Of a DNA stretch of 64,000 nt, positions 1 to 64,000 are shown in pieces. A program made the position numbers and the translations under genes. Under the pieces are notes generated by a model. It was not told the DNA's origin and did not search any database. It saw nothing but the letters and a program-made list of their open reading frames with translations. Source of the DNA: Lachnospiraceae bacterium 3-1 (GTDB lineage: Bacteria; Bacillota; Clostridia; Lachnospirales; Lachnospiraceae); NCBI GenBank assembly GCA_000403255.2, contig KE159591.1:431216-495215 (forward strand), written 5' to 3'. Numbering within the stretch: position 1 is the stretch's first letter; each line of letters begins with the position of its first letter.

Positions 1-240
1 CTGATCCATCTGCCCGCCCTGGCTGCCGGACAGCTGAAGAACTGAATGCTTCATAGGGCTGTGGGTCTCTTGATGGGATCCATGGCCTTTTATATTTCAG
101 GAAGGAATTCATGCTCTGGCAGCGTGCCATATTTTCGGTAGGATTGTGCATTCACAGACAGCACTGCGCAGTCAATTGGATAAAGGTTGGAAAAATAATT
201 CGTCATTTGCGTCTCCCTCAATTCGCCGTCCGACAATATA
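1..240 (-). other. Unidentified remnant joined to the GH130 fragment
   Basis: After the GH130-like reading frame breaks near position 235, the minus strand carries a different open stretch in another frame. It reads through about 235 to 90, where it stops at TAA; a further frame stays open from about 90 to the window edge. Neither part resembles a family I can name, and neither has its own start or ribosome binding site. This looks like the debris of a deletion that fused the GH130 start to another gene. The window edge prevents a firm call. Confidence 0.3.
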
Positions 241-462
241 TGGAATTCCATTAGTCTGTTCCCCACGGAATACCCCAATAAATTCACCTTTGTAGGGCAT
301 CACTGCACTATTAAAAATCCGTGCAACCCCTTCCGCAGGATTGCGCCCAATAATCGGATTGTCGCTGTAACGCCATAACGGCATCCAGGGCTTGCTGTTT
401 TCCGGTCTTTCCTGCCAGGGCACATTGGGTACCGCTGCCCCGATAATTTTAACTTCGCTCAT
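172..462 (-). pseudogene. Truncated GH130 mannoside phosphorylase
   Basis: The first 75 to 80 codons match the N-terminus of GH130 enzymes, which phosphorolyse beta-1,4-mannosyl-glucose or beta-1,4-mannooligosaccharides in the cytoplasm to give mannose 1-phosphate. The typical opening is visible (MSEVKIIGAAVPNVPWQERP, then NPIIGRNP and TNGIPYIVGR). Right after IVGR the family sequence ends and 17 unrelated residues lead to a stop. Intact members are around 330 to 400 residues, so at most a quarter of the gene remains. It lies directly downstream of a sugar ABC transporter on the same strand, which fits a mannoside utilisation operon. The start has a usable AGGAATAG-type site upstream. No activity is expected from this copy. 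Confidence 0.7.
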
Positions 463-494
463 TTAACTATTCCTCCATATCCACATATAGATTC

Positions 495-1340
495 TTATCC
501 TTTTACAGCTCCCGCAGCCAGTCCGCCGTAAATCTGCTTCTGGCAGAGTATAAAGACAATCAATGCCGGCACCATTGTGATAATCACGCCTGCGCAGATG
601 TAATTATACTGATTTCCCAGAGGGCCTGTAAATTTAAACAACGACGTTGCAACCGTTACCAAACGGTTCTTATCCTGTAAATAAAGATTTGCTGTAAAGT
701 ACTCGTTATATACACTGACGCCCTTTAAAATCATAACCGTTACAATCGCCGGCTTTAAAAGGGGAAATAAAATCCTGAAAAATACGCCAAAATAAGTACA
801 TCCATCCATAATTGCCGATTCATCCAGAGAATCCGGTATGTTTTCAAAAAACTGAATAAAAATGTAAATAGAAATAATGTCCGTGCCGCACATCATAATA
901 ATGTAGCCTGGCAAAAAGTTAATCCATCCAAGGCTGTACATAATCTGATATACAGATACCTGCATAGCAATGCCGGGAAGCAGGGAAGCAAACAGGAACA
1001 GATTTCGGATAAAACCATTGCCTTTGAATTTGAAACGGCTCAGCACATAGGCAAGCATGGAACCAGTCAGAATAGAACCAGCCAGTACAAATACCAGAAT
1101 AATAATGGAATTGCGGAATGCAACACCCATATTTGCCTGGGACCATGCCTGTATGAAATTCTCAAAATAAAGCCAGCTTTTGGGAAAAGTCATAACATTG
1201 GTAGAAGCATATTCCTCCGGCGTCTTAAAGGCTGTGATCACACAGACCACAATGGGAAGTACAGAGATAAATCCTCCCAAAATCAAAGTGATATATTTCA
1301 AAACAGATATCAGAGTCCTTTTCATTTTTGCCTTTGACAT
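495..1340 (-). CDS. Carbohydrate ABC transporter permease, MalG type
   Basis: A 281-residue inner-membrane permease of the MalG class of sugar importers (CUT1 family), with six predicted membrane segments. The first spans about residues 12 to 35. The EAA loop that docks the ATPase lies near residues 178 to 198 (ESAIMDGCTYFGVFFRILFP). It ends about 30 bp before the GH130 remnant and starts at the last base of the upstream permease gene, so translation is probably coupled. No ATPase gene is in the window; CUT1 systems in Firmicutes commonly share one MsmX-like ATPase encoded elsewhere. The substrate is inferred to be a mannoside from the neighbouring GH130. Confidence 0.9.
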   Translation of the reverse strand: MSKAKMKRTLISVLKYITLILGGFISVLPIVVCVITAFKTPEEYASTNVMTFPKSWLYFENFIQAWSQANMGVAFRNSIIILVFVLAGSILTGSMLAYVLSRFKFKGNGFIRNLFLFASLLPGIAMQVSVYQIMYSLGWINFLPGYIIMMCGTDIISIYIFIQFFENIPDSLDESAIMDGCTYFGVFFRILFPLLKPAIVTVMILKGVSVYNEYFTANLYLQDKNRLVTVATSLFKFTGPLGNQYNYICAGVIITMVPALIVFILCQKQIYGGLAAGAVKG

Positions 1341-2317
1341 TACCGTGCACCTCCTTTTGCTTCCAAACGTTTTTTACGCCTTCTGACTTCACGGAGCGGT
1401 TCCGCATCCCCTACGCCGAAGTAGTATTTTTCCACCCACTTCTGGATCAGCGTTGCAATCATAATCAGCACAAGCAGAACAATCGCCATTGCAGAGGCCA
1501 ATCCTACCTTTTGGCTTTCATGGGCCAGTTTGTTCATAATAACAAAATATGTTCCTGTTCCAAAATCGCCGCCAGTGATAACGTAGGGCGGTTCGAATAC
1601 GCTCAAGGAACCAGTAATAGAAAGAATCATGTTCAACACGATAATCGTCTTGATGCTGGGCAGGATAATATAGATAAACTTCTGGAAGCTGTTGGCTCCG
1701 TCAATATCTCCAGCCTCATACAAAGAAGCGTCTACAGACATAATTGCCCCGATGAACATAACCATGCCCTGCCCCATATATCTCCACACAGAAGTGGCGG
1801 CAACCGAAATATTATTGATGCTGGTATCCTTCAGCCAGTATGGAAGCTGCTCCAGATTAAATCCGCACCACTGAAGAACGGTATCTAAAACGAATCCTCT
1901 GGTATAAAAGAATTTGAAAATAAAACCCACCGCAATACCGCATACCAGATATGGGAAAAACATCAGACCTTTAAACACTCCGCTGCCCTTGATCTTAAAG
2001 CTCAGCACAGACGCAAAATACAGAGCAAGCTGAACAAAAGAAGCCACAATATAGTACAGACTCAGCTTTAACGCCTGAAAACAATCCTCTCTTGTAAACA
2101 CTTCCATATAATTTTTCAGCCCCACAAACTCCTTTTCACCGATATACTTCATATCATAAAAGCTGAATCCGATCGTTTTAAAGAAGGGGATATAGGTAAA
2201 GACCAGAAGCAGTGTTACCGGCACAAACATAAAGGTAAAAATACACAGCTTTCTGTTTACTTTTCCTGATGTCACCCATGCCTTGAAGCTCTTCTTTTCA
2301 TTCATAAATCCACGCAC
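1340..2317 (-). CDS. Carbohydrate ABC transporter permease, MalF type
   Basis: A 325-residue partner permease of the MalF class. The first hydrophobic segment is near residues 24 to 48 and the EAA loop is near residues 204 to 224 (EAGDIDGANSFQKFIYIILP). The long Lys/Arg-rich C-terminal tail is cytoplasmic. The listed start overlaps the end of the binding-protein gene by 20 bp; a second ATG four codons in (2305) also gives a reasonable start, and its overlap is shorter. Binding protein, MalF and MalG in this order are the usual CUT1 layout. Confidence 0.9.
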   Translation of the reverse strand: MRGFMNEKKSFKAWVTSGKVNRKLCIFTFMFVPVTLLLVFTYIPFFKTIGFSFYDMKYIGEKEFVGLKNYMEVFTREDCFQALKLSLYYIVASFVQLALYFASVLSFKIKGSGVFKGLMFFPYLVCGIAVGFIFKFFYTRGFVLDTVLQWCGFNLEQLPYWLKDTSINNISVAATSVWRYMGQGMVMFIGAIMSVDASLYEAGDIDGANSFQKFIYIILPSIKTIIVLNMILSITGSLSVFEPPYVITGGDFGTGTYFVIMNKLAHESQKVGLASAMAIVLLVLIMIATLIQKWVEKYYFGVGDAEPLREVRRRKKRLEAKGGAR

Positions 2318-3518
2318 TCCTTTCCTTTTCCGGGTTATTTACTACAAGCTCTATACCATCCAACGCCTTTAAAGCTTCCGGATATTCATCACCAATTACA
2401 ATGGAAAGTCCGCCTTCTCCCTGAGCAAATCCTGATTTCTCCACCAGCCATTTAATGTAACACATTGCCGCAATCTGATTGTCTTTAGAGCTGTTGCAGT
2501 TGATGCCGTAATTATAATCAGGCCCTGCCGATACATACTGTTTTCCGTCCACAGTAATTGGAAAAGCCATATAGCCGATATCATCTGCATTGTCGCCTGC
2601 CTGCTGCATCTGTATCACAGACCAAGAACCAAGGGCCATGCAGCCGATCTCGCCTTTATTCAGCATGCCTTTGCTGCCTTCCCAGTCAGTAGTAGTGGGA
2701 TCTTCCTCGGTCAGCCCTCTTTTTACCGCTTCATACAAGGTATTGTATACAGCATACGGACCAGTTCCGTCTCCTCTGTCTGAGAAGGGATTCCGTCCTT
2801 TGGTAAGTCCATTGTTAGAAAAATCTGCATCCCCTGTAGCGCCGCCGTCAATGTATGCGTCCCATGCCGTCATTGTCCAGCCTGCCGCAAAATTGGTATA
2901 CAGCGGAATAGCGTCTGTCTTATCTTTAATCTGCTGCAGCGCATTCAGAAACTCATCCGGCGTCTTTGGAAGATCCTTAATTCCTGCTTGTTCAAACACT
3001 GCCCTGTTGTATACAATTCCCTGAACATTGGCCATGGAAGGAATTCCATATACATTATCCTGATATGCGTAATTATTCAGCATATTTTCTTCATAGCTTT
3101 CGGCAAGGGTCTTTTTGTCGCCCAATTTTGCAAAATAATTTCCTAATTCATCCTTATCAACAGTCATTGGAACCATGCAGATATCACCCCAGTCGCCAGT
3201 GGTAAGGCGTGTCTGCATGTCATCTGCATAACTTGTGATTCCTTCATATTCGATATTGATTTTCGGGTATAATTTCTGGAACTCTTCTATGTAGCCTTTG
3301 AATGTGGTGCCAACGGCGTCCGTTTTGTGAGTTACGAACTTCAGGTTTGCCTCAATGTCTGTGTAATCCTCCCCCAGCTTAATCTGGTCAATAGTCACAT
3401 CCATTGCCTGCCCATCCTCTTTTTTCTCCTGCTCTTTGTTTCCGCATGCGGATAATGGCATTACCATAATCGCTGCAAGTGAAGCCGCAAGTACTCTCTT
3501 CAAGGTTTTCTTTTTCAT
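2298..3518 (-). CDS. Extracellular sugar-binding lipoprotein of the ABC importer
   Basis: A 406-residue solute-binding protein of the SBP_bac_1 class. The N-terminus is a lipoprotein signal with a basic start, hydrophobic core and lipobox LSAC, giving a lipid-anchored Cys at about residue 25. The mature part has the family pattern, including YEGITSYADDMQTRLTTGDWGDIC near residues 95 to 115, written here only as a landmark region. It captures the sugar outside the cell and delivers it to the two permeases downstream. It is slightly shorter than many CUT1 binding proteins (about 430 residues), but both ends look natural. It is the first gene of the operon, and a promoter with an operator-like palindrome lies upstream. 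Confidence 0.88.
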   Translation of the reverse strand: MKKKTLKRVLAASLAAIMVMPLSACGNKEQEKKEDGQAMDVTIDQIKLGEDYTDIEANLKFVTHKTDAVGTTFKGYIEEFQKLYPKINIEYEGITSYADDMQTRLTTGDWGDICMVPMTVDKDELGNYFAKLGDKKTLAESYEENMLNNYAYQDNVYGIPSMANVQGIVYNRAVFEQAGIKDLPKTPDEFLNALQQIKDKTDAIPLYTNFAAGWTMTAWDAYIDGGATGDADFSNNGLTKGRNPFSDRGDGTGPYAVYNTLYEAVKRGLTEEDPTTTDWEGSKGMLNKGEIGCMALGSWSVIQMQQAGDNADDIGYMAFPITVDGKQYVSAGPDYNYGINCNSSKDNQIAAMCYIKWLVEKSGFAQGEGGLSIVIGDEYPEALKALDGIELVVNNPEKERSAWIYE

Positions 3519-3627
3519 AGTTTCTCTCCTTTTTCTTTTTTATTTTAAGGTTATGAACCCTTAATGAACATATATTTTTTCATCCCACTCTACTTTACTA
3601 TTATGTTAATTTTTTTATTTTTTAACT

Positions 3628-3663
3628 TTTAATTTGACTATATAAATTAAATTATTTTGTCAA
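3628..3663 (-). promoter_or_regulatory. Candidate promoter and LacI-type operator for the sugar transporter
   Basis: On the minus strand there is a consensus -35 TTGACA (3658-3663) and a -10-like TATAGT (3637-3642) with a 15-base spacer, shorter than the usual 17. An inverted repeat TTTAATTT/AAATTAAA (3628-3635 and 3644-3651) covers the -10. A palindrome in that place is what a LacI-family repressor would use, and two such regulators are encoded just upstream. The TSS would be about 110 bases before the binding-protein gene. Confidence 0.45.
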
Positions 3664-3773
3664 TACTTTCCCTTTTTATTGTGATTTTTTCGTTATTTTT
3701 GCCAATTACATGCTTATATTTTTGTCTATAATTAATAGTATATTTCCTCTTTTTCTTGCTTTTTTAAATTAAT

Positions 3774-3816
3774 TTAAGTTTATAAATAAATCTATATATA
3801 TTATTTATAAACTTAA
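3774..3816. repeat. Perfect 16-bp AT-rich inverted repeat
   Basis: TTAAGTTTATAAATAA at 3774-3789 is repeated in inverse at 3801-3816 with an 11-base centre. It lies between the LacI gene terminator and the sugar transporter promoter. It could be a second regulator-binding site or a weak hairpin. The rest of the gene-free stretch 3519-3885 is AT-rich and contains only this repeat, the promoter and the terminator listed separately. Confidence 0.5.
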
Positions 3817-3823
3817 CCAAAAC

Positions 3824-3867
3824 AAAGCACGCCAGGTCATTCACAGTAAAATGACCTGGCGTGCTTT
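3824..3867 (-). terminator. Strong hairpin terminator after the LacI gene
   Basis: AAAGCACGCCAGGTCAT (3824-3840) pairs perfectly over 17 bp with 3851-3867 around a 10-base loop. Read on the minus strand the stem is followed by a U-rich stretch, so it fits a rho-independent terminator for the LacI-type gene ending at 3886. Confidence 0.75.
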
Positions 3868-3885
3868 GACGCAACAAGGTTTTTC

Positions 3886-4913
3886 CTATATTATTTTCTC
3901 TTTTCTTGACTTTACCGTTCTTTTTTCAACAATTCTCCCTGCTACAATCTGAACGCCTTCCACATATTTTTTATGTTTTATTTTCTTTATTAATGATTTC
4001 ACACATATCTCCGCCATTCGGTCCATATCAACACTGTATGAGGTGATTCGATCTTCCTCCCTCCCCACGCCTCCTGGCAAAAAATCATCAAAACCCACAA
4101 CCGACACATCTTCCGGCACCGAATAGCCCAGTTCTTCCAAATCCTGAATTAAAGTATAGGCCGCCAGATCACAATTGCACACATAGGCGTCCATTTCAAT
4201 TCGTCTGGTCAGAATCTTATCATAAATTTTTCCATATTTGCTGCGATCTGAAATTTCCCATTGATTTTCAAAAATTATATTATTTTGCCTTAAGGCTTTT
4301 CTGTAACCCCAGAATCGATCTGCAATGCTGTTTGTAGCATCTACATTCCCTACAAATCCTATTTTTTTGTGCCCATGCCTGATCAGATAATTGGTAAGAA
4401 GGTACGTTCCATAATACCCATCCGAAATAACTGTATCAAATGCAATAGACGGCATATAGGTATCAAGAAAAAAACCGGCAATTCTACCTGGCTAACTATC
4501 TTTTCAATATATTTTTCATCTAACTGCCCTAAAAGAATTAACCCATCAACCTTTCCATCCTGCAATACCTTAGGAATGTTGCTCTCTTCTTCATCTTCCT
4601 TTGAAAGCAGCTCCAAAATTCCATAATACCTATTATCATATAATGCCCGGACTACTTTCTCATACAATTGTCCATAAAAGGAAAGGGAATATCCATAATA
4701 ATGTTCTGGAACAATTACACCAATATTACCTGTTTCGCCAACTGTAACCTTCCCTGACTGATTGGGTATATACCCCATCTGCTGTGCAACCTGCTTAATT
4801 CTCATCCGAAGCTCATCACTTACCCCTGGTTTTCCTGACAACGCTTTGGAAACTGCAACATTTCTTACTCCAACCTGTGCCGCTATATCTGCTAATGTTA
4901 CATCCTTAGCCAT
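3886..4913 (-). pseudogene. LacI-family transcriptional regulator, frameshifted
   Basis: Two overlapping open frames together make one LacI-family repressor of about 340 residues. The upstream frame has the start MAKDVTLADIAAQVG with the helix-turn-helix and hinge, and the first part of the periplasmic-binding-like core. The downstream frame carries the rest, from about MPSIAFDTVISDGYYGTYLL to the C-terminus. The break is in a run of seven A on the plus strand (4468-4474); one more A would restore the reading ELPVFFLDTYMPS, which aligns with the paralogue next door. It is either a real inactivating or phase-variable slip, or a sequencing error. The chosen start at 4913 follows GGAGG with six bases spacing. 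It probably regulates the sugar transporter. Confidence 0.8.
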
Positions 4914-4971
4914 ATATATCCTCCGTTTAACAAACACTATTACATTAATTTAATCTTTTACAATTAATTTT

Positions 4972-5000
4972 AATATACCCAAAATTTATAGTGTTGTCAA
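4972..5000 (-). promoter_or_regulatory. Promoter for the frameshifted LacI gene
   Basis: Minus-strand TTGACA (4995-5000) and TATATT (4972-4977) are separated by exactly 17 bases, a near-ideal sigma-A promoter. Downstream are AT-rich motifs (TTAAAATTAAT and TTAAATTAAT, about 4942-4973) like the half-sites of the operator before the binding-protein gene, which suggests autoregulation. Confidence 0.65.
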
Positions 5001-5035
5001 GCATACCGGAATTTTGAAAAAAGCAGGGAAAATTT

Positions 5036-6055
5036 TTATAATTTTTTCACACTATCTTTATATACTGGATGACCCTCTACCACAAATACCCCCTTTCGGT
5101 AATTCTCCCCTGCAATTTTCCTGACAATGCTGTGGATTACCCTGCGCGCCATCTCCTTGATATCCACCTCAAATGTGGTAATCTCCACCTGACAGATACC
5201 TGGATAAAGATAATTATCATACCCCACCACCGAAATATCCTCTGGCACCAGGTAGCCTGCTGCATTCAGTTTGCGAATCACCTCGCTGGCAGTTAAGTCA
5301 CAGTTGCAGGCAAATGCTGTTGGCATATCCTTTGGCAGCTCCAGGTAATTTTCCACGTCAATATGACAGCTTCCCTCTTCCCGGTCCTTCAAAACCCAAT
5401 CCTTACGCACCTCTTGCCCATGTTCCATCAAAGCTTTCGCATACCCAAAATATCGGTCTGTAATACTTCCAGAAGCCAACAACGTTCCCACAAAAGCAAT
5501 TTTTTCATGTCCCATTTCAAACAGATAGTTCACCAGTCGGTACATTCCATAAAAGCTGTCCGATATCACTGCATCACAGTCTTTTGTTTCATCATAAAAA
5601 TCCATATATACCTGCGGTAGCCTTGCCTCCTGCTCTAGAAAATCTAAATATTTTTTACTCAGACGCCCAATGATAATCAGACCGTCCACCTTGCCCTCCC
5701 GCACCAGCTTCGGAAGCTCCAGCCCCTGCTCCTCCTGGGATTCCACCACCTCCAGCATGGTAAAGACTCCCCGGGAAGCAGCCTTTGTTGTTACCATCTG
5801 GTACATCTGCCAGTAAAAGGAATCATATTTTTCCAAAAAGCTTTCTCCGATCAGCACTCCAATATTATAACTTTTTTCTCCCCCCATCCTCCGTTGGACA
5901 GAGGGGGATACATACCCCATTTCTTTTGCAAGCTGTTTGATTTTCCCTCGCATTTCTTCACTAACGCCCTTTTGATTGGAAAGAGCCTTTGATACTGTAA
6001 CCGTGCTGACATTTAATCTCTCTGCAATATCTGCCAACTTTACCGCTTTTGCCAT
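5036..6055 (-). CDS. LacI-family transcriptional regulator
   Basis: A 339-residue repressor with an N-terminal helix-turn-helix (MAKAVKLADIAERLNVSTVT) and hinge, followed by a sugar-sensing periplasmic-binding-like domain from about residue 65. The end pattern PEDISVVGYDNY is typical of the family. It is a close paralogue of the frameshifted gene downstream and is intact. The start is preceded by GGAGGGTGG at suitable spacing. The tandem arrangement suggests duplication; the pair may bind the same or related palindromes in the transporter promoter. The effector is not predictable from sequence, but a mannoside is a fair guess from context. Confidence 0.9.
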   Translation of the reverse strand: MAKAVKLADIAERLNVSTVTVSKALSNQKGVSEEMRGKIKQLAKEMGYVSPSVQRRMGGEKSYNIGVLIGESFLEKYDSFYWQMYQMVTTKAASRGVFTMLEVVESQEEQGLELPKLVREGKVDGLIIIGRLSKKYLDFLEQEARLPQVYMDFYDETKDCDAVISDSFYGMYRLVNYLFEMGHEKIAFVGTLLASGSITDRYFGYAKALMEHGQEVRKDWVLKDREEGSCHIDVENYLELPKDMPTAFACNCDLTASEVIRKLNAAGYLVPEDISVVGYDNYLYPGICQVEITTFEVDIKEMARRVIHSIVRKIAGENYRKGVFVVEGHPVYKDSVKKL

Positions 6056-6101
6056 AGTTCCACCCTCCCAACAGATAATTGAAATATTCTGATCCTACTA
6101 T

Positions 6102-6722
6102 TTAATCTAAAAATGCAAAGGGAGATTCCTTCTTCATATGCAAAAACTGCATCAGGAGGTACGCGCAACGCAAAGACACACGCTCTGTCTCCAGAATCCT
6201 CTCTACCTCCTGCCTGTCCGCCAGGATCACTTCAATTTCTTCACTGTCCTCCTGATAACTTCTATCAATTTTTCCAGATGCATATCCAAATACTGCTCCA
6301 CTGGTTTCATCTGTGAACCCAGGACCCAAGAAAAACGGCCGCCGATAAATACTTTTTCCTCCGTGATACACAGTAAAATCCAACCCCGTCTCCTCCTTCA
6401 TCTCCCGGACTGCAGCTTCCTCTGGGGTTTCACCATCATCCACCAGCCCAGCAGGAAGCTCATAGAGATAATCTCCGATTGGATAACGGTACTGACGTAT
6501 CATTACAATTTTCTCCGGATTATCCCTCCATATTGGATAAATTACAATACCCTCTGGCTTTAATTCCTTCGTCTTAATCTTTAGGCTTCCTTCCTGGTTC
6601 CGGCTGACAAAATAATAATGAAAAGGTTCTCCGCTTCTGGTTAATGCATCTATATGATACAAATTTAAAAACGGGTTATCTGTCAATTTCTGTATATCAG
6701 TGAATTTCTTTTTCTCTCCCAA
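6102..6722 (-). CDS. Nudix hydrolase, ADP-ribose pyrophosphatase-like
   Basis: A 206-residue cytoplasmic Nudix enzyme. The full Nudix box is present, with G and E followed by REMKEETGL at about residues 98 to 120, giving the Mg2+-binding glutamates. The N-terminal beta-strand domain and the P-I-W-R-D segment are as in ADP-ribose pyrophosphatases, which split ADP-ribose to AMP and ribose 5-phosphate. The start is a TTG at 6720-6722, with AGGTG about eight bases upstream; no later Met would keep the N-terminal domain. It is followed by the LacI gene and preceded by phosphoglucomutase, with no sign of a shared function. Confidence 0.85.
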
Positions 6723-6790
6723 AAATTTTCACCTGCTTTCCATTCTTACAGCATCCATTACAATATTATGCAAGCATAAGATTTGCTGAT

Positions 6791-8500
6791 TTACACCAAA
6801 TCTTTTTTTAACCCTTCCAGCTTCTCGTTGGCATCTTCCAGAGACGATCCCTTTACCCCAAAGTAAAATTTAATCTTTGGCTCTGTGCCAGAAGGCCGCA
6901 CGCAGCACCATGCGTTGTCGCTTAACTCATAGTATAACACATTAGATTGGGGAAGTCCCGTAGCAGTTACTTCTCCAGTTTTCAAATCTTTCCTGGTATC
7001 CGCTTGATAATCCCGCACTGCAAGCACATCAAACCCACCCAGGGATGCTTTCGGCTCACGACGCATTTTACTCATCATTTCCTGAATCTGGGCAGCGCCG
7101 TCAATTCCTTTCAGTGTCACAGTAAAAAGCCCCTCTTTATAGTAACCATATTTTTCATACATGTCTATCATAGCATCCCACAAAGTTTTTCCCTTCGTCT
7201 TGTAATAAGCAGCTGCCTCGCAAAGCATCATTACTGCCACGCAAGCGTCTTTGTCCCGGGCATAAACACCTGCCAGACATCCATAGCTTTCTTCTAATCC
7301 AAATACATAGTGATAACTGTTCTTCTCCTCAAACCACTTAATCTGCTCCCCAATGTATTTGAATCCCGTCAGCACCTCAATGAGCTTCACGCCGTACTCT
7401 GCGGCAATGGCCTTCGCCATATCAGTAGTTACAATAGTCTCAACCAATGCAGGATTTTCCGGCATGGTTCCGGCCACAGTCCGTTCCCGTAAAATATATT
7501 CTGCAATAAGCATTCCAGACATATTTCCCGTAAAGCTTACATATTCTCCACTCCTCGCATCCTTACAATATACGCCCAAACGGTCTGCATCAGGGTCTGT
7601 CGCCAGCACAATATCTGCATCCACTTCTTTTGCAAGATTAAGAGCCAATTCCCAGGTTTCCTCCGCCTCAGGGTTAGGATAGCTAACGGTAGGGAAATTC
7701 CCGTCTGGAAGTTCCTGCTCTTTCACCACATACACATGTTCAAATCCAAGCTCTTTTAATACCCGACGTACAGGCAGGTTCCCAGTACCATGCAAAGGTG
7801 TATAAACAATCTTAAACTCTTTTGCAGCATCCTTGATAATTTCTGGATAAATGCTCTGCTTTTTCAGTTCCTCCATATAAGCATCATCCATCTCTGGGCC
7901 AATCACCTGATACAACCCTGCTTTTTCCGCCTCTTCCTTTCCCATGGTTTTTACCTGAGAAAATTCTGTCACCTTCGCTACTTCCGCTAATATATTTTTA
8001 TCGTGAGGCGGCGTAATCTGAGCGCCATCCTCCCAATATACTTTATATCCATTGTATTCCCGTGGGTTATGGCTAGCAGTTACGACAATACCAGAAATAC
8101 ATCCCAACTGCCTGACTGCAAAAGACAATTCCGGGGTTGGCCGGAGACTGGGAAATACCCAGGTTTTAATTCCATTGGCATTCAGGCACAACGCAGCCTC
8201 ATCTGCAAATTCTGGCGACATCCTTCTGGAATCATAAGCGATTGCCACGCCTTTTTCCTGTTCCCCCTGGCTAATGATATAATTCGCAAGTCCCTGGGTG
8301 GCCTGGCGCACTGTGTAGATATTCATGCGGTTAGTCCCTGCTCCAATCACCCCCCGAAGTCCACCGGTTCCAAACTCAAGCTGACGATAAAAGCGATCTT
8401 CAATCTCCTTCTCATCTGTCAAAGCTAGAAGCTCTTTCCTGGTATTCTCATCAAAATACGGGTCTTCACACCATTGTTTATACACTTCTCTGTAACTCAT
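6791..8500 (-). CDS. pgcA: Phosphoglucomutase/phosphomannomutase, alpha-phosphohexomutase family
   Basis: A 569-residue cytoplasmic enzyme that interconverts glucose 1-phosphate and glucose 6-phosphate, and possibly the mannose forms. The phosphoserine loop TASHNP is near residue 140, the Mg2+-binding loop DPDADRLG near 300, the sugar-binding EESYG near 405 and the phosphate-binding RPSGTEPK near the C-terminus. A GTG four codons earlier (8512) would also be open, but ATG at 8500 is better placed after GAGG. Glucose 1-phosphate is the substrate of GlgC, encoded nearby, and mannose 1-phosphate is the product of GH130 enzymes, so it links both neighbours. Confidence 0.92.
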   Translation of the reverse strand: MSYREVYKQWCEDPYFDENTRKELLALTDEKEIEDRFYRQLEFGTGGLRGVIGAGTNRMNIYTVRQATQGLANYIISQGEQEKGVAIAYDSRRMSPEFADEAALCLNANGIKTWVFPSLRPTPELSFAVRQLGCISGIVVTASHNPREYNGYKVYWEDGAQITPPHDKNILAEVAKVTEFSQVKTMGKEEAEKAGLYQVIGPEMDDAYMEELKKQSIYPEIIKDAAKEFKIVYTPLHGTGNLPVRRVLKELGFEHVYVVKEQELPDGNFPTVSYPNPEAEETWELALNLAKEVDADIVLATDPDADRLGVYCKDARSGEYVSFTGNMSGMLIAEYILRERTVAGTMPENPALVETIVTTDMAKAIAAEYGVKLIEVLTGFKYIGEQIKWFEEKNSYHYVFGLEESYGCLAGVYARDKDACVAVMMLCEAAAYYKTKGKTLWDAMIDMYEKYGYYKEGLFTVTLKGIDGAAQIQEMMSKMRREPKASLGGFDVLAVRDYQADTRKDLKTGEVTATGLPQSNVLYYELSDNAWCCVRPSGTEPKIKFYFGVKGSSLEDANEKLEGLKKDLV

Positions 8501-8564
8501 ATGTTTCCTCACTTTCCTGGACTGGTTTTACATTTTCACAGAAAGTTTATTCCTTCCACCTTTA

Positions 8565-8580
8565 TGAAAATGCATTTTCA
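8565..8580. promoter_or_regulatory. 16-bp perfect palindrome upstream of the phosphoglucomutase gene
   Basis: TGAAAATGCATTTTCA is its own reverse complement and lies about 65 bases before the gene start, a good place for an operator. The rest of 8501-8888 is AT-rich, with repeated TTAACTTA-type words on both sides of 8600-8630 and no open frame I would call a gene. Confidence 0.35.
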
Positions 8581-8888
8581 ACCTTTACAAAAACTTAAAA
8601 TTTATTTTTATTAACTTAAATATTAACTTATTATATATCATTTTTTAGTTTTCTGCAAATGTTTTTTATCAATCTAATCTACAAAAAACCAGCCAATCTT
8701 AGAATAGTGTATAGAATGTTATTTTCAGTCAGTTCCTTAGCGTATTTAAAATAAACAAATGCAGTGGATAACCAAAATAGTAAAAGCATTGCTCCAGTCT
8801 GCATGTTTTTCTATTTGTTTCTTTCTTTTAAAGTCATGGACTTTCACGCATGCATTCGCGTGGCAAGGTCATTCCTATAGAAGAATAA

Positions 8889-8923
8889 AGCCAGTGCAAA
8901 GGCTTTTTCCCTCTGCACTGGCT
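8889..8923 (-). terminator. Terminator after spoVG
   Basis: AGCCAGTGCA (8889-8898) pairs with TGCACTGGCT (8914-8923). On the minus strand it lies about 50 bases after the spoVG stop and is followed by UUUAUUCUU, as expected of an intrinsic terminator. Confidence 0.7.
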
Positions 8924-8975
8924 CTGCCATTTCTTATTCTCTTTTCTAACATATCCCATTGCATCAGTTCTCCTG

Positions 8976-9245
8976 TCATTCCTCTGCTGTCTCAGTTTCC
9001 ATCCGATACTTATCCAGAATAATACTCTGAATTACCTCCCGTGTCTGTGAATTAATTGGGTGGGCAATGTCCCTATATTCACCATCTGCCGCTTTCCTGC
9101 TTGGCATTGCAATGAATAATCCTTTTTCGCCCTCAATCACTTTGATATCATGGACTACAAATTCTTCATCAATGGTAATGGACACCACTGCCCGCATCTT
9201 TCCTTCTTTTTCCACTTTACGGATTCTCACGTCTGTGATCTGCAT
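8976..9245 (-). CDS. spoVG: SpoVG family RNA/DNA-binding regulator
   Basis: An 89-residue protein beginning [20 protein letters not shown], the standard SpoVG start, with the conserved core [20 protein letters not shown] near residues 45 to 65. SpoVG proteins are small nucleic-acid-binding regulators linked to sporulation septation, envelope and virulence genes. An upstream in-frame Met at 9290 exists, but the 9245 start follows GGGGCGGTG and matches the family's length. It is transcribed alone, between its own promoter and terminator. Confidence 0.95.
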
Positions 9246-9285
9246 ACATTCACCGCCCCTTCGTAATATGTTCTTCAACCACGCA

Positions 9286-9313
9286 ACCACTTTTACATAA
9301 TCGCAAAAGTGGT
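9286..9313 (-). terminator. Hairpin between glgD and spoVG
   Basis: ACCACTTTT (9286-9294) and AAAAGTGGT (9305-9313) form a perfect 9-bp stem with a 10-base loop just after the glgD stop. There is little U-tract, and the stem overlaps the spoVG promoter, so it may act as a weak terminator or as a regulatory structure at the spoVG transcript start. Confidence 0.4.
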
Positions 9314-9325
9314 CACATTCGTCAA
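9297..9325 (-). promoter_or_regulatory. Promoter for spoVG
   Basis: Minus-strand TTGACG (9320-9325) and GATTAT (9297-9302) with a 17-base spacer. The predicted transcript begins about 45 bases before the SpoVG start codon. Confidence 0.5.
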
Positions 9326-9326
9326 G

Positions 9327-10442
9327 CTAAATCACATACCTTTCATTATGTTCATATACAACCTTGATCCCATCACCACCGCTAAAATAAGTATTAGCAC
9401 GTAAGGTATCACGGCTTTCAACAATACAATTCTCAATATGTGTGTTATCTCCAATATATACGTCATTTAAAATGATGGAATTCTTAATCACGCAATTTTT
9501 ACCTACAAAAGCTTTCTTAAACAAAATAGAATTCTCTACCTTGCTGTTAATAATACATCCGCTGGATATCAGGCTGTTACGGACTTCAGAGCCTATATTG
9601 TATTTTGCTGGCGGAAGGTCATCCACCTTAGAATAAATCTTTGGCTCATCCTTGAAGTATCTTCGTATTTCTGGCTTTAAGAAATCCATGTTCGTTCTGT
9701 AGTAAGATTCCACGGTAGCAATATTGCTCCAATATTCTTCCATCTTATAACCATAAATGCGCTTCATGTTCTTATACCGGATTAAAATATCTGTCACAAA
9801 ATCATGACGATTCTCCTGAGCGCACCGCTCTAACATCTCAATGAGCTGTCTTCTACGGATGACGTAAATCCCGGCTGAAATCGTATTGGACTGGGCAACC
9901 ATGGGCTTCTCCTCGAATTCCACAATCCTGGAATCCTCGTTCATCCTCACCACTCCGAAGCGACTGACATCCTCTCCCATTGGCATGTCCTTACATACAA
10001 TCGTTATATCTGCTTTCTTCTCAATATGATACTCCAGAATCTGATTGTAATCTATCTTGTAGACGCAATCACCAGCCGCAATAATCACATATGGTTCATG
10101 GCTTCTTTTCAAAAAATCAATATTCCGATACATTGCATCTGCTGTTCCCCGATACCACCATGCATTATCAGAGGTAACCGTAGGATTAAATACATACAGA
10201 CCGCCCTGCTTCCGGCCAAAATCCCACCATTTGGAAGAGCTTAAATGTTCATTCAGGCTTCTTGCATTATATTGGGTCAGGACCGCTACTTTTTGTATAT
10301 GGGAATTACTCATATTGCTAAGGGCAAAATCAATACATCGGTAACTTCCACCCACCGGCATTGCCGCAATCGCTCTCTTATTGGAAAGCTCCTGCATCTT
10401 ACTGTTATTTCCACCTGCTAATATTATACCTAATGCCTTCAT
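9327..10442 (-). CDS. glgD: Glucose-1-phosphate adenylyltransferase subunit GlgD
   Basis: A 371-residue GlgC paralogue that in Firmicutes forms a heteromeric ADP-glucose pyrophosphorylase with GlgC. The N-terminal nucleotidyltransferase domain starts [20 protein letters not shown], with a weakened pyrophosphorylase signature relative to GlgC (NSKMQELS in place of the GxGxRLxxLT loop). A left-handed beta-helix of hexapeptide repeats follows from about residue 285. GlgD is regarded as a regulatory or poorly catalytic subunit. Its start overlaps the glgC stop by 4 bp (ATGA), so the two are translationally coupled. It serves glycogen synthesis. Confidence 0.93.
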
Positions 10443-11722
10443 ACTATGTCACCTGCCTTAATTATTGATTCCCCACTTGCCAAAATGCCGTCTGGATAAT
10501 CCCCTGTCTCCGTCTCACCAAATATGGCTGTATTCTTTCCAACCTTCATTCCAGATGGAATTACGGAATTCTCACCAATTGTCACAAGACCAAAGGCGTA
10601 AACACTTTCATTGAGCTTATTGGGAACTTCCTCTCCGATTCCCAGCTCTACATTATCTCCTATTTTTACATTTTCAGCAATGATTGACTTTGCGATATTA
10701 ACATTGTCGCCAATCTTTGTATTCTGCATGATAATGGAATCACGCACCACGGTATCCTTGCCAATGATAACTCCTGGCCCAATAACAGAACCATATACCT
10801 TACCATAAATCTCAGATCCCTCTCCAATAATACAACGCTCTGTCACGGCATCTGCCGAAATATACTGGGGCTCAATCGTATCACTGTTGGTATAAATCTT
10901 CCAATACTCTTCATACAGGTTAAACTCTGGAATCAAATCAATCAATTCCATATTTGCTTCCCAATAAGATCCTAAGGTTCCAACATCCTTCCAGTATCCA
11001 TTGTATTCATATGCAAAGAGCCGTCTGCCATTTTCCCTACAGTAAGGTATGATATGTTTTCCAAAATCGCAATTACTCTGCTCCGACATGGTCACAAGGG
11101 CTTCCCGCAATACACTCCAGTTAAAAATATAGATACCCATAGATGCTAAATTGCTCGTTGGATTCTGGGGCTTTTCCTCAAATTCCTGAATCTGTTTGTT
11201 CCCATCTGTAATGACCAGACCAAAACGGCTGGCTTCTTCCCATGGCACCGGCATAGCGGCAATGGTAACATCCGCATTATTCTCCTTATGGAAATCAAGC
11301 ATTACTTCATAATTCATCTTATAAATGTGATCTCCTGAGAGAATCAATACATATTCTGGATGATAGCTTTCAATATAATTCAAGTTCTGATATATTGCAT
11401 TGGCAGTGCCTGTATACCACTCACTGTTGTCACTCTTCTCATAAGGAGGCAGTACCGTTACTCCGCCATGATTACGATCCAGATCCCATGGAATCCCAAT
11501 TCCAATGTGAGCATTCAACCGCAAAGGCTGGTATTGGGTTAATACTCCTACGGTATCTATGCCGGAATTTACACAATTGCTTAGCGGAAAATCAATGATA
11601 CGATACTTGCCGCCAAATGCAACTGCCGGTTTCGCTACCTTAGAAGTCAATACCCCCAGGCGGCTTCCCTGCCCCCCTGCCAAAAGCATGGCAATCATTT
11701 CTTTACGAATCATGTCTCTCAC
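10439..11722 (-). CDS. glgC: Glucose-1-phosphate adenylyltransferase GlgC
   Basis: A 427-residue ADP-glucose pyrophosphorylase catalysing ATP + glucose 1-phosphate to ADP-glucose + PPi, the committed step of glycogen synthesis. The nucleotide loop [20 protein letters not shown] is near residues 13 to 32, [12 protein letters not shown] near 102, LSGDHIYKM near 128 and FEEKP near 180. Beta-helix hexapeptide repeats occupy residues 300 to 400. It is first in a two-gene operon with glgD and diverges from murC. No glycogen synthase gene is in the window. Confidence 0.95.
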
Positions 11723-11757
11723 CTCTCGTCAATTAATTTCTTGTTTCTTGTAGACCA

Positions 11758-11766
11758 ATTATACCA
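11758..11766 (-). promoter_or_regulatory. Extended -10 promoter for glgCD
   Basis: Minus-strand TGGTATAAT gives a perfect -10 (TATAAT at 11758-11763) with an upstream TG. No good -35 is present, as is common with extended -10 promoters. It lies about 35 bases before the glgC start. Confidence 0.5.
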
Positions 11767-11917
11767 CAAAAGAATCTTTTCGTACACATATTTCACAATT
11801 TTTTTCGCAAAAGATAAATAATTTTGTCATTTCACACAATTTTACCCACTTTCCTTCCCCAACCTATGTGAACAGTAACATCTATCACCATTTCTCCCTG
11901 TTCTTTTTTATTTTCAA

Positions 11918-11945
11918 TTTGCAAAATACACAACAGTAGTATAAA
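11918..11945 (+). promoter_or_regulatory. Promoter for murC
   Basis: TTTGCA (11918-11923) and TATAAA (11940-11945) with a 16-base spacer, about 40 bases before the murC start, in the divergent interval with glgC. Confidence 0.45.
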
Positions 11946-11987
11946 ATAAGAAGAAAGATACTATAAAAAAGCAGGCAGGTAGAAAAT

Positions 11988-13367
11988 ATGTATAAAATTA
12001 ACTTTAAAAAACCAATTCATCTTCATTTCATTGGAATCGGCGGTATCAGTATGAGCGGCCTCGCCGAAATCCTGCTAAAAGAAAATTTCTGCATTTCCGG
12101 TTCCGACGTCAATCATTCCGAGCTGACAGAAAAATTAGCAGCTTTGGGCGCTGAAATCTTTCTCGGACAGCGCGCCTCCAATATCAGGGAAGGAATTGAC
12201 GCTGTTGTATATACTGCAGCTATTCACCCGGATAATCCAGAATTAAAGGCTGCTATGGACAAACAACTTCCTACCCTCACAAGAGCAGAGCTTTTAGGGC
12301 AGATTATGGATAATTATCCAGAGTCCATAGCCGTATCCGGCACCCATGGAAAAACCACCACCACTTCCATGATCACCCAAATACTCTTAAATGCATCCGC
12401 CGATCCAACGGTTTCTGTAGGAGGAATCTTGGATTCTATCGGTGGAAATATCCGTGTGGGAAGCTCTGAGCTTTTTATCACAGAAGCATGTGAATATACA
12501 GACAGCTTCCTGAACTTTTACCCGAAATATGCCCTCATATTAAATATAGAAGAAGATCATCTGGATTATTTCCAAGATCTTGCCCATATCCGACGCTCGT
12601 TTCATGAGTTTGCCAGCAACGTTTCCTCCGACGGCACGTTGATTGTCAATGGAGAAATCAAAAATTTTCAGGAAATCACAGAGGGGCTTTCCTGCAATAT
12701 TTTAACCTTTGGCCTAGCTTCCTCTGATTCATATTATGCAGACAACATTACTTTTAACACACAAGGATGTGCAAACTTCACCCTTATGCATGAAGGAAAC
12801 GAAGTGGGTCCAATTTCTTTAAATGTTCCCGGCTTACACAATGTCAGTAATGCATTGGCGGCCTGTGCCTTAACACTGGAGATGAACATTTCCTTTGCAC
12901 ATATTCAATCTGCCCTTGCACAATTCCGTAACCCCGAGCGGCGTTTTGAAAAAAAAGGCAATCTAGGCGGCATTCTTATTTTTGACGATTATGCCCACCA
13001 CCCAGTAGAAATTACTGCAACCTTAACGACCGCAAAGCAATACGAGAATCACCGTATCGTATGCGTATTTCAACCTCATACCTACACCCGGACCAAAGCC
13101 TTTATGGATGAATTTACTACCGCCCTCTCTTTGGCAGACATTGTTGTATTAGCTGATATTTATCCAGCACGTGAAACAGACACCCTTGGCATCAGCTCCG
13201 AAGATATACTGAAAAAGTTACAAAAATCCGGAACAGAATGCTACTATTTTAAGTCTTTTGACGAAATTGAAAACTTTTTATTAAATAAATGTATAAACGG
13301 CGATTTGTTGATAACTATGGGGGCCGGAGACATAGTGCAAGTAGGCGAACACCTTCTTGGGAAGTAG
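11988..13367 (+). CDS. murC: UDP-N-acetylmuramate--L-alanine ligase
   Basis: A 459-residue cytoplasmic ligase that adds L-Ala to UDP-MurNAc with ATP, the first peptide step of peptidoglycan synthesis. The Rossmann start HFIGIGGISMSGLAEILL, the P-loop SGTHGKTTTTSM near residues 117 to 128, the Mur family segment FDDYAHHPVEI near 327 and the C-terminal ligand domain are all present. Its length matches the family. It is followed directly by a terminator that overlaps a DnaA-box pair. Confidence 0.96.
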   Translation: MYKINFKKPIHLHFIGIGGISMSGLAEILLKENFCISGSDVNHSELTEKLAALGAEIFLGQRASNIREGIDAVVYTAAIHPDNPELKAAMDKQLPTLTRAELLGQIMDNYPESIAVSGTHGKTTTTSMITQILLNASADPTVSVGGILDSIGGNIRVGSSELFITEACEYTDSFLNFYPKYALILNIEEDHLDYFQDLAHIRRSFHEFASNVSSDGTLIVNGEIKNFQEITEGLSCNILTFGLASSDSYYADNITFNTQGCANFTLMHEGNEVGPISLNVPGLHNVSNALAACALTLEMNISFAHIQSALAQFRNPERRFEKKGNLGGILIFDDYAHHPVEITATLTTAKQYENHRIVCVFQPHTYTRTKAFMDEFTTALSLADIVVLADIYPARETDTLGISSEDILKKLQKSGTECYYFKSFDEIENFLLNKCINGDLLITMGAGDIVQVGEHLLGK

Positions 13368-13541
13368 TTATCCACATTATCCACATTCAAATGGGGAAAA
13401 CTTTTCCATTTCGAATGTGGATTTTTAAGTTTACATAATACATTTTTACCCCTTTTGAGAAATTCCACGTTTTTTCTGATTTTATCAGAAATAGAAATAC
13501 TTCCATAGGTTCACCCGGACTTTTTATCCACATTATCCACC
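13368..13541 (+). promoter_or_regulatory. Cluster of DnaA boxes
   Basis: Three exact copies of the DnaA box TTATCCACA lie at 13368-13376, 13377-13385 and 13524-13532. A one-mismatch copy TTATCCACC follows at 13533-13541. They form two tandem pairs, 9-mers head to tail with no gap, about 140 bases apart. They sit between murC and a DnaD/DnaI-like operon. The rest of the 406-base gene-free stretch holds the murC terminator and an extended -10 promoter. Confidence 0.75.
13379..13428 (+). terminator. Terminator of murC
   Basis: ATCCACATTCAAATGG (13379-13394) pairs with 13406-13422 with one bulged base, followed by TTTTAAGTTT. Its left arm lies inside the second DnaA box, so DnaA binding and termination share sequence. 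Confidence 0.65.
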
Positions 13542-13616
13542 TTTTCCACATTTCCCTAATCCCTTGATTTTAGGGGGTTTGCAGGAAAAATTTTGCTTCT
13601 CATTTTGATTTTTATG

Positions 13617-13625
13617 TGCTATACT
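13617..13625 (+). promoter_or_regulatory. Extended -10 promoter for the DnaD-like operon
   Basis: TGCTATACT (13617-13625) is an extended -10 element with no clear -35. It lies about 80 bases downstream of the second DnaA-box pair and 150 bases before the DnaD-like start, so DnaA bound there could affect this promoter. Confidence 0.4.
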
Positions 13626-13773
13626 TGATTCCACATTAAGTAACTTCTATCTTACGTAAACTGCTTTAAGGCAGAGGATTGAACTACATATACGAAAAAG
13701 CAAAAGACAAAAGTTTACATTATGTTGCATGATACATTTCAGCCACAAGAAGGATATGAAACTGGAGGACATT

Positions 13774-14892
13774 ATGGAAAACATCACATTACACAAAGAC
13801 AACGGCAATTCCACAACGGAAATTCCCAATCGCTTTATTGACGAATACATGACAAATGCCAATGGAGAATTTGTAAAAATATATTTATATCTTCTCCGCT
13901 GTATGAATTCACCTGGCTGCAGTTTTTCCATTTCCAGAACTGCGGACAAGTTTGACCACACAGAAAAGGATATTCGTCGGGCCTTAGCCTATTGGGAGAA
14001 AATGAACCTGCTGCGGTTAGAATATCATGAGGATAAATCTATTTCTGGTATTTATTTTTTAGACGCTGATGCATCATCCGCAAAAGATGATACTGTTCCT
14101 CTAAAAAAGGCAGAATTTATGGTTCCTCCCCTTTCTTCACAGAAAGAAAACCGCAAAACATTTTCAGAGACGGCTGCCAGTGCTTCCCATTCCATGACAG
14201 CGCCAAAAGAAAAAACTGCCTATACCTCCAACCAATTGGCAGCTTTAAAAGAAAAGGAAGAGGTTCGGGAGCTGCTATTTGTAGCAGAAAGCTATCTTGC
14301 CAGACCCTTATCCTCTACCGATATCCAGTCATTGCTTTACTGGTATGATGGCCTTAAGCTTTCCGTTGACCTGATTGTTTATCTGATGGAATACTGCATC
14401 GCCGGAGGACATTCCAGTCTTCATTACATGGAAAAAGTTGCCTTGAATTGGAAAGAAGCAAGAATTGAAACGGTAGAACAGGCCAAACGCAGCATTAATA
14501 CCCATAGCCAGCTTCACTATGCTGTCATGAAGGCTTTGGGAATTCATGGACGCAGCCTGATTCCCGCAGAATCCGCTTACATAGAAAAATGGAGTAAAGA
14601 ACTTGGATTTGGACAGGATATCATTACAGAGGCTTGCAGCCGTACAATTTTAACCATTCACCAGCCCAATTTTGAATATACAGACCGGATTCTACTCAAC
14701 TGGAAAAAGCAGAATATACGGACTACGACTGATATTCGAAAAGCAGATGAATCCTTTCAAGCCGCAAAAACCGCTGAAAAAACTGCAAAAACCACTGTTG
14801 CAAGAACTGCTGCAAACCGTTTTAACAGTTTTCCCCAGCGCACATACAACCTTGACCAGTTAGAGGCAGAATTATTAAATACGGTGCTCTAG
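13774..14892 (+). CDS. DnaD-domain replication protein
   Basis: A 372-residue protein with an N-terminal winged-helix part (about residues 10 to 90; NRFIDEYMTNANGEFVKIYL) and C-terminal DnaD/DnaB_2-type helical domains. Two such domains can be seen, near 170 to 235 (YWYDGLKLSVDLIVYLMEYC) and 250 to 320 (YIEKWSKELGFGQDIITEAC). In Firmicutes these proteins bring the replicative helicase and its loader to DnaA at origins. ATG at 13774 was chosen because GGAGG lies seven bases upstream; an earlier in-frame ATG lacks a site. The next gene is a helicase-loader-like ATPase, supporting a primosome role. Confidence 0.85.
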   Translation: MENITLHKDNGNSTTEIPNRFIDEYMTNANGEFVKIYLYLLRCMNSPGCSFSISRTADKFDHTEKDIRRALAYWEKMNLLRLEYHEDKSISGIYFLDADASSAKDDTVPLKKAEFMVPPLSSQKENRKTFSETAASASHSMTAPKEKTAYTSNQLAALKEKEEVRELLFVAESYLARPLSSTDIQSLLYWYDGLKLSVDLIVYLMEYCIAGGHSSLHYMEKVALNWKEARIETVEQAKRSINTHSQLHYAVMKALGIHGRSLIPAESAYIEKWSKELGFGQDIITEACSRTILTIHQPNFEYTDRILLNWKKQNIRTTTDIRKADESFQAAKTAEKTAKTTVARTAANRFNSFPQRTYNLDQLEAELLNTVL

Positions 14893-14957
14893 AGAGGCAT
14901 TTGCCAAACAAAAAGCTCCACAGCCGATAATTGTATGCAATGTAAAAGGAGGCATTC

Positions 14958-15959
14958 ATGGCTTTAAGCAACACACAGTATAACACCTTAATCCGCCGTT
15001 ATGAGGCAAGGCAGCTTGAAAACCAACATATCGTGATGGAACGGATTAATACCCTTTACCCCAAGTTTCCCAGACTGACTGAAATAGATGAAACCATTTC
15101 TTCTCAGGCAGTGGCCCAGGCCAAAAAATTTATCGAAGGGGATGAGAGCGCCCTTGCCCAATTAAAGCAAGAATTATCTGCCCTTGCCGCTGAGAAAAAA
15201 GAAATTCTACGGAGTCATGGGTATCCTGAGGATTACTTTGATCCTCCTTATCAGTGCAAGGACTGTAAAGACACTGGATACATCGGCAGAGAAAAATGCC
15301 ATTGCTTTCAGCAGGCCGCCATTGACCTGATTTATACCCAGTCCAACCTCCGGCAAATATTGGAGCAAGAGAATTTTCAGAATTTCTCTTATGATTATTA
15401 TTCTGATTCCCTAAAGCATCCTTCTACTGGGCTGACCAGCCTTGCTACCGTAAAGCAAGCAGTTTCCCTTTGTCAGGATTTTATACAGGGATTCGACACA
15501 GAGTTTAAAAATCTGTTTTTTTATGGAGATACTGGCATCGGCAAGACTTACCTGTCCAACTGTGTAGCAAAGGAGCTGTTGACCCTGGGACATTCGGTTA
15601 TCTATTTTACTGCATCTTCCCTATTTCATATTTTTGAAAAAAGTTTTTTCGGGAAAGAAACTAACTTTAACGAAGATTACCAAAATATTTTTGACTGTGA
15701 CTTATTAATTATAGATGACCTGGGCACGGAGCTTTCCAATGCCTTTACTACCTCCCAGCTATTTTTATGTATCAATGAACGTATCCTGCGAAGGAAATCC
15801 ACAATTATTTCCACGAACTTAAGTCTGGGACAGTTGGTGGACACTTATTCCGAACGGATATTTTCCAGAATTTCCAGCAATTATACCCTCATAAACCTGT
15901 TTGGAAATGATATTCGACTTCAAAAGAAACTGGGGCAGAGCAGACGTGCACATACATAA
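14958..15959 (+). CDS. DnaC/DnaI-like helicase loader ATPase
   Basis: A 333-residue AAA+ protein. The N-terminal part has a small zinc-binding motif CKDCKDTGY...KCHC (residues 111 to 128), as in DnaI, and then an ATPase domain with Walker A YGDTGIGKTYL near 195 and Walker B LLIIDDLGTE near 255. Sensor and arginine-finger segments follow (IISTNLS and YSERIFSRI). It is thought to load the replicative helicase at origins and restart sites. It lies 65 bases after the DnaD-like gene with its own GGAGG site. A mobile-element DnaC would usually be shorter and without the zinc motif. Confidence 0.9.
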   Translation: MALSNTQYNTLIRRYEARQLENQHIVMERINTLYPKFPRLTEIDETISSQAVAQAKKFIEGDESALAQLKQELSALAAEKKEILRSHGYPEDYFDPPYQCKDCKDTGYIGREKCHCFQQAAIDLIYTQSNLRQILEQENFQNFSYDYYSDSLKHPSTGLTSLATVKQAVSLCQDFIQGFDTEFKNLFFYGDTGIGKTYLSNCVAKELLTLGHSVIYFTASSLFHIFEKSFFGKETNFNEDYQNIFDCDLLIIDDLGTELSNAFTTSQLFLCINERILRRKSTIISTNLSLGQLVDTYSERIFSRISSNYTLINLFGNDIRLQKKLGQSRRAHT

Positions 15960-16052
15960 CCGTCTTCCCTGTTTCAGGGAATATGCGTCAGATTCTAATA
16001 GATCCACAAACACACAAAAACACTTTAACTTATTTTTATGGAGGACATTTGA

Positions 16053-17237
16053 ATGCAGCGTAACGAAAGAAATTATGAAACAATTCCTGCTGGCTCTTTA
16101 GGCGTAATCGCTTTAGACAGTTGCCGGCCGTTGGGCGAAATGGTGGACAAATACCTGGTACGCTTCCGTGCGGAACGGCAGCATGAGCATGAAAACGATA
16201 TTGCTTTTCGGGGCTATCAGAGAAACACCTACCTGATGGACTGTCACACCCCCCGCTTTGGAACAGGGGAGGCAAAAGGCAGTATTAAACACTCTGTGCG
16301 AGGCTATGATTTATTTCTTATGGTAGATATTACCAATTACAGTCTCACCTATACGGTATGCGGCCATGAAAATCATATGTCACCGGATGACCACTACCAG
16401 GATTTGAAGCGTATTATCGCCGCTGTAGGCGGAAAAGCCCGAAGAATTACGGTTATCATGCCCTTCCTTTACGAAAGTCGTCAACACAAACGCACTGGCC
16501 GGGAATCCTTGGACTGTGCCATTGCACTACAGGAACTGGTCAGCGTAGGCGTGGACAATATCATTACCTTTGACGCCCACGATCCTCGGGTGCAGAATGC
16601 AATTCCATTACACGGATTTGAAACTGTGCAGCCTGCTTATCAATTTATCAAAAGTATTTTAAGGGAAGTCCATGACCTGCAAATTGACAGTGAGCATATG
16701 ATGGTCATCAGCCCAGACGAAGGCGGAACAAACCGTGCCATCTACCTGGCAAATGTTCTTGGCCTTGACATGGGAATGTTCTACAAACGCAGAGATTACA
16801 GTAAAATCGTAGACGGACGCAACCCCATTGTGGCACACGAATTCCTCGGCTCTTCCGTAGAGAGAAAAGATGTTTTCATTATTGACGATATGATTTCTTC
16901 TGGTGACAGCATGATTGATGTGGCTACAGAGTTAAAGAAACGGAAGGCAAAACGAATTTTTGTCATTGCTACCTTCGGACTGTTTACCAATGGCCTGGAA
17001 AAATTTGACAAGGCTGTGGAAGAGGGCATTATTTACAAAGTTGTTACCACCAACCTTACTTATCAAACACCAGAGCTTTTGGACAAGCCCTACTATGTGA
17101 ACTGTGACATGAGTAAGTACATTGCGTATATTATTGATACCCTAAACCATGATACTTCCATCAGCGACCTTCTGGACCCTTACGAGCGAATCGAAGGGCT
17201 GGTAAAACGCTATAAGGCAGGGGAAAAGGTAAAATAA
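16053..17237 (+). CDS. prs: Ribose-phosphate pyrophosphokinase
   Basis: A 394-residue PRPP synthetase-like enzyme making phosphoribosyl pyrophosphate from ribose 5-phosphate and ATP for nucleotide, His and Trp synthesis. Present are the family's FDAHDPR near residue 175, SPDEGG near 229 and the PRPP-binding loop FIIDDMISSGDSM near residues 275 to 287. It is about 75 residues longer than the classic 315-residue Prs, with extra length at the N-terminus and in the interior, a form I associate with Clostridia. The start follows GGAGG. It is 93 bases after the helicase loader and ends at a strong terminator. Confidence 0.88.
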   Translation: MQRNERNYETIPAGSLGVIALDSCRPLGEMVDKYLVRFRAERQHEHENDIAFRGYQRNTYLMDCHTPRFGTGEAKGSIKHSVRGYDLFLMVDITNYSLTYTVCGHENHMSPDDHYQDLKRIIAAVGGKARRITVIMPFLYESRQHKRTGRESLDCAIALQELVSVGVDNIITFDAHDPRVQNAIPLHGFETVQPAYQFIKSILREVHDLQIDSEHMMVISPDEGGTNRAIYLANVLGLDMGMFYKRRDYSKIVDGRNPIVAHEFLGSSVERKDVFIIDDMISSGDSMIDVATELKKRKAKRIFVIATFGLFTNGLEKFDKAVEEGIIYKVVTTNLTYQTPELLDKPYYVNCDMSKYIAYIIDTLNHDTSISDLLDPYERIEGLVKRYKAGEKVK

Positions 17238-17289
17238 CCTAACTCCAACTCCTACATGATTTTGTTAAAATAGGGCTGTTACAAAAAAG

Positions 17290-17350
17290 AAAATTCTGCA
17301 ACATATGGTACAAGCATTAGGTTTACTGTAACCATATGTTGCAGAATTTT
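17290..17350. terminator. Bidirectional terminator, 20-bp perfect stem
   Basis: AAAATTCTGCAACATATGGT (17290-17309) is repeated in inverse at 17331-17350 with a 21-base loop. A and T runs on the outer edges make it work in both directions, between prs and the convergent ABC permease gene. Confidence 0.85.
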
Positions 17351-17427
17351 TATATCTTGTAATCCACCTAACATATTATAAACAAATAGATCAAAGTACA
17401 AAACTCATGTTGCGTAAAAGAATTTTA

Positions 17428-19458
17428 TTACCGATGCTCCCCTACAATCCGATAATATGCCTTTGCCGTAATTCCAAAGACAATTCCGTAAATCACTCCA
17501 AAGACGCCCACGGTAATCACTGTACAGATTGCAAAGAGGCTAGGATTTCTCATGTTGAACAGCAAGAGCAGACGGTTTATCATAGGAAATGCCATGGCAA
17601 GATGGATACACGCCATCACCAGCGGAAGAAAGAACACTTTCAGAACCTGGCTTCGTATGGAGGCTTTCACTTCCTTAGGGCTCATCCCTACCTTCTGCAT
17701 AATCTCAAACCTTCCCTTATCCTCATACCCTTCTGAGACCTGCTTATAGTAGATAATCAATACCGTTGCCATCAAAAATACAAATCCTAAGAACACTCCC
17801 AAAAACAGAAACCCACCGCAGAACACCAAAAAGTTCTCTCTTTGTTTGGCCCTTGCGTCTATTCTTACGACAACAGTTTCTCCCTCTCCTTTTCCCTGGT
17901 TATAGGCTTCTACCAAGTCATTCAGCCGTTCCACACATTCCTTCCTCTGTTCCTCTGAGCCGGAAATATCTGCATAAATACTATAATTTGCGGTACTCGC
18001 CCTATCCTGATAGGCTTCCTTTTGTATTTCATTGATTTCCTGTAGTACCTTATCATCTTTTACCACAATAAAATATCCATCATAAATTACATTACTGTCC
18101 ATACCTTCCAAATCCAGATCTTCTACGTACTCTTTGATTTGAAACGTTCTGCCATTGAAGTTGTAAGCAGTATCCCCCTTCTCTCCTTGTCTGACGCTGA
18201 CAAGCGCCTCATCCTCTGCCAATTCTTTTGGAGTTTCCGACACACGGTTATACTCTTCCAATGTAATAAATTCAAAGATACACAATTCTCCCTCTGGAAA
18301 AACATTTTCTTTTTGGGGAATTATCATGATATTTTCCCCAGATTTATAGGCAGCTATATTCAGCGTTGTATATTCTACAGATTCTTCTAGCGCAAGAGAG
18401 CATTCCTCCAATGCCTGTTGGAACATTCCCTTCACATCCGTTTTCTGGTCCTTTGTCATATCGTCATATCCTGTAATGGAAATATCCCTGGGATACCTAC
18501 TGTTCATAATGTCGTCTACACCCGCATACAAGGATACTGTACCAGACACCATAACCAGCACCATTGTACTTAAAATGCAGATATTAGCAAGCCCCACTGC
18601 ATTCTGCTTCATCCGGTAAATCATTCCAGATACGGAAATAAAATGCTTGGTTTGATAATAATATTTTTTATTTCGCCGCATCATTTTTAACACTGCAATA
18701 CTGCCTGCGGTAAAAAGACAATAGGTTCCAACAACTACGAGAAGAACCGCCAAAAAAAACATTAGCAATGCCTCAACGGGGCTTTCTATTACTATAGCAA
18801 TTCCATATCCGCTTCCCAGGGTCAACACACCAAAAATTGCCATAATCCATCGGGTTTTTGGCTCTTTTTCCCCCTGACTTGCGCTGTGTAGAAGTTCAAT
18901 AGCGTTTGCTCTTTGAACCTGAAACATATTGTACAACAATGTCACTGTAAAAATAGCAAAAAAGCAAACTGCCATATTCACAATCCCGGAAACAGAAACG
19001 GTGAATCCAAAAGGCACTTCCAGTCCAGTAATGCGAAGCAGCGCCAAAACCACCAGCTTATAAAGGATAATCCCTGTTCCCAGACCTCCCACAATGCTTA
19101 TGAACGCCACCATGCAGGTTTCCCAGAACATCATTTTCCCTATGTGGCGTTTCTCCATTCCAAGAATATGAAACAGGCCAAATTCCTTTTTCCTGCGCTT
19201 CATCAAAAAGCTGTTGGTATAAAACAAAAAGATAACTGCAAAGATCATGATAATCACACATCCAAGCCCCATAATCATCTGTAATTCCCCGGTGCCTGGC
19301 ATTTTCTCTATCCCTTGATCTCCAGTAAGCGCTATCATAATATAATACATGGCTCCAATACCAACGGCTGCCAGGATATACGGAAGATAAAGCCTTCCGT
19401 TTTTCTTTAAATTGCTAAATGCAAGCCTTCCATAGAAAAATTTACTCATGCTGACCAC
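17428..19458 (-). CDS. BceB-like FtsX-family ABC permease
   Basis: A 676-residue membrane protein with ten predicted membrane segments and one large extracellular domain between segments 7 and 8 (about residues 320 to 560), the layout of BceB/VraG permeases. These sense and free lipid II-cycle intermediates from antimicrobial peptides and signal to a BceS-type kinase. It overlaps the ATPase gene by 17 bp. The extracellular domain is where peptide specificity would lie and cannot be read from sequence alone. Confidence 0.88.
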   Translation of the reverse strand: MVSMSKFFYGRLAFSNLKKNGRLYLPYILAAVGIGAMYYIMIALTGDQGIEKMPGTGELQMIMGLGCVIIMIFAVIFLFYTNSFLMKRRKKEFGLFHILGMEKRHIGKMMFWETCMVAFISIVGGLGTGIILYKLVVLALLRITGLEVPFGFTVSVSGIVNMAVCFFAIFTVTLLYNMFQVQRANAIELLHSASQGEKEPKTRWIMAIFGVLTLGSGYGIAIVIESPVEALLMFFLAVLLVVVGTYCLFTAGSIAVLKMMRRNKKYYYQTKHFISVSGMIYRMKQNAVGLANICILSTMVLVMVSGTVSLYAGVDDIMNSRYPRDISITGYDDMTKDQKTDVKGMFQQALEECSLALEESVEYTTLNIAAYKSGENIMIIPQKENVFPEGELCIFEFITLEEYNRVSETPKELAEDEALVSVRQGEKGDTAYNFNGRTFQIKEYVEDLDLEGMDSNVIYDGYFIVVKDDKVLQEINEIQKEAYQDRASTANYSIYADISGSEEQRKECVERLNDLVEAYNQGKGEGETVVVRIDARAKQRENFLVFCGGFLFLGVFLGFVFLMATVLIIYYKQVSEGYEDKGRFEIMQKVGMSPKEVKASIRSQVLKVFFLPLVMACIHLAMAFPMINRLLLLFNMRNPSLFAICTVITVGVFGVIYGIVFGITAKAYYRIVGEHR

Positions 19459-20212
19459 CGCCTGTCGTAATTACTGTAAGGGTATCAGAAATTTTCTGGT
19501 ACATTTCCTCATCGGTACCGCTTCCCTTATAAATCTGATGGAACACCTGCCCATCCTTAATAAACAGTACCCGCTTGGCACGGCTAGCTGCTTTCGTAGA
19601 ATGAGTTACCATTAAAATGGTCTGTCCTGCCCCATTTATTTCCTGAAACTGGGACAAAAGGCTTTCTGCCGCTTTCGAATCCAGCGCTCCGGTAGGCTCG
19701 TCTGCCAGAATAAGCTGAGGATTGGTAATCAAAGCACGTGCCACTGCTGCACGCTGTTTCTGTCCACCAGATACCTCATAGGGATACTTTCCTAAAATGG
19801 GCTTGATGCCAAGGCTCTCAGCGATAGGCATTAACCGCACCCGCATTTCATTGTAATTCTTCCCTGCAAGGACCAAGGGGAGAAAAATATTATCCTGGAT
19901 GTTAAAATTATCCAAAAGGTTAAAGTCCTGGAACACAAAGCCAAGATTTTCCCTTCGAAATGCTGACACCTGGGAATCCCGCAAGGTAGAAAGATTCTTT
20001 CCATTCAGCAGCACAAGTCCGGAAGTTGCTTTATCCAGCGCTGCTAAAATATTTAAAAGAGTAGTTTTCCCAGAACCGGATTCACCCATGATTGCCACAT
20101 ATTCTCCCTTTTCCACAGAAAAACTCACATCGGTGAGCGCCTGCACCTGATTTCCACCAAATCTTGTCGTATACACTTTTTTTACATTATTCACTTCTAA
20201 GATTGCCATCAT
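19442..20212 (-). CDS. BceA-like ABC transporter ATP-binding protein
   Basis: A 256-residue ATPase with Walker A GESGSGKTTLL near residue 44, Q-loop FQDFNLLDNF near 94, signature VSGGQKQRAAVARAL near 147 and Walker B LILADEPTGALDS near 170. It belongs to the MacB/BceA group that pairs with FtsX-type permeases, as encoded downstream. A GGAGG site precedes the start. A TATACT -10 about 60 bases upstream suggests that the ABC pair can be transcribed on its own, apart from the regulator genes. Confidence 0.93.
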   Translation of the reverse strand: MMAILEVNNVKKVYTTRFGGNQVQALTDVSFSVEKGEYVAIMGESGSGKTTLLNILAALDKATSGLVLLNGKNLSTLRDSQVSAFRRENLGFVFQDFNLLDNFNIQDNIFLPLVLAGKNYNEMRVRLMPIAESLGIKPILGKYPYEVSGGQKQRAAVARALITNPQLILADEPTGALDSKAAESLLSQFQEINGAGQTILMVTHSTKAASRAKRVLFIKDGQVFHQIYKGSGTDEEMYQKISDTLTVITTGGGQHE

Positions 20213-20299
20213 CGTCCTCCTTAATTTCTGTTGTTCTAATGACAGTATACCGATGATGGGAACCGTCTGCCTTAACTTTGACTTACATTTTCCCAGGAT

Positions 20300-20319
20300 T
20301 TCTTACGCTTTTGTAAGAA
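20300..20319 (-). terminator. Short hairpin after the MATE gene
   Basis: TTCTTAC and GTAAGAA form a perfect 7-bp stem with a six-base loop about 10 bases after the MATE stop. There is no U-tract, so termination would be weak. It could instead be a binding site upstream of the ABC pair. Confidence 0.35.
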
Positions 20320-20329
20320 TCAGAAAGTT

Positions 20330-21649
20330 TTAGCCAATCTGCCTTTTATAAGATAAGGATAAGATTAGTGTAAGCACAAAACACAGCCCTTCACTCAATA
20401 CTGCAGCCCACCAGATTCCTTCCCCCTGAAAAAGAGCTGTAAGTATCCACAGGCTGATTGCAACAAACAGCACTCCACGCCCCAGCGAGATAGACATAGA
20501 CGCTTTGGGATGTTCCACAGCAGTAAAAAATCCTCCTAGAATAATGTTACATCCACACAGCAAGAAAGAATACGAAACGATAGAAAAAATCCTTACAGAT
20601 TCAACACGCAGGTTCCCAAATTCCGGTGATACAAATAGGTTCACAAGGGGTTTTGCCAACATTCTGGATACTGCAAAGGCAGCAATGGAAAATATCGTTC
20701 CAAAATAAAGTGCATACTTAAGCAGCCGATGATACTGACCCACTGATTTTCTCCCATAATGATAACTTACCAACGGCTGAATCCCCTGGGTAATGCCAAC
20801 CATAGACATCACAACAATGGCGCTTACATATGTTACAATGGTATAACTTACCACTGCCTCTTCATTCAGAAAGGTAAGGATTGCATGATTATACAAAAAA
20901 ATTACAATACCAGGGGAGAGCTCCGTGATTCCAGAAGACAATCCAGTCTTTACGGTTCGACACAGTAACGGAAAAGAAGGAATAAATTTTACGAATTCCA
21001 TATGGGTTTTCCGGCTGCAAAAATGTGTCAGATATAAAACAACTACACTAAATTGGGAAATGCCTGTTGCAAAAGCTGCACCCCAGACGCCTTTGTGAAG
21101 CTGAATGACAAATAAATAATCCAATATGCAGTTCAGCACAGCCCCTGCTACCACAAACATAGTTGCTTTCATGGGATACCCATCTGTTTTCACCAGCACT
21201 TCTAAGGAGTAAGAGCAGACAAAAAAAATACTAAAGCAGGCGATTGTATTCAAATACGTCTGGACATAGGTAATGGTAAGGTCCGTGGCTCCTAAAAACA
21301 AAGCAATTTCCCGAGATTTCCACAATGTAATTCCCATAATCAAAATTGAAACAATACTTACCATTACAATATTCTGGGTAAATACCTCCTGGGCTTTCTT
21401 TTCCTTCTTTTGCCCCAGTAAAATGGCAATCATCGTTGATGAGCCTACTGCAAATAATAAAGCAACCGAAAACAGCAGGGTCAAAAAAGGCATCGCAATA
21501 TTTACCCCGGACAATGCCAGCTCTGATACTCCTCTGGCCACAAACAGCCCATCCACCATGGTGTAAAGGGCATACACCCATTGCGCCATCAATGATGGAA
21601 TGATAAACCGGAAAAAATCATGCTTGAGTGATTTTCCCTCTAATTTCAT
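20330..21649 (-). CDS. MATE family efflux transporter
   Basis: A 439-residue membrane protein with about 12 predicted segments and the two-fold MATE pattern (PSLMAQWVYALYTMVDGLFV at residues 15 to 34). MATE proteins export cationic drugs or metabolites using Na+ or H+ gradients. It lies between the sensor kinase and the BceAB-like transporter on the same strand, with 77-base and 118-base gaps, so it is probably part of the same regulated unit. The substrate is unknown. Confidence 0.9.
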   Translation of the reverse strand: MKLEGKSLKHDFFRFIIPSLMAQWVYALYTMVDGLFVARGVSELALSGVNIAMPFLTLLFSVALLFAVGSSTMIAILLGQKKEKKAQEVFTQNIVMVSIVSILIMGITLWKSREIALFLGATDLTITYVQTYLNTIACFSIFFVCSYSLEVLVKTDGYPMKATMFVVAGAVLNCILDYLFVIQLHKGVWGAAFATGISQFSVVVLYLTHFCSRKTHMEFVKFIPSFPLLCRTVKTGLSSGITELSPGIVIFLYNHAILTFLNEEAVVSYTIVTYVSAIVVMSMVGITQGIQPLVSYHYGRKSVGQYHRLLKYALYFGTIFSIAAFAVSRMLAKPLVNLFVSPEFGNLRVESVRIFSIVSYSFLLCGCNIILGGFFTAVEHPKASMSISLGRGVLFVAISLWILTALFQGEGIWWAAVLSEGLCFVLTLILSLSYKRQIG

Positions 21650-21725
21650 AATTGAACCTCCTGGATGAAATCCTTTTGTGGGTAAGAAACTAAAATTTTT
21701 TTACCGAAATTGCTAAAAATATGAA

Positions 21726-22796
21726 TCAAAACAGCAGTCTTACCTTTGTTCCCTTGCCTGTCTCCGATTCCAGCATAATCTTATGACCTAATTTATTCAA
21801 AATTTTCTGAACCAAATACAACCCTATACCAGAAGCCTTTTTGTCGCTTCTGCCATTATAGCCAGTATACCCTTTATCAAACACTCGCGGAAGATCTTCC
21901 GGGAGGATGCCGATTCCAGTGTCCTTAATCACAAGACATCCATTTTCCATATAAATAAAAATATTTCCAGAAGAAGTATACTTGATGGCATTACTCAAAA
22001 TTTGCTCCAGAACAAACACCAGCCATTTTTCATCTGTCACCGTTTTTACCTGCAAGGGCGTATAATGAAGCGTCAGATTTTTGCGAATAAACATAGGCGC
22101 ATACTTTCGCACCGCTTGACGGATGATAGGATCTAACTCATACTCCTGTAGGACGAAATCATGAATACTGCTGTTCAAACGCAGATACTGCAATACCATG
22201 TCCACATATTGCTCGATCTTAAACAACTCTGCCTCAATTTCCCGTTTCTGTGCATAATATTGTTCTATGGAAAGAAATTCTGTCTCTGTCCCCCACTCAT
22301 TCCCTGCCGCTCCCTCTTCGGAATATGGCTCTTGTGCACTAGGAAGCCCCTGTGTATCCATCTCCTGCTGCAAAAGTAAATGCATGGCTGCAATAGGGGT
22401 CTTAATCTGATGTGTCCATAAAGTAAAATAATCGGTCACTTCCGCTTTTTCCTGAATAATCTCTCCTACCTGGCGGATGCGTTCTATCTGGGCATTTTCC
22501 AGAAACATTTGATATATTTTCTCAATTTCATCCTCAGGCTCAGGGAGCTTTTCCGTCCCATTCTTCACTGCTTCTAGCTGCCATTCCAGCTCTTCCACCT
22601 TTTTGTGGTAACGAACGCTGTCTACCATCAGAACAATCACTGCAATTACCAAGCACAGACCAATGGCATAAACTGCAGGCTCCATGGGAAGCTGATACAA
22701 GTAGATAACCACTGCAAAGACGGTGCCAAAAATCAGATACATAAAAATTCCTACCTTGTGACGCCTCATATAAGCATTAATCCACCGCATAGCCAA
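21726..22796 (-). CDS. BceS-like sensor histidine kinase
   Basis: A 356-residue kinase with two N-terminal membrane segments (about residues 15 to 60) joined by a very short loop, as in intramembrane-sensing kinases that read the state of a BceAB transporter. The H-box is FTLWTHQIKTPIAAMHLLLQ near residue 128, with the phosphorylated His in THQIKTP. The ATPase domain has an N-box EQILSNAIKYT near 258, DTGIGI near 292 and GIGLYLV near 330. Its start overlaps the response regulator stop by 20 bp. Confidence 0.92.
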   Translation of the reverse strand: MAMRWINAYMRRHKVGIFMYLIFGTVFAVVIYLYQLPMEPAVYAIGLCLVIAVIVLMVDSVRYHKKVEELEWQLEAVKNGTEKLPEPEDEIEKIYQMFLENAQIERIRQVGEIIQEKAEVTDYFTLWTHQIKTPIAAMHLLLQQEMDTQGLPSAQEPYSEEGAAGNEWGTETEFLSIEQYYAQKREIEAELFKIEQYVDMVLQYLRLNSSIHDFVLQEYELDPIIRQAVRKYAPMFIRKNLTLHYTPLQVKTVTDEKWLVFVLEQILSNAIKYTSSGNIFIYMENGCLVIKDTGIGILPEDLPRVFDKGYTGYNGRSDKKASGIGLYLVQKILNKLGHKIMLESETGKGTKVRLLF

Positions 22797-23475
22797 TGCC
22801 TTTTCTCGTCTTTATCATATCAGCCACCCCTACTTCCTCTAACTTCTTGCGAAGCCGTGCTACATTTACCGTCAACGTATTGTCATCAATGAAGCTATCC
22901 GACTCCCACAACCGTTCCATCAGCTTATCTCTCGTCACAATTTTTCCCTTCTGCTCTAACAACGCCTTTAAGATTCCCATCTCATTTTTCGTCAGCTCTG
23001 TGCGCGCCCCCTCATAGCTTACAATTCCACGGCTGCTGTCAAAAATCATCCCCTTATGCTCCAGCAAATGATTCTCTCCAGCAAAATCATAAGTTCTTCG
23101 AAGCATTGCCTGTATCTTTGCCTGCAGCACATTCAAGTCAAATGGCTTGGCTACAAAATCGTCCCCTCCCATGTTTACTGCCATCACAATATTCATATTA
23201 TCTGAAGCAGAAGAAATAAAAATCACAGGTACTTTAGAAATCTTGCGAATCTCATCACACCAATGAAATCCATTATAAAACGGAAGAGAAATATCCATCA
23301 GCACAAGCTGCGGACTTTCTTTTACAAAAATCTGTGGCACATCCCGAAAATCTTCTACACACACCACCTCATATCCCCAGCTTTCCATATGATTCTTTAT
23401 GGCCCTGGCTATTACCTCATCGTCCTCTACTACCAACAATTTGTACACACACACGCCTCCCTGTATCCATCTCAT
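22777..23475 (-). CDS. OmpR-family response regulator
   Basis: A 232-residue regulator with a receiver domain (residues 1 to 120; acidic pair EDDE, phosphoacceptor in LVLMDISLP, Lys in VAKPFD) and a winged-helix DNA-binding domain. It is BceR-like and would activate the downstream ABC and MATE genes. Its start overlaps the stop of the alarmone synthetase gene by 4 bp, so the two are coupled. Confidence 0.92.
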   Translation of the reverse strand: MRWIQGGVCVYKLLVVEDDEVIARAIKNHMESWGYEVVCVEDFRDVPQIFVKESPQLVLMDISLPFYNGFHWCDEIRKISKVPVIFISSASDNMNIVMAVNMGGDDFVAKPFDLNVLQAKIQAMLRRTYDFAGENHLLEHKGMIFDSSRGIVSYEGARTELTKNEMGILKALLEQKGKIVTRDKLMERLWESDSFIDDNTLTVNVARLRKKLEEVGVADMIKTRKGIGYAVD

Positions 23476-24542
23476 CCCTTGGATTTATCAATCTTATTTC
23501 GGATTTCCTGCATCTGATAATCCAGCTCCTCTATGGAGTCTGCACAGACTTTCAACTGTCTTACAATCTCATCCGCATCCGCCACATCTTTCTTATACTT
23601 CAACTTATGTTCCAGACTAGCCCAAAAATCCATGGCAATGGTACGAAACTGCAATTCAACCTTCATATATTCTTTTTTATCCGACAGAAAAATAGGCACA
23701 CTCAAAATCAAATGAAGGCTTCGATACCCATTTGGTTTGGGTGATTTGATATAGTCCTTTTCCCTTACCAGAAAAATATCATCCTGACTGGTGAAAAGCC
23801 TGGCCAGACGGTAAATGTCATCTGGAAAAGAACAGATGACCCGAACTCCTGCCACATCTGTCAGATTTTCCCGGATACTTTCTACCGTAACGGGAAATCC
23901 TTTTCGGGCTAGCTTCTCAAAAATACTGGATGGAGATTTTAATCTGCTTTTAATGGACTCAAATGGATTCCTGTTATATTCCTGGGAAAACTCTTCATTC
24001 AATACCTTAAGCTTCGTCTCCACTTCCATGATAGCTGCACGATATTCCATCATCAGCCGGTTAAAAGGCTTTGCCTTACGTAATTGTTCCTCCTGCATCT
24101 GAATGATATGGGACTGCCGTTTCAGGACTTCCTCCTGTTCCTTCACCTTCTGCTCCAACTGATTTTTATAAGAAAATAATTCCACTGCATTTCGAATTCG
24201 GTTGCTGACAACAGAACCCTCAAAGGGCTTATGTATAAAATCAGAAACGCCCAGCTCAAAGCACTGATTTTCCGCTTCCACCGTAAATTCACCACTTATC
24301 ACAAGAACTGGAATCCGTTTTATCCATCCCATTTTTTTCATCTCTGCAATCACTGCATACCCATCCATTTTCGGCATCTGCAAATCCAGAAGAACAACCG
24401 CTGTCTCATTTTGGTATTCCTTCAATTTCTGCAAAGCCTGTTGTCCATCCTCTGCCAGCTCTACTACATAATCATCCTCTAATATATTCTTAAGCAACTC
24501 ACGATTGACTTCAACATCATCTACTACAATTATCCTCTGCAT
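23472..24542 (-). CDS. Receiver domain fused to RelQ-like (p)ppGpp synthetase
   Basis: A 356-residue protein. Residues 1 to 120 form a response regulator receiver (VVDDVEVN, phosphoacceptor in LLDLQMPKMDG, Lys in FIHKPFEG). A coiled-coil linker covers about 120 to 160. From about 175 it matches small alarmone synthetases: NPFESIKSRLKSPSSIFEKL, then ENLTDVAGVRVICSFPDDIY, PKPNGYRSLHLI and VELQFRTIAMDFWASLEHKL. The G-loop, catalytic Glu region and Tyr-stacking motif are kept, so it probably makes pppGpp or ppGpp under phosphorylation control. No hydrolase domain is present. An earlier in-frame GTG exists, but ATG at 24542 has GGAGAG upstream. It is co-transcribed with the BceRS-like pair. Confidence 0.9.
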   Translation of the reverse strand: MQRIIVVDDVEVNRELLKNILEDDYVVELAEDGQQALQKLKEYQNETAVVLLDLQMPKMDGYAVIAEMKKMGWIKRIPVLVISGEFTVEAENQCFELGVSDFIHKPFEGSVVSNRIRNAVELFSYKNQLEQKVKEQEEVLKRQSHIIQMQEEQLRKAKPFNRLMMEYRAAIMEVETKLKVLNEEFSQEYNRNPFESIKSRLKSPSSIFEKLARKGFPVTVESIRENLTDVAGVRVICSFPDDIYRLARLFTSQDDIFLVREKDYIKSPKPNGYRSLHLILSVPIFLSDKKEYMKVELQFRTIAMDFWASLEHKLKYKKDVADADEIVRQLKVCADSIEELDYQMQEIRNKIDKSKG

Positions 24543-24577
24543 CCTATTGCTCTCCGTTTGGAACTCATAATATGACA

Positions 24578-24609
24578 AATCCACTTGTCATTTTCATAAC
24601 AAGTGGATT
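24578..24609 (-). terminator. Hairpin between the DUF6465-like and alarmone synthetase genes
   Basis: AATCCACTTGT (24578-24588) pairs with ACAAGTGGATT (24599-24609). It is 26 bases after the Lys-rich protein's stop and ends 36 bases before the next start, with only a weak U-stretch, so some read-through is likely. Confidence 0.5.
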
Positions 24610-24634
24610 CCATATTCCCATATATCTTATCTTT

Positions 24635-25084
24635 CTACAGTGCAACACCGCCTGCAATCTTTTCATTGATTACATAATATGCCATACCCTCTTCTGGCTT
24701 TATATATAAACGAATCGATTTGATGGAAGACTCCCTGTGGCCTTCTGCAATGTAAGCCTGTTTTGCTTTTTCCAAAATTTCTTTCGTAAAAATCTCCTCA
24801 CCTTGAAACTGAAGGTAAATTTCTTCCACTTTTTCTGTTTTCTTAATTTCTGTCTTCTTAGCTGGAGATTTCTTTGCAGTCTTTTTAGCGGTAGTTTCTT
24901 TCTTAGCTGCTTCTTTTTTTGTCTCTTCTGCTTTTACCGCTGCTTTCTTCGGTTCCTCTGTCTTCTTTGTTGTGCTCTTTGTTTCTGTCTTAGCTGCTGT
25001 TTCTTTTACTGCAGCTTCCTGTTTTCCTTCCGCTGTTTTTGCTGCTGTTTTTACTGGGGTTACCTTCTCATCTTTCTTTTCCAT
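24635..25084 (-). CDS. Lys/Ala-rich histone H1-like protein, DUF6465-type
   Basis: A 149-residue protein in two parts. Residues 1 to about 88 are a low-complexity tail of Lys, Ala, Thr and Glu with AAKK and TAKK words, like eukaryotic H1 tails and bacterial AlgP/Hc1 proteins. Residues 89 to 149 form a small folded domain (EEIYLQFQGEEIFTKEILEK and KSIRLYIKPEEGMAYYVINE) that I recognise as DUF6465, widespread in Lachnospiraceae. The charged tail suggests nucleic acid or polyphosphate contact, but this is inference. It lies 21 bases after the HPr-like gene. Confidence 0.75.
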   Translation of the reverse strand: MEKKDEKVTPVKTAAKTAEGKQEAAVKETAAKTETKSTTKKTEEPKKAAVKAEETKKEAAKKETTAKKTAKKSPAKKTEIKKTEKVEEIYLQFQGEEIFTKEILEKAKQAYIAEGHRESSIKSIRLYIKPEEGMAYYVINEKIAGGVAL

Positions 25085-25105
25085 TCTTTATTTCCTCCCT
25101 GATTA

Positions 25106-25360
25106 TTACTGACAGACTAAAAATTTCTCCATTGCCAACAGTGCTTCCTCTTCATCGCTTCCATCGGCCACTATATTTACAGTCATTCCTTTTGACGGAT
25201 TAAATGCCATGATTCCCATAATACTCTTTGCATTGATTCTTGCCTCGCTGTTTTCCAATCTGATTTCACTGTCAAACTGACAAGCTACTTGCACAAGCTC
25301 TGCAATTGGATTACTGTACTCTTTTGCTACATTAGATACAATAATTTTTTTCTCGCTCAT
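25106..25360 (-). CDS. HPr/Crh-like protein lacking the catalytic His15
   Basis: An 84-residue HPr-fold protein. Numbering from the chosen Met, Pro18 and Ser46 (NAKSIMGIMAF) fall exactly where they do in HPr, but residue 15 is Tyr in place of the phosphorylated His and residue 17 is Asn in place of Arg. It therefore cannot carry phosphate between enzyme I and EII, while the HPr kinase site at Ser46 is kept, as in Bacillus Crh (Gln15). A role in carbon catabolite control with CcpA is the natural inference. The start at 25360 fits the family; an in-frame Met 20 codons earlier would add an unsupported extension. Confidence 0.82.
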   Translation of the reverse strand: MSEKKIIVSNVAKEYSNPIAELVQVACQFDSEIRLENSEARINAKSIMGIMAFNPSKGMTVNIVADGSDEEEALLAMEKFLVCQ

Positions 25361-25438
25361 CTTATCTCTCTTTCTCTGTAATGCTATCACATAACTATCA
25401 CATAACCTGCTCACCTTCACGTTCTATATACCGTAATA

Positions 25439-25467
25439 AATATAACCCAACCAAACTTCTTTTTCAA
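25439..25467 (-). promoter_or_regulatory. Promoter for the HPr-like and Lys-rich genes
   Basis: Minus-strand TTGAAA (25462-25467) and TATATT (25439-25444) with a 17-base spacer, about 80 bases before the HPr-like start. Confidence 0.65.
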
Positions 25468-25556
25468 GGGGGTTTCTGAAAAACTGGTAATTTCCACTGA
25501 AATAATGTCTTATACGCAAGAAAAACTGAACATTTTTTCAAATATTTTTTTGCGCA

Positions 25557-25724
25557 CAATTACAATTATCACCCTAAAGTACTATCCATATTTCTATTTT
25601 CTGTAAAAATGTTCAACACCCATAAAATGAATAGCCATGGACCCCACATGGCAGGTTACGTAACCGAAACGCTTCCTATTATCCCTTCGTTTCATAAGCA
25701 ATTATAATTATCTCACCAAAGTAC
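25557..25724 (+). repeat. Pair of 26-bp imperfect direct repeats
   Basis: The 26-base words at 25557-25582 and 25699-25724 agree at 22 positions (both begin CAATTA and end AAAGTAC). Between them lie a 12-bp perfect palindrome GGTTACGTAACC (25654-25665) and a GAAACG/CGTTTC stem (25666-25671 and 25688-25693), the latter a possible weak terminator for the CDF gene. There is no open frame in 25468-25729. The repeats could flank a lost element or be regulator sites. Confidence 0.45.
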
Positions 25725-25729
25725 CAATC

Positions 25730-26932
25730 TCATTCCTGTCTGTAATATGCTTTATCTACCTGGATTACCACAAAATGGTCATCGCCTAATTTCCGTTTTA
25801 CATGGTCTTGTATTTGTTGTATCAATTCCTCATCACTCATTCTATATTCATAAGGAATTACAATGTCAAAGATTAGATTCGTATGAGTGGGTCCTATCAC
25901 TACCCTAAAATCATGCATGGAAATTACAGGATCAATCTTCTTCACAATTTCTTCCAGATTCTTTTTCAAACTCAAAATATGTTTATCCTCTGTAACAACC
26001 GGGTCCATATGAATCACTGCGTCACAATTGAGCTTTCGGCGCAGCTCCATTTCTGTGTTATCAATCACATCATGCAGCTCTAATATATTCCCTTCTGCCG
26101 GAACCTCCGCATGGAGAGAAATCATCATCCTTCCTGGACCATAATCGTGAACCAGAAGATCATGTATGCCACATATCTCTTCCTGGGACAAAACGATTTC
26201 CTCAATCTGATGCACCAGCGTTGCCTCCGGCGCCTGGCCAAGAAGTGGATCTAAGGTTTCCTTTGCTGCGCTGATGCCTGCATAAAAAATAAAAATACCA
26301 ACCAAAACACCGCAGTAGCCATCCACCTTTAAGCCGGTTATCTCCCCCACAATAGAGGACAAAAGAACTGTGGTTGTGGCGCAGACATCACTCAAACTAT
26401 CTGTTGCTGTGGCACGCATAGCCGCAGAATCCACCCTTTTTCCAATTCTGTAATTATAATAAGCCATATAAATTTTAACAAGAATTGAAATTACCAAAAT
26501 AACTCCACTCAACATCCCAAATTGCACTGGCTGGGGATGCAAAATCTTACTTACCGAAGTTTTCACCAATTCAACAGCCATCAGAAGAATGGCTCCTGAC
26601 ACAATCAATCCAGCAATATATTCCATCCTCCCATGTCCGAAGGGATGGCCTATATCTGGCTTTGCTCCTGCCATTTTAAATCCTACCAGCGTCACACAGG
26701 AAGACCCTGCATCTGACAGGTTATTCACTGCATCTGCAGTAATAGAGATGGAATGGCTTATGGTTCCTGCCAAAAATTTTCCTAGAAACAAAAAAATGTT
26801 CAAAACAATCCCAACGATTCCGCAGAGCATTCCATATTGCTGTCGGACTTTCGGATTTTTTACATTTTCTTTTTCTTTTATCAACAAATTTATCAATATC
26901 GTTACCATATCTACCCTCTGGAGTTTTTCCAT
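25730..26932 (-). CDS. Cation diffusion facilitator family metal transporter
   Basis: A 400-residue membrane protein with six predicted segments. Metal-site motifs are visible: SITADAVNNLSDAGSS near residue 65, HPFGHGRMEY near 95 and TDSLSDVCATTTVL near 187. A cytoplasmic C-terminal domain follows from about 230, and it is longer than in the minimal family, ending in a second ferredoxin-like segment. CDF proteins expel Zn2+, Mn2+, Co2+ or Fe2+ in exchange for protons. The metal cannot be assigned with confidence. It appears to be a single-gene unit. Confidence 0.9.
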   Translation of the reverse strand: MEKLQRVDMVTILINLLIKEKENVKNPKVRQQYGMLCGIVGIVLNIFLFLGKFLAGTISHSISITADAVNNLSDAGSSCVTLVGFKMAGAKPDIGHPFGHGRMEYIAGLIVSGAILLMAVELVKTSVSKILHPQPVQFGMLSGVILVISILVKIYMAYYNYRIGKRVDSAAMRATATDSLSDVCATTTVLLSSIVGEITGLKVDGYCGVLVGIFIFYAGISAAKETLDPLLGQAPEATLVHQIEEIVLSQEEICGIHDLLVHDYGPGRMMISLHAEVPAEGNILELHDVIDNTEMELRRKLNCDAVIHMDPVVTEDKHILSLKKNLEEIVKKIDPVISMHDFRVVIGPTHTNLIFDIVIPYEYRMSDEELIQQIQDHVKRKLGDDHFVVIQVDKAYYRQE

Positions 26933-27063
26933 ATGATTGCTATCCCAAAATCAAGTTTTCCTATTATTATATGATTATTTTTTCTGTGATAGACTTTAAA
27001 TATGTATCTGCGCAAAGCTCCCGCAATAGTATACCATTTGTATGACTATATGCCAAAAAGAAT

Positions 27064-28200
27064 CTAATGGTATTTAGCTGTTGGAAGTTTTTTCCCTATA
27101 TAACCGATATAAATATTTTTTTCCCTGGGAACTGCATAGAAAAATATTCGTCCGGCATATCCGCCAGTATACCTGGTATGCCAGGAAAACAATTGGGTTC
27201 TCCCATCTGGAAGCTGAAAAGTATGCTCCTGTGAATACTGTTTCAATGTAGCTTCTGATTCAGGCGTTGCCTTCGTCAAAACATTTTTATCAAAATTTCC
27301 TTTCATTGACTCCCCAGCTCTCTGTAATTCTAACAGACGCTTATAAACCTGAGCTGCCCTGGCAATTAGTTCACCCATTTTCCGCTGTCCTCTCGGATGC
27401 AGATGCGCTTCTGGATTTTCTAAGATCAGCAATTCCCCCTTTTTTGCTTTCAGCAAAGCCAATACCACCGGAAGGACGTAAGAGATTCCAAATCCTACAT
27501 TCTGTGCCGTATAATAATCAGCTCCCATACTGCCCGCCTGGTGTACCATAAGTCCAATCCTATTACTATGTCCATATTCCTCCATACGCAAAGATACTCC
27601 TGGCGTAATCTCTCCCATCCAGCATTCTACCTGACGCAAAAGGCGGATATTCTCTTCCTCATCATATCGCACACATTCATTTTCCACTTCATCCAAACTA
27701 TGCGCTTGAAGATAATGAACTGCATATTCTCCATGGTTTCCCACCTGATTATTATCCCATACCTCATGGTATGACTTTTCATAACTACTCTGTGGTCCCA
27801 GACGATCGGCTGCTATGTAATGGAATCCGCTGTAAAACAAATTTATATTCTTCCAATCTTTCCTGACGATGTTCTCAATCCTGAGAAAATCTGCAGCAGC
27901 ATTATAAGCATATGCTGCATGGAGAAAACCTTCCTCATCCCTGACCGTAATATGTATGGTATTTTCTTCCGAATCTGTATACAATACATCTTTTCCAATT
28001 CCAAGATTTGTATATTTTCCATTCAAGTAGATTCCCTTCTCCAATGCATTCTGCTCATAAGACTGACGTAATAAAAGAAACATCTGAATTAACGTAGATT
28101 TTCCCATACTATTAACGCCTGAAAATAAGTTCAAATTGGAAAATTCCATGTCAACATGTTCAAAACATTTAAAATTATCTGCTTTCATTTGTTGTATCAT
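27064..28200 (-). CDS. AAA ATPase, DUF3696/OLD-like, partner of a DUF262 protein
   Basis: A 378-residue SMC/ABC-type ATPase. Walker A is GVNSMGKSTLI at residues 28 to 38, and the late motif LLILENPEAHLHPRGQRKMG near 255 combines Walker B with the conserved His-Pro signature of OLD/RecF-like ATPases. The C-terminal stretch has features of DUF3696. There is no Toprim domain, unlike OLD nucleases. Its start overlaps the end of the DUF262 gene by 26 bp, so the two act together. A defence or DNA-surveillance role is inferred from the families, not shown. Confidence 0.8.
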   Translation of the reverse strand: MIQQMKADNFKCFEHVDMEFSNLNLFSGVNSMGKSTLIQMFLLLRQSYEQNALEKGIYLNGKYTNLGIGKDVLYTDSEENTIHITVRDEEGFLHAAYAYNAAADFLRIENIVRKDWKNINLFYSGFHYIAADRLGPQSSYEKSYHEVWDNNQVGNHGEYAVHYLQAHSLDEVENECVRYDEEENIRLLRQVECWMGEITPGVSLRMEEYGHSNRIGLMVHQAGSMGADYYTAQNVGFGISYVLPVVLALLKAKKGELLILENPEAHLHPRGQRKMGELIARAAQVYKRLLELQRAGESMKGNFDKNVLTKATPESEATLKQYSQEHTFQLPDGRTQLFSWHTRYTGGYAGRIFFYAVPREKNIYIGYIGKKLPTAKYH

Positions 28201-29464
28201 ATAAAACCCCCTTTAGCATATCACTAATATATGTAAACCGCATAGAAAACGATTTTTTATCACTGGCTTTAATCGCCTGTAAAAATCCAGGATGATTGCA
28301 AAGTTCCAAAAATTCATAGTACACTTTACCTTTTCGTTGCTCCAATAAAGCAACCTTAGCATTATCTAACGTGTACAAGCTTCTGCACCAAGCCTCAAAA
28401 ATTGCTTTGTTAATGGGACGGCGGATTTTGTCCTCCCCTAATTTTCTAAATGCATACTTTCCCATAATATTTTTAGCTGCAACCATAACCCTTTTAAACT
28501 GTTTTTCCAATTCAGCTTCATCCGCACACTCCGATGAATTCAAATATTCCATTGCCCCATTCAAATAGTTGTCCGAAATCCCTTCGTATTTTTCAATTCC
28601 ATAATAGCAAACAGCTACAAATCGAAGAACAAATTCCTGATCCATCATCCGGTCATCCCGTATACTATATGTAGTCGCTGTCTGAAATTCTGGAAATTTT
28701 GCAAATTTTTTGCACAGACTGGTGGCTCTTCCTTGATATAACGCATGGCGGATTTCCTGAGGCTTTAATTCCAAGCCTCCTGTATTGATTCTTTTAAAAA
28801 TATTATACTTTACATTTGCCGGCGTACCGCCTTTTACAATATAAGCGACAATATTCGTCTCTTTGATACGTCTGACAAAAGTTCTAGGAAGCTCTTTATA
28901 TTTCATTCCTTCCAGATCATGGAAAAATTCTAGTCCGCAAAGTTCAAGGGTTCCATCCACCACAAATTCCTTTAAGGCCGTAATACGCTGCAAACCGTCT
29001 ATGATTAGCCAATTGTCTTTTTTTCCTCCATCAAAATAAAATGCCGGAATGGGAATCCGAAGAAGCAGGGATTCTATTAACTGGCTTTTCTGAACTGGTG
29101 TCCACAATCCGCTTTTCCTTTGGAAGTCTGTATTCATATTAATTTCATTATACTCCAACCGCTCAATGATACTGGACAATTCCATGGTCTTCATATCAAT
29201 ATCAATTTTACTTGGATCAAATGGACGGATTTCGGGCACCGGAAGAGGCGCATCCTCCTTTTCTATCTCCGATCCATCGTCTACGATTTCAATTCCGTTC
29301 TGCTCCAGATATAATATAATTTCCTTATATACTGCTTCTGTTTGCTTTTTTGACGGAAAGCCTACAAAATAATTAGAAATAATCATAGAGCTAAGCTTAT
29401 TCGCCTGCTTTTTCCCCATTTCTATCAATAAATCTAAATCCTTTTTCTCTTTTTCATCAAACAT
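28175..29464 (-). CDS. DUF262 (ParB/GmrS-like) protein
   Basis: A 429-residue protein with a DUF262 domain: FQRKSGLWTPVQKSQLIESL near residue 110, FYFDGGKKDNWLIIDGLQR near residues 138 to 156 and FKRINTGG near 226. The DGQQR-type motif (here DGLQR) belongs to the ParB/Srx nucleotide-hydrolysing fold. The usual C-terminal HNH (DUF1524) nuclease of GmrSD enzymes is absent, so any nuclease activity must be elsewhere. It is coupled to the AAA ATPase gene downstream. The pair has no methylase or other restriction subunit nearby. Confidence 0.82.
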   Translation of the reverse strand: MFDEKEKKDLDLLIEMGKKQANKLSSMIISNYFVGFPSKKQTEAVYKEIILYLEQNGIEIVDDGSEIEKEDAPLPVPEIRPFDPSKIDIDMKTMELSSIIERLEYNEINMNTDFQRKSGLWTPVQKSQLIESLLLRIPIPAFYFDGGKKDNWLIIDGLQRITALKEFVVDGTLELCGLEFFHDLEGMKYKELPRTFVRRIKETNIVAYIVKGGTPANVKYNIFKRINTGGLELKPQEIRHALYQGRATSLCKKFAKFPEFQTATTYSIRDDRMMDQEFVLRFVAVCYYGIEKYEGISDNYLNGAMEYLNSSECADEAELEKQFKRVMVAAKNIMGKYAFRKLGEDKIRRPINKAIFEAWCRSLYTLDNAKVALLEQRKGKVYYEFLELCNHPGFLQAIKASDKKSFSMRFTYISDMLKGVLYDTTNESR

Positions 29465-29551
29465 GTATAATCCCCCGAATTCATGAATATAATACTATCA
29501 TTTGAAAATATCTTTTCAGACAATTATACTTCATCTAAGAATTTTTGTAAA

Positions 29552-29758
29552 ATGAAACCTGAATACGCAGTTAAAATATCTTTGACAGAGCATACACATG
29601 ATAATCCCCAGGAACCCTACTATTGGAGTCTCCTCAAATATGAAACATCCTGGCATCAGATTGGGTTCGGCTGGGAAACATCCCCTCAGAATGGTCTAAA
29701 GGCAGCCCTAGACTGCTATCAGGAAATAACAACCGATACCAGCATAAAATTTTCATAG
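29552..29758 (+). CDS. Small hypothetical protein
   Basis: A 68-residue open frame starting MKPEYAVKISLTEHTHDNPQ, rich in aromatic residues (YYWSLLKY, WHQIGFGW), with a compact, non-random look. The ribosome site is poor. An in-frame Met 23 codons earlier (29483) is the alternative start. It lies alone between the divergent DUF262 gene and the purine permease. No family is recognised, and it could be spurious. Confidence 0.4.
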   Translation: MKPEYAVKISLTEHTHDNPQEPYYWSLLKYETSWHQIGFGWETSPQNGLKAALDCYQEITTDTSIKFS

Positions 29759-29775
29759 TATTTTTCCAAAATCCA

Positions 29776-29784
29776 TGTTATAAT
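29776..29784 (+). promoter_or_regulatory. Extended -10 promoter for the purine permease
   Basis: TGTTATAAT has a perfect -10 (29779-29784) with an upstream TG and no clear -35. The transcript leader to 29893 is about 100 bases and lacks the conserved core of a purine riboswitch. Confidence 0.5.
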
Positions 29785-29892
29785 TATTCCCGTCTTTGTA
29801 ATATTCCAGAATTCCATATGATTACAAATAATCCGATGGCATTCTGAAATTATTCACGATTCATAGCATACTTTAAGAAGGAGAGTAAATTT

Positions 29893-31263
29893 ATGTTGGA
29901 AAAATTTTTCAAACTTGAAAACAACAACACCACTGTAAAGACGGAAATTATTGCTGGATTTACAACTTTTATGACAATGGCATATATTCTTGCCGTAAAT
30001 CCAAATATCCTGTCTGCGGCTGGTATGGACCCGAATGCCGTACTGATTGCCACAGCGCTGGCTTCTTTTGTAGGTACGCTGCTTATGGCGCTTATGGCAA
30101 ATTACCCATTTGCATTGGCTCCCGGCATGGGGCTTAATGCTTACTTTGCTTACACAGTAGTCATCGGCAGAGGATATTCCTGGCAGATTGCTTTGTTGGC
30201 TGTATTTATAGAGGGTATTATTTTCATTATCCTGTCTCTTACCAATGTCCGTGAAGCAATTTTCAATGCCATCCCTGCTACCTTAAAGGCTGCTGTCAGC
30301 GTAGGAATTGGTCTGTTTATTGCCTTTATCGGATTGCAGGATGCAAAATTAATTGTACACAGTGACGCCACACTGGTTACCTACCAGGTTTTTAAGGGAG
30401 AAACCTTCCGTTCTATCGGCGTAGGCGCTATCCTGGCATTAATCGGCGTACTGTTTACTGCAATTTTACTGGTCAAGCACGTGAAAGGCGGAATTCTGAT
30501 TGGTATCCTTGGCACCTGGATTCTCGGAATTCTCTGTGAGCTTATAGGTATTTACGTACCTTCCCCGGATGCAGGCATGTATTCTGTCATTCCCTCTGGG
30601 TTTGTAAGCTTTGATTTTTCTTCTTTCAAGGAAACCTTTGGCGCAGTATTTACCGCTGATTTCAGCAATCTTAAAATTTTGGACTTAGCCGTTGTCATGT
30701 TCTCTTTCCTATTTGTAGACTTGTTTGACACCTTGGGGACCCTGATTGGCGTTTCCTCAAAAGCGGACATGCTGGATGAAGAAGGAAAGCTGCCAAGAAT
30801 CAAACCTGCACTGCTTTCAGATGCGATTGCTACCTGTGTAGGAGCTGTTTTCGGAACTTCTACAACTACAACTTATGTGGAAAGCGCTTCAGGCGTAACC
30901 GCTGGAGGACGTACCGGATTAACCGCCCTGACCACAGCGTTGTTATTCCTGCTATCCGTTATTTTCTCCCCATTGTTCTTAAGCATCCCATCCTTTGCGA
31001 TTGCTCCTGCTTTGATTATCGTAGGATTCTACATGATGGGCTCTGTAGTAAAAATTGACTTTGAGGACATGGGCGATGCAATTCCAGCATTTTTGTGCAT
31101 TGTTGCTATGCCCCTTGCTTACAGCATTTCAGAAGGAATTGCCGTTGGTGTAATTTCCTGGACATTGATTAACCTTTTCACTGGCAAAGCAGGTGAAAAG
31201 AAAATCAGTATTTTAATGTATGTATTAACAATCTTATTCATTTTAAAATATATCGTTCTTTAA
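29893..31263 (+). CDS. NCS2 family guanine/hypoxanthine permease
   Basis: A 456-residue permease of the AzgA/PbuG type with about 12 membrane segments. Landmarks are GFTTFMTMAYILAVNPNILS near residue 25, APGMGLNAYFAY near 77, DLFDTLGTLIGVS near residue 279 and GTSTTTTYVESASGV near 320, all typical of hypoxanthine/guanine transporters. It has an AAGGAGAG ribosome site. It is convergent with the GNAT gene, overlapping its end by 21 bp. Confidence 0.92.
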   Translation: MLEKFFKLENNNTTVKTEIIAGFTTFMTMAYILAVNPNILSAAGMDPNAVLIATALASFVGTLLMALMANYPFALAPGMGLNAYFAYTVVIGRGYSWQIALLAVFIEGIIFIILSLTNVREAIFNAIPATLKAAVSVGIGLFIAFIGLQDAKLIVHSDATLVTYQVFKGETFRSIGVGAILALIGVLFTAILLVKHVKGGILIGILGTWILGILCELIGIYVPSPDAGMYSVIPSGFVSFDFSSFKETFGAVFTADFSNLKILDLAVVMFSFLFVDLFDTLGTLIGVSSKADMLDEEGKLPRIKPALLSDAIATCVGAVFGTSTTTTYVESASGVTAGGRTGLTALTTALLFLLSVIFSPLFLSIPSFAIAPALIIVGFYMMGSVVKIDFEDMGDAIPAFLCIVAMPLAYSISEGIAVGVISWTLINLFTGKAGEKKISILMYVLTILFILKYIVL

Positions 31264-32046
31264 ATGATAGACCTCATATGCGGGATATGCCCTGTCAAAA
31301 TGGTAGCCTAATTTTTCTGCCAATTTCACTGACCACAGATTCTGGGCATCCCAGCTTGGGTATAACTCCCGTTTCATACATTCCAGAATCAGCCTGGCTC
31401 CGCACACGGATGCCAGGCCTTTTCTTCTATAATCCTCCCTGGTTCCAATTTCTATCTCAATCCCTTCCCGGTATACCGTATAGGACGATGCCCCAGACAG
31501 CAGCTCCCCCTGAAAAACCACTGCTGCCCCTAAACCGCGTCTACGGTAATCCTCATAATCTGCAAACTGGGAGGTAAAATCCACAGACCATGGAAATTTC
31601 CTGGTCTTTGCAAAAATGTCTTCATCTATTTGTTTTACTTCAAATCCTTCTGGAAGGCTTTCTACGATTTGCTGCAAATGCTTTTTATCAAAAATACCCG
31701 GCTCCTTCTTTATGGCGTATCGTTCTACCCGTTTGCAATTTTCTCCATACGCTTGTTCAATTTCTTGTGCCCATGCTTCCCCGGTTTCATCCATGGGCGG
31801 TACCATAATCACAAACTCTCTCACCTGGTTTTTTATTTCTTCCGTCACTAGCTTTTGATTGGCTTTTCCTGCAAAAAAGCAAAAATCTGCCAATAGAATT
31901 CTAGCAGATACGGGATGACTAATACTGTCCGCCCATGCTTCCCCCATGCACCCCTGTAGGCAGGACCAGATTAATGACTCGTCCCACCCAGCAAACAATG
32001 GGGCAATCTTTTCCATATTTTCTTTCTCTATTTTATAAATACTCAT
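31243..32046 (-). CDS. GNAT family N-acetyltransferase
   Basis: A 267-residue protein whose C-terminal 110 residues hold the acetyl-CoA fold. The pyrophosphate loop is near REDYRRKGLASVCGARLIL (residues 215 to 235), followed by LYPSWDAQNLWSVKLAEKLG, a common end of the GNAT_acetyltran class. The N-terminal half is less conserved. The substrate is unknown. It is the last gene of the minus-strand run that begins with the rhomboid protease, only 20 bases after the HAD gene. Confidence 0.85.
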   Translation of the reverse strand: MSIYKIEKENMEKIAPLFAGWDESLIWSCLQGCMGEAWADSISHPVSARILLADFCFFAGKANQKLVTEEIKNQVREFVIMVPPMDETGEAWAQEIEQAYGENCKRVERYAIKKEPGIFDKKHLQQIVESLPEGFEVKQIDEDIFAKTRKFPWSVDFTSQFADYEDYRRRGLGAAVVFQGELLSGASSYTVYREGIEIEIGTREDYRRKGLASVCGARLILECMKRELYPSWDAQNLWSVKLAEKLGYHFDRAYPAYEVYHLKNDIF

Positions 32047-32065
32047 ATTGGCGCTCCTTTTCTCC

Positions 32066-32845
32066 TTATGTTGATTTCGGTGGCTTCCTATGTAAAAGAT
32101 ACTTTAACACCTCATCCGAAAAAATTTCTTTCTCTCCCAAATATATCACATGCTTTCCCCCCATCTGTTCTTTTTGCAGCTCCCACCTTGCAAGTGCAAG
32201 ATCCGCTTCCTTCAGCATGGGAATATCAAATCTGCTGTCTCCTGCTGCCACGGTGATTTCCCTGGCTATCCTGTGTCGGAACCGTTTCACCGCCTCTCCC
32301 TTATTAAGCTTCCTAGGGACTGCATAAACTTTCACTCCATTGGAAAACAGCTCTACCTGACTTCCTTCCAAATGCTTATGTAGTCTTTCCATTGTCTGCT
32401 TGGGCTTTGCACTTTTGGTAAAAACAAAAAGATTCTCAATATTCCTCACTTCAAAATTAACATTTTCATCGGTTTTCAAAAGTTTTTCTACCTGAAATAA
32501 ATCTGCCTGGCAGCTGGCTACCAGACGCCTTGACTCCCGATACCAGTTGCTATCACTTTCTCCATGATGTAAAAGGATTCCTCCATTACATACCAATGCA
32601 TATTCCGGCGGCTTATTCCCCAATTGAATCCGCTGATATTGTTCTATGCTTCTGGTGGTTGTGGGAACAAACAGCGTTTGTTGCTGTATCTTTTTAAGCA
32701 ATTCCCAGGAAAGATCCGTCATATAAGAAATCTCTCTTCCCTGATAAATTTCCACACATTTTTTATGTAAACCAATTTCATGCTTATAAGAATAAATCAA
32801 TGTGTTGTCTAAATCTGAATGAAATACCATAATATTTCCCTTCAT
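32066..32845 (-). CDS. HAD-superfamily phosphatase, Ter-operon associated
   Basis: A 259-residue HAD hydrolase of the Cof/sucrose-phosphatase kind. Motif I is HSDLDNTLIY near residues 8 to 17, a threonine motif PTTTRS is near 60, the Lys motif is near 195 and the last Asp motif is AAGDSRFDIPML near residue 208. It has a cap domain between. HAD phosphatases recur in Ter gene clusters, where they have been proposed to act on a nucleoside-like metabolite; that assignment is from comparative genomics. The start at 32845 follows AGGAA; ATG at 32830 is a good alternative. Confidence 0.82.
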   Translation of the reverse strand: MKGNIMVFHSDLDNTLIYSYKHEIGLHKKCVEIYQGREISYMTDLSWELLKKIQQQTLFVPTTTRSIEQYQRIQLGNKPPEYALVCNGGILLHHGESDSNWYRESRRLVASCQADLFQVEKLLKTDENVNFEVRNIENLFVFTKSAKPKQTMERLHKHLEGSQVELFSNGVKVYAVPRKLNKGEAVKRFRHRIAREITVAAGDSRFDIPMLKEADLALARWELQKEQMGGKHVIYLGEKEIFSDEVLKYLLHRKPPKST

Positions 32846-32946
32846 TTTTCCTGAATCCAAAATCTTTCCATTACAAAAAAGGTGTGCAGCCGCTATATGT
32901 GCAAATACCTCTGGCATACCGCGAACCACACACCTTTTCAAATTCT

Positions 32947-35601
32947 TTACCTCTCTACCACTAATTTCCGCACCAAATCTACTGGAATCATAGTTGCTGC
33001 AAGCAAAATGGATGCAACCCAGCCTGTAATTCCAAAGGGTACGCAGCTAAACATATTTCCAATCCAGGTAAACGCTGTTACTGGCACCAGCGCTGCATTT
33101 ACAATCAACGCCTGTACCAGAATGATTGTAAAGAACACTTTCAGAAATCCAGTGTTTTCATTCAATCCCTGGAAAATACCGAATTTGTCATCCCGGACAT
33201 TGAAGCCGTTAAACAACGCGCTTACAATAAATAATACAAAATAACCTGTCAGGTGCTGCTCTTTCGTATCAAAAAGATTCTGGAAGAATGGAAGCTTCAA
33301 ATACAGAAAACTAATGAACACCAGCCATGCTCCCATAGTCAAAATCTGTGCCATCATTTTCTTACTTACAATACTTTCATCCCTTCTTCTGGGCTTTTCG
33401 TCCATGTATTTCGTTAAGGCCGGCTCATTTCCAAGCATAATAGCGCCCAAACCATCCATCACCAGATTGACAAACAACAGATGCGTTACCTTCAAAGGCT
33501 CCTCCACACCAAAAAATGGAGCGATTGCGCTTACCACCACTGCTGCAACGTTAATTACTAACTGGAACTTACAAAATTTCAGAATATTATGATAAATGGT
33601 TCTTCCATACCAGATGGCATCCTTAATGGATTTAAAGTTATCATCTAAAATTACAATTTTACCTGCTTCCTTGGCTGCCTCTGTTCCACTTCCCATTGCA
33701 AATCCCACATCTGCCCGCTTCAATGCAGGAGAATCGTTGACGCCGTCCCCTGTCATACCTACTACAAGATTCATTTCCTGGCACAAGCGCACCATTCTGG
33801 ATTTGTCGGTAGGAAGCGCTCTTGCAATCACCCTGATATTAGGGATGATTTTCTTCACCTCTTCGTCTGACATTTCATTTAACTGTGCTGAAGAAAGGGC
33901 CCGGTCGGACTGATTTTTCAAAAGCCCCGCGTCTTTTGCAATGGCTACTGCAGTTTCCAAGCGGTCTCCGGTAATCATAACTACCTGAATTCCTGCATGC
34001 TGTACCAGCTCAATGGCTTCTCTGGCCTCCGGCCTTACATCATCACGGATTCCTACTAACCCGATAATTACAATATCTTCATTAATTTTACTTTCCACCA
34101 GTTCTTTTTCCGAATAGCCAAAAGCGAGCACACGCATTGCCTTCTCTGCCAGCTCATCAATCTTACGGTTCAAAGCAGCCTGATCAATCTTACGGATTTC
34201 CCCATTTCCATCCAGATATTTTACCGCAGAAGCCAATAACCGCTCCGGGGCTCCTTTGTAGAAGGTCTTTCCCTCACTGTCAATCCTAGCCTGACTGAAT
34301 TTATTGGTGGAGTTAAAGCCCTGTGATTTTGTTACCACACAGTTTTTATCAGCTTCCAATGCTCGGAAGGTTTCCTCCCCGATAAATTTCATCATTGCCT
34401 GGTCTGTAGCATTTCCGCCGATTACCCTATGCTCTCCATCAAACATAGACTGTGTATTTTTTCCGATTGCCAAATCTAACAGCCGTTTTACCTTCCCATG
34501 ACTGCCCAACTCTGAAACTGGAATGGAGTTTCCATCTGCGGTAAAGAAATCTACCACCTCCAGTCTGCCCTTGGTAATGGTTCCCGTCTTGTCGCTAAAT
34601 AAAATATTAAGCGATCCTGCCGTCTCAATTCCTTCTGCCTTGCGCACCAATACGTTGTGGTCTAACATCTTACTGGTATTTTGCATCAACACCAGGGAAA
34701 TCATTAAGGGAAGTCCCTCCGGCACTGCACATACAATAATTACTACCGCAAGAGAAACAGCATTTACAATATCCTTAATAACCGTTTCAAATCCTGCCGA
34801 AAAATATTCCGATACTCCACCAGCGGAAACGATAAAATATGCAAAATATAAAACTGCTATTACAATAGCTCCAATATAACCAAAAGTGGAAATCTGCTTC
34901 GCCAGCTTTGCAAGTTTTACTTTCAGCGGAGAATCCGGCTCATCCTCCTGCATTTCCTCCGCCATCTTGCCCATCATGGTTTTCAAACCTACTTTCCGCA
35001 CATCCAGTACGCCTTCTCCATCAAAAACCACTGCTCCGCGGAACAAGGAGTAGGAGTCCACAAAGGTATCCCCTGTAATATCCTCGGCCAGAGAGGTCTC
35101 CATGGAAGTCTCTTTCTTCTTACACTCTTCCGCCTCCCCATTCAATGCAGAGTTATCCACGCTAAGGGCACCAGAAATAAGGATTCCGTCTGCTGGAATT
35201 TTATCTCCTGATTGAAGGAGCACCTTATCCCCCACCACAACATCATCTACATCAATTACAGTAACCACGTTGTTCCGGTGAACCTTACATTGGTCTTTTT
35301 TCGTGCTGTCCTTTAACTCCCGATACTTGGTATCACTGGCAACCCCTGTTTTTGCAGAAACAAAAGCCACAATCAAAACTGCAACGATGGTGCCAAGGGG
35401 TTCATAAATCTCTGCATATCCAAAGAAAAACATCACAATCATAAGAGCCGCTATCGCCAGCAAGATCTTAATCATAGGATCGCCAAAGGTTTCCTTAAAT
35501 TCTTCCCAAAACGTAGTAGGCTCCGAATCTGGAATCTCATTAGATCCATATTTCCCTCTGGAAACTTCTACTTCTTTGTCTGTAAGTCCCTGAAATTTCA
35601 T
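32947..35601 (-). CDS. Calcium-type P-type ATPase
   Basis: An 884-residue P2-type cation pump. The phosphorylation motif is FSDKTGTITKG near residue 338, the M4 ion-binding motif CAVPEGLPLMISL near 292, the nucleotide-binding KGAPERL near 450 and the hinge GMTGDGVNDSPALKRADVG near residues 628 to 646. Ten membrane segments and the PMCA-like order suggest Ca2+ export. It sits directly after three TerD genes with a 12-base gap. TerD proteins bind Ca2+, so calcium handling is a coherent theme for the operon. Confidence 0.93.
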   Translation of the reverse strand: MKFQGLTDKEVEVSRGKYGSNEIPDSEPTTFWEEFKETFGDPMIKILLAIAALMIVMFFFGYAEIYEPLGTIVAVLIVAFVSAKTGVASDTKYRELKDSTKKDQCKVHRNNVVTVIDVDDVVVGDKVLLQSGDKIPADGILISGALSVDNSALNGEAEECKKKETSMETSLAEDITGDTFVDSYSLFRGAVVFDGEGVLDVRKVGLKTMMGKMAEEMQEDEPDSPLKVKLAKLAKQISTFGYIGAIVIAVLYFAYFIVSAGGVSEYFSAGFETVIKDIVNAVSLAVVIIVCAVPEGLPLMISLVLMQNTSKMLDHNVLVRKAEGIETAGSLNILFSDKTGTITKGRLEVVDFFTADGNSIPVSELGSHGKVKRLLDLAIGKNTQSMFDGEHRVIGGNATDQAMMKFIGEETFRALEADKNCVVTKSQGFNSTNKFSQARIDSEGKTFYKGAPERLLASAVKYLDGNGEIRKIDQAALNRKIDELAEKAMRVLAFGYSEKELVESKINEDIVIIGLVGIRDDVRPEAREAIELVQHAGIQVVMITGDRLETAVAIAKDAGLLKNQSDRALSSAQLNEMSDEEVKKIIPNIRVIARALPTDKSRMVRLCQEMNLVVGMTGDGVNDSPALKRADVGFAMGSGTEAAKEAGKIVILDDNFKSIKDAIWYGRTIYHNILKFCKFQLVINVAAVVVSAIAPFFGVEEPLKVTHLLFVNLVMDGLGAIMLGNEPALTKYMDEKPRRRDESIVSKKMMAQILTMGAWLVFISFLYLKLPFFQNLFDTKEQHLTGYFVLFIVSALFNGFNVRDDKFGIFQGLNENTGFLKVFFTIILVQALIVNAALVPVTAFTWIGNMFSCVPFGITGWVASILLAATMIPVDLVRKLVVER

Positions 35602-35612
35602 TCTATATCTCC

Positions 35613-36203
35613 TTATACATATCTGTTCGCCAATTCGCCTATGCTCCGATCACTGGTTCCCTGGCCAATGGCATTAAACTTCCATTCTCCATTGTGACGG
35701 TACACTTCTCCAAAAATCATGGCTGTCATTCCAGAATAGTCTTCTGTCAAATTATACTTGCATATCTCATTGTTATTTCTGCCATCCACCAGACGGATAA
35801 ATGCATTTTGAATCATGCCAAAATTCTGCCTTCTCTCCACTGCCTGATAAATGTTTACTACAATTACAATCCTGTCGTACTGGGCTGGCACCTGCGCCAA
35901 ATCTACCCCTATCTGCTCATCATCTCCGTCCCCAGCTCCTGTCAGGTTATCTCCCATATGCAAAACCGCGCCAGAATCATGACGCAAATTACCGAAAAAT
36001 ACCAAATCCTCTTTTCTTCTTATTTTGCCGTCGCTTAACAGCAATGCAGAAGCATCACAGTCTATTTCCTGTGGCTTCGGTGCAAAGAGGCCGCGTTTTT
36101 TCCGCTGCACTTCATCCCAGCCTAATCCTATCATAATTTTAGAAAGGCCTGCACTTTCTTTGGACAGATTGACCTTCTGCCCTTTTTGTAAACTGATTGA
36201 CAT
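35613..36203 (-). CDS. terD: TerD family protein, divergent copy
   Basis: A 196-residue TerD-fold protein starting MSISLQKGQKVNLSKESAGL, with the phosphate/Ca2+-site patterns DCDASALLL and [14 protein letters not shown] near residues 47 and 90. The N-terminal GLGWD loop is followed by a basic insertion (EVQRKKRGLF) in place of the acidic [12 protein letters not shown] of its two paralogues, so one Ca2+ site is probably altered. TerD proteins are small Ca2+-binding factors of tellurite and stress resistance. It is the third TerD in the operon and lies 12 bases before the P-ATPase. Confidence 0.9.
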   Translation of the reverse strand: MSISLQKGQKVNLSKESAGLSKIMIGLGWDEVQRKKRGLFAPKPQEIDCDASALLLSDGKIRRKEDLVFFGNLRHDSGAVLHMGDNLTGAGDGDDEQIGVDLAQVPAQYDRIVIVVNIYQAVERRQNFGMIQNAFIRLVDGRNNNEICKYNLTEDYSGMTAMIFGEVYRHNGEWKFNAIGQGTSDRSIGELANRYV

Positions 36204-36269
36204 TTTCTTCCTCCTTCATAAACCATCCGAATTCCCTCGGGAAACCGTCAGGATTCCGTCTCATGGCAG

Positions 36270-36851
36270 TTACTCAACCTCCACGCCATAGTTGGCGCAT
36301 AGAGCAGCAAGTCCTCCCTGATAGCCGCTTCCAATGGCATTGAACTTCCACTCAGCTCCATTTTTATAAAGTTCGCCAAACACTGCTGCCGTCTCAATGG
36401 AAAAATCTTCCCCCAAATCATACCGAAGCAGCTCTTCCCCAGTATCCTCTTTGTAAATACGAATAAAGGAATTGTTCACCTGTCCAAAATTCTGCCGCCG
36501 CTGTTCTGCCTCATAAATCGTCACTGTAAATGCAATCTTTGTAATATTGGCTGGAACCATGGACAAATCCACCTTAATCTGTTCATCATCCCCTTCTCCA
36601 GCCCCAGTGCGGTTATCTCCCATATGCTGTGCACAGCCGGATGGATGCTGCAAGTTCCCATAAAACACAAAATCTTCTGATTTTGATACCTTTCCAGTGT
36701 CCGTCAATAAAAATGCTGCTGTATCTAAATCAAAATCTCCGCCCGTATCAAATGCATTCACATCCCATCCTAATCCTACTACAATCTTTGACAATCCTGG
36801 ATTGTCCTTGGTAAGGCTTACTTTCTGGCCTTTTTGTAAATTGATTGGCAT
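36270..36851 (-). CDS. terD: TerD family protein
   Basis: A 193-residue protein starting [20 protein letters not shown]. Both acidic calcium sites are kept: [18 protein letters not shown] near residues 33 to 50 and [14 protein letters not shown] near residue 92. It is very close to the neighbouring copy at 36883-37464, so the two arose by recent tandem duplication. The start used is at 36851; the frame is open upstream into the previous gene, but that stretch overlaps its end and has no site. Confidence 0.92.
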
Positions 36852-36882
36852 ATTCTCTCTTCTCCTCGCTTTTTCTTTTTTA

Positions 36883-37464
36883 TTAAGCAACCTCAATTCC
36901 ATAATGGCCGCACAATGCTGCAAGGCCTCCCTGGAACCCACTTCCAATGGCATTAAACTTCCACTCCCCACTATGGCGGTACAGTTCTCCTACCACCACC
37001 GCAGTCTCAATAGAGAAATCTTCTCCCAAGTCATACCGTATCAGCTCCTGTCCGGTACTTTCATCTACAATTCGGATGAAGGCATTCGATACCTGCCCAA
37101 AATTCTGCCGCCGAACATCAGAATCATATATGGTTACTGTAAATGCAACTCTTTCCACATTGGAGGGAATCAAACTCAGGTCAATCTTAATCTGCTCATC
37201 ATCCCCGTCTCCTTCCCCCGTCAGGTTATCTCCCATATGTTTCACCGCCCCACTTGCGTGTTCCAGATTCCCATAAAAAATAAACTCCTTTTCTGTCGGG
37301 CATCTTCCATTGGAGCCCAACAGAAATGCCGCCGCATCTAAGTCAAAATCAGCGCCGGAATCAAATGCATTCACATCCCATCCTAATCCTACCATAATAT
37401 GCTTCAAACTGGGATTCCCTTTCGTTAAATCAACCTTCTGTCCTTTTGTCAAATTAATAGGCAT
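36883..37464 (-). CDS. terD: TerD family protein
   Basis: A 193-residue protein starting [20 protein letters not shown], with [18 protein letters not shown] and [14 protein letters not shown] calcium motifs. It is the first TerD of the operon, 22 bases after telA, and has an AGGAGG site. The C-terminal half ([19 protein letters not shown]) and ending are nearly identical to the next copy. Confidence 0.92.
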
Positions 37465-37486
37465 ATTACAAATCCTCCTTTATCCC

Positions 37487-38632
37487 TTAATATTTTTTCT
37501 CAGGCATATGGTACATCCTGTTAAACTCTGTCTTAATATTTTCAAGCCTTGCCTGATCCTGTACGCGCTGCTGCCTTGCATTTTGTTGAATCTGCCTGGT
37601 CTCATCAATACCATTTACAATGGTTCTCCAGGTTGTCTCCAAGGTCTCAATCTTAATAGAGCTTCCAGAAGCCAGCCGCGCGGTCATCTTAGACTGTTCC
37701 ACCGTATTTCTGGCATTTTTCAACAACATTTCATTGGTCTTTTCATCCAATGCAGACATGGCTTCCGCCTGAATTTTCTGCCTCTTTAGCATAATCGCCT
37801 GTGCCAGCGCCTGCTTAAATACTGGAAGAGTAATAATAAAGGCAGAATTGATTTTCCTCACCAGGTTCATATTGCTAAATTCCATGGTTTTAATCATGGG
37901 AATGGACTGCATTGCCACGCTTTCCGCCGTCCTTAGATCCTGAGTTCTCTGCTCTAGCATCATCAATGCCTGCTGCAAGCTCTGAATCTCAAACTGGATG
38001 GAATTGTCCCCACTCATCTCCATATCCGCCTGCCTCTTTGCAATGTAATCCTCCAATTCCCGGCATCCCTGCTCTCCAGCCAGAATATATCTTACCAATT
38101 CATGATAATAATTCACATTTGCCTCAAACATCTGCTCCAGCTTACGGTTGGACTGTTTGATTTCCGATTCATATTGCTTAAGCTGCACATAAATCTTATC
38201 TACTTCTTCTCCCATAGTATGATACTTGGCAAGAATTTTATCCAACTGCTTCCTGAGATTCCCGAACATTTTTCCAAACAGTCCAGGATTTTCTTTTAAC
38301 TCCTCAATGTCAAATTTAGACATGACCTTCGCCAAGGTATTCAACATTTCACTGGAATCATCCAACTGGGACATATTCATACTGTTTAATACCACATCTG
38401 AAGCCTTGGAAATCTCCTCTGCCGCCTCCGATCCAAAAGACACAATCGTCTCAAGGTTGTGAACCTCTATGGCGCTTACAAGAGCATCCACCTCAGCGGA
38501 ATTGGTCAATGTGTCATTCATCTGCTGCCTGTCTGCAACAATATCATACTGCTCTACCACCTCAATCTCATTCTTAGTTCCTGGCGCCGCCTGTTGCGGC
38601 TGTACCGCTGTTTTGCTAAAATCAAGTCCCAT
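37487..38632 (-). CDS. TelA/YceH-like toxic anion resistance protein
   Basis: A 381-residue soluble, mostly helical protein of the TelA family. It includes the conserved long helical region (LKENPGLFGKMFGNLRKQLDKILAKYHT as a landmark near residues 112 to 138) and the family ending with QNARQQR. TelA proteins occur with TerD in tellurite, colicin and stress-resistance clusters and may form membrane-remodelling assemblies; function is not settled. It overlaps the YceG-like gene stop. A start at MGLDF (38632) is preferred, with GAGGTAG upstream. Confidence 0.9.
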   Translation of the reverse strand: MGLDFSKTAVQPQQAAPGTKNEIEVVEQYDIVADRQQMNDTLTNSAEVDALVSAIEVHNLETIVSFGSEAAEEISKASDVVLNSMNMSQLDDSSEMLNTLAKVMSKFDIEELKENPGLFGKMFGNLRKQLDKILAKYHTMGEEVDKIYVQLKQYESEIKQSNRKLEQMFEANVNYYHELVRYILAGEQGCRELEDYIAKRQADMEMSGDNSIQFEIQSLQQALMMLEQRTQDLRTAESVAMQSIPMIKTMEFSNMNLVRKINSAFIITLPVFKQALAQAIMLKRQKIQAEAMSALDEKTNEMLLKNARNTVEQSKMTARLASGSSIKIETLETTWRTIVNGIDETRQIQQNARQQRVQDQARLENIKTEFNRMYHMPEKKY

Positions 38633-38637
38633 ATGCA

Positions 38638-40914
38638 TCAACTACCTCTCTTAAATATTTTATCACGCCATGACTGACGTGAATCTTTCTTCAAAACCCT
38701 GCCAAAATCCGGTACTTGTAAATCATACATATACTCACCGATCTGGTGCTCTTCCATTGGCTTCCCATTGAAAAATTTTTCTATGTTCTGATATCCAGTG
38801 GGAATAAAAAACAACACGTCAAACCCAGCCAGATTTAAAAAGGATGTCAGGATAGAATCCTCCAAGGTCATCCACTCCTCTGTGGTATTGATGTAGATAA
38901 ACTTAGGATTTTTCTTGGTAAAATCAAACCTTTGCATCATCCGCAATATCTCATTTTTCAAGTTGAGCACAACCGCTGCCACAGTATACTCCATTCCATT
39001 CTCAAAGGTTCCTTTGATAATTCTTTGATCAATCAGTAATTGCAGCTTATCTAAGATATGCTCCTGTATCTCTTCCCGCAGAAAGCCATATTGGTAACTG
39101 GAATGATTTTTGATTTTCCCCCGTTGCAGTTTCCCATTTTTCAAAAACTCTGTCACATAGGGCTTTACCGGGTTACGTTCCGTGGAGCTTAGATAAGGAA
39201 TCTGCCTTACCACCACTGTATCATCCGCAATCAACCTCTTTATCTCACTCCAATACTCCAAAATCCCAGTTTTTACCCCGGAGATTTTTGCAAAAATGAC
39301 TGGAACATTCACAACCTCTTCTATTGTGCTAAAATTAGGTCTGTATTTTAATTCCTGATCCCACAGAATTGCAATTTCTTCATACATGGTCTGCAAGGTA
39401 ACTGAATTTGCTTTTTGATACTGATGGTTCCGGTAAATTCCTGAATCCTGATACATAATCGTATCTAATTCCCGTTCTGCATGATAAGCCGCCGTTCCCA
39501 TCCGTAATCCTGAATTATCTTTTGGAAAATTTTCCACTGCCATAGATTCTGGAAAATTCATTTCATAAAGCATCTTATCTTCCAAACAACATTTTGTATT
39601 GAGATTTGGATTTAAAATTAGCACATCCACCGGAAGTTTGGCCAAACACCGAAGAAACATGGATTCATTTTCACTCTTGCATCCCCCCAGATAGATAAAG
39701 CACCCAATATCAGGCATATTCCAATTACAAAACAGCCCTGGCTGATACCGTTTCAGCCAGCAAATGAGATATACTGCCTTGTTGGTAAGTTTATTCAGAT
39801 TCATTCCGAAAAGTTCTGCTTCCTCTAACATCACATCAAGAAATGCCTTGCGCATGATTCTTTGTAATTCCAAATTTCCAGAATAGCTAAGATTACTTGC
39901 CGCCAAGTCTGCCAACATCTGTCCCTTCTCAGAATAATTCTTCCTAGCCACTCCATTGATTTCTTCCATCGTTGGCCTTGGGATTGACTGTTCTGCAATC
40001 ACAACTTTCCTTCCGGTGTTTTTCAATTCCAGTTGAAATTGATAGAGCTCATTCAAGTATGTCAATTTATCTTCCACGCCATTGATTCTGTAAAAGCAAT
40101 TGTAAAAAAGATTGGGATCTTTTCCCCTGGCATTTGTTCCTGTCTTGATATCCGAAAGTCCCTTGCCCTCAATCCATGCATTGGTACAATTCAAAACTCT
40201 GGGCAGTTTGCCATAGAGACGCTCCTGGTCCTGCTCTTTTTTTGCTTCCTCCCGAAGTCTCCTAAGATTAAAGGTCTCTGGAAAAGGAACCAGGCTCTTC
40301 TCCTTCCATTCAAAAGAGAGCTCTGACTCTTTGTCCAGCTTTAAATAACTTGCATCGCCATGATACTGAAGAAGTACTATATCACACCCTGCCCGGGACA
40401 GGACAGCCATAAGCTTTAATTCATAATTTCCAATCTCGCCCTCGTACAATATTTTCGGAATGTGCTGCTGCCCCAGTTGATTCACCACCCGTTCAAATTT
40501 ATAATAAAGCCAACACATAAACTTGATATAGGTATTTTTCAGTATATTCTTATTCTTACCTGTTCTACGCATTTTGTCCAAGGTATCATAAATCGCCAGC
40601 GACACCTGTTCCCTCTGGTAATCCCTCATTCTGGGCAGCCATTTTTTTAAACCAGCAGAAATAAATCCCACGCTCATGGAGAAATCCATTCCCATGATTT
40701 CTTCATAATACGTCAGATGTTTTTCTTCGGGATTGGGAATCCTGCCTTCGATCACAACACCGGATGTCCTTGCCGCGTCATAATATTTTCGGATAAAATC
40801 ATGTATTCCTTGATTGTATCCTGTAATCCGATAAAAAAATACCCCTTGCTCTTTCCGGCTCCCCGGTTCCAGAAAATAATCATTGAGACTTTGAAGTCTT
40901 TTCTTTTCAAACAT
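38638..40914 (-). CDS. YceG-like component of Ter operons
   Basis: A 758-residue soluble protein matching the Bacillus YceG family (PF14266-type, described as a putative part of a biosynthetic module). Conserved landmarks are FFYRITGYNQGIHDFI near residue 26, a long central region with CFIYLGGCKSENESMFLRCL near 412 and LPVDVLILNPNLN near 434, and a similar arrangement at the end (FDVLFFIPTGYQNIEKFFNG near 715). The repeated D-V-L-hydrophobic patterns suggest duplicated domains. No enzymatic residues are known to me. It precedes telA by overlap, as in Bacillus. The start lies 18 bases after the rhomboid gene. Confidence 0.82.
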   Translation of the reverse strand: MFEKKRLQSLNDYFLEPGSRKEQGVFFYRITGYNQGIHDFIRKYYDAARTSGVVIEGRIPNPEEKHLTYYEEIMGMDFSMSVGFISAGLKKWLPRMRDYQREQVSLAIYDTLDKMRRTGKNKNILKNTYIKFMCWLYYKFERVVNQLGQQHIPKILYEGEIGNYELKLMAVLSRAGCDIVLLQYHGDASYLKLDKESELSFEWKEKSLVPFPETFNLRRLREEAKKEQDQERLYGKLPRVLNCTNAWIEGKGLSDIKTGTNARGKDPNLFYNCFYRINGVEDKLTYLNELYQFQLELKNTGRKVVIAEQSIPRPTMEEINGVARKNYSEKGQMLADLAASNLSYSGNLELQRIMRKAFLDVMLEEAELFGMNLNKLTNKAVYLICWLKRYQPGLFCNWNMPDIGCFIYLGGCKSENESMFLRCLAKLPVDVLILNPNLNTKCCLEDKMLYEMNFPESMAVENFPKDNSGLRMGTAAYHAERELDTIMYQDSGIYRNHQYQKANSVTLQTMYEEIAILWDQELKYRPNFSTIEEVVNVPVIFAKISGVKTGILEYWSEIKRLIADDTVVVRQIPYLSSTERNPVKPYVTEFLKNGKLQRGKIKNHSSYQYGFLREEIQEHILDKLQLLIDQRIIKGTFENGMEYTVAAVVLNLKNEILRMMQRFDFTKKNPKFIYINTTEEWMTLEDSILTSFLNLAGFDVLFFIPTGYQNIEKFFNGKPMEEHQIGEYMYDLQVPDFGRVLKKDSRQSWRDKIFKRGS

Positions 40915-40932
40915 ATACTTTTACAATCACCT

Positions 40933-41535
40933 TTAATATCTGTTCATCTTGTTCTTATTCATCACATATCCCAGAGCAGCCCCCACAACACCGCCCAAAA
41001 TATGGGTCAGGTTCGATATATTATCTTTCACAAAGATTCCATCGTATACCTGCTGCCCGATATAGATTACCGCCACCAGAATAAAAGTCAGCGGAATCTC
41101 CCCTTCTTTCATGCATGTGAAAGAGGATAAGAGAATCAATGCAAAAACTACCCCGCTGGCCCCCAGAAGCCCTACGCCTGGAAAAAATATAAAGTGAACC
41201 AACCCCGTAGTCAATGCAGTTGCCAGTATCACAAACAGCATATTGGAAGATCCATATTTTTCTTCCAGCAAAGGACCCACAACCAAAATCAACGTAATAT
41301 TTCCAAAAAAATGCTCCCATCCCGCATGTCCAAGCACATGCCCAAAAAACCTTATATACGTCATAGGACTTAACAATGAGGAACGGTATACGGTAAAAAA
41401 TGCCTGGTTGGTAAGACCACGGGTAACAAAATTCAATATCATTACGAGGAAACACAGAATGGTAAAACTTAAGATTACCGGTGAATTAAAGGAAACTTTC
41501 AGCTTTCTGTTTTCAGACATAGACATTCTCTCCAT
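40933..41535 (-). CDS. Rhomboid family intramembrane serine protease
   Basis: A 200-residue membrane protein with six predicted segments. The catalytic pair is present: the nucleophile Ser in LGASGVVFAL near residue 136 and the His in NLTHILGGVVGAALGY near residue 177. The oxyanion-side motif HAGWEHFFGN is near residue 75. It cleaves single-pass membrane proteins within the bilayer. It heads the Ter-type operon, with an 18-base gap to the YceG-like gene. Its partner substrate is unknown. Confidence 0.88.
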   Translation of the reverse strand: MERMSMSENRKLKVSFNSPVILSFTILCFLVMILNFVTRGLTNQAFFTVYRSSLLSPMTYIRFFGHVLGHAGWEHFFGNITLILVVGPLLEEKYGSSNMLFVILATALTTGLVHFIFFPGVGLLGASGVVFALILLSSFTCMKEGEIPLTFILVAVIYIGQQVYDGIFVKDNISNLTHILGGVVGAALGYVMNKNKMNRY

Positions 41536-41605
41536 TTCACATTATTTTTTAATTATATCGTTTCTTAGATATTATTTCAATGTGTTTCTGGAATTCTCTG
41601 ATAAT

Positions 41606-42408
41606 TTATTCTTTTCTATATTTTTCAATGATGCACTCATGTGCATCTTTTTTCTTATTGTAGCTCACTGCCACAAGAAGAATATCCCCTGTATAACTTT
41701 CGATCCAGTCAGTATAATTCTTCTCCTTAATCTGCCTGATTGCTCCTTCAACCGACTTATTCCACTTCAGTTCAATCACCATTGCCGGACAATCTACATT
41801 TTTCAATGGTAGATAAACTACATCTGCAAATCCTCTTCCGCTTGGCAACTCTCTAATCGGCTTCGCATAATAAGCCCGGGCAGAAAAATATGCAACATAA
41901 AGTGCACAGGCTAATGAATTTTCATCATTGTATTGAAGAATGGAAGATATATCTTTACGTGCGTTTGCCACTCCCTCCGCCACTGCGTACGCATCCATTT
42001 CCCAAGTGCTTTTTAACAGCTCTTCCGAACGATTCAGGGCTTCCATAAGATTCCCCCAGCCACCAACTTTTATGGCTCGTATAAATTCCTGGGCAATCTC
42101 CTGGTTTGGGATGAAAACTTTGTCTATCCGTTCATCATAAGTCAAATAACCAAGATGAACCAAAAGGGTCAGCACATCATCCTTCATATGAAATGTAGTC
42201 ATATCGTTCTGAAACGTAGTTGGGTCAACCTGGCACTGCCCTCCAGCCGCTTTCTATCCTTGTCCTGTTCCTCTTTCGATATATCCGGCTTCCCACAGGC
42301 TACCGCAAGCCCTGCAAATAAATCTGTGAATTCACTGCTTCCTGAAATAACAGGTTCCCTGGATTTACATAAATTCCCATATGTTCACCCTTCTTCGCTT
42401 TCATTCTT
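41606..42408 (-). pseudogene. AAA-ATPase-like/PD-(D/E)XK nuclease gene with a large internal deletion
   Basis: The upstream end encodes MGIYVNPGNLLFQEAVNS, the usual start of AAA-ATPase_like (PF09820-type) proteins. The downstream end, open from about 42202, encodes the last 200 residues, including VDPTTFQND-like context, DVLTLLVHLGYL and the nuclease motif region GRGFADVVYLPL and VIELKWN. About 300 central codons, including the Walker motifs, are missing and the joint is out of frame. These proteins are common multicopy genes in gut Firmicutes and Bacteroidetes, often near mobile elements. The C-terminal frame could be translated alone, but is unlikely to function. Confidence 0.7.
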
Positions 42409-42618
42409 AGGCAATTGCGCAATTTCTAAATTTTATGAATTTCATGCACAGTAAGAACAGTTCTACTTCTATTATAACCTCATTTCTTTTTTCCCACAAC
42501 CTACATTTTATCTTGACAGTGCCTTTCATCCGCATTACTTTAATATAGAAACATTCATGGTTTTCTCCTGTTAAGAGTTGCGTTGTGGCAGATGATTTTA
42601 TTATATTTTCGCTCTTTT

Positions 42619-43371
42619 TCACGAAAGTGGCAAAAATACCTCCTGCCGGATCCTTTCGCTGAGTGCAAACCTGAAATCCTGTACGCTTTCCCTACGGTAC
42701 TTTGAAAATGCTTCATCCTGGTATGGCAACAGCTTCATCGCGCAGTAAGCTATGTTGATCAGATTAACCAGCATTTCGATCCCTTTCCGGCTGCGTACCA
42801 TATAGCTGCATAGTAACCAGAAGGTTTTCTGCTCGTAATAGCCGACTTCAATATTCCATCTGAATGGGTACAGGAATAAAGGGATATCATCCATCCAGGC
42901 ACTCCCCATCTGGTTTAAGGGCGTTTTCTCCTGCCATGCACAAAATATCTGTAGCTGTGCTGGGAAAACCGTACTGAAGAACAGGCGCCTGCCATGTTTT
43001 GCAGGCCTGCCCCTTTTTCCGGTCGGCTGCGGGGCAGGGTCATAAAGGACAGAGTCATACCTTGCATTCCCAATCAGGCCAAGGTTTTGGTATTCATCCA
43101 CGAAAGAAACCAGATCCCCTTTTGTGTACCAGTTGTCACACAGGAGGATGACATTTTTCTTTTCCGCCAACTCAGGCATGACCTGCCGTACCATGGAAGC
43201 GGCAAGTCCCAGCTTGGACTCTTTTTTCTGCCACATCCGGTAGGAAAGCGGCATTTTGATGTCCAACAGGGAGAGAAGACTTTGAATGTCCGTATAGAGA
43301 ATACAGTTGAAGGGGAAATCACGATGAAGAATGGAAGTCCGGCGACTACCAAACAGGACAGAAGAAATCAT
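42619..43371 (-). pseudogene. DDE transposase, N-terminally truncated
   Basis: A 250-codon stretch with the C-terminal half of a DDE transposase of the IS4/IS701-like kind. It has the acidic-strand part VILLCDNWYTKGDLVSFVDE, the linker GKRGRPAKHGRR and the C-terminal RWNIEVGYYEQKTFWLLCSY with the catalytic Glu pattern. The N-terminal DNA-binding part and first Asp region are absent, and the upstream end abuts a fragment of a histidine kinase gene on the other strand. It is a dead insertion sequence remnant. The region 42409-42618 beyond its stop probably holds the rest of the element end; an open frame there has no family resemblance. Confidence 0.7.
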
Positions 43372-43479
43372 GGGCTTGGTCTTATGAATGTTAAAGCCAT
43401 CGTGGAGAAATACAGTAGAAATTATATCTGCAAGGTGGAGGTAGGACGTTACGCAACGGATCTTTTTCTTGTATCATAG
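43321..43479 (+). pseudogene. C-terminal fragment of a GHKL sensor kinase
   Basis: The last 50 codons read as the end of a GHKL histidine kinase of the AgrC/VirS kind, with the G-box NHGLGLMNVKAIVEKYS and a final strand up to ATDLFLVS. The rest of the kinase is missing, replaced by the transposase remnant. A terminator follows directly. It has no function as it stands. Confidence 0.6.
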
Positions 43480-43480
43480 G

Positions 43481-43533
43481 AAAAAGATCCTAAGGAATCC
43501 CTGGGCAAGCCCGGTATCCCTTAGGACCTTTTT
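43481..43533. terminator. Bidirectional terminator
   Basis: AAAAAGATCCTAAGG (43481-43495) pairs with 43519-43533 with one mismatch, with A and T runs outside. It closes both the kinase fragment (plus) and the fibronectin-repeat protein (minus, ending at 43538). Confidence 0.75.
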
Positions 43534-43537
43534 GTTG

Positions 43538-45766
43538 TTAAAATGTGGCGGGTATAGAGTAAAGCTTTGTCGTTGTCTTGCCGTTTTTTTCGGTTGATGA
43601 TATCCAGACAATGTTCCCATTAGATAATATGGGCTGAGAATCGCCGTCAAATACCATATTGGAATATTTTTTGGAGTAAATCTTCTTGCCGGTATCGCTG
43701 TATACTGCATAATTTAGGGTCATTTTCCCTTTCTGGGTAGTGGTATAAAGGATGGCAAAACGGTTATCCGATAATTTTACCATACGCGTTTCCCCTACAG
43801 TAACAGAGGTAGTTTTGGGATTATACGTTGTCAGCCACTTGAATGTTACCATCCCGGATTTACGGTCGGTAAGGGCAAGGAATGCATTATATTTCATATC
43901 ATAACCAAAACCGGAAATTTTTTTAATTTTATGATTGTGAGGTTGTGAAGTTCCGCATACAAGCACATTCGTGCTTCCGATTTCCATGCCTCCGACCTTG
44001 CATCCGGTAAAGTTATTGCCGCTTTCTCCTTTAAACTTTAACAATAATTTAGAACTTACTTTCTGCTGATCTGATCCATAGTCAGATACGGTTGTAAGCT
44101 GGATGCCTCGGGGAAAAGCGTCTCCGTGATCCAGAATATAAAGCGTGCTGTCTTTGAATTTAACAAACTGGTTAAAAGAATGGCTAACATAACTTTCGTT
44201 TGCTTCCGTTGCCGTCATCTTCTTAGTATTGATTTTAAAGGAGATATTGGACTGGTGGCGCCCGTCGAAGACTTCAAACATCAATCTTGAGGTCATCAGG
44301 TATAGGGTATTCCCTTGCATATCCATGCGGCAGTTTCCAGCATCAAAGGGTGTATATATTCCCTGAAAAGTATTATAAACCCCGCCTTTGATATTTGCTG
44401 TCTTTAATTTTTTCCATTTGTTGTTGTACTGAATTACCTTAATTACAGTTTTCTTCGTGCTTTCTTTCGGATTTTGGTATCCTACCACCACATAAAAATT
44501 GCCGTCTGTTCCTTGGTAAAACCCGCCCCAGACGTCATATTTGAGTTTAATCGTCTTTGTCTTTTGCACCTTGAAGGAAGAACTCAGGGTATAGATTTTT
44601 AAATTGCCGTTGTTCTGGACGCAGACTGCGTGCAGCTTGCCGCCTGACTGGTAGTAGTATGTCTGGTCAGGGTGCGACCAGGCTATGTATTCGTAATATT
44701 GTCCGTAGCCGTAAGAAGCTTTCTGCTTTATTTTACTGCATGTTACTTTTTTGACCTTGCTTTTTACAGGAATCATCTCGGACACGGATGGGGAGTAATC
44801 ACTTTTGCCTATTGCATTTATTGTAACCAATTTGTAGTAATATGGGATGCCCTTGCTGACTTTCTGTTTATAGGAAGTTATATTGCCGCTTTTTGCAGTA
44901 TAAATACACTTATATGTTCCATTTCTCTGGGTGGAACGATAAAGCATGTATCCCGTTGCTCCCTCGAAAGCGTTCCAGTTGACCTGCAGGCTACTGCTGC
45001 CGGATTTTTTCACGGAGGTAATGGTGGAACCCGCCATTTTTCGGGCTGTAAAAGGCTCTGGGGCTGGCGTCCAATCCTCTCCTGTTATGGTGCGCACATC
45101 ATCTTTTACATAACCGACAATTCGGTAATAATATTCCACGTTCCATTTTACGGGTAAGGTAACGCTGTTTGTGCCTGCGCTTGCTGTGTGAATTGTTTTG
45201 AATTTGCCATCGCTTCCTGCACGCTGTACATAGTAGCCACTGCTGCCGGGAATTTTTTTCCATTTCAAGGTAATGTGGTTGAAATCCGTCTGTTTGAGAG
45301 ACAAAAGCGAAGCTCCCGCCGGCACTACATAAATGCGTTGTTTGTAAGATGTCGTTCCAATTGAAACAATAATATCTGCGTAGCCGGCTTTGAAACACTC
45401 AAATTTGACTAATTCCCAATAATAGGCGCCGGCATCTAAAGTTGTTTTTTGACCTGACGTGATTTTCAGTACATTTGTGTTGGAACTGGAGACAGATACG
45501 GTAATGGGGCTGCTGGATGTATTTTGTCCGGCGTAGGCCGTGGAGCTGGTATTGTCTACATAGTCAGGACCGTAATATGCTGTGTGATATGGTTCTTCTG
45601 AAACAAATTCAAACGTGAGCTCCTCTGTCTGCTCAGCCATTCTTTTTGAAGCCTGCCCTGGCGAGACGAAAGGTTCATTGTCAGTAACATATGCTGCACC
45701 TGCTGGCTGTATGGCGCTTATCAATAGAAACGCTGTTAATAATAGGGCTGTTATTTTTCTCGTCAA
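43538..45766 (-). CDS. Secreted fibronectin type III repeat protein with a propeller-like C-terminus
   Basis: A 742-residue secreted protein. The signal peptide (KITALLLTAFLLISAIQPAG) ends in AGAA at about residue 25. Residues about 60 to 140 look like an Ig-like domain and 145 to 330 hold two fibronectin type III-like repeats (WKKIPGSSGYYVQR; WNAFEGATGYMLYR). The remaining 400 residues are repetitive beta-strands that could form a propeller. No anchor motif or catalytic signature is seen. The start is a TTG at 45764-45766, chosen because AGGAGG lies at ideal distance; an ATG 13 codons earlier lacks a site. A surface binding or matrix role is likely. Confidence 0.8.
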   Translation of the reverse strand: MTRKITALLLTAFLLISAIQPAGAAYVTDNEPFVSPGQASKRMAEQTEELTFEFVSEEPYHTAYYGPDYVDNTSSTAYAGQNTSSSPITVSVSSSNTNVLKITSGQKTTLDAGAYYWELVKFECFKAGYADIIVSIGTTSYKQRIYVVPAGASLLSLKQTDFNHITLKWKKIPGSSGYYVQRAGSDGKFKTIHTASAGTNSVTLPVKWNVEYYYRIVGYVKDDVRTITGEDWTPAPEPFTARKMAGSTITSVKKSGSSSLQVNWNAFEGATGYMLYRSTQRNGTYKCIYTAKSGNITSYKQKVSKGIPYYYKLVTINAIGKSDYSPSVSEMIPVKSKVKKVTCSKIKQKASYGYGQYYEYIAWSHPDQTYYYQSGGKLHAVCVQNNGNLKIYTLSSSFKVQKTKTIKLKYDVWGGFYQGTDGNFYVVVGYQNPKESTKKTVIKVIQYNNKWKKLKTANIKGGVYNTFQGIYTPFDAGNCRMDMQGNTLYLMTSRLMFEVFDGRHQSNISFKINTKKMTATEANESYVSHSFNQFVKFKDSTLYILDHGDAFPRGIQLTTVSDYGSDQQKVSSKLLLKFKGESGNNFTGCKVGGMEIGSTNVLVCGTSQPHNHKIKKISGFGYDMKYNAFLALTDRKSGMVTFKWLTTYNPKTTSVTVGETRMVKLSDNRFAILYTTTQKGKMTLNYAVYSDTGKKIYSKKYSNMVFDGDSQPILSNGNIVWISSTEKNGKTTTKLYSIPATF

Positions 45767-45840
45767 TTTCTCTCCTCCTAGTATAATAATGGTGTAGTCA
45801 ATCAAGACTACTTGTTTAATAAGTTTCTATAAATCAGATA

Positions 45841-46139
45841 ACAGAAGAAGGTGTTCTTCCTTCATCAGATGTTATCCAAAAATAATTATCATGTCTGACG
45901 GTTCCTGATAGACACCAGATGAAACATAAGGTATTATCCCTTAGGATAGGATAAAGAATGTTCACCTCCTTGGGAAGCTGATTTTCATCAGCCTATACCT
46001 ACAAGTGAGTCAATTAGTCCATTCGACAGGGTTTTATGTTTTAGCTGGTTGGGAACCGGAAGGCGATACCCGTATAACACGCTAGGTTGTGTACCTGCCA
46101 GATTGGAAATGGATTCCTATCAGAAAGGAGCTTTCACCC
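45841..46139 (+). ncRNA. Candidate IS110 bridge-RNA region
   Basis: The leader before the recombinase has several local stem-loops: GATAAC/GTTATC enclosing GAAGAA/TTCTTC (about 45837-45876), TGTCT/AGACA (about 45892-45914), TTATCC/GGATAA (about 45934-45954) and GCTGA/TCAGC (about 45977-45992). In IS110 elements of the IS621 type, the leader encodes a structured RNA that pairs with target and donor DNA. The location fits; the loops that would pair cannot be assigned here. Confidence 0.45.
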
Positions 46140-47456
46140 ATGCCAAACAAAGTTATTTTTAATCCTGAGGATCTATTCATCTCTGTTGGTATTGATGTCG
46201 GTGCTGACTTCTCATGGATGTCTATCGCACTTCCAAACCAACAGTTTGTAGGAAAACCTTATAAAATCCTACACAACAAAATGAGTTCCCTTACAACCGC
46301 TGTTTCTAAAATAAAAGAAGCAGAAGAGCTGTATTCTTTGGAAAGTCGCATTTTCCTGGAATCCACGGGAATTTATCATTACCCACTCTTCTGCTATCTT
46401 CGTGATAAGGGTTTTAACTGCTCAGTTATCAATCCTATCATCACTAAGAATAGCACAAATATCAACATACGAAAAGTACATAATGACCGTTTTGATTCTA
46501 AAAAAGCGGCTTTGGTTGGTTTGAAACCTGATTTAAAGGTTTCTCTCATGCCTTCTGACCTTGCTTTGAACTGTCGTAATCTATGTCGTGAATACTATGA
46601 CTTAATGGATAACCGCAGCGCTTACGTGAACAAACTCCAAGGTGAACTTCGCATGGCATTTCCACAATATCTTGGCATTTTCTCCAAGGTTACAATTAAT
46701 ACATCCCTTACCTTATTGGAAACTTATTCCTCTCCATCTGCTTTTATTGAAGCAGACAAACAAGAGATTATTGGTATCATCAAGTCAACTGCCCGTTTTG
46801 GGCTTACATATGCTCAAAACAAGTATAATGCCATTATCCAGGCTGCTCATGAAGCAAATGAGTTCGGTTACATCATTGACAGCAACATCAAGCGGATTCG
46901 GCTCTATATCAGCTTCATCCGCAAATATGATGAAGAAATCGGCAGCATTCTAGAAGCAATGCACGAACTCGTAAATGCTAATGAAGATACCGATTTTGTG
47001 AAACAGATTCACTTGATCGAAACATTCAAAGGTGCCGGTTTCTTATCTGCCATATCCCTCATGGGAGAGATTGGTGATTTTTCTGCATTTTCAAAACCAA
47101 AACAACTTTTTGCTTACTTTGGTCTTGATCCGTCAGTAAAACAATCCGGCAAATTTGAAGGTACCAAAATCCAAATGTCCAAAAGAGGCTCTGCCATAGC
47201 CAGGCGCGTTGTTCATACACTAACTTTACAAAGCATCAGTGTATCCCGTACAGGTGAAGCTAAAAATCCAGTACTCCGGGATTACTATCTCAAAAAATGT
47301 GGAGCAAAACCCAAGCTTGTGGCAATGGGTGCTGTTTCACACAAGGTATGCAACATAATATTTGCAATGCTCAGAGATAACAAGCCTTTTGAAATCATTA
47401 CTCCGCAGGAACATATCAAACAATACAATGCTGCTAAATGCGACATAGCTGCATAA
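46140..47456 (+). CDS. IS110 family DEDD recombinase (transposase)
   Basis: A 438-residue recombinase. The N-terminal RuvC-like domain has GIDVGADFSW near residue 12, FLESTGIYHYP near 72 and NDRFDSKKAALV near 110, giving the DEDD residues. The C-terminal transposase_20 domain has IETFKGAGFLSAISLMGEIG near 298 and SKRGSAIARRVVHTL near 345 with the conserved serine. It looks complete and in frame. The start used is at 46140, after AAGGAG; an upstream in-frame ATG (46089) lies in the candidate RNA region. Confidence 0.9.
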   Translation: MPNKVIFNPEDLFISVGIDVGADFSWMSIALPNQQFVGKPYKILHNKMSSLTTAVSKIKEAEELYSLESRIFLESTGIYHYPLFCYLRDKGFNCSVINPIITKNSTNINIRKVHNDRFDSKKAALVGLKPDLKVSLMPSDLALNCRNLCREYYDLMDNRSAYVNKLQGELRMAFPQYLGIFSKVTINTSLTLLETYSSPSAFIEADKQEIIGIIKSTARFGLTYAQNKYNAIIQAAHEANEFGYIIDSNIKRIRLYISFIRKYDEEIGSILEAMHELVNANEDTDFVKQIHLIETFKGAGFLSAISLMGEIGDFSAFSKPKQLFAYFGLDPSVKQSGKFEGTKIQMSKRGSAIARRVVHTLTLQSISVSRTGEAKNPVLRDYYLKKCGAKPKLVAMGAVSHKVCNIIFAMLRDNKPFEIITPQEHIKQYNAAKCDIAA

Positions 47457-47846
47457 AACACTGCAAATCCAACGAATCAATATCTTTTTAAAAAATGATA
47501 TTTTCACCAAGGGGAAAGTCTGCCCTTTTTTAGAAGAAAAATATTTTTCATTTACCTATTGACATTTATTAGCTGGACTAGTTATGTTATATATCTGTTT
47601 TCTATAAATTATAACAGATTGGCTGTTTAAGTCAAATGGATAATATTTAACCGCCAGAGTAATACATAATTTCCATTGCCTATCTGCTCATTGGCGATAT
47701 TGTCTTAGAGGAAAAATATTTGGTACAGTAGTTGGAATCCTTTTGTTCATTTTCATTGCTGATTCCATCCGCAGAATAAAAGGAAATGAAGATTCAGACA
47801 TATTTTAGCATTACAACAAACGTTTCATATTTGAATATGGAGTCAA

Positions 47847-47882
47847 AAACAGGCTGTTCTTTGAATTAGAGACAGCCTGTTT
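47847..47882. terminator. Terminator, copy 1
   Basis: AAACAGGCTG (47847-47856) pairs with CAGCCTGTTT (47873-47882). It is the duplicate of the functional terminator at 49764-49799 and has no intact gene before it. Confidence 0.6.
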
Positions 47883-47958
47883 CTTTATGGAAGTAATAGA
47901 AAAATTCTGCTATCTTTCTGGCATCTGAAAATCCACAAGCGCCTTGTTCAGATAATCA

Positions 47959-48192
47959 TTAAAAGGCTTCATCCTCGATGGGATATTCCAGATACCATCT
48001 CTTAAATTTAAGATATTCCGCCTGGGGATGCTCTTTCTCATATCCCACTGGAACCTTCTTTAACGCTGTCCCCTGTACAGTGAAATATTTTTCAAATTCT
48101 GGGTCATGTATGATTCTTTCCCATTCCTCGCCATTTTCCACAATATAATCCCGAACCATCCTTGTGGCGTCTTTAAACATATCTGCAAACAA
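47959..48192 (-). pseudogene. Fragment of a DUF2461 gene
   Basis: A 77-codon stretch beginning MFADMFKDATRMVRDYIVEN that nearly duplicates the middle and late part of the DUF2461 protein at 49827-50510. It has no N-terminal half, and the 60-base deletion at its downstream end changes the ending. It belongs to the segmental duplication. Confidence 0.8.
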
Positions 48193-48356
48193 GCTCTGTT
48201 AAGTTAACCTCTTTCCTGTAACACTAACTGTCATTTTCACATTTTACGCTTTAAGTTAATGACATTGTGTGTGAACAGTAACAACATTCATACATAACCT
48301 AAAATAATTAGGTCATTTTATAAGAAATGTCAATATTATTTTCAGAAAACGTAATG

Positions 48357-48362
48357 TATAAT
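48357..48362 (+). promoter_or_regulatory. Possible -10 for the secreted protein gene
   Basis: TATAAT lies about 115 bases before the start at 48480, in an AT-rich interval with no good -35. Nothing else is recognised in 48195-48479. Confidence 0.3.
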
Positions 48363-48479
48363 AATTATATATTCACTAAGTAGCAAAATTTATGAGGGGT
48401 GATACCAATGTGGAATGGATGATACTTTATATTTTGAACCAAAATAATTTACGTATATTGAAGAAAGAGAGGAAAATGC

Positions 48480-49343
48480 ATGAAAAAAATTACAAGTATA
48501 TTATTAATAATGATTTTGTTTGCATCCTATAATATAAATGCAATTGCTGCCAATTCAAATGTGAATGTTGATGAAAAAAAAATATATGTATTGAATTCAT
48601 TTACTGGGCAACAATTGGACGAAATTTCAGATATAGAATTTACAGAAAATCGAATCCATTTTTCCTACTCTGGGGAAAATTTTTCCTTTGCTCTACACAA
48701 ACTAAATATTGATACAAATGATGGTAAAAACATTTCCAAAGGAAAATATTATACTGGAACATATAATAATATGGTTTGTAATGTAGTGGAATATAATGAC
48801 GCTTATTGTATACAAGTTTTTGATAAATCGAAAAGTATTGAAGGAAGAAAATTGGATTCTGAAAATAATTTTACAATTGTTGCCGGGAATAGCATGGATG
48901 AAAAGGTTAATGCAATTTCATCTGAGATTGATTCTGTAAATGAAAGAATGGAGAGCAGGCAAAGAGCAGCGAGTGGAAAATTACATGTTTATGTTAGTGG
49001 GATTACAATACCTTTTTTAATTTCAGGAGGTTCAGCAGAGGGATGGTGTACAGCAACTATACGAGAAAATAATAATTATCAAGTTTCTTCCATGAAATAT
49101 GTAATTGCATATAATTGGCCATCAGATGGAATTTCTTTATGGTATGATTATATGAATAGTAATTCAGCATACCAAAGTCCAGCTTGGCCGTCCTCGGCAT
49201 TGACAAATGTAAGTGGTACTTGGACTATTAATGCAGGTGCAGGAGCATTCATGGCAGAGGCGACTGTGAGTGCACTGGTGAAAGGTGCACCATTGATGTG
49301 GACATTATATGATGTGTCTTATATGAATGGTACACATCAGTAA
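48480..49343 (+). CDS. Secreted protein of unknown function
   Basis: A 287-residue protein with a clear signal peptide (MKKITSILLIMILFASYNIN, cleavage near AIAA, residue 24). The mature part is rich in Asn, Ser and Tyr, with an apparent beta-rich C-terminal half (GKLHVYVSGITIPFLISGGS to the end). The base composition is markedly more AT-rich than the core genes, which hints at recent gain. No family is recognised. The gene is followed closely by a small membrane protein gene on the same strand, and it has a GAGAGGAAAA site. Confidence 0.65.
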   Translation: MKKITSILLIMILFASYNINAIAANSNVNVDEKKIYVLNSFTGQQLDEISDIEFTENRIHFSYSGENFSFALHKLNIDTNDGKNISKGKYYTGTYNNMVCNVVEYNDAYCIQVFDKSKSIEGRKLDSENNFTIVAGNSMDEKVNAISSEIDSVNERMESRQRAASGKLHVYVSGITIPFLISGGSAEGWCTATIRENNNYQVSSMKYVIAYNWPSDGISLWYDYMNSNSAYQSPAWPSSALTNVSGTWTINAGAGAFMAEATVSALVKGAPLMWTLYDVSYMNGTHQ

Positions 49344-49359
49344 AAAAGGACGTATTATT

Positions 49360-49725
49360 ATGAAATACAAACGCGGAATATTTTGTGGGTTGATTGTTGC
49401 GGCAGGTTCTTTCCAAGGAATCTATAATGCCTATCAAACCAGGAATCCATGGATGGGATTATTGTATATATTTGCATTGTTTTTGGGAACGATTCAACTG
49501 ATAGCATCCTTATTTGAAATTCCAAAGCCTTATCGGAGAGCTGCCTTACTTGTATGTTTTGGAATAGAAGGCATATACTACATAATTTCCATTGCTTATC
49601 TGCTCATTGGCGATATTGCTTTAGAGGAAAAACTATTTGGTACAGCCCTTGGAATCCTTTTGCTCATTTTCATTGGTGATTCCATCCGCAGAATAAAAGG
49701 AAATGAACATACAGACATATTTTAG
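49360..49725 (+). CDS. Small membrane protein of unknown function
   Basis: A 121-residue protein with four likely membrane segments and short loops, starting MKYKRGIFCGLIVAAGSF. An in-frame Met at 49327 overlaps the previous gene. It could be an immunity or accessory protein for the secreted product upstream, but that is only inferred from position. Its last third is what is duplicated at 47663. Confidence 0.55.
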   Translation: MKYKRGIFCGLIVAAGSFQGIYNAYQTRNPWMGLLYIFALFLGTIQLIASLFEIPKPYRRAALLVCFGIEGIYYIISIAYLLIGDIALEEKLFGTALGILLLIFIGDSIRRIKGNEHTDIF

Positions 49726-50170
49726 CATTACAACAAACGTTTCATATTTGAATATTTAGGTCAAAACAGGCTGTTCTTTGAATTAGAGACAGCCTGTTTC
49801 TTTATGGAAGTAATAGAAAAATTCTGCTATCTTGCTGGCATCTGAAAATCCGCAAGCGCCTTGTTTAGATAATCATTAAAAGGCTTCATGATTCGAAAAA
49901 CCTCTATTGCCTTTGCAGCATATGATTCTGCATTGTTCAATACTTCATCCTCGATGGGATATTCCAGATACCAGCTCTTAAATTTAAGATATTCCGCCTG
50001 GGGATGCTCTTTCTCATATCCCACTGGAACCTTCTTTAACGCTGTCCCCTGTACAGTGAAATATTTTTCAAATTCTGGGTCATGTATAATTCTTTCCCAT
50101 TCCTCGCCATTTTCCACAATATAATCCCGAACCATCCTTGTGGCGTCTTTAAACATATCTGCAAACAAGC
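49579..50170. repeat. Intact copy of the duplicated segment
   Basis: Source-like copy of 47663-48194, covering the tail of the membrane protein gene, the terminator and the last third of the DUF2461 gene, without the 60-base deletion. Confidence 0.85.
49764..49799. terminator. Bidirectional terminator, copy 2
   Basis: AAACAGGCTG (49764-49773) pairs with CAGCCTGTTT (49790-49799) around a 16-base loop. It lies between the convergent membrane protein and DUF2461 genes. Confidence 0.75.
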
Positions 50171-50510
50171 CTCCCCCAAAAAAGGACTGATGATCCGGCT
50201 TTATCATAATATAATACCCCACAGGAACCGGCAGCTTACCCTTAGAAGAAATGTGGGCACGAAATGCTGGAAGATATGGGGATTTGTCATGGCTAAAACG
50301 AGTATCCCTTACCAGCTTAAAGGTAAGATCCCCCGGATTGTTATGCAAAATGCTGCTGTCAAATTTTCCAATTTCCAATATCAATGTTTGTAATAATTCT
50401 TCAAATTCGGCATTTGCCTTTTTATAATCCTCTTTATTCGCATGATACCATTCACGGTTATTGTTCCTGCTCAATGCTGATAAATAATCCATCATAAACT
50501 GTGTATTCAT
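49827..50510 (-). CDS. DUF2461 family protein
   Basis: A 227-residue cytoplasmic protein with the DUF2461 start (YLSALSRNNNREWYHANKED) and conserved FKLVRDTRFSHDKSPYLPAF near residues 63 to 82, then PVPVGYYIMIKPDHQSFFGG. The family is widespread and of unknown biochemical role (also known as TIGR02453). It is 16 bases after the sigma factor gene and may be co-transcribed. A fragment copy lies at 47959. Confidence 0.88.
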   Translation of the reverse strand: MNTQFMMDYLSALSRNNNREWYHANKEDYKKANAEFEELLQTLILEIGKFDSSILHNNPGDLTFKLVRDTRFSHDKSPYLPAFRAHISSKGKLPVPVGYYIMIKPDHQSFFGGGLFADMFKDATRMVRDYIVENGEEWERIIHDPEFEKYFTVQGTALKKVPVGYEKEHPQAEYLKFKSWYLEYPIEDEVLNNAESYAAKAIEVFRIMKPFNDYLNKALADFQMPAR

Positions 50511-50525
50511 AATCTGTCATCTCCT

Positions 50526-51377
50526 TTACAATCCTTGAATAATGGAAAGCTGTGTGGAATCTAAAAATTCTTGTATCAGATGCTTCGTCCGTTCGGGCGA
50601 TTGGTAAGGCTTACAAAATGAAAAATCCTGAGATAAATCATCAATATCTTCCATGGCATTTTTCACATCCATAATCGTCTCAGGGGAAATTTCCGTGGCT
50701 GTCATATAATCCAGCTGCAATGGATTCAGCCTACGGCTTTGTATTGCATAATTGACCCTGTCCTTGCATTTGCATTTTCCACTGCCATATTCTCCGCAAT
50801 ACTGTCTAAGAAAATCCGCCATTTTCTTGCGTATTCGGGAAAGTCTCTGACGATAGGCTTCTGGCGTAAGTCCCAAAAGATCCCCTGCAATGCGGCTGTC
50901 AACCCGAAACATCGTACCCAATATGAAAATACATCTGCTTTCCGTATCAAGGCATTGCAGCATCACATTCGTACAGGACATTTTTAGTTCCTCTGCCAGA
51001 ATATCCTTTTCCACATTCTGCGTTAAATCTGGCACATCCTGTATTTTTCCATTTTCAATATCATCTCCATAATACTCAAAGCTCAAGGGATAATGGGCAA
51101 ACATATGCTTTTTGTAATTTTTTAGATGATTCACCGCAATGCTAAATACCCAGGTTGTAAATGAGCTATCCCCGCGAAAGGATGATAGATGGGTAATCAT
51201 TTTCAACAGGATATCCTGTGTGGCGTCTTCCGCATCTGCAAATGCGCCAAGCATCCGCAGGGATAAATTAAATACTATGTCCTGCACACCTGTGACAAGA
51301 GTTTCAAGTGCCTTTTTATCCCCTGCTGTGGCTTTGTTGACCAAAGCCCGTAATTCTTCATTGGTTTTTTTCTTCAT
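50526..51377 (-). CDS. ECF-like sigma factor with a cysteine-containing C-terminal extension
   Basis: A 283-residue sigma-70 family protein. Region 2 is near residues 25 to 90 (DAEDATQDILLKMITHLSSF, TWVFSIAVNHLKNYKK) and region 4 is near 130 to 190 (RIAGDLLGLTPEAYRQRLSRIRKKM). The extra 90 residues start with CGEYGSGKCKC and have no helix-turn-helix, so they may be a regulatory or metal-binding tail. No anti-sigma gene is adjacent. The partner DUF2461 gene follows directly. The target promoters cannot be predicted. Confidence 0.85.
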   Translation of the reverse strand: MKKKTNEELRALVNKATAGDKKALETLVTGVQDIVFNLSLRMLGAFADAEDATQDILLKMITHLSSFRGDSSFTTWVFSIAVNHLKNYKKHMFAHYPLSFEYYGDDIENGKIQDVPDLTQNVEKDILAEELKMSCTNVMLQCLDTESRCIFILGTMFRVDSRIAGDLLGLTPEAYRQRLSRIRKKMADFLRQYCGEYGSGKCKCKDRVNYAIQSRRLNPLQLDYMTATEISPETIMDVKNAMEDIDDLSQDFSFCKPYQSPERTKHLIQEFLDSTQLSIIQGL

Positions 51378-51478
51378 AGATTTTTACCTCCTATTTAATT
51401 AGACAACACTCTCTTGCCTGTGTGACAGAAAATAATGGAATCATCCTTGCACACTTTTTTACAGTGCGTTAAGACAGC

Positions 51479-52948
51479 TTAATTTACAAATCCTCGGACA
51501 AAATTTGCTATGTATTCATATCCTACCGCCAAATTGATATTCTGCCCATTGTCAAAGCCCGCGGTGCTGATTCCGATGACCTCTCCATACATATTCAGCA
51601 CTGCTCCGCCGGAGCTTCCGCTAGAAATCGGCGCAGTGAATTGAATCATACCAACATCCTCTATCACGCGAAATCCTGAGATAATCCCGTCAGACACAGA
51701 ATTAAACAATCCCAAAGGACTTCCAATGGCTACCACCCGCTGTCCCCGCACAAGCTTTTTTTCTCCGTTATAAATTGGAAGAGGCTGCAAATCTCTGTCA
51801 ATCCGTATCACAGCAAGATCCAACACGGAATTGTATTTAATCATCTCATCCGTCCGATATACCCTTTCATCCTCTTCCATCCGCACCGAATAGCTCCTTC
51901 CCCGACAGGCCACATGACTATTGGTCAAAATATAACCTGCCCTTCCAATCATAATCCCAGAACCCCCTCCAATGATCTCACCCCTGTCATCATGAATCAT
52001 AATCTGCACCACTGAAGACGCCAGCATCGCCAGTTCTTCATAGGTCAGCTCTCTTCTGGGATTTGGCCTATTTCTTCTTTCAACTACTTCTTTATCACCC
52101 TGAAAGTTCCCTTTTCCTGACAATACTTTGCTATTTTGAGAATGCAGCATTTCTTCCGTCCTTCTATCACGCTCTGGCACCCTTGTATTTACCAAAATAC
52201 GTGATGGCGTATCCCTTCCGCCGGCCTCCAGATTTTTGTTGCCAAGATACATTCCAGGCATATATTCAGGAACCTTATATTCTCCTGGACTTGCCGTTAC
52301 TGACTTCTTGGATAATCCTAGTCGGTCCAACTCTGGTAAAATATCCTGCTTTGTCTGTAGAAGAAGCACATCAAAGCCAAGCAATGTCAGCAGATAGCAA
52401 AACAAGTATTCCTGCTGCCTACAAATATCCACACACACAACCTTCCTGGAATGGTCTGGTTGCCATACCTGTAAAGCAGCCGATACCGTTTGATCCAGCC
52501 AGAACAAAACCTTTACCATAAAATTCTTCTCTATGGACGGGTTCATTCCAGGCTTCGTCTTCCCTAATATTCCCAAAATTTCCTGGCAGCCTGAGCCAAG
52601 AACCTGTCCCAATTGCTGATTCTCCCCAGTTGCTTTGGTAAAAGCATACTTTTTCCCATTGCTCATCCAATTTTCATAACAACCTGAATAAAAATCTACA
52701 TCCTCTATAGCCGCCAGCCGAGGCAGACTGTTGCATCTGTAATAAAATCCCCTCCCATTTTTCATCTGCATTGTCAGGCTCCGGTCCATAACCTCTATTC
52801 CCTTTAAGATCTCTTGATTGATTCCCACAATCCTTAAGAAATACACATCCTTGCAGCCATTGCAATAGCCGCCCTTTACATTCATAAATCCTTCCACGGA
52901 AGATATATCTACCACATGATACCTTGTCTTAAAATTTCCTTTCTCCAT
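51479..52948 (-). CDS. Cytosolic trypsin-like protease with a YceG-like N-terminal part
   Basis: A 489-residue two-part protein with no signal peptide or membrane segment. Residues 300 to 489 form an HtrA/trypsin-like domain with a complete triad: His345 (TNSHVACRG), Asp377 (LDLAVIRID) and Ser446 (SGSSGGAV). There is no PDZ domain. Residues 25 to 225 resemble parts of the YceG-like protein encoded at 38638-40914: VYFLRIVGINQEI echoes VFFYRITGYNQGI, and QEYLFCYLLTLLGFDVLLLQ echoes ESMFLRCLAKLPVDVLIL. It is probably a protease working with the Ter system. The start has GGAAAG/AGGGAC context. Confidence 0.8.
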   Translation of the reverse strand: MEKGNFKTRYHVVDISSVEGFMNVKGGYCNGCKDVYFLRIVGINQEILKGIEVMDRSLTMQMKNGRGFYYRCNSLPRLAAIEDVDFYSGCYENWMSNGKKYAFTKATGENQQLGQVLGSGCQEILGILGKTKPGMNPSIEKNFMVKVLFWLDQTVSAALQVWQPDHSRKVVCVDICRQQEYLFCYLLTLLGFDVLLLQTKQDILPELDRLGLSKKSVTASPGEYKVPEYMPGMYLGNKNLEAGGRDTPSRILVNTRVPERDRRTEEMLHSQNSKVLSGKGNFQGDKEVVERRNRPNPRRELTYEELAMLASSVVQIMIHDDRGEIIGGGSGIMIGRAGYILTNSHVACRGRSYSVRMEEDERVYRTDEMIKYNSVLDLAVIRIDRDLQPLPIYNGEKKLVRGQRVVAIGSPLGLFNSVSDGIISGFRVIEDVGMIQFTAPISSGSSGGAVLNMYGEVIGISTAGFDNGQNINLAVGYEYIANFVRGFVN

Positions 52949-53161
52949 AGGAAATCACCCTGTCCCTTCGTAATCTAAAATATATTGCTATTCTATCATA
53001 TTTTTATATGAAATAAAATGGCAGGATACACTCTATGCTATCCTGCAAAATATAAGGTACATGATATGAAATTTATGATATATATTGTTGAAATTTACTG
53101 AGATAGAAAAGATTTATTCTTGTTTGAAAAAATTTGACAACTAACAATAAAAAAGAAATTT

Positions 53162-53629
53162 CTATGACAAATTACCATTAACACTGCAAGTCAAGGTTAC
53201 AGTTTTTGTTATAGAATCAATCGGAGTGGAATTACGGTATAGTGTTCCAGTTGAGGTAGCACTTGCATTATTTCCGTTTTTAGAGGCTGATGAATTAGTA
53301 ATTCTCCAAGAAGAGGAATAAACATTTGTTGAAACTGTTGATTTGATGCATGTAGCACGCGACCCAGTTCCATATGTAAAAGTTCCAGTTACCGTAACAG
53401 ACCATAGTTTATTGCCAGACCTTGAATAGTAAGTAGTTGTTTTGTTGCCAGAGCGTACATTTGAAAACAATGTAGCTATTTCAGAATTATTGGTAACAGT
53501 AGTAGTAAAATAACTTCCATCTTCAAGATATTCCATGGAATTATATGCAACACAATCAGAAGCACATACAGTTGTTGTGAATATAAAAAAAATAGAAAGA
53601 CTTAAGCATAAATATAGTAATTTTCTCAC
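53162..53629 (-). CDS. Secreted protein of unknown function
   Basis: A 155-residue protein with a signal peptide (MRKLLYLCLSLSIFFIFTTT, cleavage after VCAS). The mature part is small, Ser/Thr/Asn-rich and beta-like, with two Cys (DCVAY and LTCSV) at the ends that could form a disulfide. No family is recognised. It is 26 bases after a membrane protein gene on the same strand, and both may belong to the PadR-type regulator unit upstream. It is AT-rich. Confidence 0.6.
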   Translation of the reverse strand: MRKLLYLCLSLSIFFIFTTTVCASDCVAYNSMEYLEDGSYFTTTVTNNSEIATLFSNVRSGNKTTTYYSRSGNKLWSVTVTGTFTYGTGSRATCIKSTVSTNVYSSSWRITNSSASKNGNNASATSTGTLYRNSTPIDSITKTVTLTCSVNGNLS

Positions 53630-53655
53630 AGTAGAACTCTCCTGATCATTTATTT

Positions 53656-54036
53656 TTAATTAATATATTCAATTGTAGTTTTTTCCATTGCAGGAAGATT
53701 TTCCTGAAAAGTCTTATAGGAAATATAGTTAGTTATATTCCAGACGGTTAAAACAACAATAATTCCTAAGACAATAAATGAACATGAAAAACGAATATAT
53801 TTTGTACGAGATAGCTGCCGGATCAAATAATCTGGATCTACATTATCCAAATAATCTTGAATGATATCCGTAGGAGAACCAAATTTTTCCTGCAAATCTA
53901 AAAATGCTATATGTTCTTTGTATTCACAAAATTCTGCAATATTTTGTTTTAAGTCCGTATAAAAACGTTTCTCATATGGCCCGTAAATAGGAAACATGTC
54001 TCGTACCATCTTTTCGAATTTAGTTATGTCATTCAC
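53656..54036 (-). CDS. DUF6120-like small membrane protein
   Basis: A 126-residue protein with a soluble N-terminal helical part of about 90 residues (FCEYKEHIAFLDLQEKFGSP typical of the DUF1700/HAAS class) and one C-terminal membrane segment (SFIVLGIIVVLTVWNITNYI). The start is a GTG at 54034-54036, following GGAAGGAGAG. It overlaps the stop of a PadR remnant by two bases, a common arrangement in which such proteins follow PadR regulators and modulate membrane stress. Confidence 0.7.
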   Translation of the reverse strand: MNDITKFEKMVRDMFPIYGPYEKRFYTDLKQNIAEFCEYKEHIAFLDLQEKFGSPTDIIQDYLDNVDPDYLIRQLSRTKYIRFSCSFIVLGIIVVLTVWNITNYISYKTFQENLPAMEKTTIEYIN

Positions 54037-54038
54037 AC

Positions 54039-54167
54039 CTATTCCTCTCCTTCCTCGCCGTTGTAAGAAAGCAAAAGTCGGATTCCCTCATTAACCCTAA
54101 CATAATTATCCAGAAGTTCAGATAAATATTTTTCTCCTTTTTCTGTTGTCTTTTTATCATCATATTT
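54039..54167 (-). pseudogene. C-terminal fragment of a PadR-like regulator
   Basis: About 42 codons ending in KYLSELLDNYVRVNEGIRLL and SYNGEEGEE read like the end of a PadR-family regulator with its TEKGEKYL motif. The helix-turn-helix part is missing: upstream the sequence changes into the convergent ABC permease fragment on the other strand. The joint near 54166 is a rearrangement point shared by both. Confidence 0.5.
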
Positions 54168-54659
54168 ATGGGATGCCTCCTTTGGGGCGGCGGAGGGTTT
54201 CAAGTGCCATATGTCTCATCCTTGCGGGAACTTGGACAGGAATATGGCCCTGTACAGGATATCAGCATTTGCAGATATCTTCTTACACTGTTGGGGTTGG
54301 TGTTATATTCAATTATTTGTATGATTCCACTGATTCTTATTTCATCACTCAGTTCGATTTTTCTGAAAAATAAATATATCATTCAATTTCTACCTGTCCT
54401 GATTTTGATAGGCGGATATATATTCGCTTTTTTGTTTGGAAACATAAACGAAACACTAAGCTATATTATGCGACAGTTTATTTTTGAACATGCCCTGATC
54501 AATCTGAGCTCACTTTTTTCCCCTAATATTGTTCCGGTAAATGGATCAGTTATGGAATCGGTAATTTACGTGGTTCTTTATCCACTTATGTTAATCATTG
54601 TGTTTTCTGTACTTTATAAGATAAATGTGGAACGGCTTGGAAAGGACTACCTGTTATGA
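54168..54659 (+). pseudogene. ABC exporter permease, N-terminally truncated
   Basis: A 163-codon frame with three or four membrane segments, matching the C-terminal half of a 240 to 250-residue ABC-2-type permease of bacteriocin-immunity or LanEG type (IICMIPLILISSLSSIFLKN, then the last segment LMLIIVFSVLYKINVERLGK). The first half is missing because of the rearrangement at about 54170. It overlaps the next permease gene by 4 bp. If translated, a start inside the fragment would be needed. Confidence 0.6.
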
Positions 54660-55306
54660 ATGTTGTCTTAAAAAATCATTACCGAATCATGATTTGGGGA
54701 GGAATTTATGCCTCTTTTATCTGCATAGCATATCGCGTGTCGGTTCAAATGCAGGGAAAAGATTTCATAGGATTTTTGTATGGAAATTTGTTCAAACTAC
54801 AGAAATATTTTTGGGATGTATCTTTTTTCTTTCATACCTATTTATTTCTTTTAAAGAAACCATTTTCCTCCCCAATGTTTGTTGCAAGATGTAAGCAAAA
54901 TTATTTTTCCTATGTCATCGGATATGGCGTGCAAATTTGTGGATTCTATGTTGCTTTTACAATGCTCCTTTTTTATGGAATTCCTATTTTTTCTGGCTTT
55001 CCAGTCACAATAAATGGAAATATAATCATCCAATTTTTTCATCTATTTTCATTTTTGTTCACGCTGTACCTCTATTACTTATTTCTGCTGATAAAAACCA
55101 ATCGGCAAATGCAGAGTTTGTTGCTAGTGCTTGGAACAAATTTGTTTGTACTTATGTTTTGTCATGCACTTGAATCCATGAACCATGCCTTTGCGTTTCA
55201 GATGGAACATTTTCTGATAAAGGCATATCCCGGACTGGCGGTCTGTATGCTGTTTCTTACCAGGCTTATCGTAAAGAGGAAGGAATGGTTGAATGATGAA
55301 AAATAA
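54656..55306 (+). CDS. ABC exporter membrane protein
   Basis: A 216-residue protein with six predicted membrane segments, starting MNVVLKNHYRIMIWGGIYAS. It lacks a soluble domain. It lies in a four-gene run ending with an ABC ATPase, so it is probably a transporter subunit or accessory protein. The ATGA overlap on the 5' side indicates translational coupling. No family name is secure. Confidence 0.65.
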   Translation: MNVVLKNHYRIMIWGGIYASFICIAYRVSVQMQGKDFIGFLYGNLFKLQKYFWDVSFFFHTYLFLLKKPFSSPMFVARCKQNYFSYVIGYGVQICGFYVAFTMLLFYGIPIFSGFPVTINGNIIIQFFHLFSFLFTLYLYYLFLLIKTNRQMQSLLLVLGTNLFVLMFCHALESMNHAFAFQMEHFLIKAYPGLAVCMLFLTRLIVKRKEWLNDEK

Positions 55307-55970
55307 AAAATTATTGTTTTCATTGATGCTGCTGTTTCATGTTATTGTTTTCAATTCCACCGACGATCCTCTTTTAAATATCGAATTTTTAATGGAGGGA
55401 ATCATCATTGAGCCCTACGATAAAACACCACAATTTATCCTGTATCACTATGTATTGAATTCAGGATTTATGATTTTGCTTATTGCAACAGTCCTTCAAG
55501 CTGTTTCACAGGCATTTGAAATGAGAGATTACATCATCACACGCTGTACAAATTTAAAATTTAAGTTTGTATTACTGAAAACCGCCTTGAAAAATATTTT
55601 TATAATATTAGCGATGAAACAAATCATCTATTGCCTGTTTTTTCTATATGGGAAATCATTCACCATGTTTTATTTCTACGATATGGCTTCCACCTTTTTT
55701 ACACTGTTGATGTATGCCCAATGGTTTATTTTATTTCAATTGCATGGCATCAAGGATAAGATTCCCCTGTTTCTCATTGTTGGAATAAATATGATTGGTC
55801 AAATGTTATCCTATGATCACCATGCTTTTTCCATGCTGGTGACTGCTTCCCTGGAGTGGCAGACATATTTTGGAAGAAATATCATTGGAAAAATCATCGT
55901 GATTCTGCTATTTAGCAATATGATATATTTACATAAAAATCTTGATAAAACGTTAGGAGTAAAAGACTGA
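55293..55970 (+). CDS. ABC exporter membrane protein
   Basis: A 225-residue protein with about six membrane segments (MMKNKKLLFSLMLLFHVIVF at the start). It overlaps the upstream membrane protein gene by 14 bp and the ATPase gene by one base (TGATG). The composition resembles the two genes before it, and all are AT-rich. A three-permease plus one-ATPase layout is typical of antimicrobial peptide exporters, but the substrate is unknown. Confidence 0.65.
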   Translation: MMKNKKLLFSLMLLFHVIVFNSTDDPLLNIEFLMEGIIIEPYDKTPQFILYHYVLNSGFMILLIATVLQAVSQAFEMRDYIITRCTNLKFKFVLLKTALKNIFIILAMKQIIYCLFFLYGKSFTMFYFYDMASTFFTLLMYAQWFILFQLHGIKDKIPLFLIVGINMIGQMLSYDHHAFSMLVTASLEWQTYFGRNIIGKIIVILLFSNMIYLHKNLDKTLGVKD

Positions 55971-56572
55971 TGATAAGATTGAATAACGTAACGAAAAAAT
56001 TAAAAGGAAAGGTTGTCATTGATAATGCTTCACTGACATTTGAGAAAGGAAAACTTTATTTACTCCGTGGTCACAATGGCTCTGGAAAAACAATGCTTTT
56101 AAGATTGTTGTGTGATTTACTCACACCCACCAGTGGAACGATTGAAAAACCAGAGTACACTTATGGAGTTATGATTGAAACTCCTAATTTCGTACTCCAT
56201 GAGACCGCAAGACAAAACCTGAAATTTCTCGCTTCTATCCAGAAAAAAATTGGTATAAAAGAGATAGAAAAAAACTTAGAAGAAGTCAATTTATTAGGTG
56301 AGATTGACACCAAAATAAAAAATTATTCGCTGGGAATGAAGCAGCGGTTGGGATTTTGCCAGGCAGTGATGGAAAACCCCGATGTTTTGCTCTTAGATGA
56401 GCCTTTCAATGCCTTAGATGATGAACACTTTGATTTCATATTGAAACGAATATTAGAAATGAAAAAGGATAAAATAATTGTCATTGCTGCGCACGGATTT
56501 GATATGGAAAAATACCCTGTTTTTGATCAGGTGATTACACTGAATAATGGGAAAGTAACTCAAATTGTATAA
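55970..56572 (+). CDS. ABC transporter ATP-binding protein
   Basis: A 200-residue ATPase with Walker A RGHNGSGKTMLLRLL near residue 33, signature NYSLGMKQRLGFCQAV near 119 and Walker B VLLLDEPFNALDDEH near 142. The Q-loop sits in MIETPNFVLHETARQNL, as in bacteriocin-immunity (LanF/BcrA-like) ATPases. It is short because the C-terminal extension is absent. It is followed by a terminator. Confidence 0.9.
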   Translation: MIRLNNVTKKLKGKVVIDNASLTFEKGKLYLLRGHNGSGKTMLLRLLCDLLTPTSGTIEKPEYTYGVMIETPNFVLHETARQNLKFLASIQKKIGIKEIEKNLEEVNLLGEIDTKIKNYSLGMKQRLGFCQAVMENPDVLLLDEPFNALDDEHFDFILKRILEMKKDKIIVIAAHGFDMEKYPVFDQVITLNNGKVTQIV

Positions 56573-56577
56573 ACCTT

Positions 56578-56609
56578 AAGAACCCCGATTCCTGTGGGTT
56601 CTTTCTTTT
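56578..56609 (+). terminator. Terminator of the ABC exporter operon
   Basis: AAGAACC (56578-56584) pairs with GGTTCTT (56597-56603), followed by a T-rich run. Confidence 0.7.
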
Positions 56610-56660
56610 GCACTGTTCCAAAATCAAAACTCCTTTTTCTCCTGCCAAAAATCAGCTCAT

Positions 56661-57302
56661 TTATCTTATATCTACAACTGCATAATCCCCTATTTCGATT
56701 TTATCACCAATTTGAAAAACCAAAGGCTTCTGAAAAACCGGCCCATCTATGGTAAGGGTGTGGTATTCTCCATTCTCACCACAGATATCAATGCCTGCTG
56801 CCTTCATAACTAAGATAGCCTCTTCGTCAAGAAATTTTCCTAGAAGCTCCATTGGCAGAACCCTCCGGTTGACACTCTTAATAAGACATTTATAGCCAAG
56901 CCGAATGAATTCATAAACGATCTCCTCACGCCCCTGCTGCCACAACGGGAAGCAAGGGTACAATCCAACAGCCTTGCAGCGTTCTTCCTCCCACTGTCGA
57001 TTTTCTTCTATATCAATGTCGCCAAAACAGACTCCTTCGGCACCCATAGTTTTTGCTTTCAAAAGCCCTTTTTCAAAAGCAGATTGGTAGGTTGCACCTT
57101 GTGCCGGACAGGTTATCATAGGAATATTCAGGGCTTTAGCATAACGTTCCAGCATGATACTGTCCGCGCCATGAAAATAAGAACGGTCAGCATCCTCCCT
57201 TACCATAACAACCAAGCACACAGGTTCATGCCCCTGTTCCAGCATCTTGTGAAGGGCCAAGGTACTGTCCTTTCCACAACTGTATGACATAGCAAATTTC
57301 AT
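56661..57302 (-). CDS. Dph6-like PP-loop ATP pyrophosphatase
   Basis: A 213-residue cytoplasmic protein of the adenine nucleotide alpha-hydrolase fold. The PP-loop is SYSCGKDSTLAL at residues 6 to 17. The family core includes GVCFGDIDIEENRQWEEERC near 90 and GENGEYHTLTIDGPVF near 175. Dph6 in eukaryotes amidates diphthine, but bacteria lack diphthamide, so the bacterial role is a different amide or thio transfer that is unknown. It overlaps the propeller protein by 4 bp, and the two appear to be partners. Confidence 0.85.
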   Translation of the reverse strand: MKFAMSYSCGKDSTLALHKMLEQGHEPVCLVVMVREDADRSYFHGADSIMLERYAKALNIPMITCPAQGATYQSAFEKGLLKAKTMGAEGVCFGDIDIEENRQWEEERCKAVGLYPCFPLWQQGREEIVYEFIRLGYKCLIKSVNRRVLPMELLGKFLDEEAILVMKAAGIDICGENGEYHTLTIDGPVFQKPLVFQIGDKIEIGDYAVVDIR

Positions 57303-58399
57303 AAGGCGCCTCCTTCAGTTAAAAATTCTTTTATATTATAAGAGGCTACGGCAAGAATCCCAGATTTCATACACAATGCACTTCCTAATTCATCTGTAAC
57401 AATCATATATTCTAATTCAGACAGTTTTCCCATCTCATTCACTTTGCCTTTCCACAATGCTCCCTCTTCCGTAGATGAGTAGAATATCCCTTTTGCTTCT
57501 GGATCAAAGATAACATCAAAATTAAAGACCTGCTGATGCATTTCATCAATTTTTAACCAGACTTTGTCCGCTAATTCAAACTGAAATGTCTCTGAATTTA
57601 GTTTATAACTCCACAAATTGTTATCACTATCTCCCACAGCGCAATTTGCAACTAACAAAATACCATTTTGATATGCTATATTATTAATCCCCCGCTGCGC
57701 ATCTGGATTATAAACAGCCGCAGACAAAATTTTGCCGTCTGGAATACGTACAACTGTCAAATTCCCATCTTCAGAACCAGCAGCCACACATCCGCCGCCT
57801 AAATCTGCAAGTCCGCGGATATTATGCAAATCCCAGGGATTTACCGGATGCTCTGAACGGATGTCTATACCGTTTACAAAGGTTAAATCTGCATTATTTC
57901 CGCTTAATAGCCAAACACTAATGTATCCATTTGAATGGCCAATAACTACATACGTTTTCCCATTGGCAGTTATCAGAATACCCCTGTTTGCCACCCCATA
58001 TTCTCCGCTGTATTTGACAACTTTAGGGGTTCCCAGATTAGCCCAATCTTGTAAATCTTCTAGTTGCCAAACCGCAATACTGTCCTCGCTGTTTGATGAG
58101 ACAAATCCCTTCTGACTTGAAATGTATAGTGAAGTGAGCATTTGTATTCCTTCCTGCGCTGGTCCATTAACAGCTTTCACTATAACCGGTCCATAATATG
58201 CAGATTCCTTCACTTTAAAAATACTTAAGCTTCCGTCCCACCTTCCTACCGCATAATGTTCCGCATCAATAAATGCAGCTTCTTGCGCCATTGCGTATAT
58301 TTCCGTTACTTCTGTTAACCCTGTAATGCTGTCAGGCAGATTTTCCTTTAAAAGATATAACCTTGATCTCAGTACCATAGGCATTGTTCTCGTCTGCAT
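57299..58399 (-). CDS. WD40-like beta-propeller protein
   Basis: A 366-residue cytoplasmic protein without a signal peptide. It has repeated strands ending in S-I-V-W or S-V-W-L (WDGSLSIFKV, SEDSIAVWQL, SNGYISVWLL, EDGNLTVVRI), the pattern of WD40 blades, and seven blades would fit. The start at 58399 has AGGAGGGG; the earlier in-frame start is less good. It is upstream of and coupled to the Dph6-like ATPase. In eukaryotes the propeller Dph7 and Dph6 act in the same diphthamide pathway, so the pairing is suggestive. Confidence 0.75.
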   Translation of the reverse strand: MQTRTMPMVLRSRLYLLKENLPDSITGLTEVTEIYAMAQEAAFIDAEHYAVGRWDGSLSIFKVKESAYYGPVIVKAVNGPAQEGIQMLTSLYISSQKGFVSSNSEDSIAVWQLEDLQDWANLGTPKVVKYSGEYGVANRGILITANGKTYVVIGHSNGYISVWLLSGNNADLTFVNGIDIRSEHPVNPWDLHNIRGLADLGGGCVAAGSEDGNLTVVRIPDGKILSAAVYNPDAQRGINNIAYQNGILLVANCAVGDSDNNLWSYKLNSETFQFELADKVWLKIDEMHQQVFNFDVIFDPEAKGIFYSSTEEGALWKGKVNEMGKLSELEYMIVTDELGSALCMKSGILAVASYNIKEFLTEGGAL

Positions 58400-58548
58400 A
58401 ACTACCCCTCCTAAAAACAAATCGCTTCCTCAGCTTAACAAAGCCTGAGGACACTGGCTGCTAACTTTGTTTAAGTATATCAGACTTCTGAATTACTTAC
58501 AAGTATCAGGATAACTTTGCAGTCATGCTTCACCCTAAAAATTTTTCC

Positions 58549-58731
58549 TCACTCACCGATTTTATCTTTCTTTGTCAATCCCCGAAAAAGCAACATAGCG
58601 CAAACTGCTGAAATTGTTCCACTGGATACCGATTCTAAGTTGAGTCCATTCATATTACAAAACACATTGACTGCAATTAAAACTATCAGTACTACCGCTG
58701 CTATGGCAGCTCCTTTTAATAAATCATTCAT
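58549..58731 (-). CDS. Small hydrophobic protein in the lantibiotic cluster
   Basis: A 60-residue protein with two likely membrane segments (AAIAAVVLIVLIAVNVFC and a shorter one near residues 36 to 50) and a charged tail. It follows the beta precursor gene on the same strand. It has an AGGAG site and no leader-type motif, so it is not a precursor. A producer-immunity role (LanI-like) is a reasonable guess without sequence proof. Confidence 0.55.
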   Translation of the reverse strand: MNDLLKGAAIAAVVLIVLIAVNVFCNMNGLNLESVSSGTISAVCAMLLFRGLTKKDKIGE

Positions 58732-58757
58732 TTCTTTTTTCTCCTTTCCAATTATTC

Positions 58758-58792
58758 AGCCACACCGTCCATTTTTTACAGGCGGTGTGACT
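58758..58792 (-). terminator. Hairpin downstream of the beta precursor gene
   Basis: On the minus strand, AGTCACACCG and CGGTGTGGCT form a 10-bp stem with one G-U pair and a 15-base loop. It lacks a U-tract, so it probably gives partial termination or transcript protection, raising precursor mRNA relative to the gene beyond. Confidence 0.45.
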
Positions 58793-58807
58793 GCGATGGG
58801 TCTTAAA

Positions 58808-58990
58808 TCAACATTTTGACGTACATTTAAGCGTTGGACAAATTCCTGTTGATAGCGCAACCGTTATTGCAAGGGTTGCTTCCGCTAATGCTCCACCATC
58901 CGGTGTCTCAACATCAGCTAATTCCTGTAATTCTTTTTCGTCTACGGTTCCTTCTGGCGCATTCTTTTTTCCCTTTTTTAATTCTTCCAT
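58808..58990 (-). CDS. Lantibiotic beta precursor (LanA2)
   Basis: A 60-residue class II precursor. The acidic leader (residues 1 to 33) ends in a double-glycine site ADVETPDGG. The core ALAEATLAITVALSTGIC and tail CPTLKCTSKC hold three Cys (51, 56, 60) with Ser/Thr for lanthionine rings. The tail CPTxKCTxxC is the same as that of haloduracin and lichenicidin beta peptides, whose function is pore formation with the alpha-bound lipid II. The gene has a GGAAAAAA site and follows the alpha precursor by 28 bases. Confidence 0.9.
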   Translation of the reverse strand: MEELKKGKKNAPEGTVDEKELQELADVETPDGGALAEATLAITVALSTGICPTLKCTSKC

Positions 58991-59018
58991 TTTTTTCCCC
59001 CTTTTCTTTTGTTATTTA

Positions 59019-59231
59019 TTAGTTACAGCATGGCTGACATTCTTTTGTCAATGTGCAAAATCTTCCTTTATTTCCAAGGCTGGCGCTAAGTTCTTCATAC
59101 CAGCCTGCACCGGCTAAAGTTTCCATGTCCTGCTCTGTCAATTCTACTGCTACACTCCCACTTGGGTTTTTCATTAATGTGCTTACCTTTTCTCTTAAAA
59201 CTGGATCCTTAATTTCTGATAAATCTCTCAT
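59019..59231 (-). CDS. Lantibiotic alpha precursor (LanA1)
   Basis: A 70-residue class II precursor. The leader has the conserved MKNPSG-like and LTEQDMETLAGAG parts, with cleavage expected in the AGAG segment. The core WYEELSASLGNKGRFCTLTK then ECQPCCN contains C59, C65, C68 and C69. RFCTLTKEC is the mersacidin-type lipid II-binding ring with Glu64, and WYEELSASLGNKG matches haloduracin alpha WYNISCRLGNKG in layout, though without one of its Cys. The start at 59231 follows AAGGAG; a longer in-frame start lies at 59273. It is first in the structural operon. Confidence 0.92.
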   Translation of the reverse strand: MRDLSEIKDPVLREKVSTLMKNPSGSVAVELTEQDMETLAGAGWYEELSASLGNKGRFCTLTKECQPCCN

Positions 59232-59396
59232 CTCTTTTTTCTCCTTTTCTTCTTTCGATTTATAAATGAACAAATCCGAAAATTGTACATTATGCCATTG
59301 ATACTAACAAATTATCTAATGCTAATGGGATCGCGACCACATTGCTTCAAATTTGTTCATTTATGTTTTACTTGTTTTGTGTTCCTTACAAATACG

Positions 59397-59449
59397 ATTA
59401 TACCTAAGTTTCACTGATTCATACGATTTTATAGTTAAACATCGATTTT
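59397..59449 (-). promoter_or_regulatory. Candidate LytTR-controlled promoter for the lantibiotic genes
   Basis: Minus-strand TATAAT (59397-59402) lacks a consensus -35. Directly upstream are two direct repeats AAAATCG (59443-59449 and 59424-59430) with 19 bases from start to start, close to the roughly 21-base spacing of LytTR half-sites. A third similar word lies at the -10. The transcript leader to the alpha gene is about 150 bases. The layout fits activation by the LytTR regulator encoded upstream. Confidence 0.5.
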
Positions 59450-59508
59450 CCGTCATTTTCGTTTTTCCTATCCTTTTGATATGCATTTAAGAATCTTAAA
59501 CGTAAATT

Positions 59509-60261
59509 TTAATTTTGATATAACTTTTCAATCACATCATCATATTCTTGGTAAGACAGATACCCATGTGCAAACCATTTTCTCACTTCTGCAATATCAT
59601 CTTGATACGCTTCCAGCTCCATGTATTTCTGATTATACATACGAAAAACTTTCCTTTGCAGTTCACTAGGATGCGGAATATACCCCTCCAGGGCATACCG
59701 GTTTACTCCTTGTGCGCATTGCAATAGCTTTGGACGGATACTCTCTAAAACTTGATTCTCTTTCATATAACTGTCATAATAAGTTGCCGCCTCAATAATT
59801 CCAACATTGATGATCCCTAAGTAATCCATAAATTTCTTGAGATACTCTGATACATAATTCAAACCATTTCCCCCTGAAGTCGCTATCACAATTCCAAGCT
59901 TCCCCGTTAATTCCATGGTATGGGTCCAATAAGAAAGACGGTCCACGAGCTTTTTCATATTTCCAGACACTGCATGAAAATAAACCGGGCTACCCATTAT
60001 AATACAATCCGCTGCCAGCATCTTTTTCCGAATCTCATTCATATCATCCTTACCATCCATCCCACAGATTCCACGTATAAAACATTGCGTACACCCAATA
60101 CATTCTTCCATATGCGTATTATACCCTGTATACTCATCTACGACAACTCTTGCTTGTGTTCGTTCTGCAATTGTTTTCACAAGTTCCATCGCAATTATCT
60201 GCGTGGTTGAATGCAGATTGCGGCTTCCAGAATACACAAAAATTCTTATTTCTTTTTTCAA
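59509..60261 (-). CDS. NADPH-dependent FMN reductase (flavodoxin-like fold)
   Basis: A 250-residue soluble protein of the NADPH-dependent FMN reductase family. The FMN phosphate loop is SGSRNLHSTTQ near residues 12 to 22, the flavin-contacting motif is GSPVYFHAVSGNMKKLVDRL near 95 to 115 and the TSGGNG loop lies near 137. A four-Cys cluster CIGCTQCFIRGIC near residue 54 resembles an Fe-S or redox site. It directly abuts the regulator gene and lies in the lantibiotic cluster, so it may be a redox tailoring enzyme acting on dehydroalanine (LanJ-like) or a control for flavin redox; neither is shown. Confidence 0.8.
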   Translation of the reverse strand: MKKEIRIFVYSGSRNLHSTTQIIAMELVKTIAERTQARVVVDEYTGYNTHMEECIGCTQCFIRGICGMDGKDDMNEIRKKMLAADCIIMGSPVYFHAVSGNMKKLVDRLSYWTHTMELTGKLGIVIATSGGNGLNYVSEYLKKFMDYLGIINVGIIEAATYYDSYMKENQVLESIRPKLLQCAQGVNRYALEGYIPHPSELQRKVFRMYNQKYMELEAYQDDIAEVRKWFAHGYLSYQEYDDVIEKLYQN

Positions 60262-60984
60262 TTATTTTAACCCTTTCATCATGCGGGAGGAAAGCAGGCA
60301 TTCATCTCCATTGACCATGTAAATCACCCGATTCTGGAAATCAATTTCTTTGATATTATCCTTATTCACCAAAAAGGATCGGTGACAACGATAAAATCTC
60401 CCATCAACCTCTTTTTCAATCTCTTTAATTTTTCCTAAAAATTCCATTTGTCGATGTTTGCAATGTAAAATGATCTTATGGACATTAGGAGATGTTTCGA
60501 AAAAAAGAATCTCATCATAATCCACAGTAAATACCTTTTCATTTACTTTCACAGAAAAATTTGCCTGCACTTTATTATTCACAGACGCAAATCTTTGATT
60601 CGCTTTCAGAATACACTCATATACTCTTTTTCCCAATTCTTCGGGGTTATCCTTCAAAATGAAATCCAATGCCTCTAATTTGTAAATAAAGGTCATGTAA
60701 CTCATTTCTGAATGAGTGGTAACAAATATAATAAATCCTCTGGGATCATATTTTCTAATTTCCTGTGCCAAGGTCAGTCCTGTCATATCTGCCTTCAAAT
60801 CAATATCCAGAAAATATATTCCAACATCTTCTGTTTCTTTCACTTTTTCCAGGATTCTATGTGGATCTTCAGACACACAGCTAAGTTCCATGTCCAAATC
60901 TTCCATAAGAACAATATTTTCAATCACCTGCTGTATTTTATCTCTTTGCGCCTCTATATCTTCACATACATATATTTTTAACAT
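60262..60984 (-). CDS. LytTR family response regulator
   Basis: A 240-residue regulator: receiver domain at residues 1 to 120 (VCEDIEAQ, phosphoacceptor in VGIYFLDIDL) and LytTR DNA-binding domain at about 140 to 238 (EILFFETSPNVHKIILHCKH, RFYRCHRSFLVNKDNIKEID). It is of the AgrA/ComE type and usually works with a GHKL kinase, which is not found in the window. It has its own promoter and would control the alpha-beta operon. It ends one base before the flavin reductase gene. Confidence 0.92.
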   Translation of the reverse strand: MLKIYVCEDIEAQRDKIQQVIENIVLMEDLDMELSCVSEDPHRILEKVKETEDVGIYFLDIDLKADMTGLTLAQEIRKYDPRGFIIFVTTHSEMSYMTFIYKLEALDFILKDNPEELGKRVYECILKANQRFASVNNKVQANFSVKVNEKVFTVDYDEILFFETSPNVHKIILHCKHRQMEFLGKIKEIEKEVDGRFYRCHRSFLVNKDNIKEIDFQNRVIYMVNGDECLLSSRMMKGLK

Positions 60985-61026
60985 ACCGCATTTCCCCCTT
61001 CCAATTGTATCAAGGATTTTTTTATT

Positions 61027-61055
61027 ATTATTGCCAAATGCCTGAACGTTGTCAA
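61027..61055 (-). promoter_or_regulatory. Promoter for the LytTR regulator and reductase
   Basis: Minus-strand TTGACA (61050-61055) and AATAAT (61027-61032) with a 17-base spacer, about 40 bases before the regulator start. An imperfect hairpin at about 61106-61135 may close the transcript from the LanF-like gene. Confidence 0.6.
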
Positions 61056-61161
61056 TAAAAAGCTTCCAAAATAGCGATCATCCACATGCCTTTCGAGCAA
61101 CCACCAAAACGAGAGAAGCCAAATGTCTCCTCCCGTTCCAAGCAGCTATTAAAAACTCCCT

Positions 61162-62031
61162 TTAGTCTTTGATAAGTTCTAAGAAAGTATCTTCCAAAGT
61201 CTCGCATGCCTCATAAAGTCCTGTCATTACCACATTGTGTGACGCCAGTAATTTTGCAACATCATTCTTTTCATTTGCGCCAATCTTAATTCGCACCTCC
61301 TGCTCATTCTGTGAAGCCACATGATATCCATTCTCTTTAAGAATTTCTTGTGTGGCTTCTGTATCCAGACTTTCGATTACAAAAGTAATCTGTTTCTTCT
61401 TTCTATCATTGTGCAAATCCATGAATTGAATGATTTCACCTTTTTTAATCAGAATCGCTCGATCGCACAACTTTTCCAATTCACCCAATAAGTGACTTGA
61501 AATCAATACAGTAATGTTTTTTTCATTGGCAATTTTCCTGATGTATTCACGCACCTCATAGATGCCTTCAGGATCCAGTCCATTGGTTGGTTCATCCAAC
61601 ACCAAAACATCTGGGTCTTTGAGCAAAGCCTGGGCAATCCCTAACCTTTGCCTCATCCCAAGAGAATATGCTTTGACATTTTTATTTGCAGAATCTATAA
61701 GACCTAACAGTTCTAATAATTCTACTACCCTCTTTTCTCCTACGCCATTTAATTTGGCAAAGTACATCAAATTTTGATATCCTGTGTTATATGGATAAAA
61801 ATTGGGAGTTTCAATCATACTGCCAATATCTCTAACGCCCCTTAAGTCTACTTCTCCAGTATATTTTCTGGTTAGCCCTACTAAGACTTTCATGATACTG
61901 GTTTTTCCAGCTCCATTTGGTCCGATTAATCCAACAATCTCTCCTCTTCCAAGTTCAAAGGATACTTGCTTTAAAATTTGAAAATCTTTTACTTTCCTGC
62001 TAACATTATTAACTCTTAATACACAATTCAT
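61162..62031 (-). CDS. lanF: LanF-like ABC transporter ATP-binding protein
   Basis: A 289-residue ATPase of the BcrA/LanF class. Walker A is GLIGPNGAGKTSIMKVLV near residues 36 to 53, the Q-loop is MIETPNFYPYNTGYQNL near 80, the signature is AYSLGMRQRLGIAQAL near 125 and Walker B is VLVLDEPTNGLDPEG near 147. The C-terminal extension is full length. It is likely the ATPase of a lantibiotic self-immunity exporter whose membrane subunits (LanE/G) lie elsewhere, possibly beyond the window. It is 21 bases after lanM, with a GAGAGGTG site. Confidence 0.88.
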   Translation of the reverse strand: MNCVLRVNNVSRKVKDFQILKQVSFELGRGEIVGLIGPNGAGKTSIMKVLVGLTRKYTGEVDLRGVRDIGSMIETPNFYPYNTGYQNLMYFAKLNGVGEKRVVELLELLGLIDSANKNVKAYSLGMRQRLGIAQALLKDPDVLVLDEPTNGLDPEGIYEVREYIRKIANEKNITVLISSHLLGELEKLCDRAILIKKGEIIQFMDLHNDRKKKQITFVIESLDTEATQEILKENGYHVASQNEQEVRIKIGANEKNDVAKLLASHNVVMTGLYEACETLEDTFLELIKD

Positions 62032-62051
62032 ATTTTCACCTCTCACTCCTA

Positions 62052-64000
62052 TTAGTCAAGCTCCAAAATAGATGGAACATCCTGTGATAATGCAACAAGC
62101 AAGGAATAGCCAATCCCGCTCATGCCTAACATGAGGCCATATGGCAGCAATGGCCTTTCCTTTATGTAATCTGGAAATTTCAAAGCAAGCTTCTGGTAAG
62201 TACACTCACATTCCCTTTTTAATCCTTCATCCTCCAATATCCCTCCAATGCGCCCAATTAGCTCAATATTTCCAATGTCTCCATGGCAATAACAAATATT
62301 GTTTCCAAGTGCATGGCGTTTCATATTTTTTAAATTTTGTAACAACTCTTCTTTTTCTTTCTCAACGCCACCTCTGCTCTTCCACTGTTTTATCTGACTA
62401 TACAAAATTCCTGGTGCGCCATGGCACCATCCGTAGGAATAATCATTCCTTCCCAAAACCGTTTTCCAGTTATGTTTTTCCTTGACATACATTTTTTTCA
62501 CAAAAGCATGGGAACGATCCAATACCTCTTTTAGCTCATCTGAAGGATACCTTTCATACACACTTGTCAATGCTTCTTCTATCCCACAACTACCATGGGC
62601 ATATCCTGAATAAACATGATCATTCAAACCACTATACCATGCAATACTCCCATCCTTCCACACTTTCTTTTGGGCAATCAAATGACTTGTCAGCAACTGT
62701 ATCATTTCCTTTGCCAAGTCTTTGACTCTCCCTTGAAAACGCTTCTGCAAACTAATACATACCTTAATGGCTCCCGCCGAACCGCTGATAATGTCATAGT
62801 TTCTATCCCGGTGATAGATTTTTTTCATTCGTAATAAGCCTTCCTCCACAAGCCCCAGCATGTTCTCATCTTTTGCTTCCAGATAAAACTTGCTAAACAC
62901 ATAGATATAGCCGCTTAACCCATTGAACGGACCAATTAAATAAGAAGAATACTCATCGATTTTTTGCATTCTGTGAATCACGCCATGCACACATGCATAC
63001 GCCGCATCTAAGTATGTCTTTTTTCCAGAAGCTTTCCATAAATATAGGAAAAACAATCCAATGCCAGACGTCCCGCTATATAAATCACCTTCTACTGGCA
63101 ATAACTCATAATTAATGTGGTCGTCCCCTACAGGCATAAAATTTATCCAGGATAACTGCCATTCTCCATGAACCCGTGCTTCCTTCGCTTCCCTTAACAA
63201 TTTTTTCCCAATTGCCTCCGCCATCTGTAAATATGGAATACTGACTTCAGGGCTTTTGCTCCACTTGGAATTTGTCAACCAAATACGCCTATAGTCTTCC
63301 ACATTCTTGGATAAAAAAGCATGATCAATGATATCCTTTTGCTTTTGTAAATCATCCATACTAAAATGATTTATTTTTTCCTCTACCAACTCATATGGTG
63401 TTTTCTGAAAAAAAAGAGGAAGCGCTTCTTGGGCAGAATTCCTCATAACGCCAGTATGGATATTCACCTCAAAAAAAGGGACATCTCCAATCATCATATC
63501 TTTGATTTCAGATACAACAATCTGATTTTCCTGCTTTTTTACTTTGTATGCCATTCGATGCAGCAAAACATATCTATGGGCTTTCACTCTCATAAAATCT
63601 GGATGACTGCTGGTAAACATTAATTTTGTATACAAATAGGTAGGTCTGTAAATAACCCTTGTATTTACACCACCGAACCATTCTTTTATGGACGCCGCCA
63701 GATCTTTTTTATTCTTCATAATGAAACGATAAGCATCCTCAAATCCCTGCATAATAAAATCGCGGTAATCTGAGGCATTGGCAGCCACACCGTGATACTT
63801 CGCAACATTCTTCTGTGGCTGAATCATATAATCAGATTTTTCCAAACATATCTCATCTGTCTCTTTGTTTTGTATCATTAAAATCTTAAATGGCGAAACC
63901 TGCTGCTTTTCTCCGCCAAATCCACTAATATCCACAGAACTGCTTCCCTTATCATATGGGTTGGTCAAATGCATTGGCAGCAGCCCGATGGAATAAACAG
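62052..64000 (-). CDS. lanM: Class II lanthipeptide synthetase LanM, C-terminal part
   Basis: The frame is open to the window edge, so this is the last 648 residues of a protein usually near 1,000 long. The visible dehydratase end has VDISGFGGEK and RPTYLYTKLMF. A LanC-like cyclase domain starts near the segment GDLYSGTSGIGLFF; its Zn ligands are the Cys of GWCHGAPG and the Cys-His of CYCHGDIG. Other conserved cyclase motifs are GSAGAIK and GYAHGSCGI. It dehydrates Ser/Thr of the two precursors and closes lanthionine rings. Two-component systems often have two LanM enzymes, so a second may lie beyond the edge. Confidence 0.95.
   Translation of the reverse strand, partial: VYSIGLLPMHLTNPYDKGSSSVDISGFGGEKQQVSPFKILMIQNKETDEICLEKSDYMIQPQKNVAKYHGVAANASDYRDFIMQGFEDAYRFIMKNKKDLAASIKEWFGGVNTRVIYRPTYLYTKLMFTSSHPDFMRVKAHRYVLLHRMAYKVKKQENQIVVSEIKDMMIGDVPFFEVNIHTGVMRNSAQEALPLFFQKTPYELVEEKINHFSMDDLQKQKDIIDHAFLSKNVEDYRRIWLTNSKWSKSPEVSIPYLQMAEAIGKKLLREAKEARVHGEWQLSWINFMPVGDDHINYELLPVEGDLYSGTSGIGLFFLYLWKASGKKTYLDAAYACVHGVIHRMQKIDEYSSYLIGPFNGLSGYIYVFSKFYLEAKDENMLGLVEEGLLRMKKIYHRDRNYDIISGSAGAIKVCISLQKRFQGRVKDLAKEMIQLLTSHLIAQKKVWKDGSIAWYSGLNDHVYSGYAHGSCGIEEALTSVYERYPSDELKEVLDRSHAFVKKMYVKEKHNWKTVLGRNDYSYGWCHGAPGILYSQIKQWKSRGGVEKEKEELLQNLKNMKRHALGNNICYCHGDIGNIELIGRIGGILEDEGLKRECECTYQKLALKFPDYIKERPLLPYGLMLGMSGIGYSLLVALSQDVPSILELD

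Follow-up and report, generated by a model that had tools for sequence, protein, structure and literature searches.

A probably functional gene cluster for a two-component class II lantibiotic in Lachnospiraceae bacterium 3-1

The end of a 64,000-nucleotide stretch of contig KE159591.1 (the window) carries part of a gene cluster that very probably is complete and functional for a two-component class II lantibiotic; the rest lies past the window edge, to position 75518 in extended numbering. The preliminary description had proposed this kind of cluster, and the model matches, the complete LanM1, the second LanM and the two LanTs make it the best reading. Matches of the named cluster genes to their models were far above chance (Table 1). 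The precursors alpha and beta, LanM and LanF all lie on the minus strand, as had been stated. Extension past the edge, which had been proposed as a way of finding LanT, a second LanM and LanE/G, yielded two LanTs, the second LanM and one ABC-2 type permease; this part holds the agrD-like peptide, AgrC, AgrB, LanT1, LanM2, a small protein (pep3), LanT2 and the permease. The same gene content and order were found on two contigs of G009, a genome from another genus of the family, at 37-79% identity (permease, LanT2, pep3, LanM2, LanT1, AgrB, divergent AgrC, agrD-like, LanM1, LanF, AgrA, FMN reductase, alpha, beta, membrane peptide). The antibiotic type, that of haloduracin, is already known, and the gene package described here is a variant. 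It adds a complete, conserved two-component cluster to a family that seldom has this alpha type: the alpha search found it in 4 of 397 family genomes, its own included.

Table 1. Features of the cluster located in the window
Feature	Position	Strand	Basis
60-aa membrane peptide, candidate immunity peptide	58549..58731	-	position
Beta precursor, LchA2/BrtA2 family	58808..58990	-	NF038161 E 1.4e-15
Alpha precursor, plantaricin C family	59019..59231	-	NF000539 E 2.5e-22, PF14867 E 2.8e-10
Half-site CGTTTAAGA, one mismatch to CGTTTACGA; candidate AgrA site	59494..59502	-	upstream of alpha
FMN reductase, candidate LanJB (Dha/Dhb to D-Ala/D-Abu)	59509..60261	-	PF03358 E 3.9e-23
AgrA-like response regulator (REC + LytTR)	60262..60984	-	PF04397, PF00072
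LanF-like ABC ATPase, candidate immunity	61162..62046	-	PF00005
LanM1	62052..64000 in window, start 65144 past edge	-	TIGR03897 755.4 bits

Alpha scored 79.1 bits with NF000539, 'plantaricin C family lantibiotic' (cut-off 29), and 40.2 bits with PF14867, 'Lantibiotic alpha' (cut-off 27); beta scored 57.5 bits with NF038161, 'LchA2/BrtA2' (cut-off 26). The likely start of alpha is the ATG at 59231 (the ORF list has a TTG at 59273). The predicted alpha core, after GA, is GWYEELSASLGNKGRFCTLTKECQPCCN, and the beta core, after GG, is ALAEATLAITVALSTGICPTLKCTSKC. The motifs CTLTKEC in alpha and CPTLKCTSKC in beta are present as first described, and CTLTKEC conforms to CTxTxD/EC, given as a lipid II motif in part of PMC10027976. 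Identity to the G009 counterparts was 71-74% for alpha and 70% for beta, and dN/dS (NG86, window genome versus G009) was 0.12 and 0.09, ratios that are rough because dS exceeds 1. The alpha alignment comprised nine chosen precursors, with those of loci L035, L041, L045 and L059 left out; L007 was read for small ORFs only.

Ser7 (the ring-A Ser), Cys17, Thr18, Thr20, Glu22, Cys23 and Cys27 of the alpha core are in register with haloduracin alpha, whose N-terminal Cys residues are C1 and C8. The preliminary description had alpha lacking one Cys of haloduracin alpha. This was incorrect: both N-terminal Cys positions (C1 and C8) are absent, and a Cys is added at position 26, beside the last one. 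No Cys precedes Cys17 in the alpha core of either the window genome or G009. The earlier argument on the ring pattern therefore has to be revised: what is lost is the N-terminal disulfide pair, and Ser7, Thr18, Thr20, Cys17, Cys23 and Cys27 are all kept. The three C-terminal rings should remain and one Cys is probably without a bridge. Alpha is a natural test of the need for the N-terminal disulfide, and of the effect of an extra Cys by the last ring.

Truncation of LanM beyond the edge had been named as a result that would undo the proposal. We looked for it and found a full ORF past the edge, which rules it out: LanM1 starts 1144 bases beyond the window, is 1030 aa long and has its zinc ligands. 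Both LanM1 and LanM2 (685 bits) exceeded the TIGR03897 cut-off of 304. The two enzymes are complete and 29% identical, and an alignment of 14 LanMs showed the dehydratase motif and zinc ligands (WC...CHG in LanM1) intact in both. There are thus two LanMs for two dissimilar precursors. In a tree built without the LanMs of L034 and L036 that are incomplete at a locus end, and without those of G009 and G082 C12, LanM2 clustered with LanMs from two further two-LanM clusters, one from either (support 0.94-0.96); support for the position of LanM1 was only 0.55-0.69. Since this placement is weak, the assignment of the enzymes to alpha and beta is partly by elimination, and LanM1-alpha and LanM2-beta is the most likely pairing. 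A search of the genome contigs gave a single match, a distant Bacillus LanM (28%).

LanT1 and LanT2 are complete C39 exporters that keep the C39 Cys, His and Asp as well as the ABC motifs (the LanT tree was made with the G701 LanT left out). LanT2 had appeared as a broken fragment of 377 aa at the edge of locus L004. This was rejected, as tblastn gave one continuous 711-column alignment and the frame is stop-free over the locus junction, for 719 aa. LanF is 79% identical to its G009 counterpart. Its best NCBIfam matches both fell short of the cut-off: PmtC scored 215.3 bits against 375, and TIGR03740, a lantibiotic-protection ATPase, 191.5 against 309.75. These scores and the distance to the sole permease (≈ 12.7 kb) count against our main reading. 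The membrane peptide gave no Pfam or NCBIfam match over cut-off and, in PHROGs, a single weak one to holin phrog_263 (E 0.0084). G009 has a homologue, 37.5% identical, at the corresponding site 3' of beta, and the putative immunity role is assigned by this position. Its dN/dS against G009 (0.56) is less strict than that of the precursors, and this, too, weighs against the main reading, as does the fact that none of the scanned cluster ORFs was recognised as a LanP protease; parts of PMC2727956 and PMC13060208 describe a second trimming of the peptide in relatives.

Homologues of AgrB, AgrC and AgrA are all present. AgrB matched PF04647 (E 2.4e-25); AgrC matched NF046015 (E 2.9e-55, 188.2 bits) and AgrA, 74% identical in G009, matched NF046049 (E 2.1e-75, 253.4 bits), under the equivalog cut-offs of 500 and 400, respectively. 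The agrD-like peptide matched no AgrD model, whereas a Priestia AgrD used as a control matched TIGR04223, and its dN/dS against G009 (0.36) is less strict than that of the precursors; we count both against the main reading. Its position, its 57% identity in G009, and its variable middle followed by a conserved MHEVEKPxCLKRL tail appear compatible with AgrD. A Ser-lactone signal peptide formed from the conserved Ser preceding F-x-M is possible, if speculative. The circuit looks like the cluster's own cell-density switch. In both the window genome and G009, an exact direct repeat CRTTTACGA-N12-CRTTTACGA stands upstream of agrD, and a copy with two mismatches lies upstream of the permease; shuffled controls, allowing up to three mismatches, gave a mean of 0.03-0.04 per locus. 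No full direct repeat occurs in the 64-kb window and hence none before alpha, which speaks against the main reading. The half-site upstream of alpha is without its 21-bp partner in the window genome, and at this place in G009 two exact half-sites face each other.

The mechanism that we infer would run as follows. LanM1 and LanM2 would dehydrate and cyclise the two dissimilar precursors, most likely alpha and beta, respectively, and the FMN reductase would probably turn leftover dehydro residues into D-Ala or D-Abu. The C39 transporters would cut the leader at GA (alpha) or GG (beta) and then export the peptide. Alpha would bind lipid II via the CTLTKEC ring and recruit beta, forming pores in other Gram-positive bacteria, in line with parts of PMC10027976 and PMC4949975 on the motif and mode of action of such peptides. 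LanF, the permease and the membrane peptide would protect the producer, and the agr-type circuit would turn on the operons at high cell density via the CRTTTACGA repeats. The product, put forward earlier as a credible new antimicrobial, is a putative one.

For the FMN reductase (closest solved chain 1sqs, E 4.5e-20), homologues were found in the clusters of G009, G418 and G918, and 4 of 12 alpha-type clusters have one, its own included (a 6.4-kb contig is among the 12). With the threshold put by us at E ≤ 1e-40, 2 of 200 family genomes had a homologue, and both carry this cluster. The CX2CX2CX5C motif of the protein, kept in G009 and G918 and present as CX2CX2CX4C in G418, presumably points to an iron-sulfur flavoprotein. 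Together with the G009 alpha core, which has three Ser/Thr for four Cys, this would fit a thiol or redox role, such as holding Cys26 reduced, which we consider rather unlikely. The beta core has seven Ser/Thr versus three Cys, so that substrates for a reductase would remain. Moreover, the protein belongs to the FMN reductase family and lies inside a lanthipeptide cluster, and parts of PMC7268733 and PMC7794033 use the term LanJB for such reductases and link them, in class II clusters, to reduction of dehydro residues. Thus, the enzyme is probably a LanJB acting mainly on beta.

pep3 is a conserved, Cys-free protein of 60 aa with a leader-like N-terminal half. Its gene overlaps the 3' end of LanT2 and directly precedes LanM2. 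The family occurs in 3 of 397 family genomes, always in a cluster with two LanTs; among 179 genomes of the phylum, only the window genome has it, and there were no matches in plasmids and no relatives in viral contigs. Nothing significant was found in the PDB (best E 0.49), and matches to PHROGs were weak and to families of unknown function (phrog_712, E 0.0028; for the G009 copy, phrog_1202, E 0.012, and phrog_712, E 0.24). The AlphaFold model is a low-confidence helix (pLDDT 62.9, pTM 0.32), and synonymous change relative to G009 was too saturated for a dN/dS ratio. With Ala-Thr taken by us as -2/-1, positions -15, -12, -7 and -4 are I/I/I, M/L/L, I/I/V and I/I/I in the three homologues, that is, hydrophobic, as described for C39 leaders in parts of PMC7018657 and PMC6363468 (section 8). 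All three have Ala-Thr at -2/-1, and none has GG, GA or GS.

These features might indicate two adjoining lanthipeptide systems, one of alpha, beta and LanM1 and the other of pep3, LanM2 and LanT2, the latter giving a dehydrated, linear peptide bearing D-amino acids. Bicereucin, one half of which is Cys-free, is a model for such a product, and the gene overlap, the place before LanM2, the 72% identity of pep3 in G009, the leader-like half and the FMN reductase all fit. We nevertheless regard this as quite improbable, because G418 has a LanM2-like enzyme alongside alpha-like and beta-like precursors with no pep3 match, G082 has pep3 with one LanM, three alpha-like matches and no FMN reductase match, and Ala-Thr occupies the cleavage position. 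An unlikely alternative, and the most novel one, makes pep3 a dedicated mimic of a leader. As a small helical protein, it would dock in the leader groove of a heterodimer of LanT1 and LanT2; with Ala-Thr where the double Gly is expected, it would escape cleavage and so gate the paired exporter, assemble it or assign substrates to it. If so, pep3, which co-occurs with an old pair of LanTs in two kinds of lanthipeptide cluster, would count as a new accessory part of ABC transporters that contain a peptidase. The paired LanTs and the conserved leader-like protein pose a concrete question on exporter gating. Finally, LanM1 itself occurs only in the window genome among 29 of its genus (the best-scoring match elsewhere in the genus is 27% identical), as might be expected of a decaying or silent remnant. 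This is highly improbable: no broken frame was found in the cluster (no internal stops in alpha, beta or LanF, and LanM1 open throughout), the LanT2 'fragment' was a locus-edge artefact, and the precursor dN/dS is low.

The complete two-component cluster resembles that of haloduracin (HalA1/HalA2, HalM1/HalM2) in the alpha register, in the CPTxKCTxxC of beta and in having two LanMs. It differs in the missing N-terminal Cys pair of alpha, a feature that does not define the kind, and in Cys26, which replaces a Ser that is undehydrated in haloduracin according to a passage of PMC2727956. Among solved structures, alpha matched lichenicidin alpha (PDB 8c5j) best (E 0.0039 over 23 residues), and the match of beta to lichenicidin beta (PDB 2kto) was not significant (E 5.2). 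The two systems differ in the N terminus and C-terminal Cys of alpha and in the LicP protease of lichenicidin (PMC2727956, in part), for which no counterpart was recognised here. Lacticin 3147, rodencin and birimositide likewise combine two precursors with a dehydro-residue reductase, as far as parts of PMC11519912 and PMC7268733 report; theirs are LanJA or luciferase-like LanJC (PMC7268733), whereas the candidate in the present cluster belongs to the FMN reductase (LanJB) family. In two plasmid clusters of Priestia megaterium, pFDU301E and pPmC-142-5, a precursor of the plantaricin C family likewise lies near LanM, LanT and agr-type genes, but identity to LanM1 is just 29-30%, and the stretches examined had no match to beta, the FMN reductase or pep3. 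Relative to haloduracin, the present cluster adds the agr circuit, the LanJB candidate and a second LanT; the LanJB candidate and the agr-type circuit with its conserved direct repeats are additions to the preliminary description.

The preliminary description had placed a two-component class II lantibiotic cluster at the end of the window and expected its remaining genes past the edge. Both proposals held: further cluster genes lie at 65162–75518 (numbering continued past the edge on the same contig), and the antibiotic belongs to the haloduracin/lichenicidin kind. The genome comprises 5.08 Mb in 27 contigs, the window being positions 431216–495215 of contig C21. The package is a variant, with an agr circuit, a LanJB candidate (the FMN reductase), paired LanT exporters accompanied by a small peptide, pep3, and an alpha precursor without N-terminal Cys. 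The main points of interest are pep3 and an alpha that naturally lacks the disulfide.

Genes of the lantibiotic cluster; positions above 64000 lie beyond the window edge
Feature	Position	Strand	Remarks
ABC-2 type permease, candidate	74793-75518	minus	PF12679 E 3.9e-5, under its cut-off
LanT2	72621-74780	minus	719 aa; start TTG preceded by GGAGG
pep3	72446-72628	minus	60 aa
LanM2	69659-72412	minus	917 aa
LanT1	67505-69634	minus	709 aa
AgrB	66926-67486	minus	
AgrC	65502-66827	plus	
agrD-like peptide	inside 65162-65386	minus	
LanM1	62052-65144	minus	1030 aa
LanF	61162-62046	minus	
AgrA-like regulator	60262-60984	minus	
FMN reductase	59509-60261	minus	
alpha	59019-59231	minus	
beta	58808-58990	minus	
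membrane peptide	58549-58731	minus	60 aa

The whole gene set, in unchanged order, was present in G009, a genome from another genus of the same family. There it is spread over two contigs, and since the break falls within LanM1 (query residues 1–811 on one contig, 785–1030 on the other), we infer that the two contigs are adjacent. Identities to G009 on the export and modification side were 65% (permease), 79% (LanT2), 72% (pep3), 58% (LanM2) and 75% (LanT1); for the regulatory genes they were 49% (AgrB), 46% (AgrC), 56–57% (agrD-like) and 74% (AgrA). LanM1 was 57–59% identical, LanF 79%, the FMN reductase 54%, alpha 71%, beta 70% and the membrane peptide 37.5%. A search with alpha was positive in four of 397 family genomes, our own included, with G009 alone close. 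NF000539 matched 3 of the 392 genomes from the order and 2 of the 398 from the phylum (each count includes our own), and LanM1 had matches of any sort in 10 of 29 genus genomes (own included), the best-scoring one outside our genome being 27% identical. Such a distribution suggests that the cluster was acquired horizontally.

Cleavage of alpha after GA would give a core of 28 residues, GWYEELSASLGNKGRFCTLTKECQPCCN. Its Ser7, Cys17, Thr18, Thr20, Cys23 and Cys27 then stand in register with haloduracin alpha. Haloduracin alpha has a disulfide pair at positions 1 and 8, whereas the window alpha has Gly and Ala there; Cys26 occupies the position of a Ser in haloduracin. The same two losses are seen in the G009 alpha and, because the latter keeps Ser7 but has Ala in place of Ser9, Ser7 is the likely ring-A residue. 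With three Ser/Thr against four Cys, the G009 core must leave at least one Cys outside any thioether; the window core contains four of each, so that a fourth ring may be possible. The predicted rings are 7–17, 18–23 and 20–27 (or 20–26), with one Cys left free or disulfide-bonded. Five columns are invariant in an alignment of nine selected alpha-type precursors, and four of them belong to the lipid II segment or coincide with the last Cys. With seven Ser/Thr against three Cys, the beta core has residues left over for possible reduction.

The closest solved chain to the FMN reductase was 1sqs, hypothetical protein SP1951 (E 4.5e-20), which we take to be a pneumococcal protein within a lantibiotic locus. 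The motif CX2CX2CX5C of the window's FMN reductase is kept in G009 and in another genome, G918, and reads CX2CX2CX4C in G418. Copies in other clusters scored 105, 133 and 301 bits by tblastn, and the best paralogue elsewhere in our genome 44.3 bits over 155 residues, values that are just roughly comparable because the latter came from another program. The family is named LanJB in PMC7268733 and PMC7794033, and FMN reductases within lantibiotic clusters were noted previously in PMC3951391.

Both LanM1 and LanM2 keep WC...CHG and the dehydratase motif DxHxxN...D. CHG was present in 14 of 14 aligned LanMs; three of the 14 have WCN or WCK in the WCHG segment. In the LanM tree, LanM2 fell together with one LanM from each of two other two-LanM clusters, G418_first (0.96) and Smyc_B (0.94); the branch of LanM1 itself was poorly supported (0.55–0.69). 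On contig C3 (L006 2531–16594) the genome encodes a third LanM, also complete, with 988 aa and all zinc ligands preserved. The genes next to it resemble a small type II polyketide set and include two ketosynthases, one acyltransferase, a cyclase of PF04199, a glycosyltransferase, a MATE exporter and a regulator of the PadR type. On inspection by eye, a 78-aa ORF there looks ACP-like, and the active-site Cys seems to be missing from one of the ketosynthases. No precursor peptide for this LanM was recognised in 2531–16594.

No Pfam or NCBIfam model matched pep3, and a literature search, which was not sequence-based, found no description of a similar protein among the papers listed. Its family occurs in three of 397 family genomes: our own, G009 and G082. 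The G082 copy has one Cys and lies between two LanTs in another sort of cluster, with a LanM, ABC genes and three alpha-like matches (weakest E 0.005). At E ≤ 1e-3, pep3 had no match in eight loci with a single LanT (L033, L035, L036, L041–L045), as counted within fetched stretches of 16.7–21.1 kb each. Similarity of its N-terminal half to the alpha leader is suggestive: 34, 62 and 43 of 2000 shuffles scored equally high for the three copies. Against beta, only the G082 copy was exceptional (1 of 2000 shuffles as high; 1945 and 1622 for the others). With Ala-Thr taken as −2/−1, positions −4, −7, −12 and −15 are hydrophobic in all three copies; these are the leader positions used by C39-type transporters according to PMC6363468 and PMC7018657. 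Drawn from three sequences, a register of our choosing and a low-confidence model, the leader-like character of pep3 is suggestive only.

In a tree of 13 LanTs, LanT2 and its G009 and G082 partners formed a clade (0.99), as did LanT1 and its partners (0.90), and the two clades were sisters (0.99); the pair therefore appears to predate the split of the two cluster kinds. Catalytic residues are kept in both window LanTs. In G082, the LanT ahead of pep3 (L059 7552–9726) has Gln for the C39 catalytic His, which the neighbouring LanT keeps. Several transporters named LanT in one two-component lantibiotic cluster are described in PMC6458615.

The agrD-like peptide ends 17 bases ahead of LanM1; compared with G009, its middle is variable and its tail conserved. 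Upstream of it, both genomes carry an exact direct repeat of 9 bases with a 12-base spacer (CATTTACGA in our genome, CGTTTACGA in G009), and in each of them a copy with two mismatches lies upstream of the permease. Half-sites alone occur upstream of alpha: one with a mismatch in our genome, two exact ones facing each other in G009. The 64-kb window contains no full direct repeat. Allowing up to three mismatches, the single match in each of L004 and L005 (our genome beyond the edge) was equalled in 7 and 6 of 200 shuffles, and the two matches in locus L055 in 0 of 200, counts that are descriptive rather than a test because the pattern was derived from the same repeats. The recurring place and spacing in two genomes are the stronger point. 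The agr–lantibiotic link is not new, since agr-type genes also adjoin plantaricin C family lantibiotics on two Priestia plasmids, and PMC10301443 reports a LanM-like gene under agr control in Clostridium acetobutylicum.

Past the permease end, large ORFs at L005 2945–5107 and 9484–12165 resemble, by eye, restriction-modification methyltransferases. At the other end, window 56661–58420 encodes a 373-aa protein (weak beta-propeller match, PF25173 E 0.002, under cut-off) whose gene shares a four-base overlap with a diphthine–ammonia ligase-like gene (PF01902 E 2.7e-40). About 2 kb off the cluster, three ORFs that look membrane-protein-like by eye and a 200-aa ABC ATPase (PF00005) occupy the plus strand at 54168–56572, and could form a further set for immunity or export.
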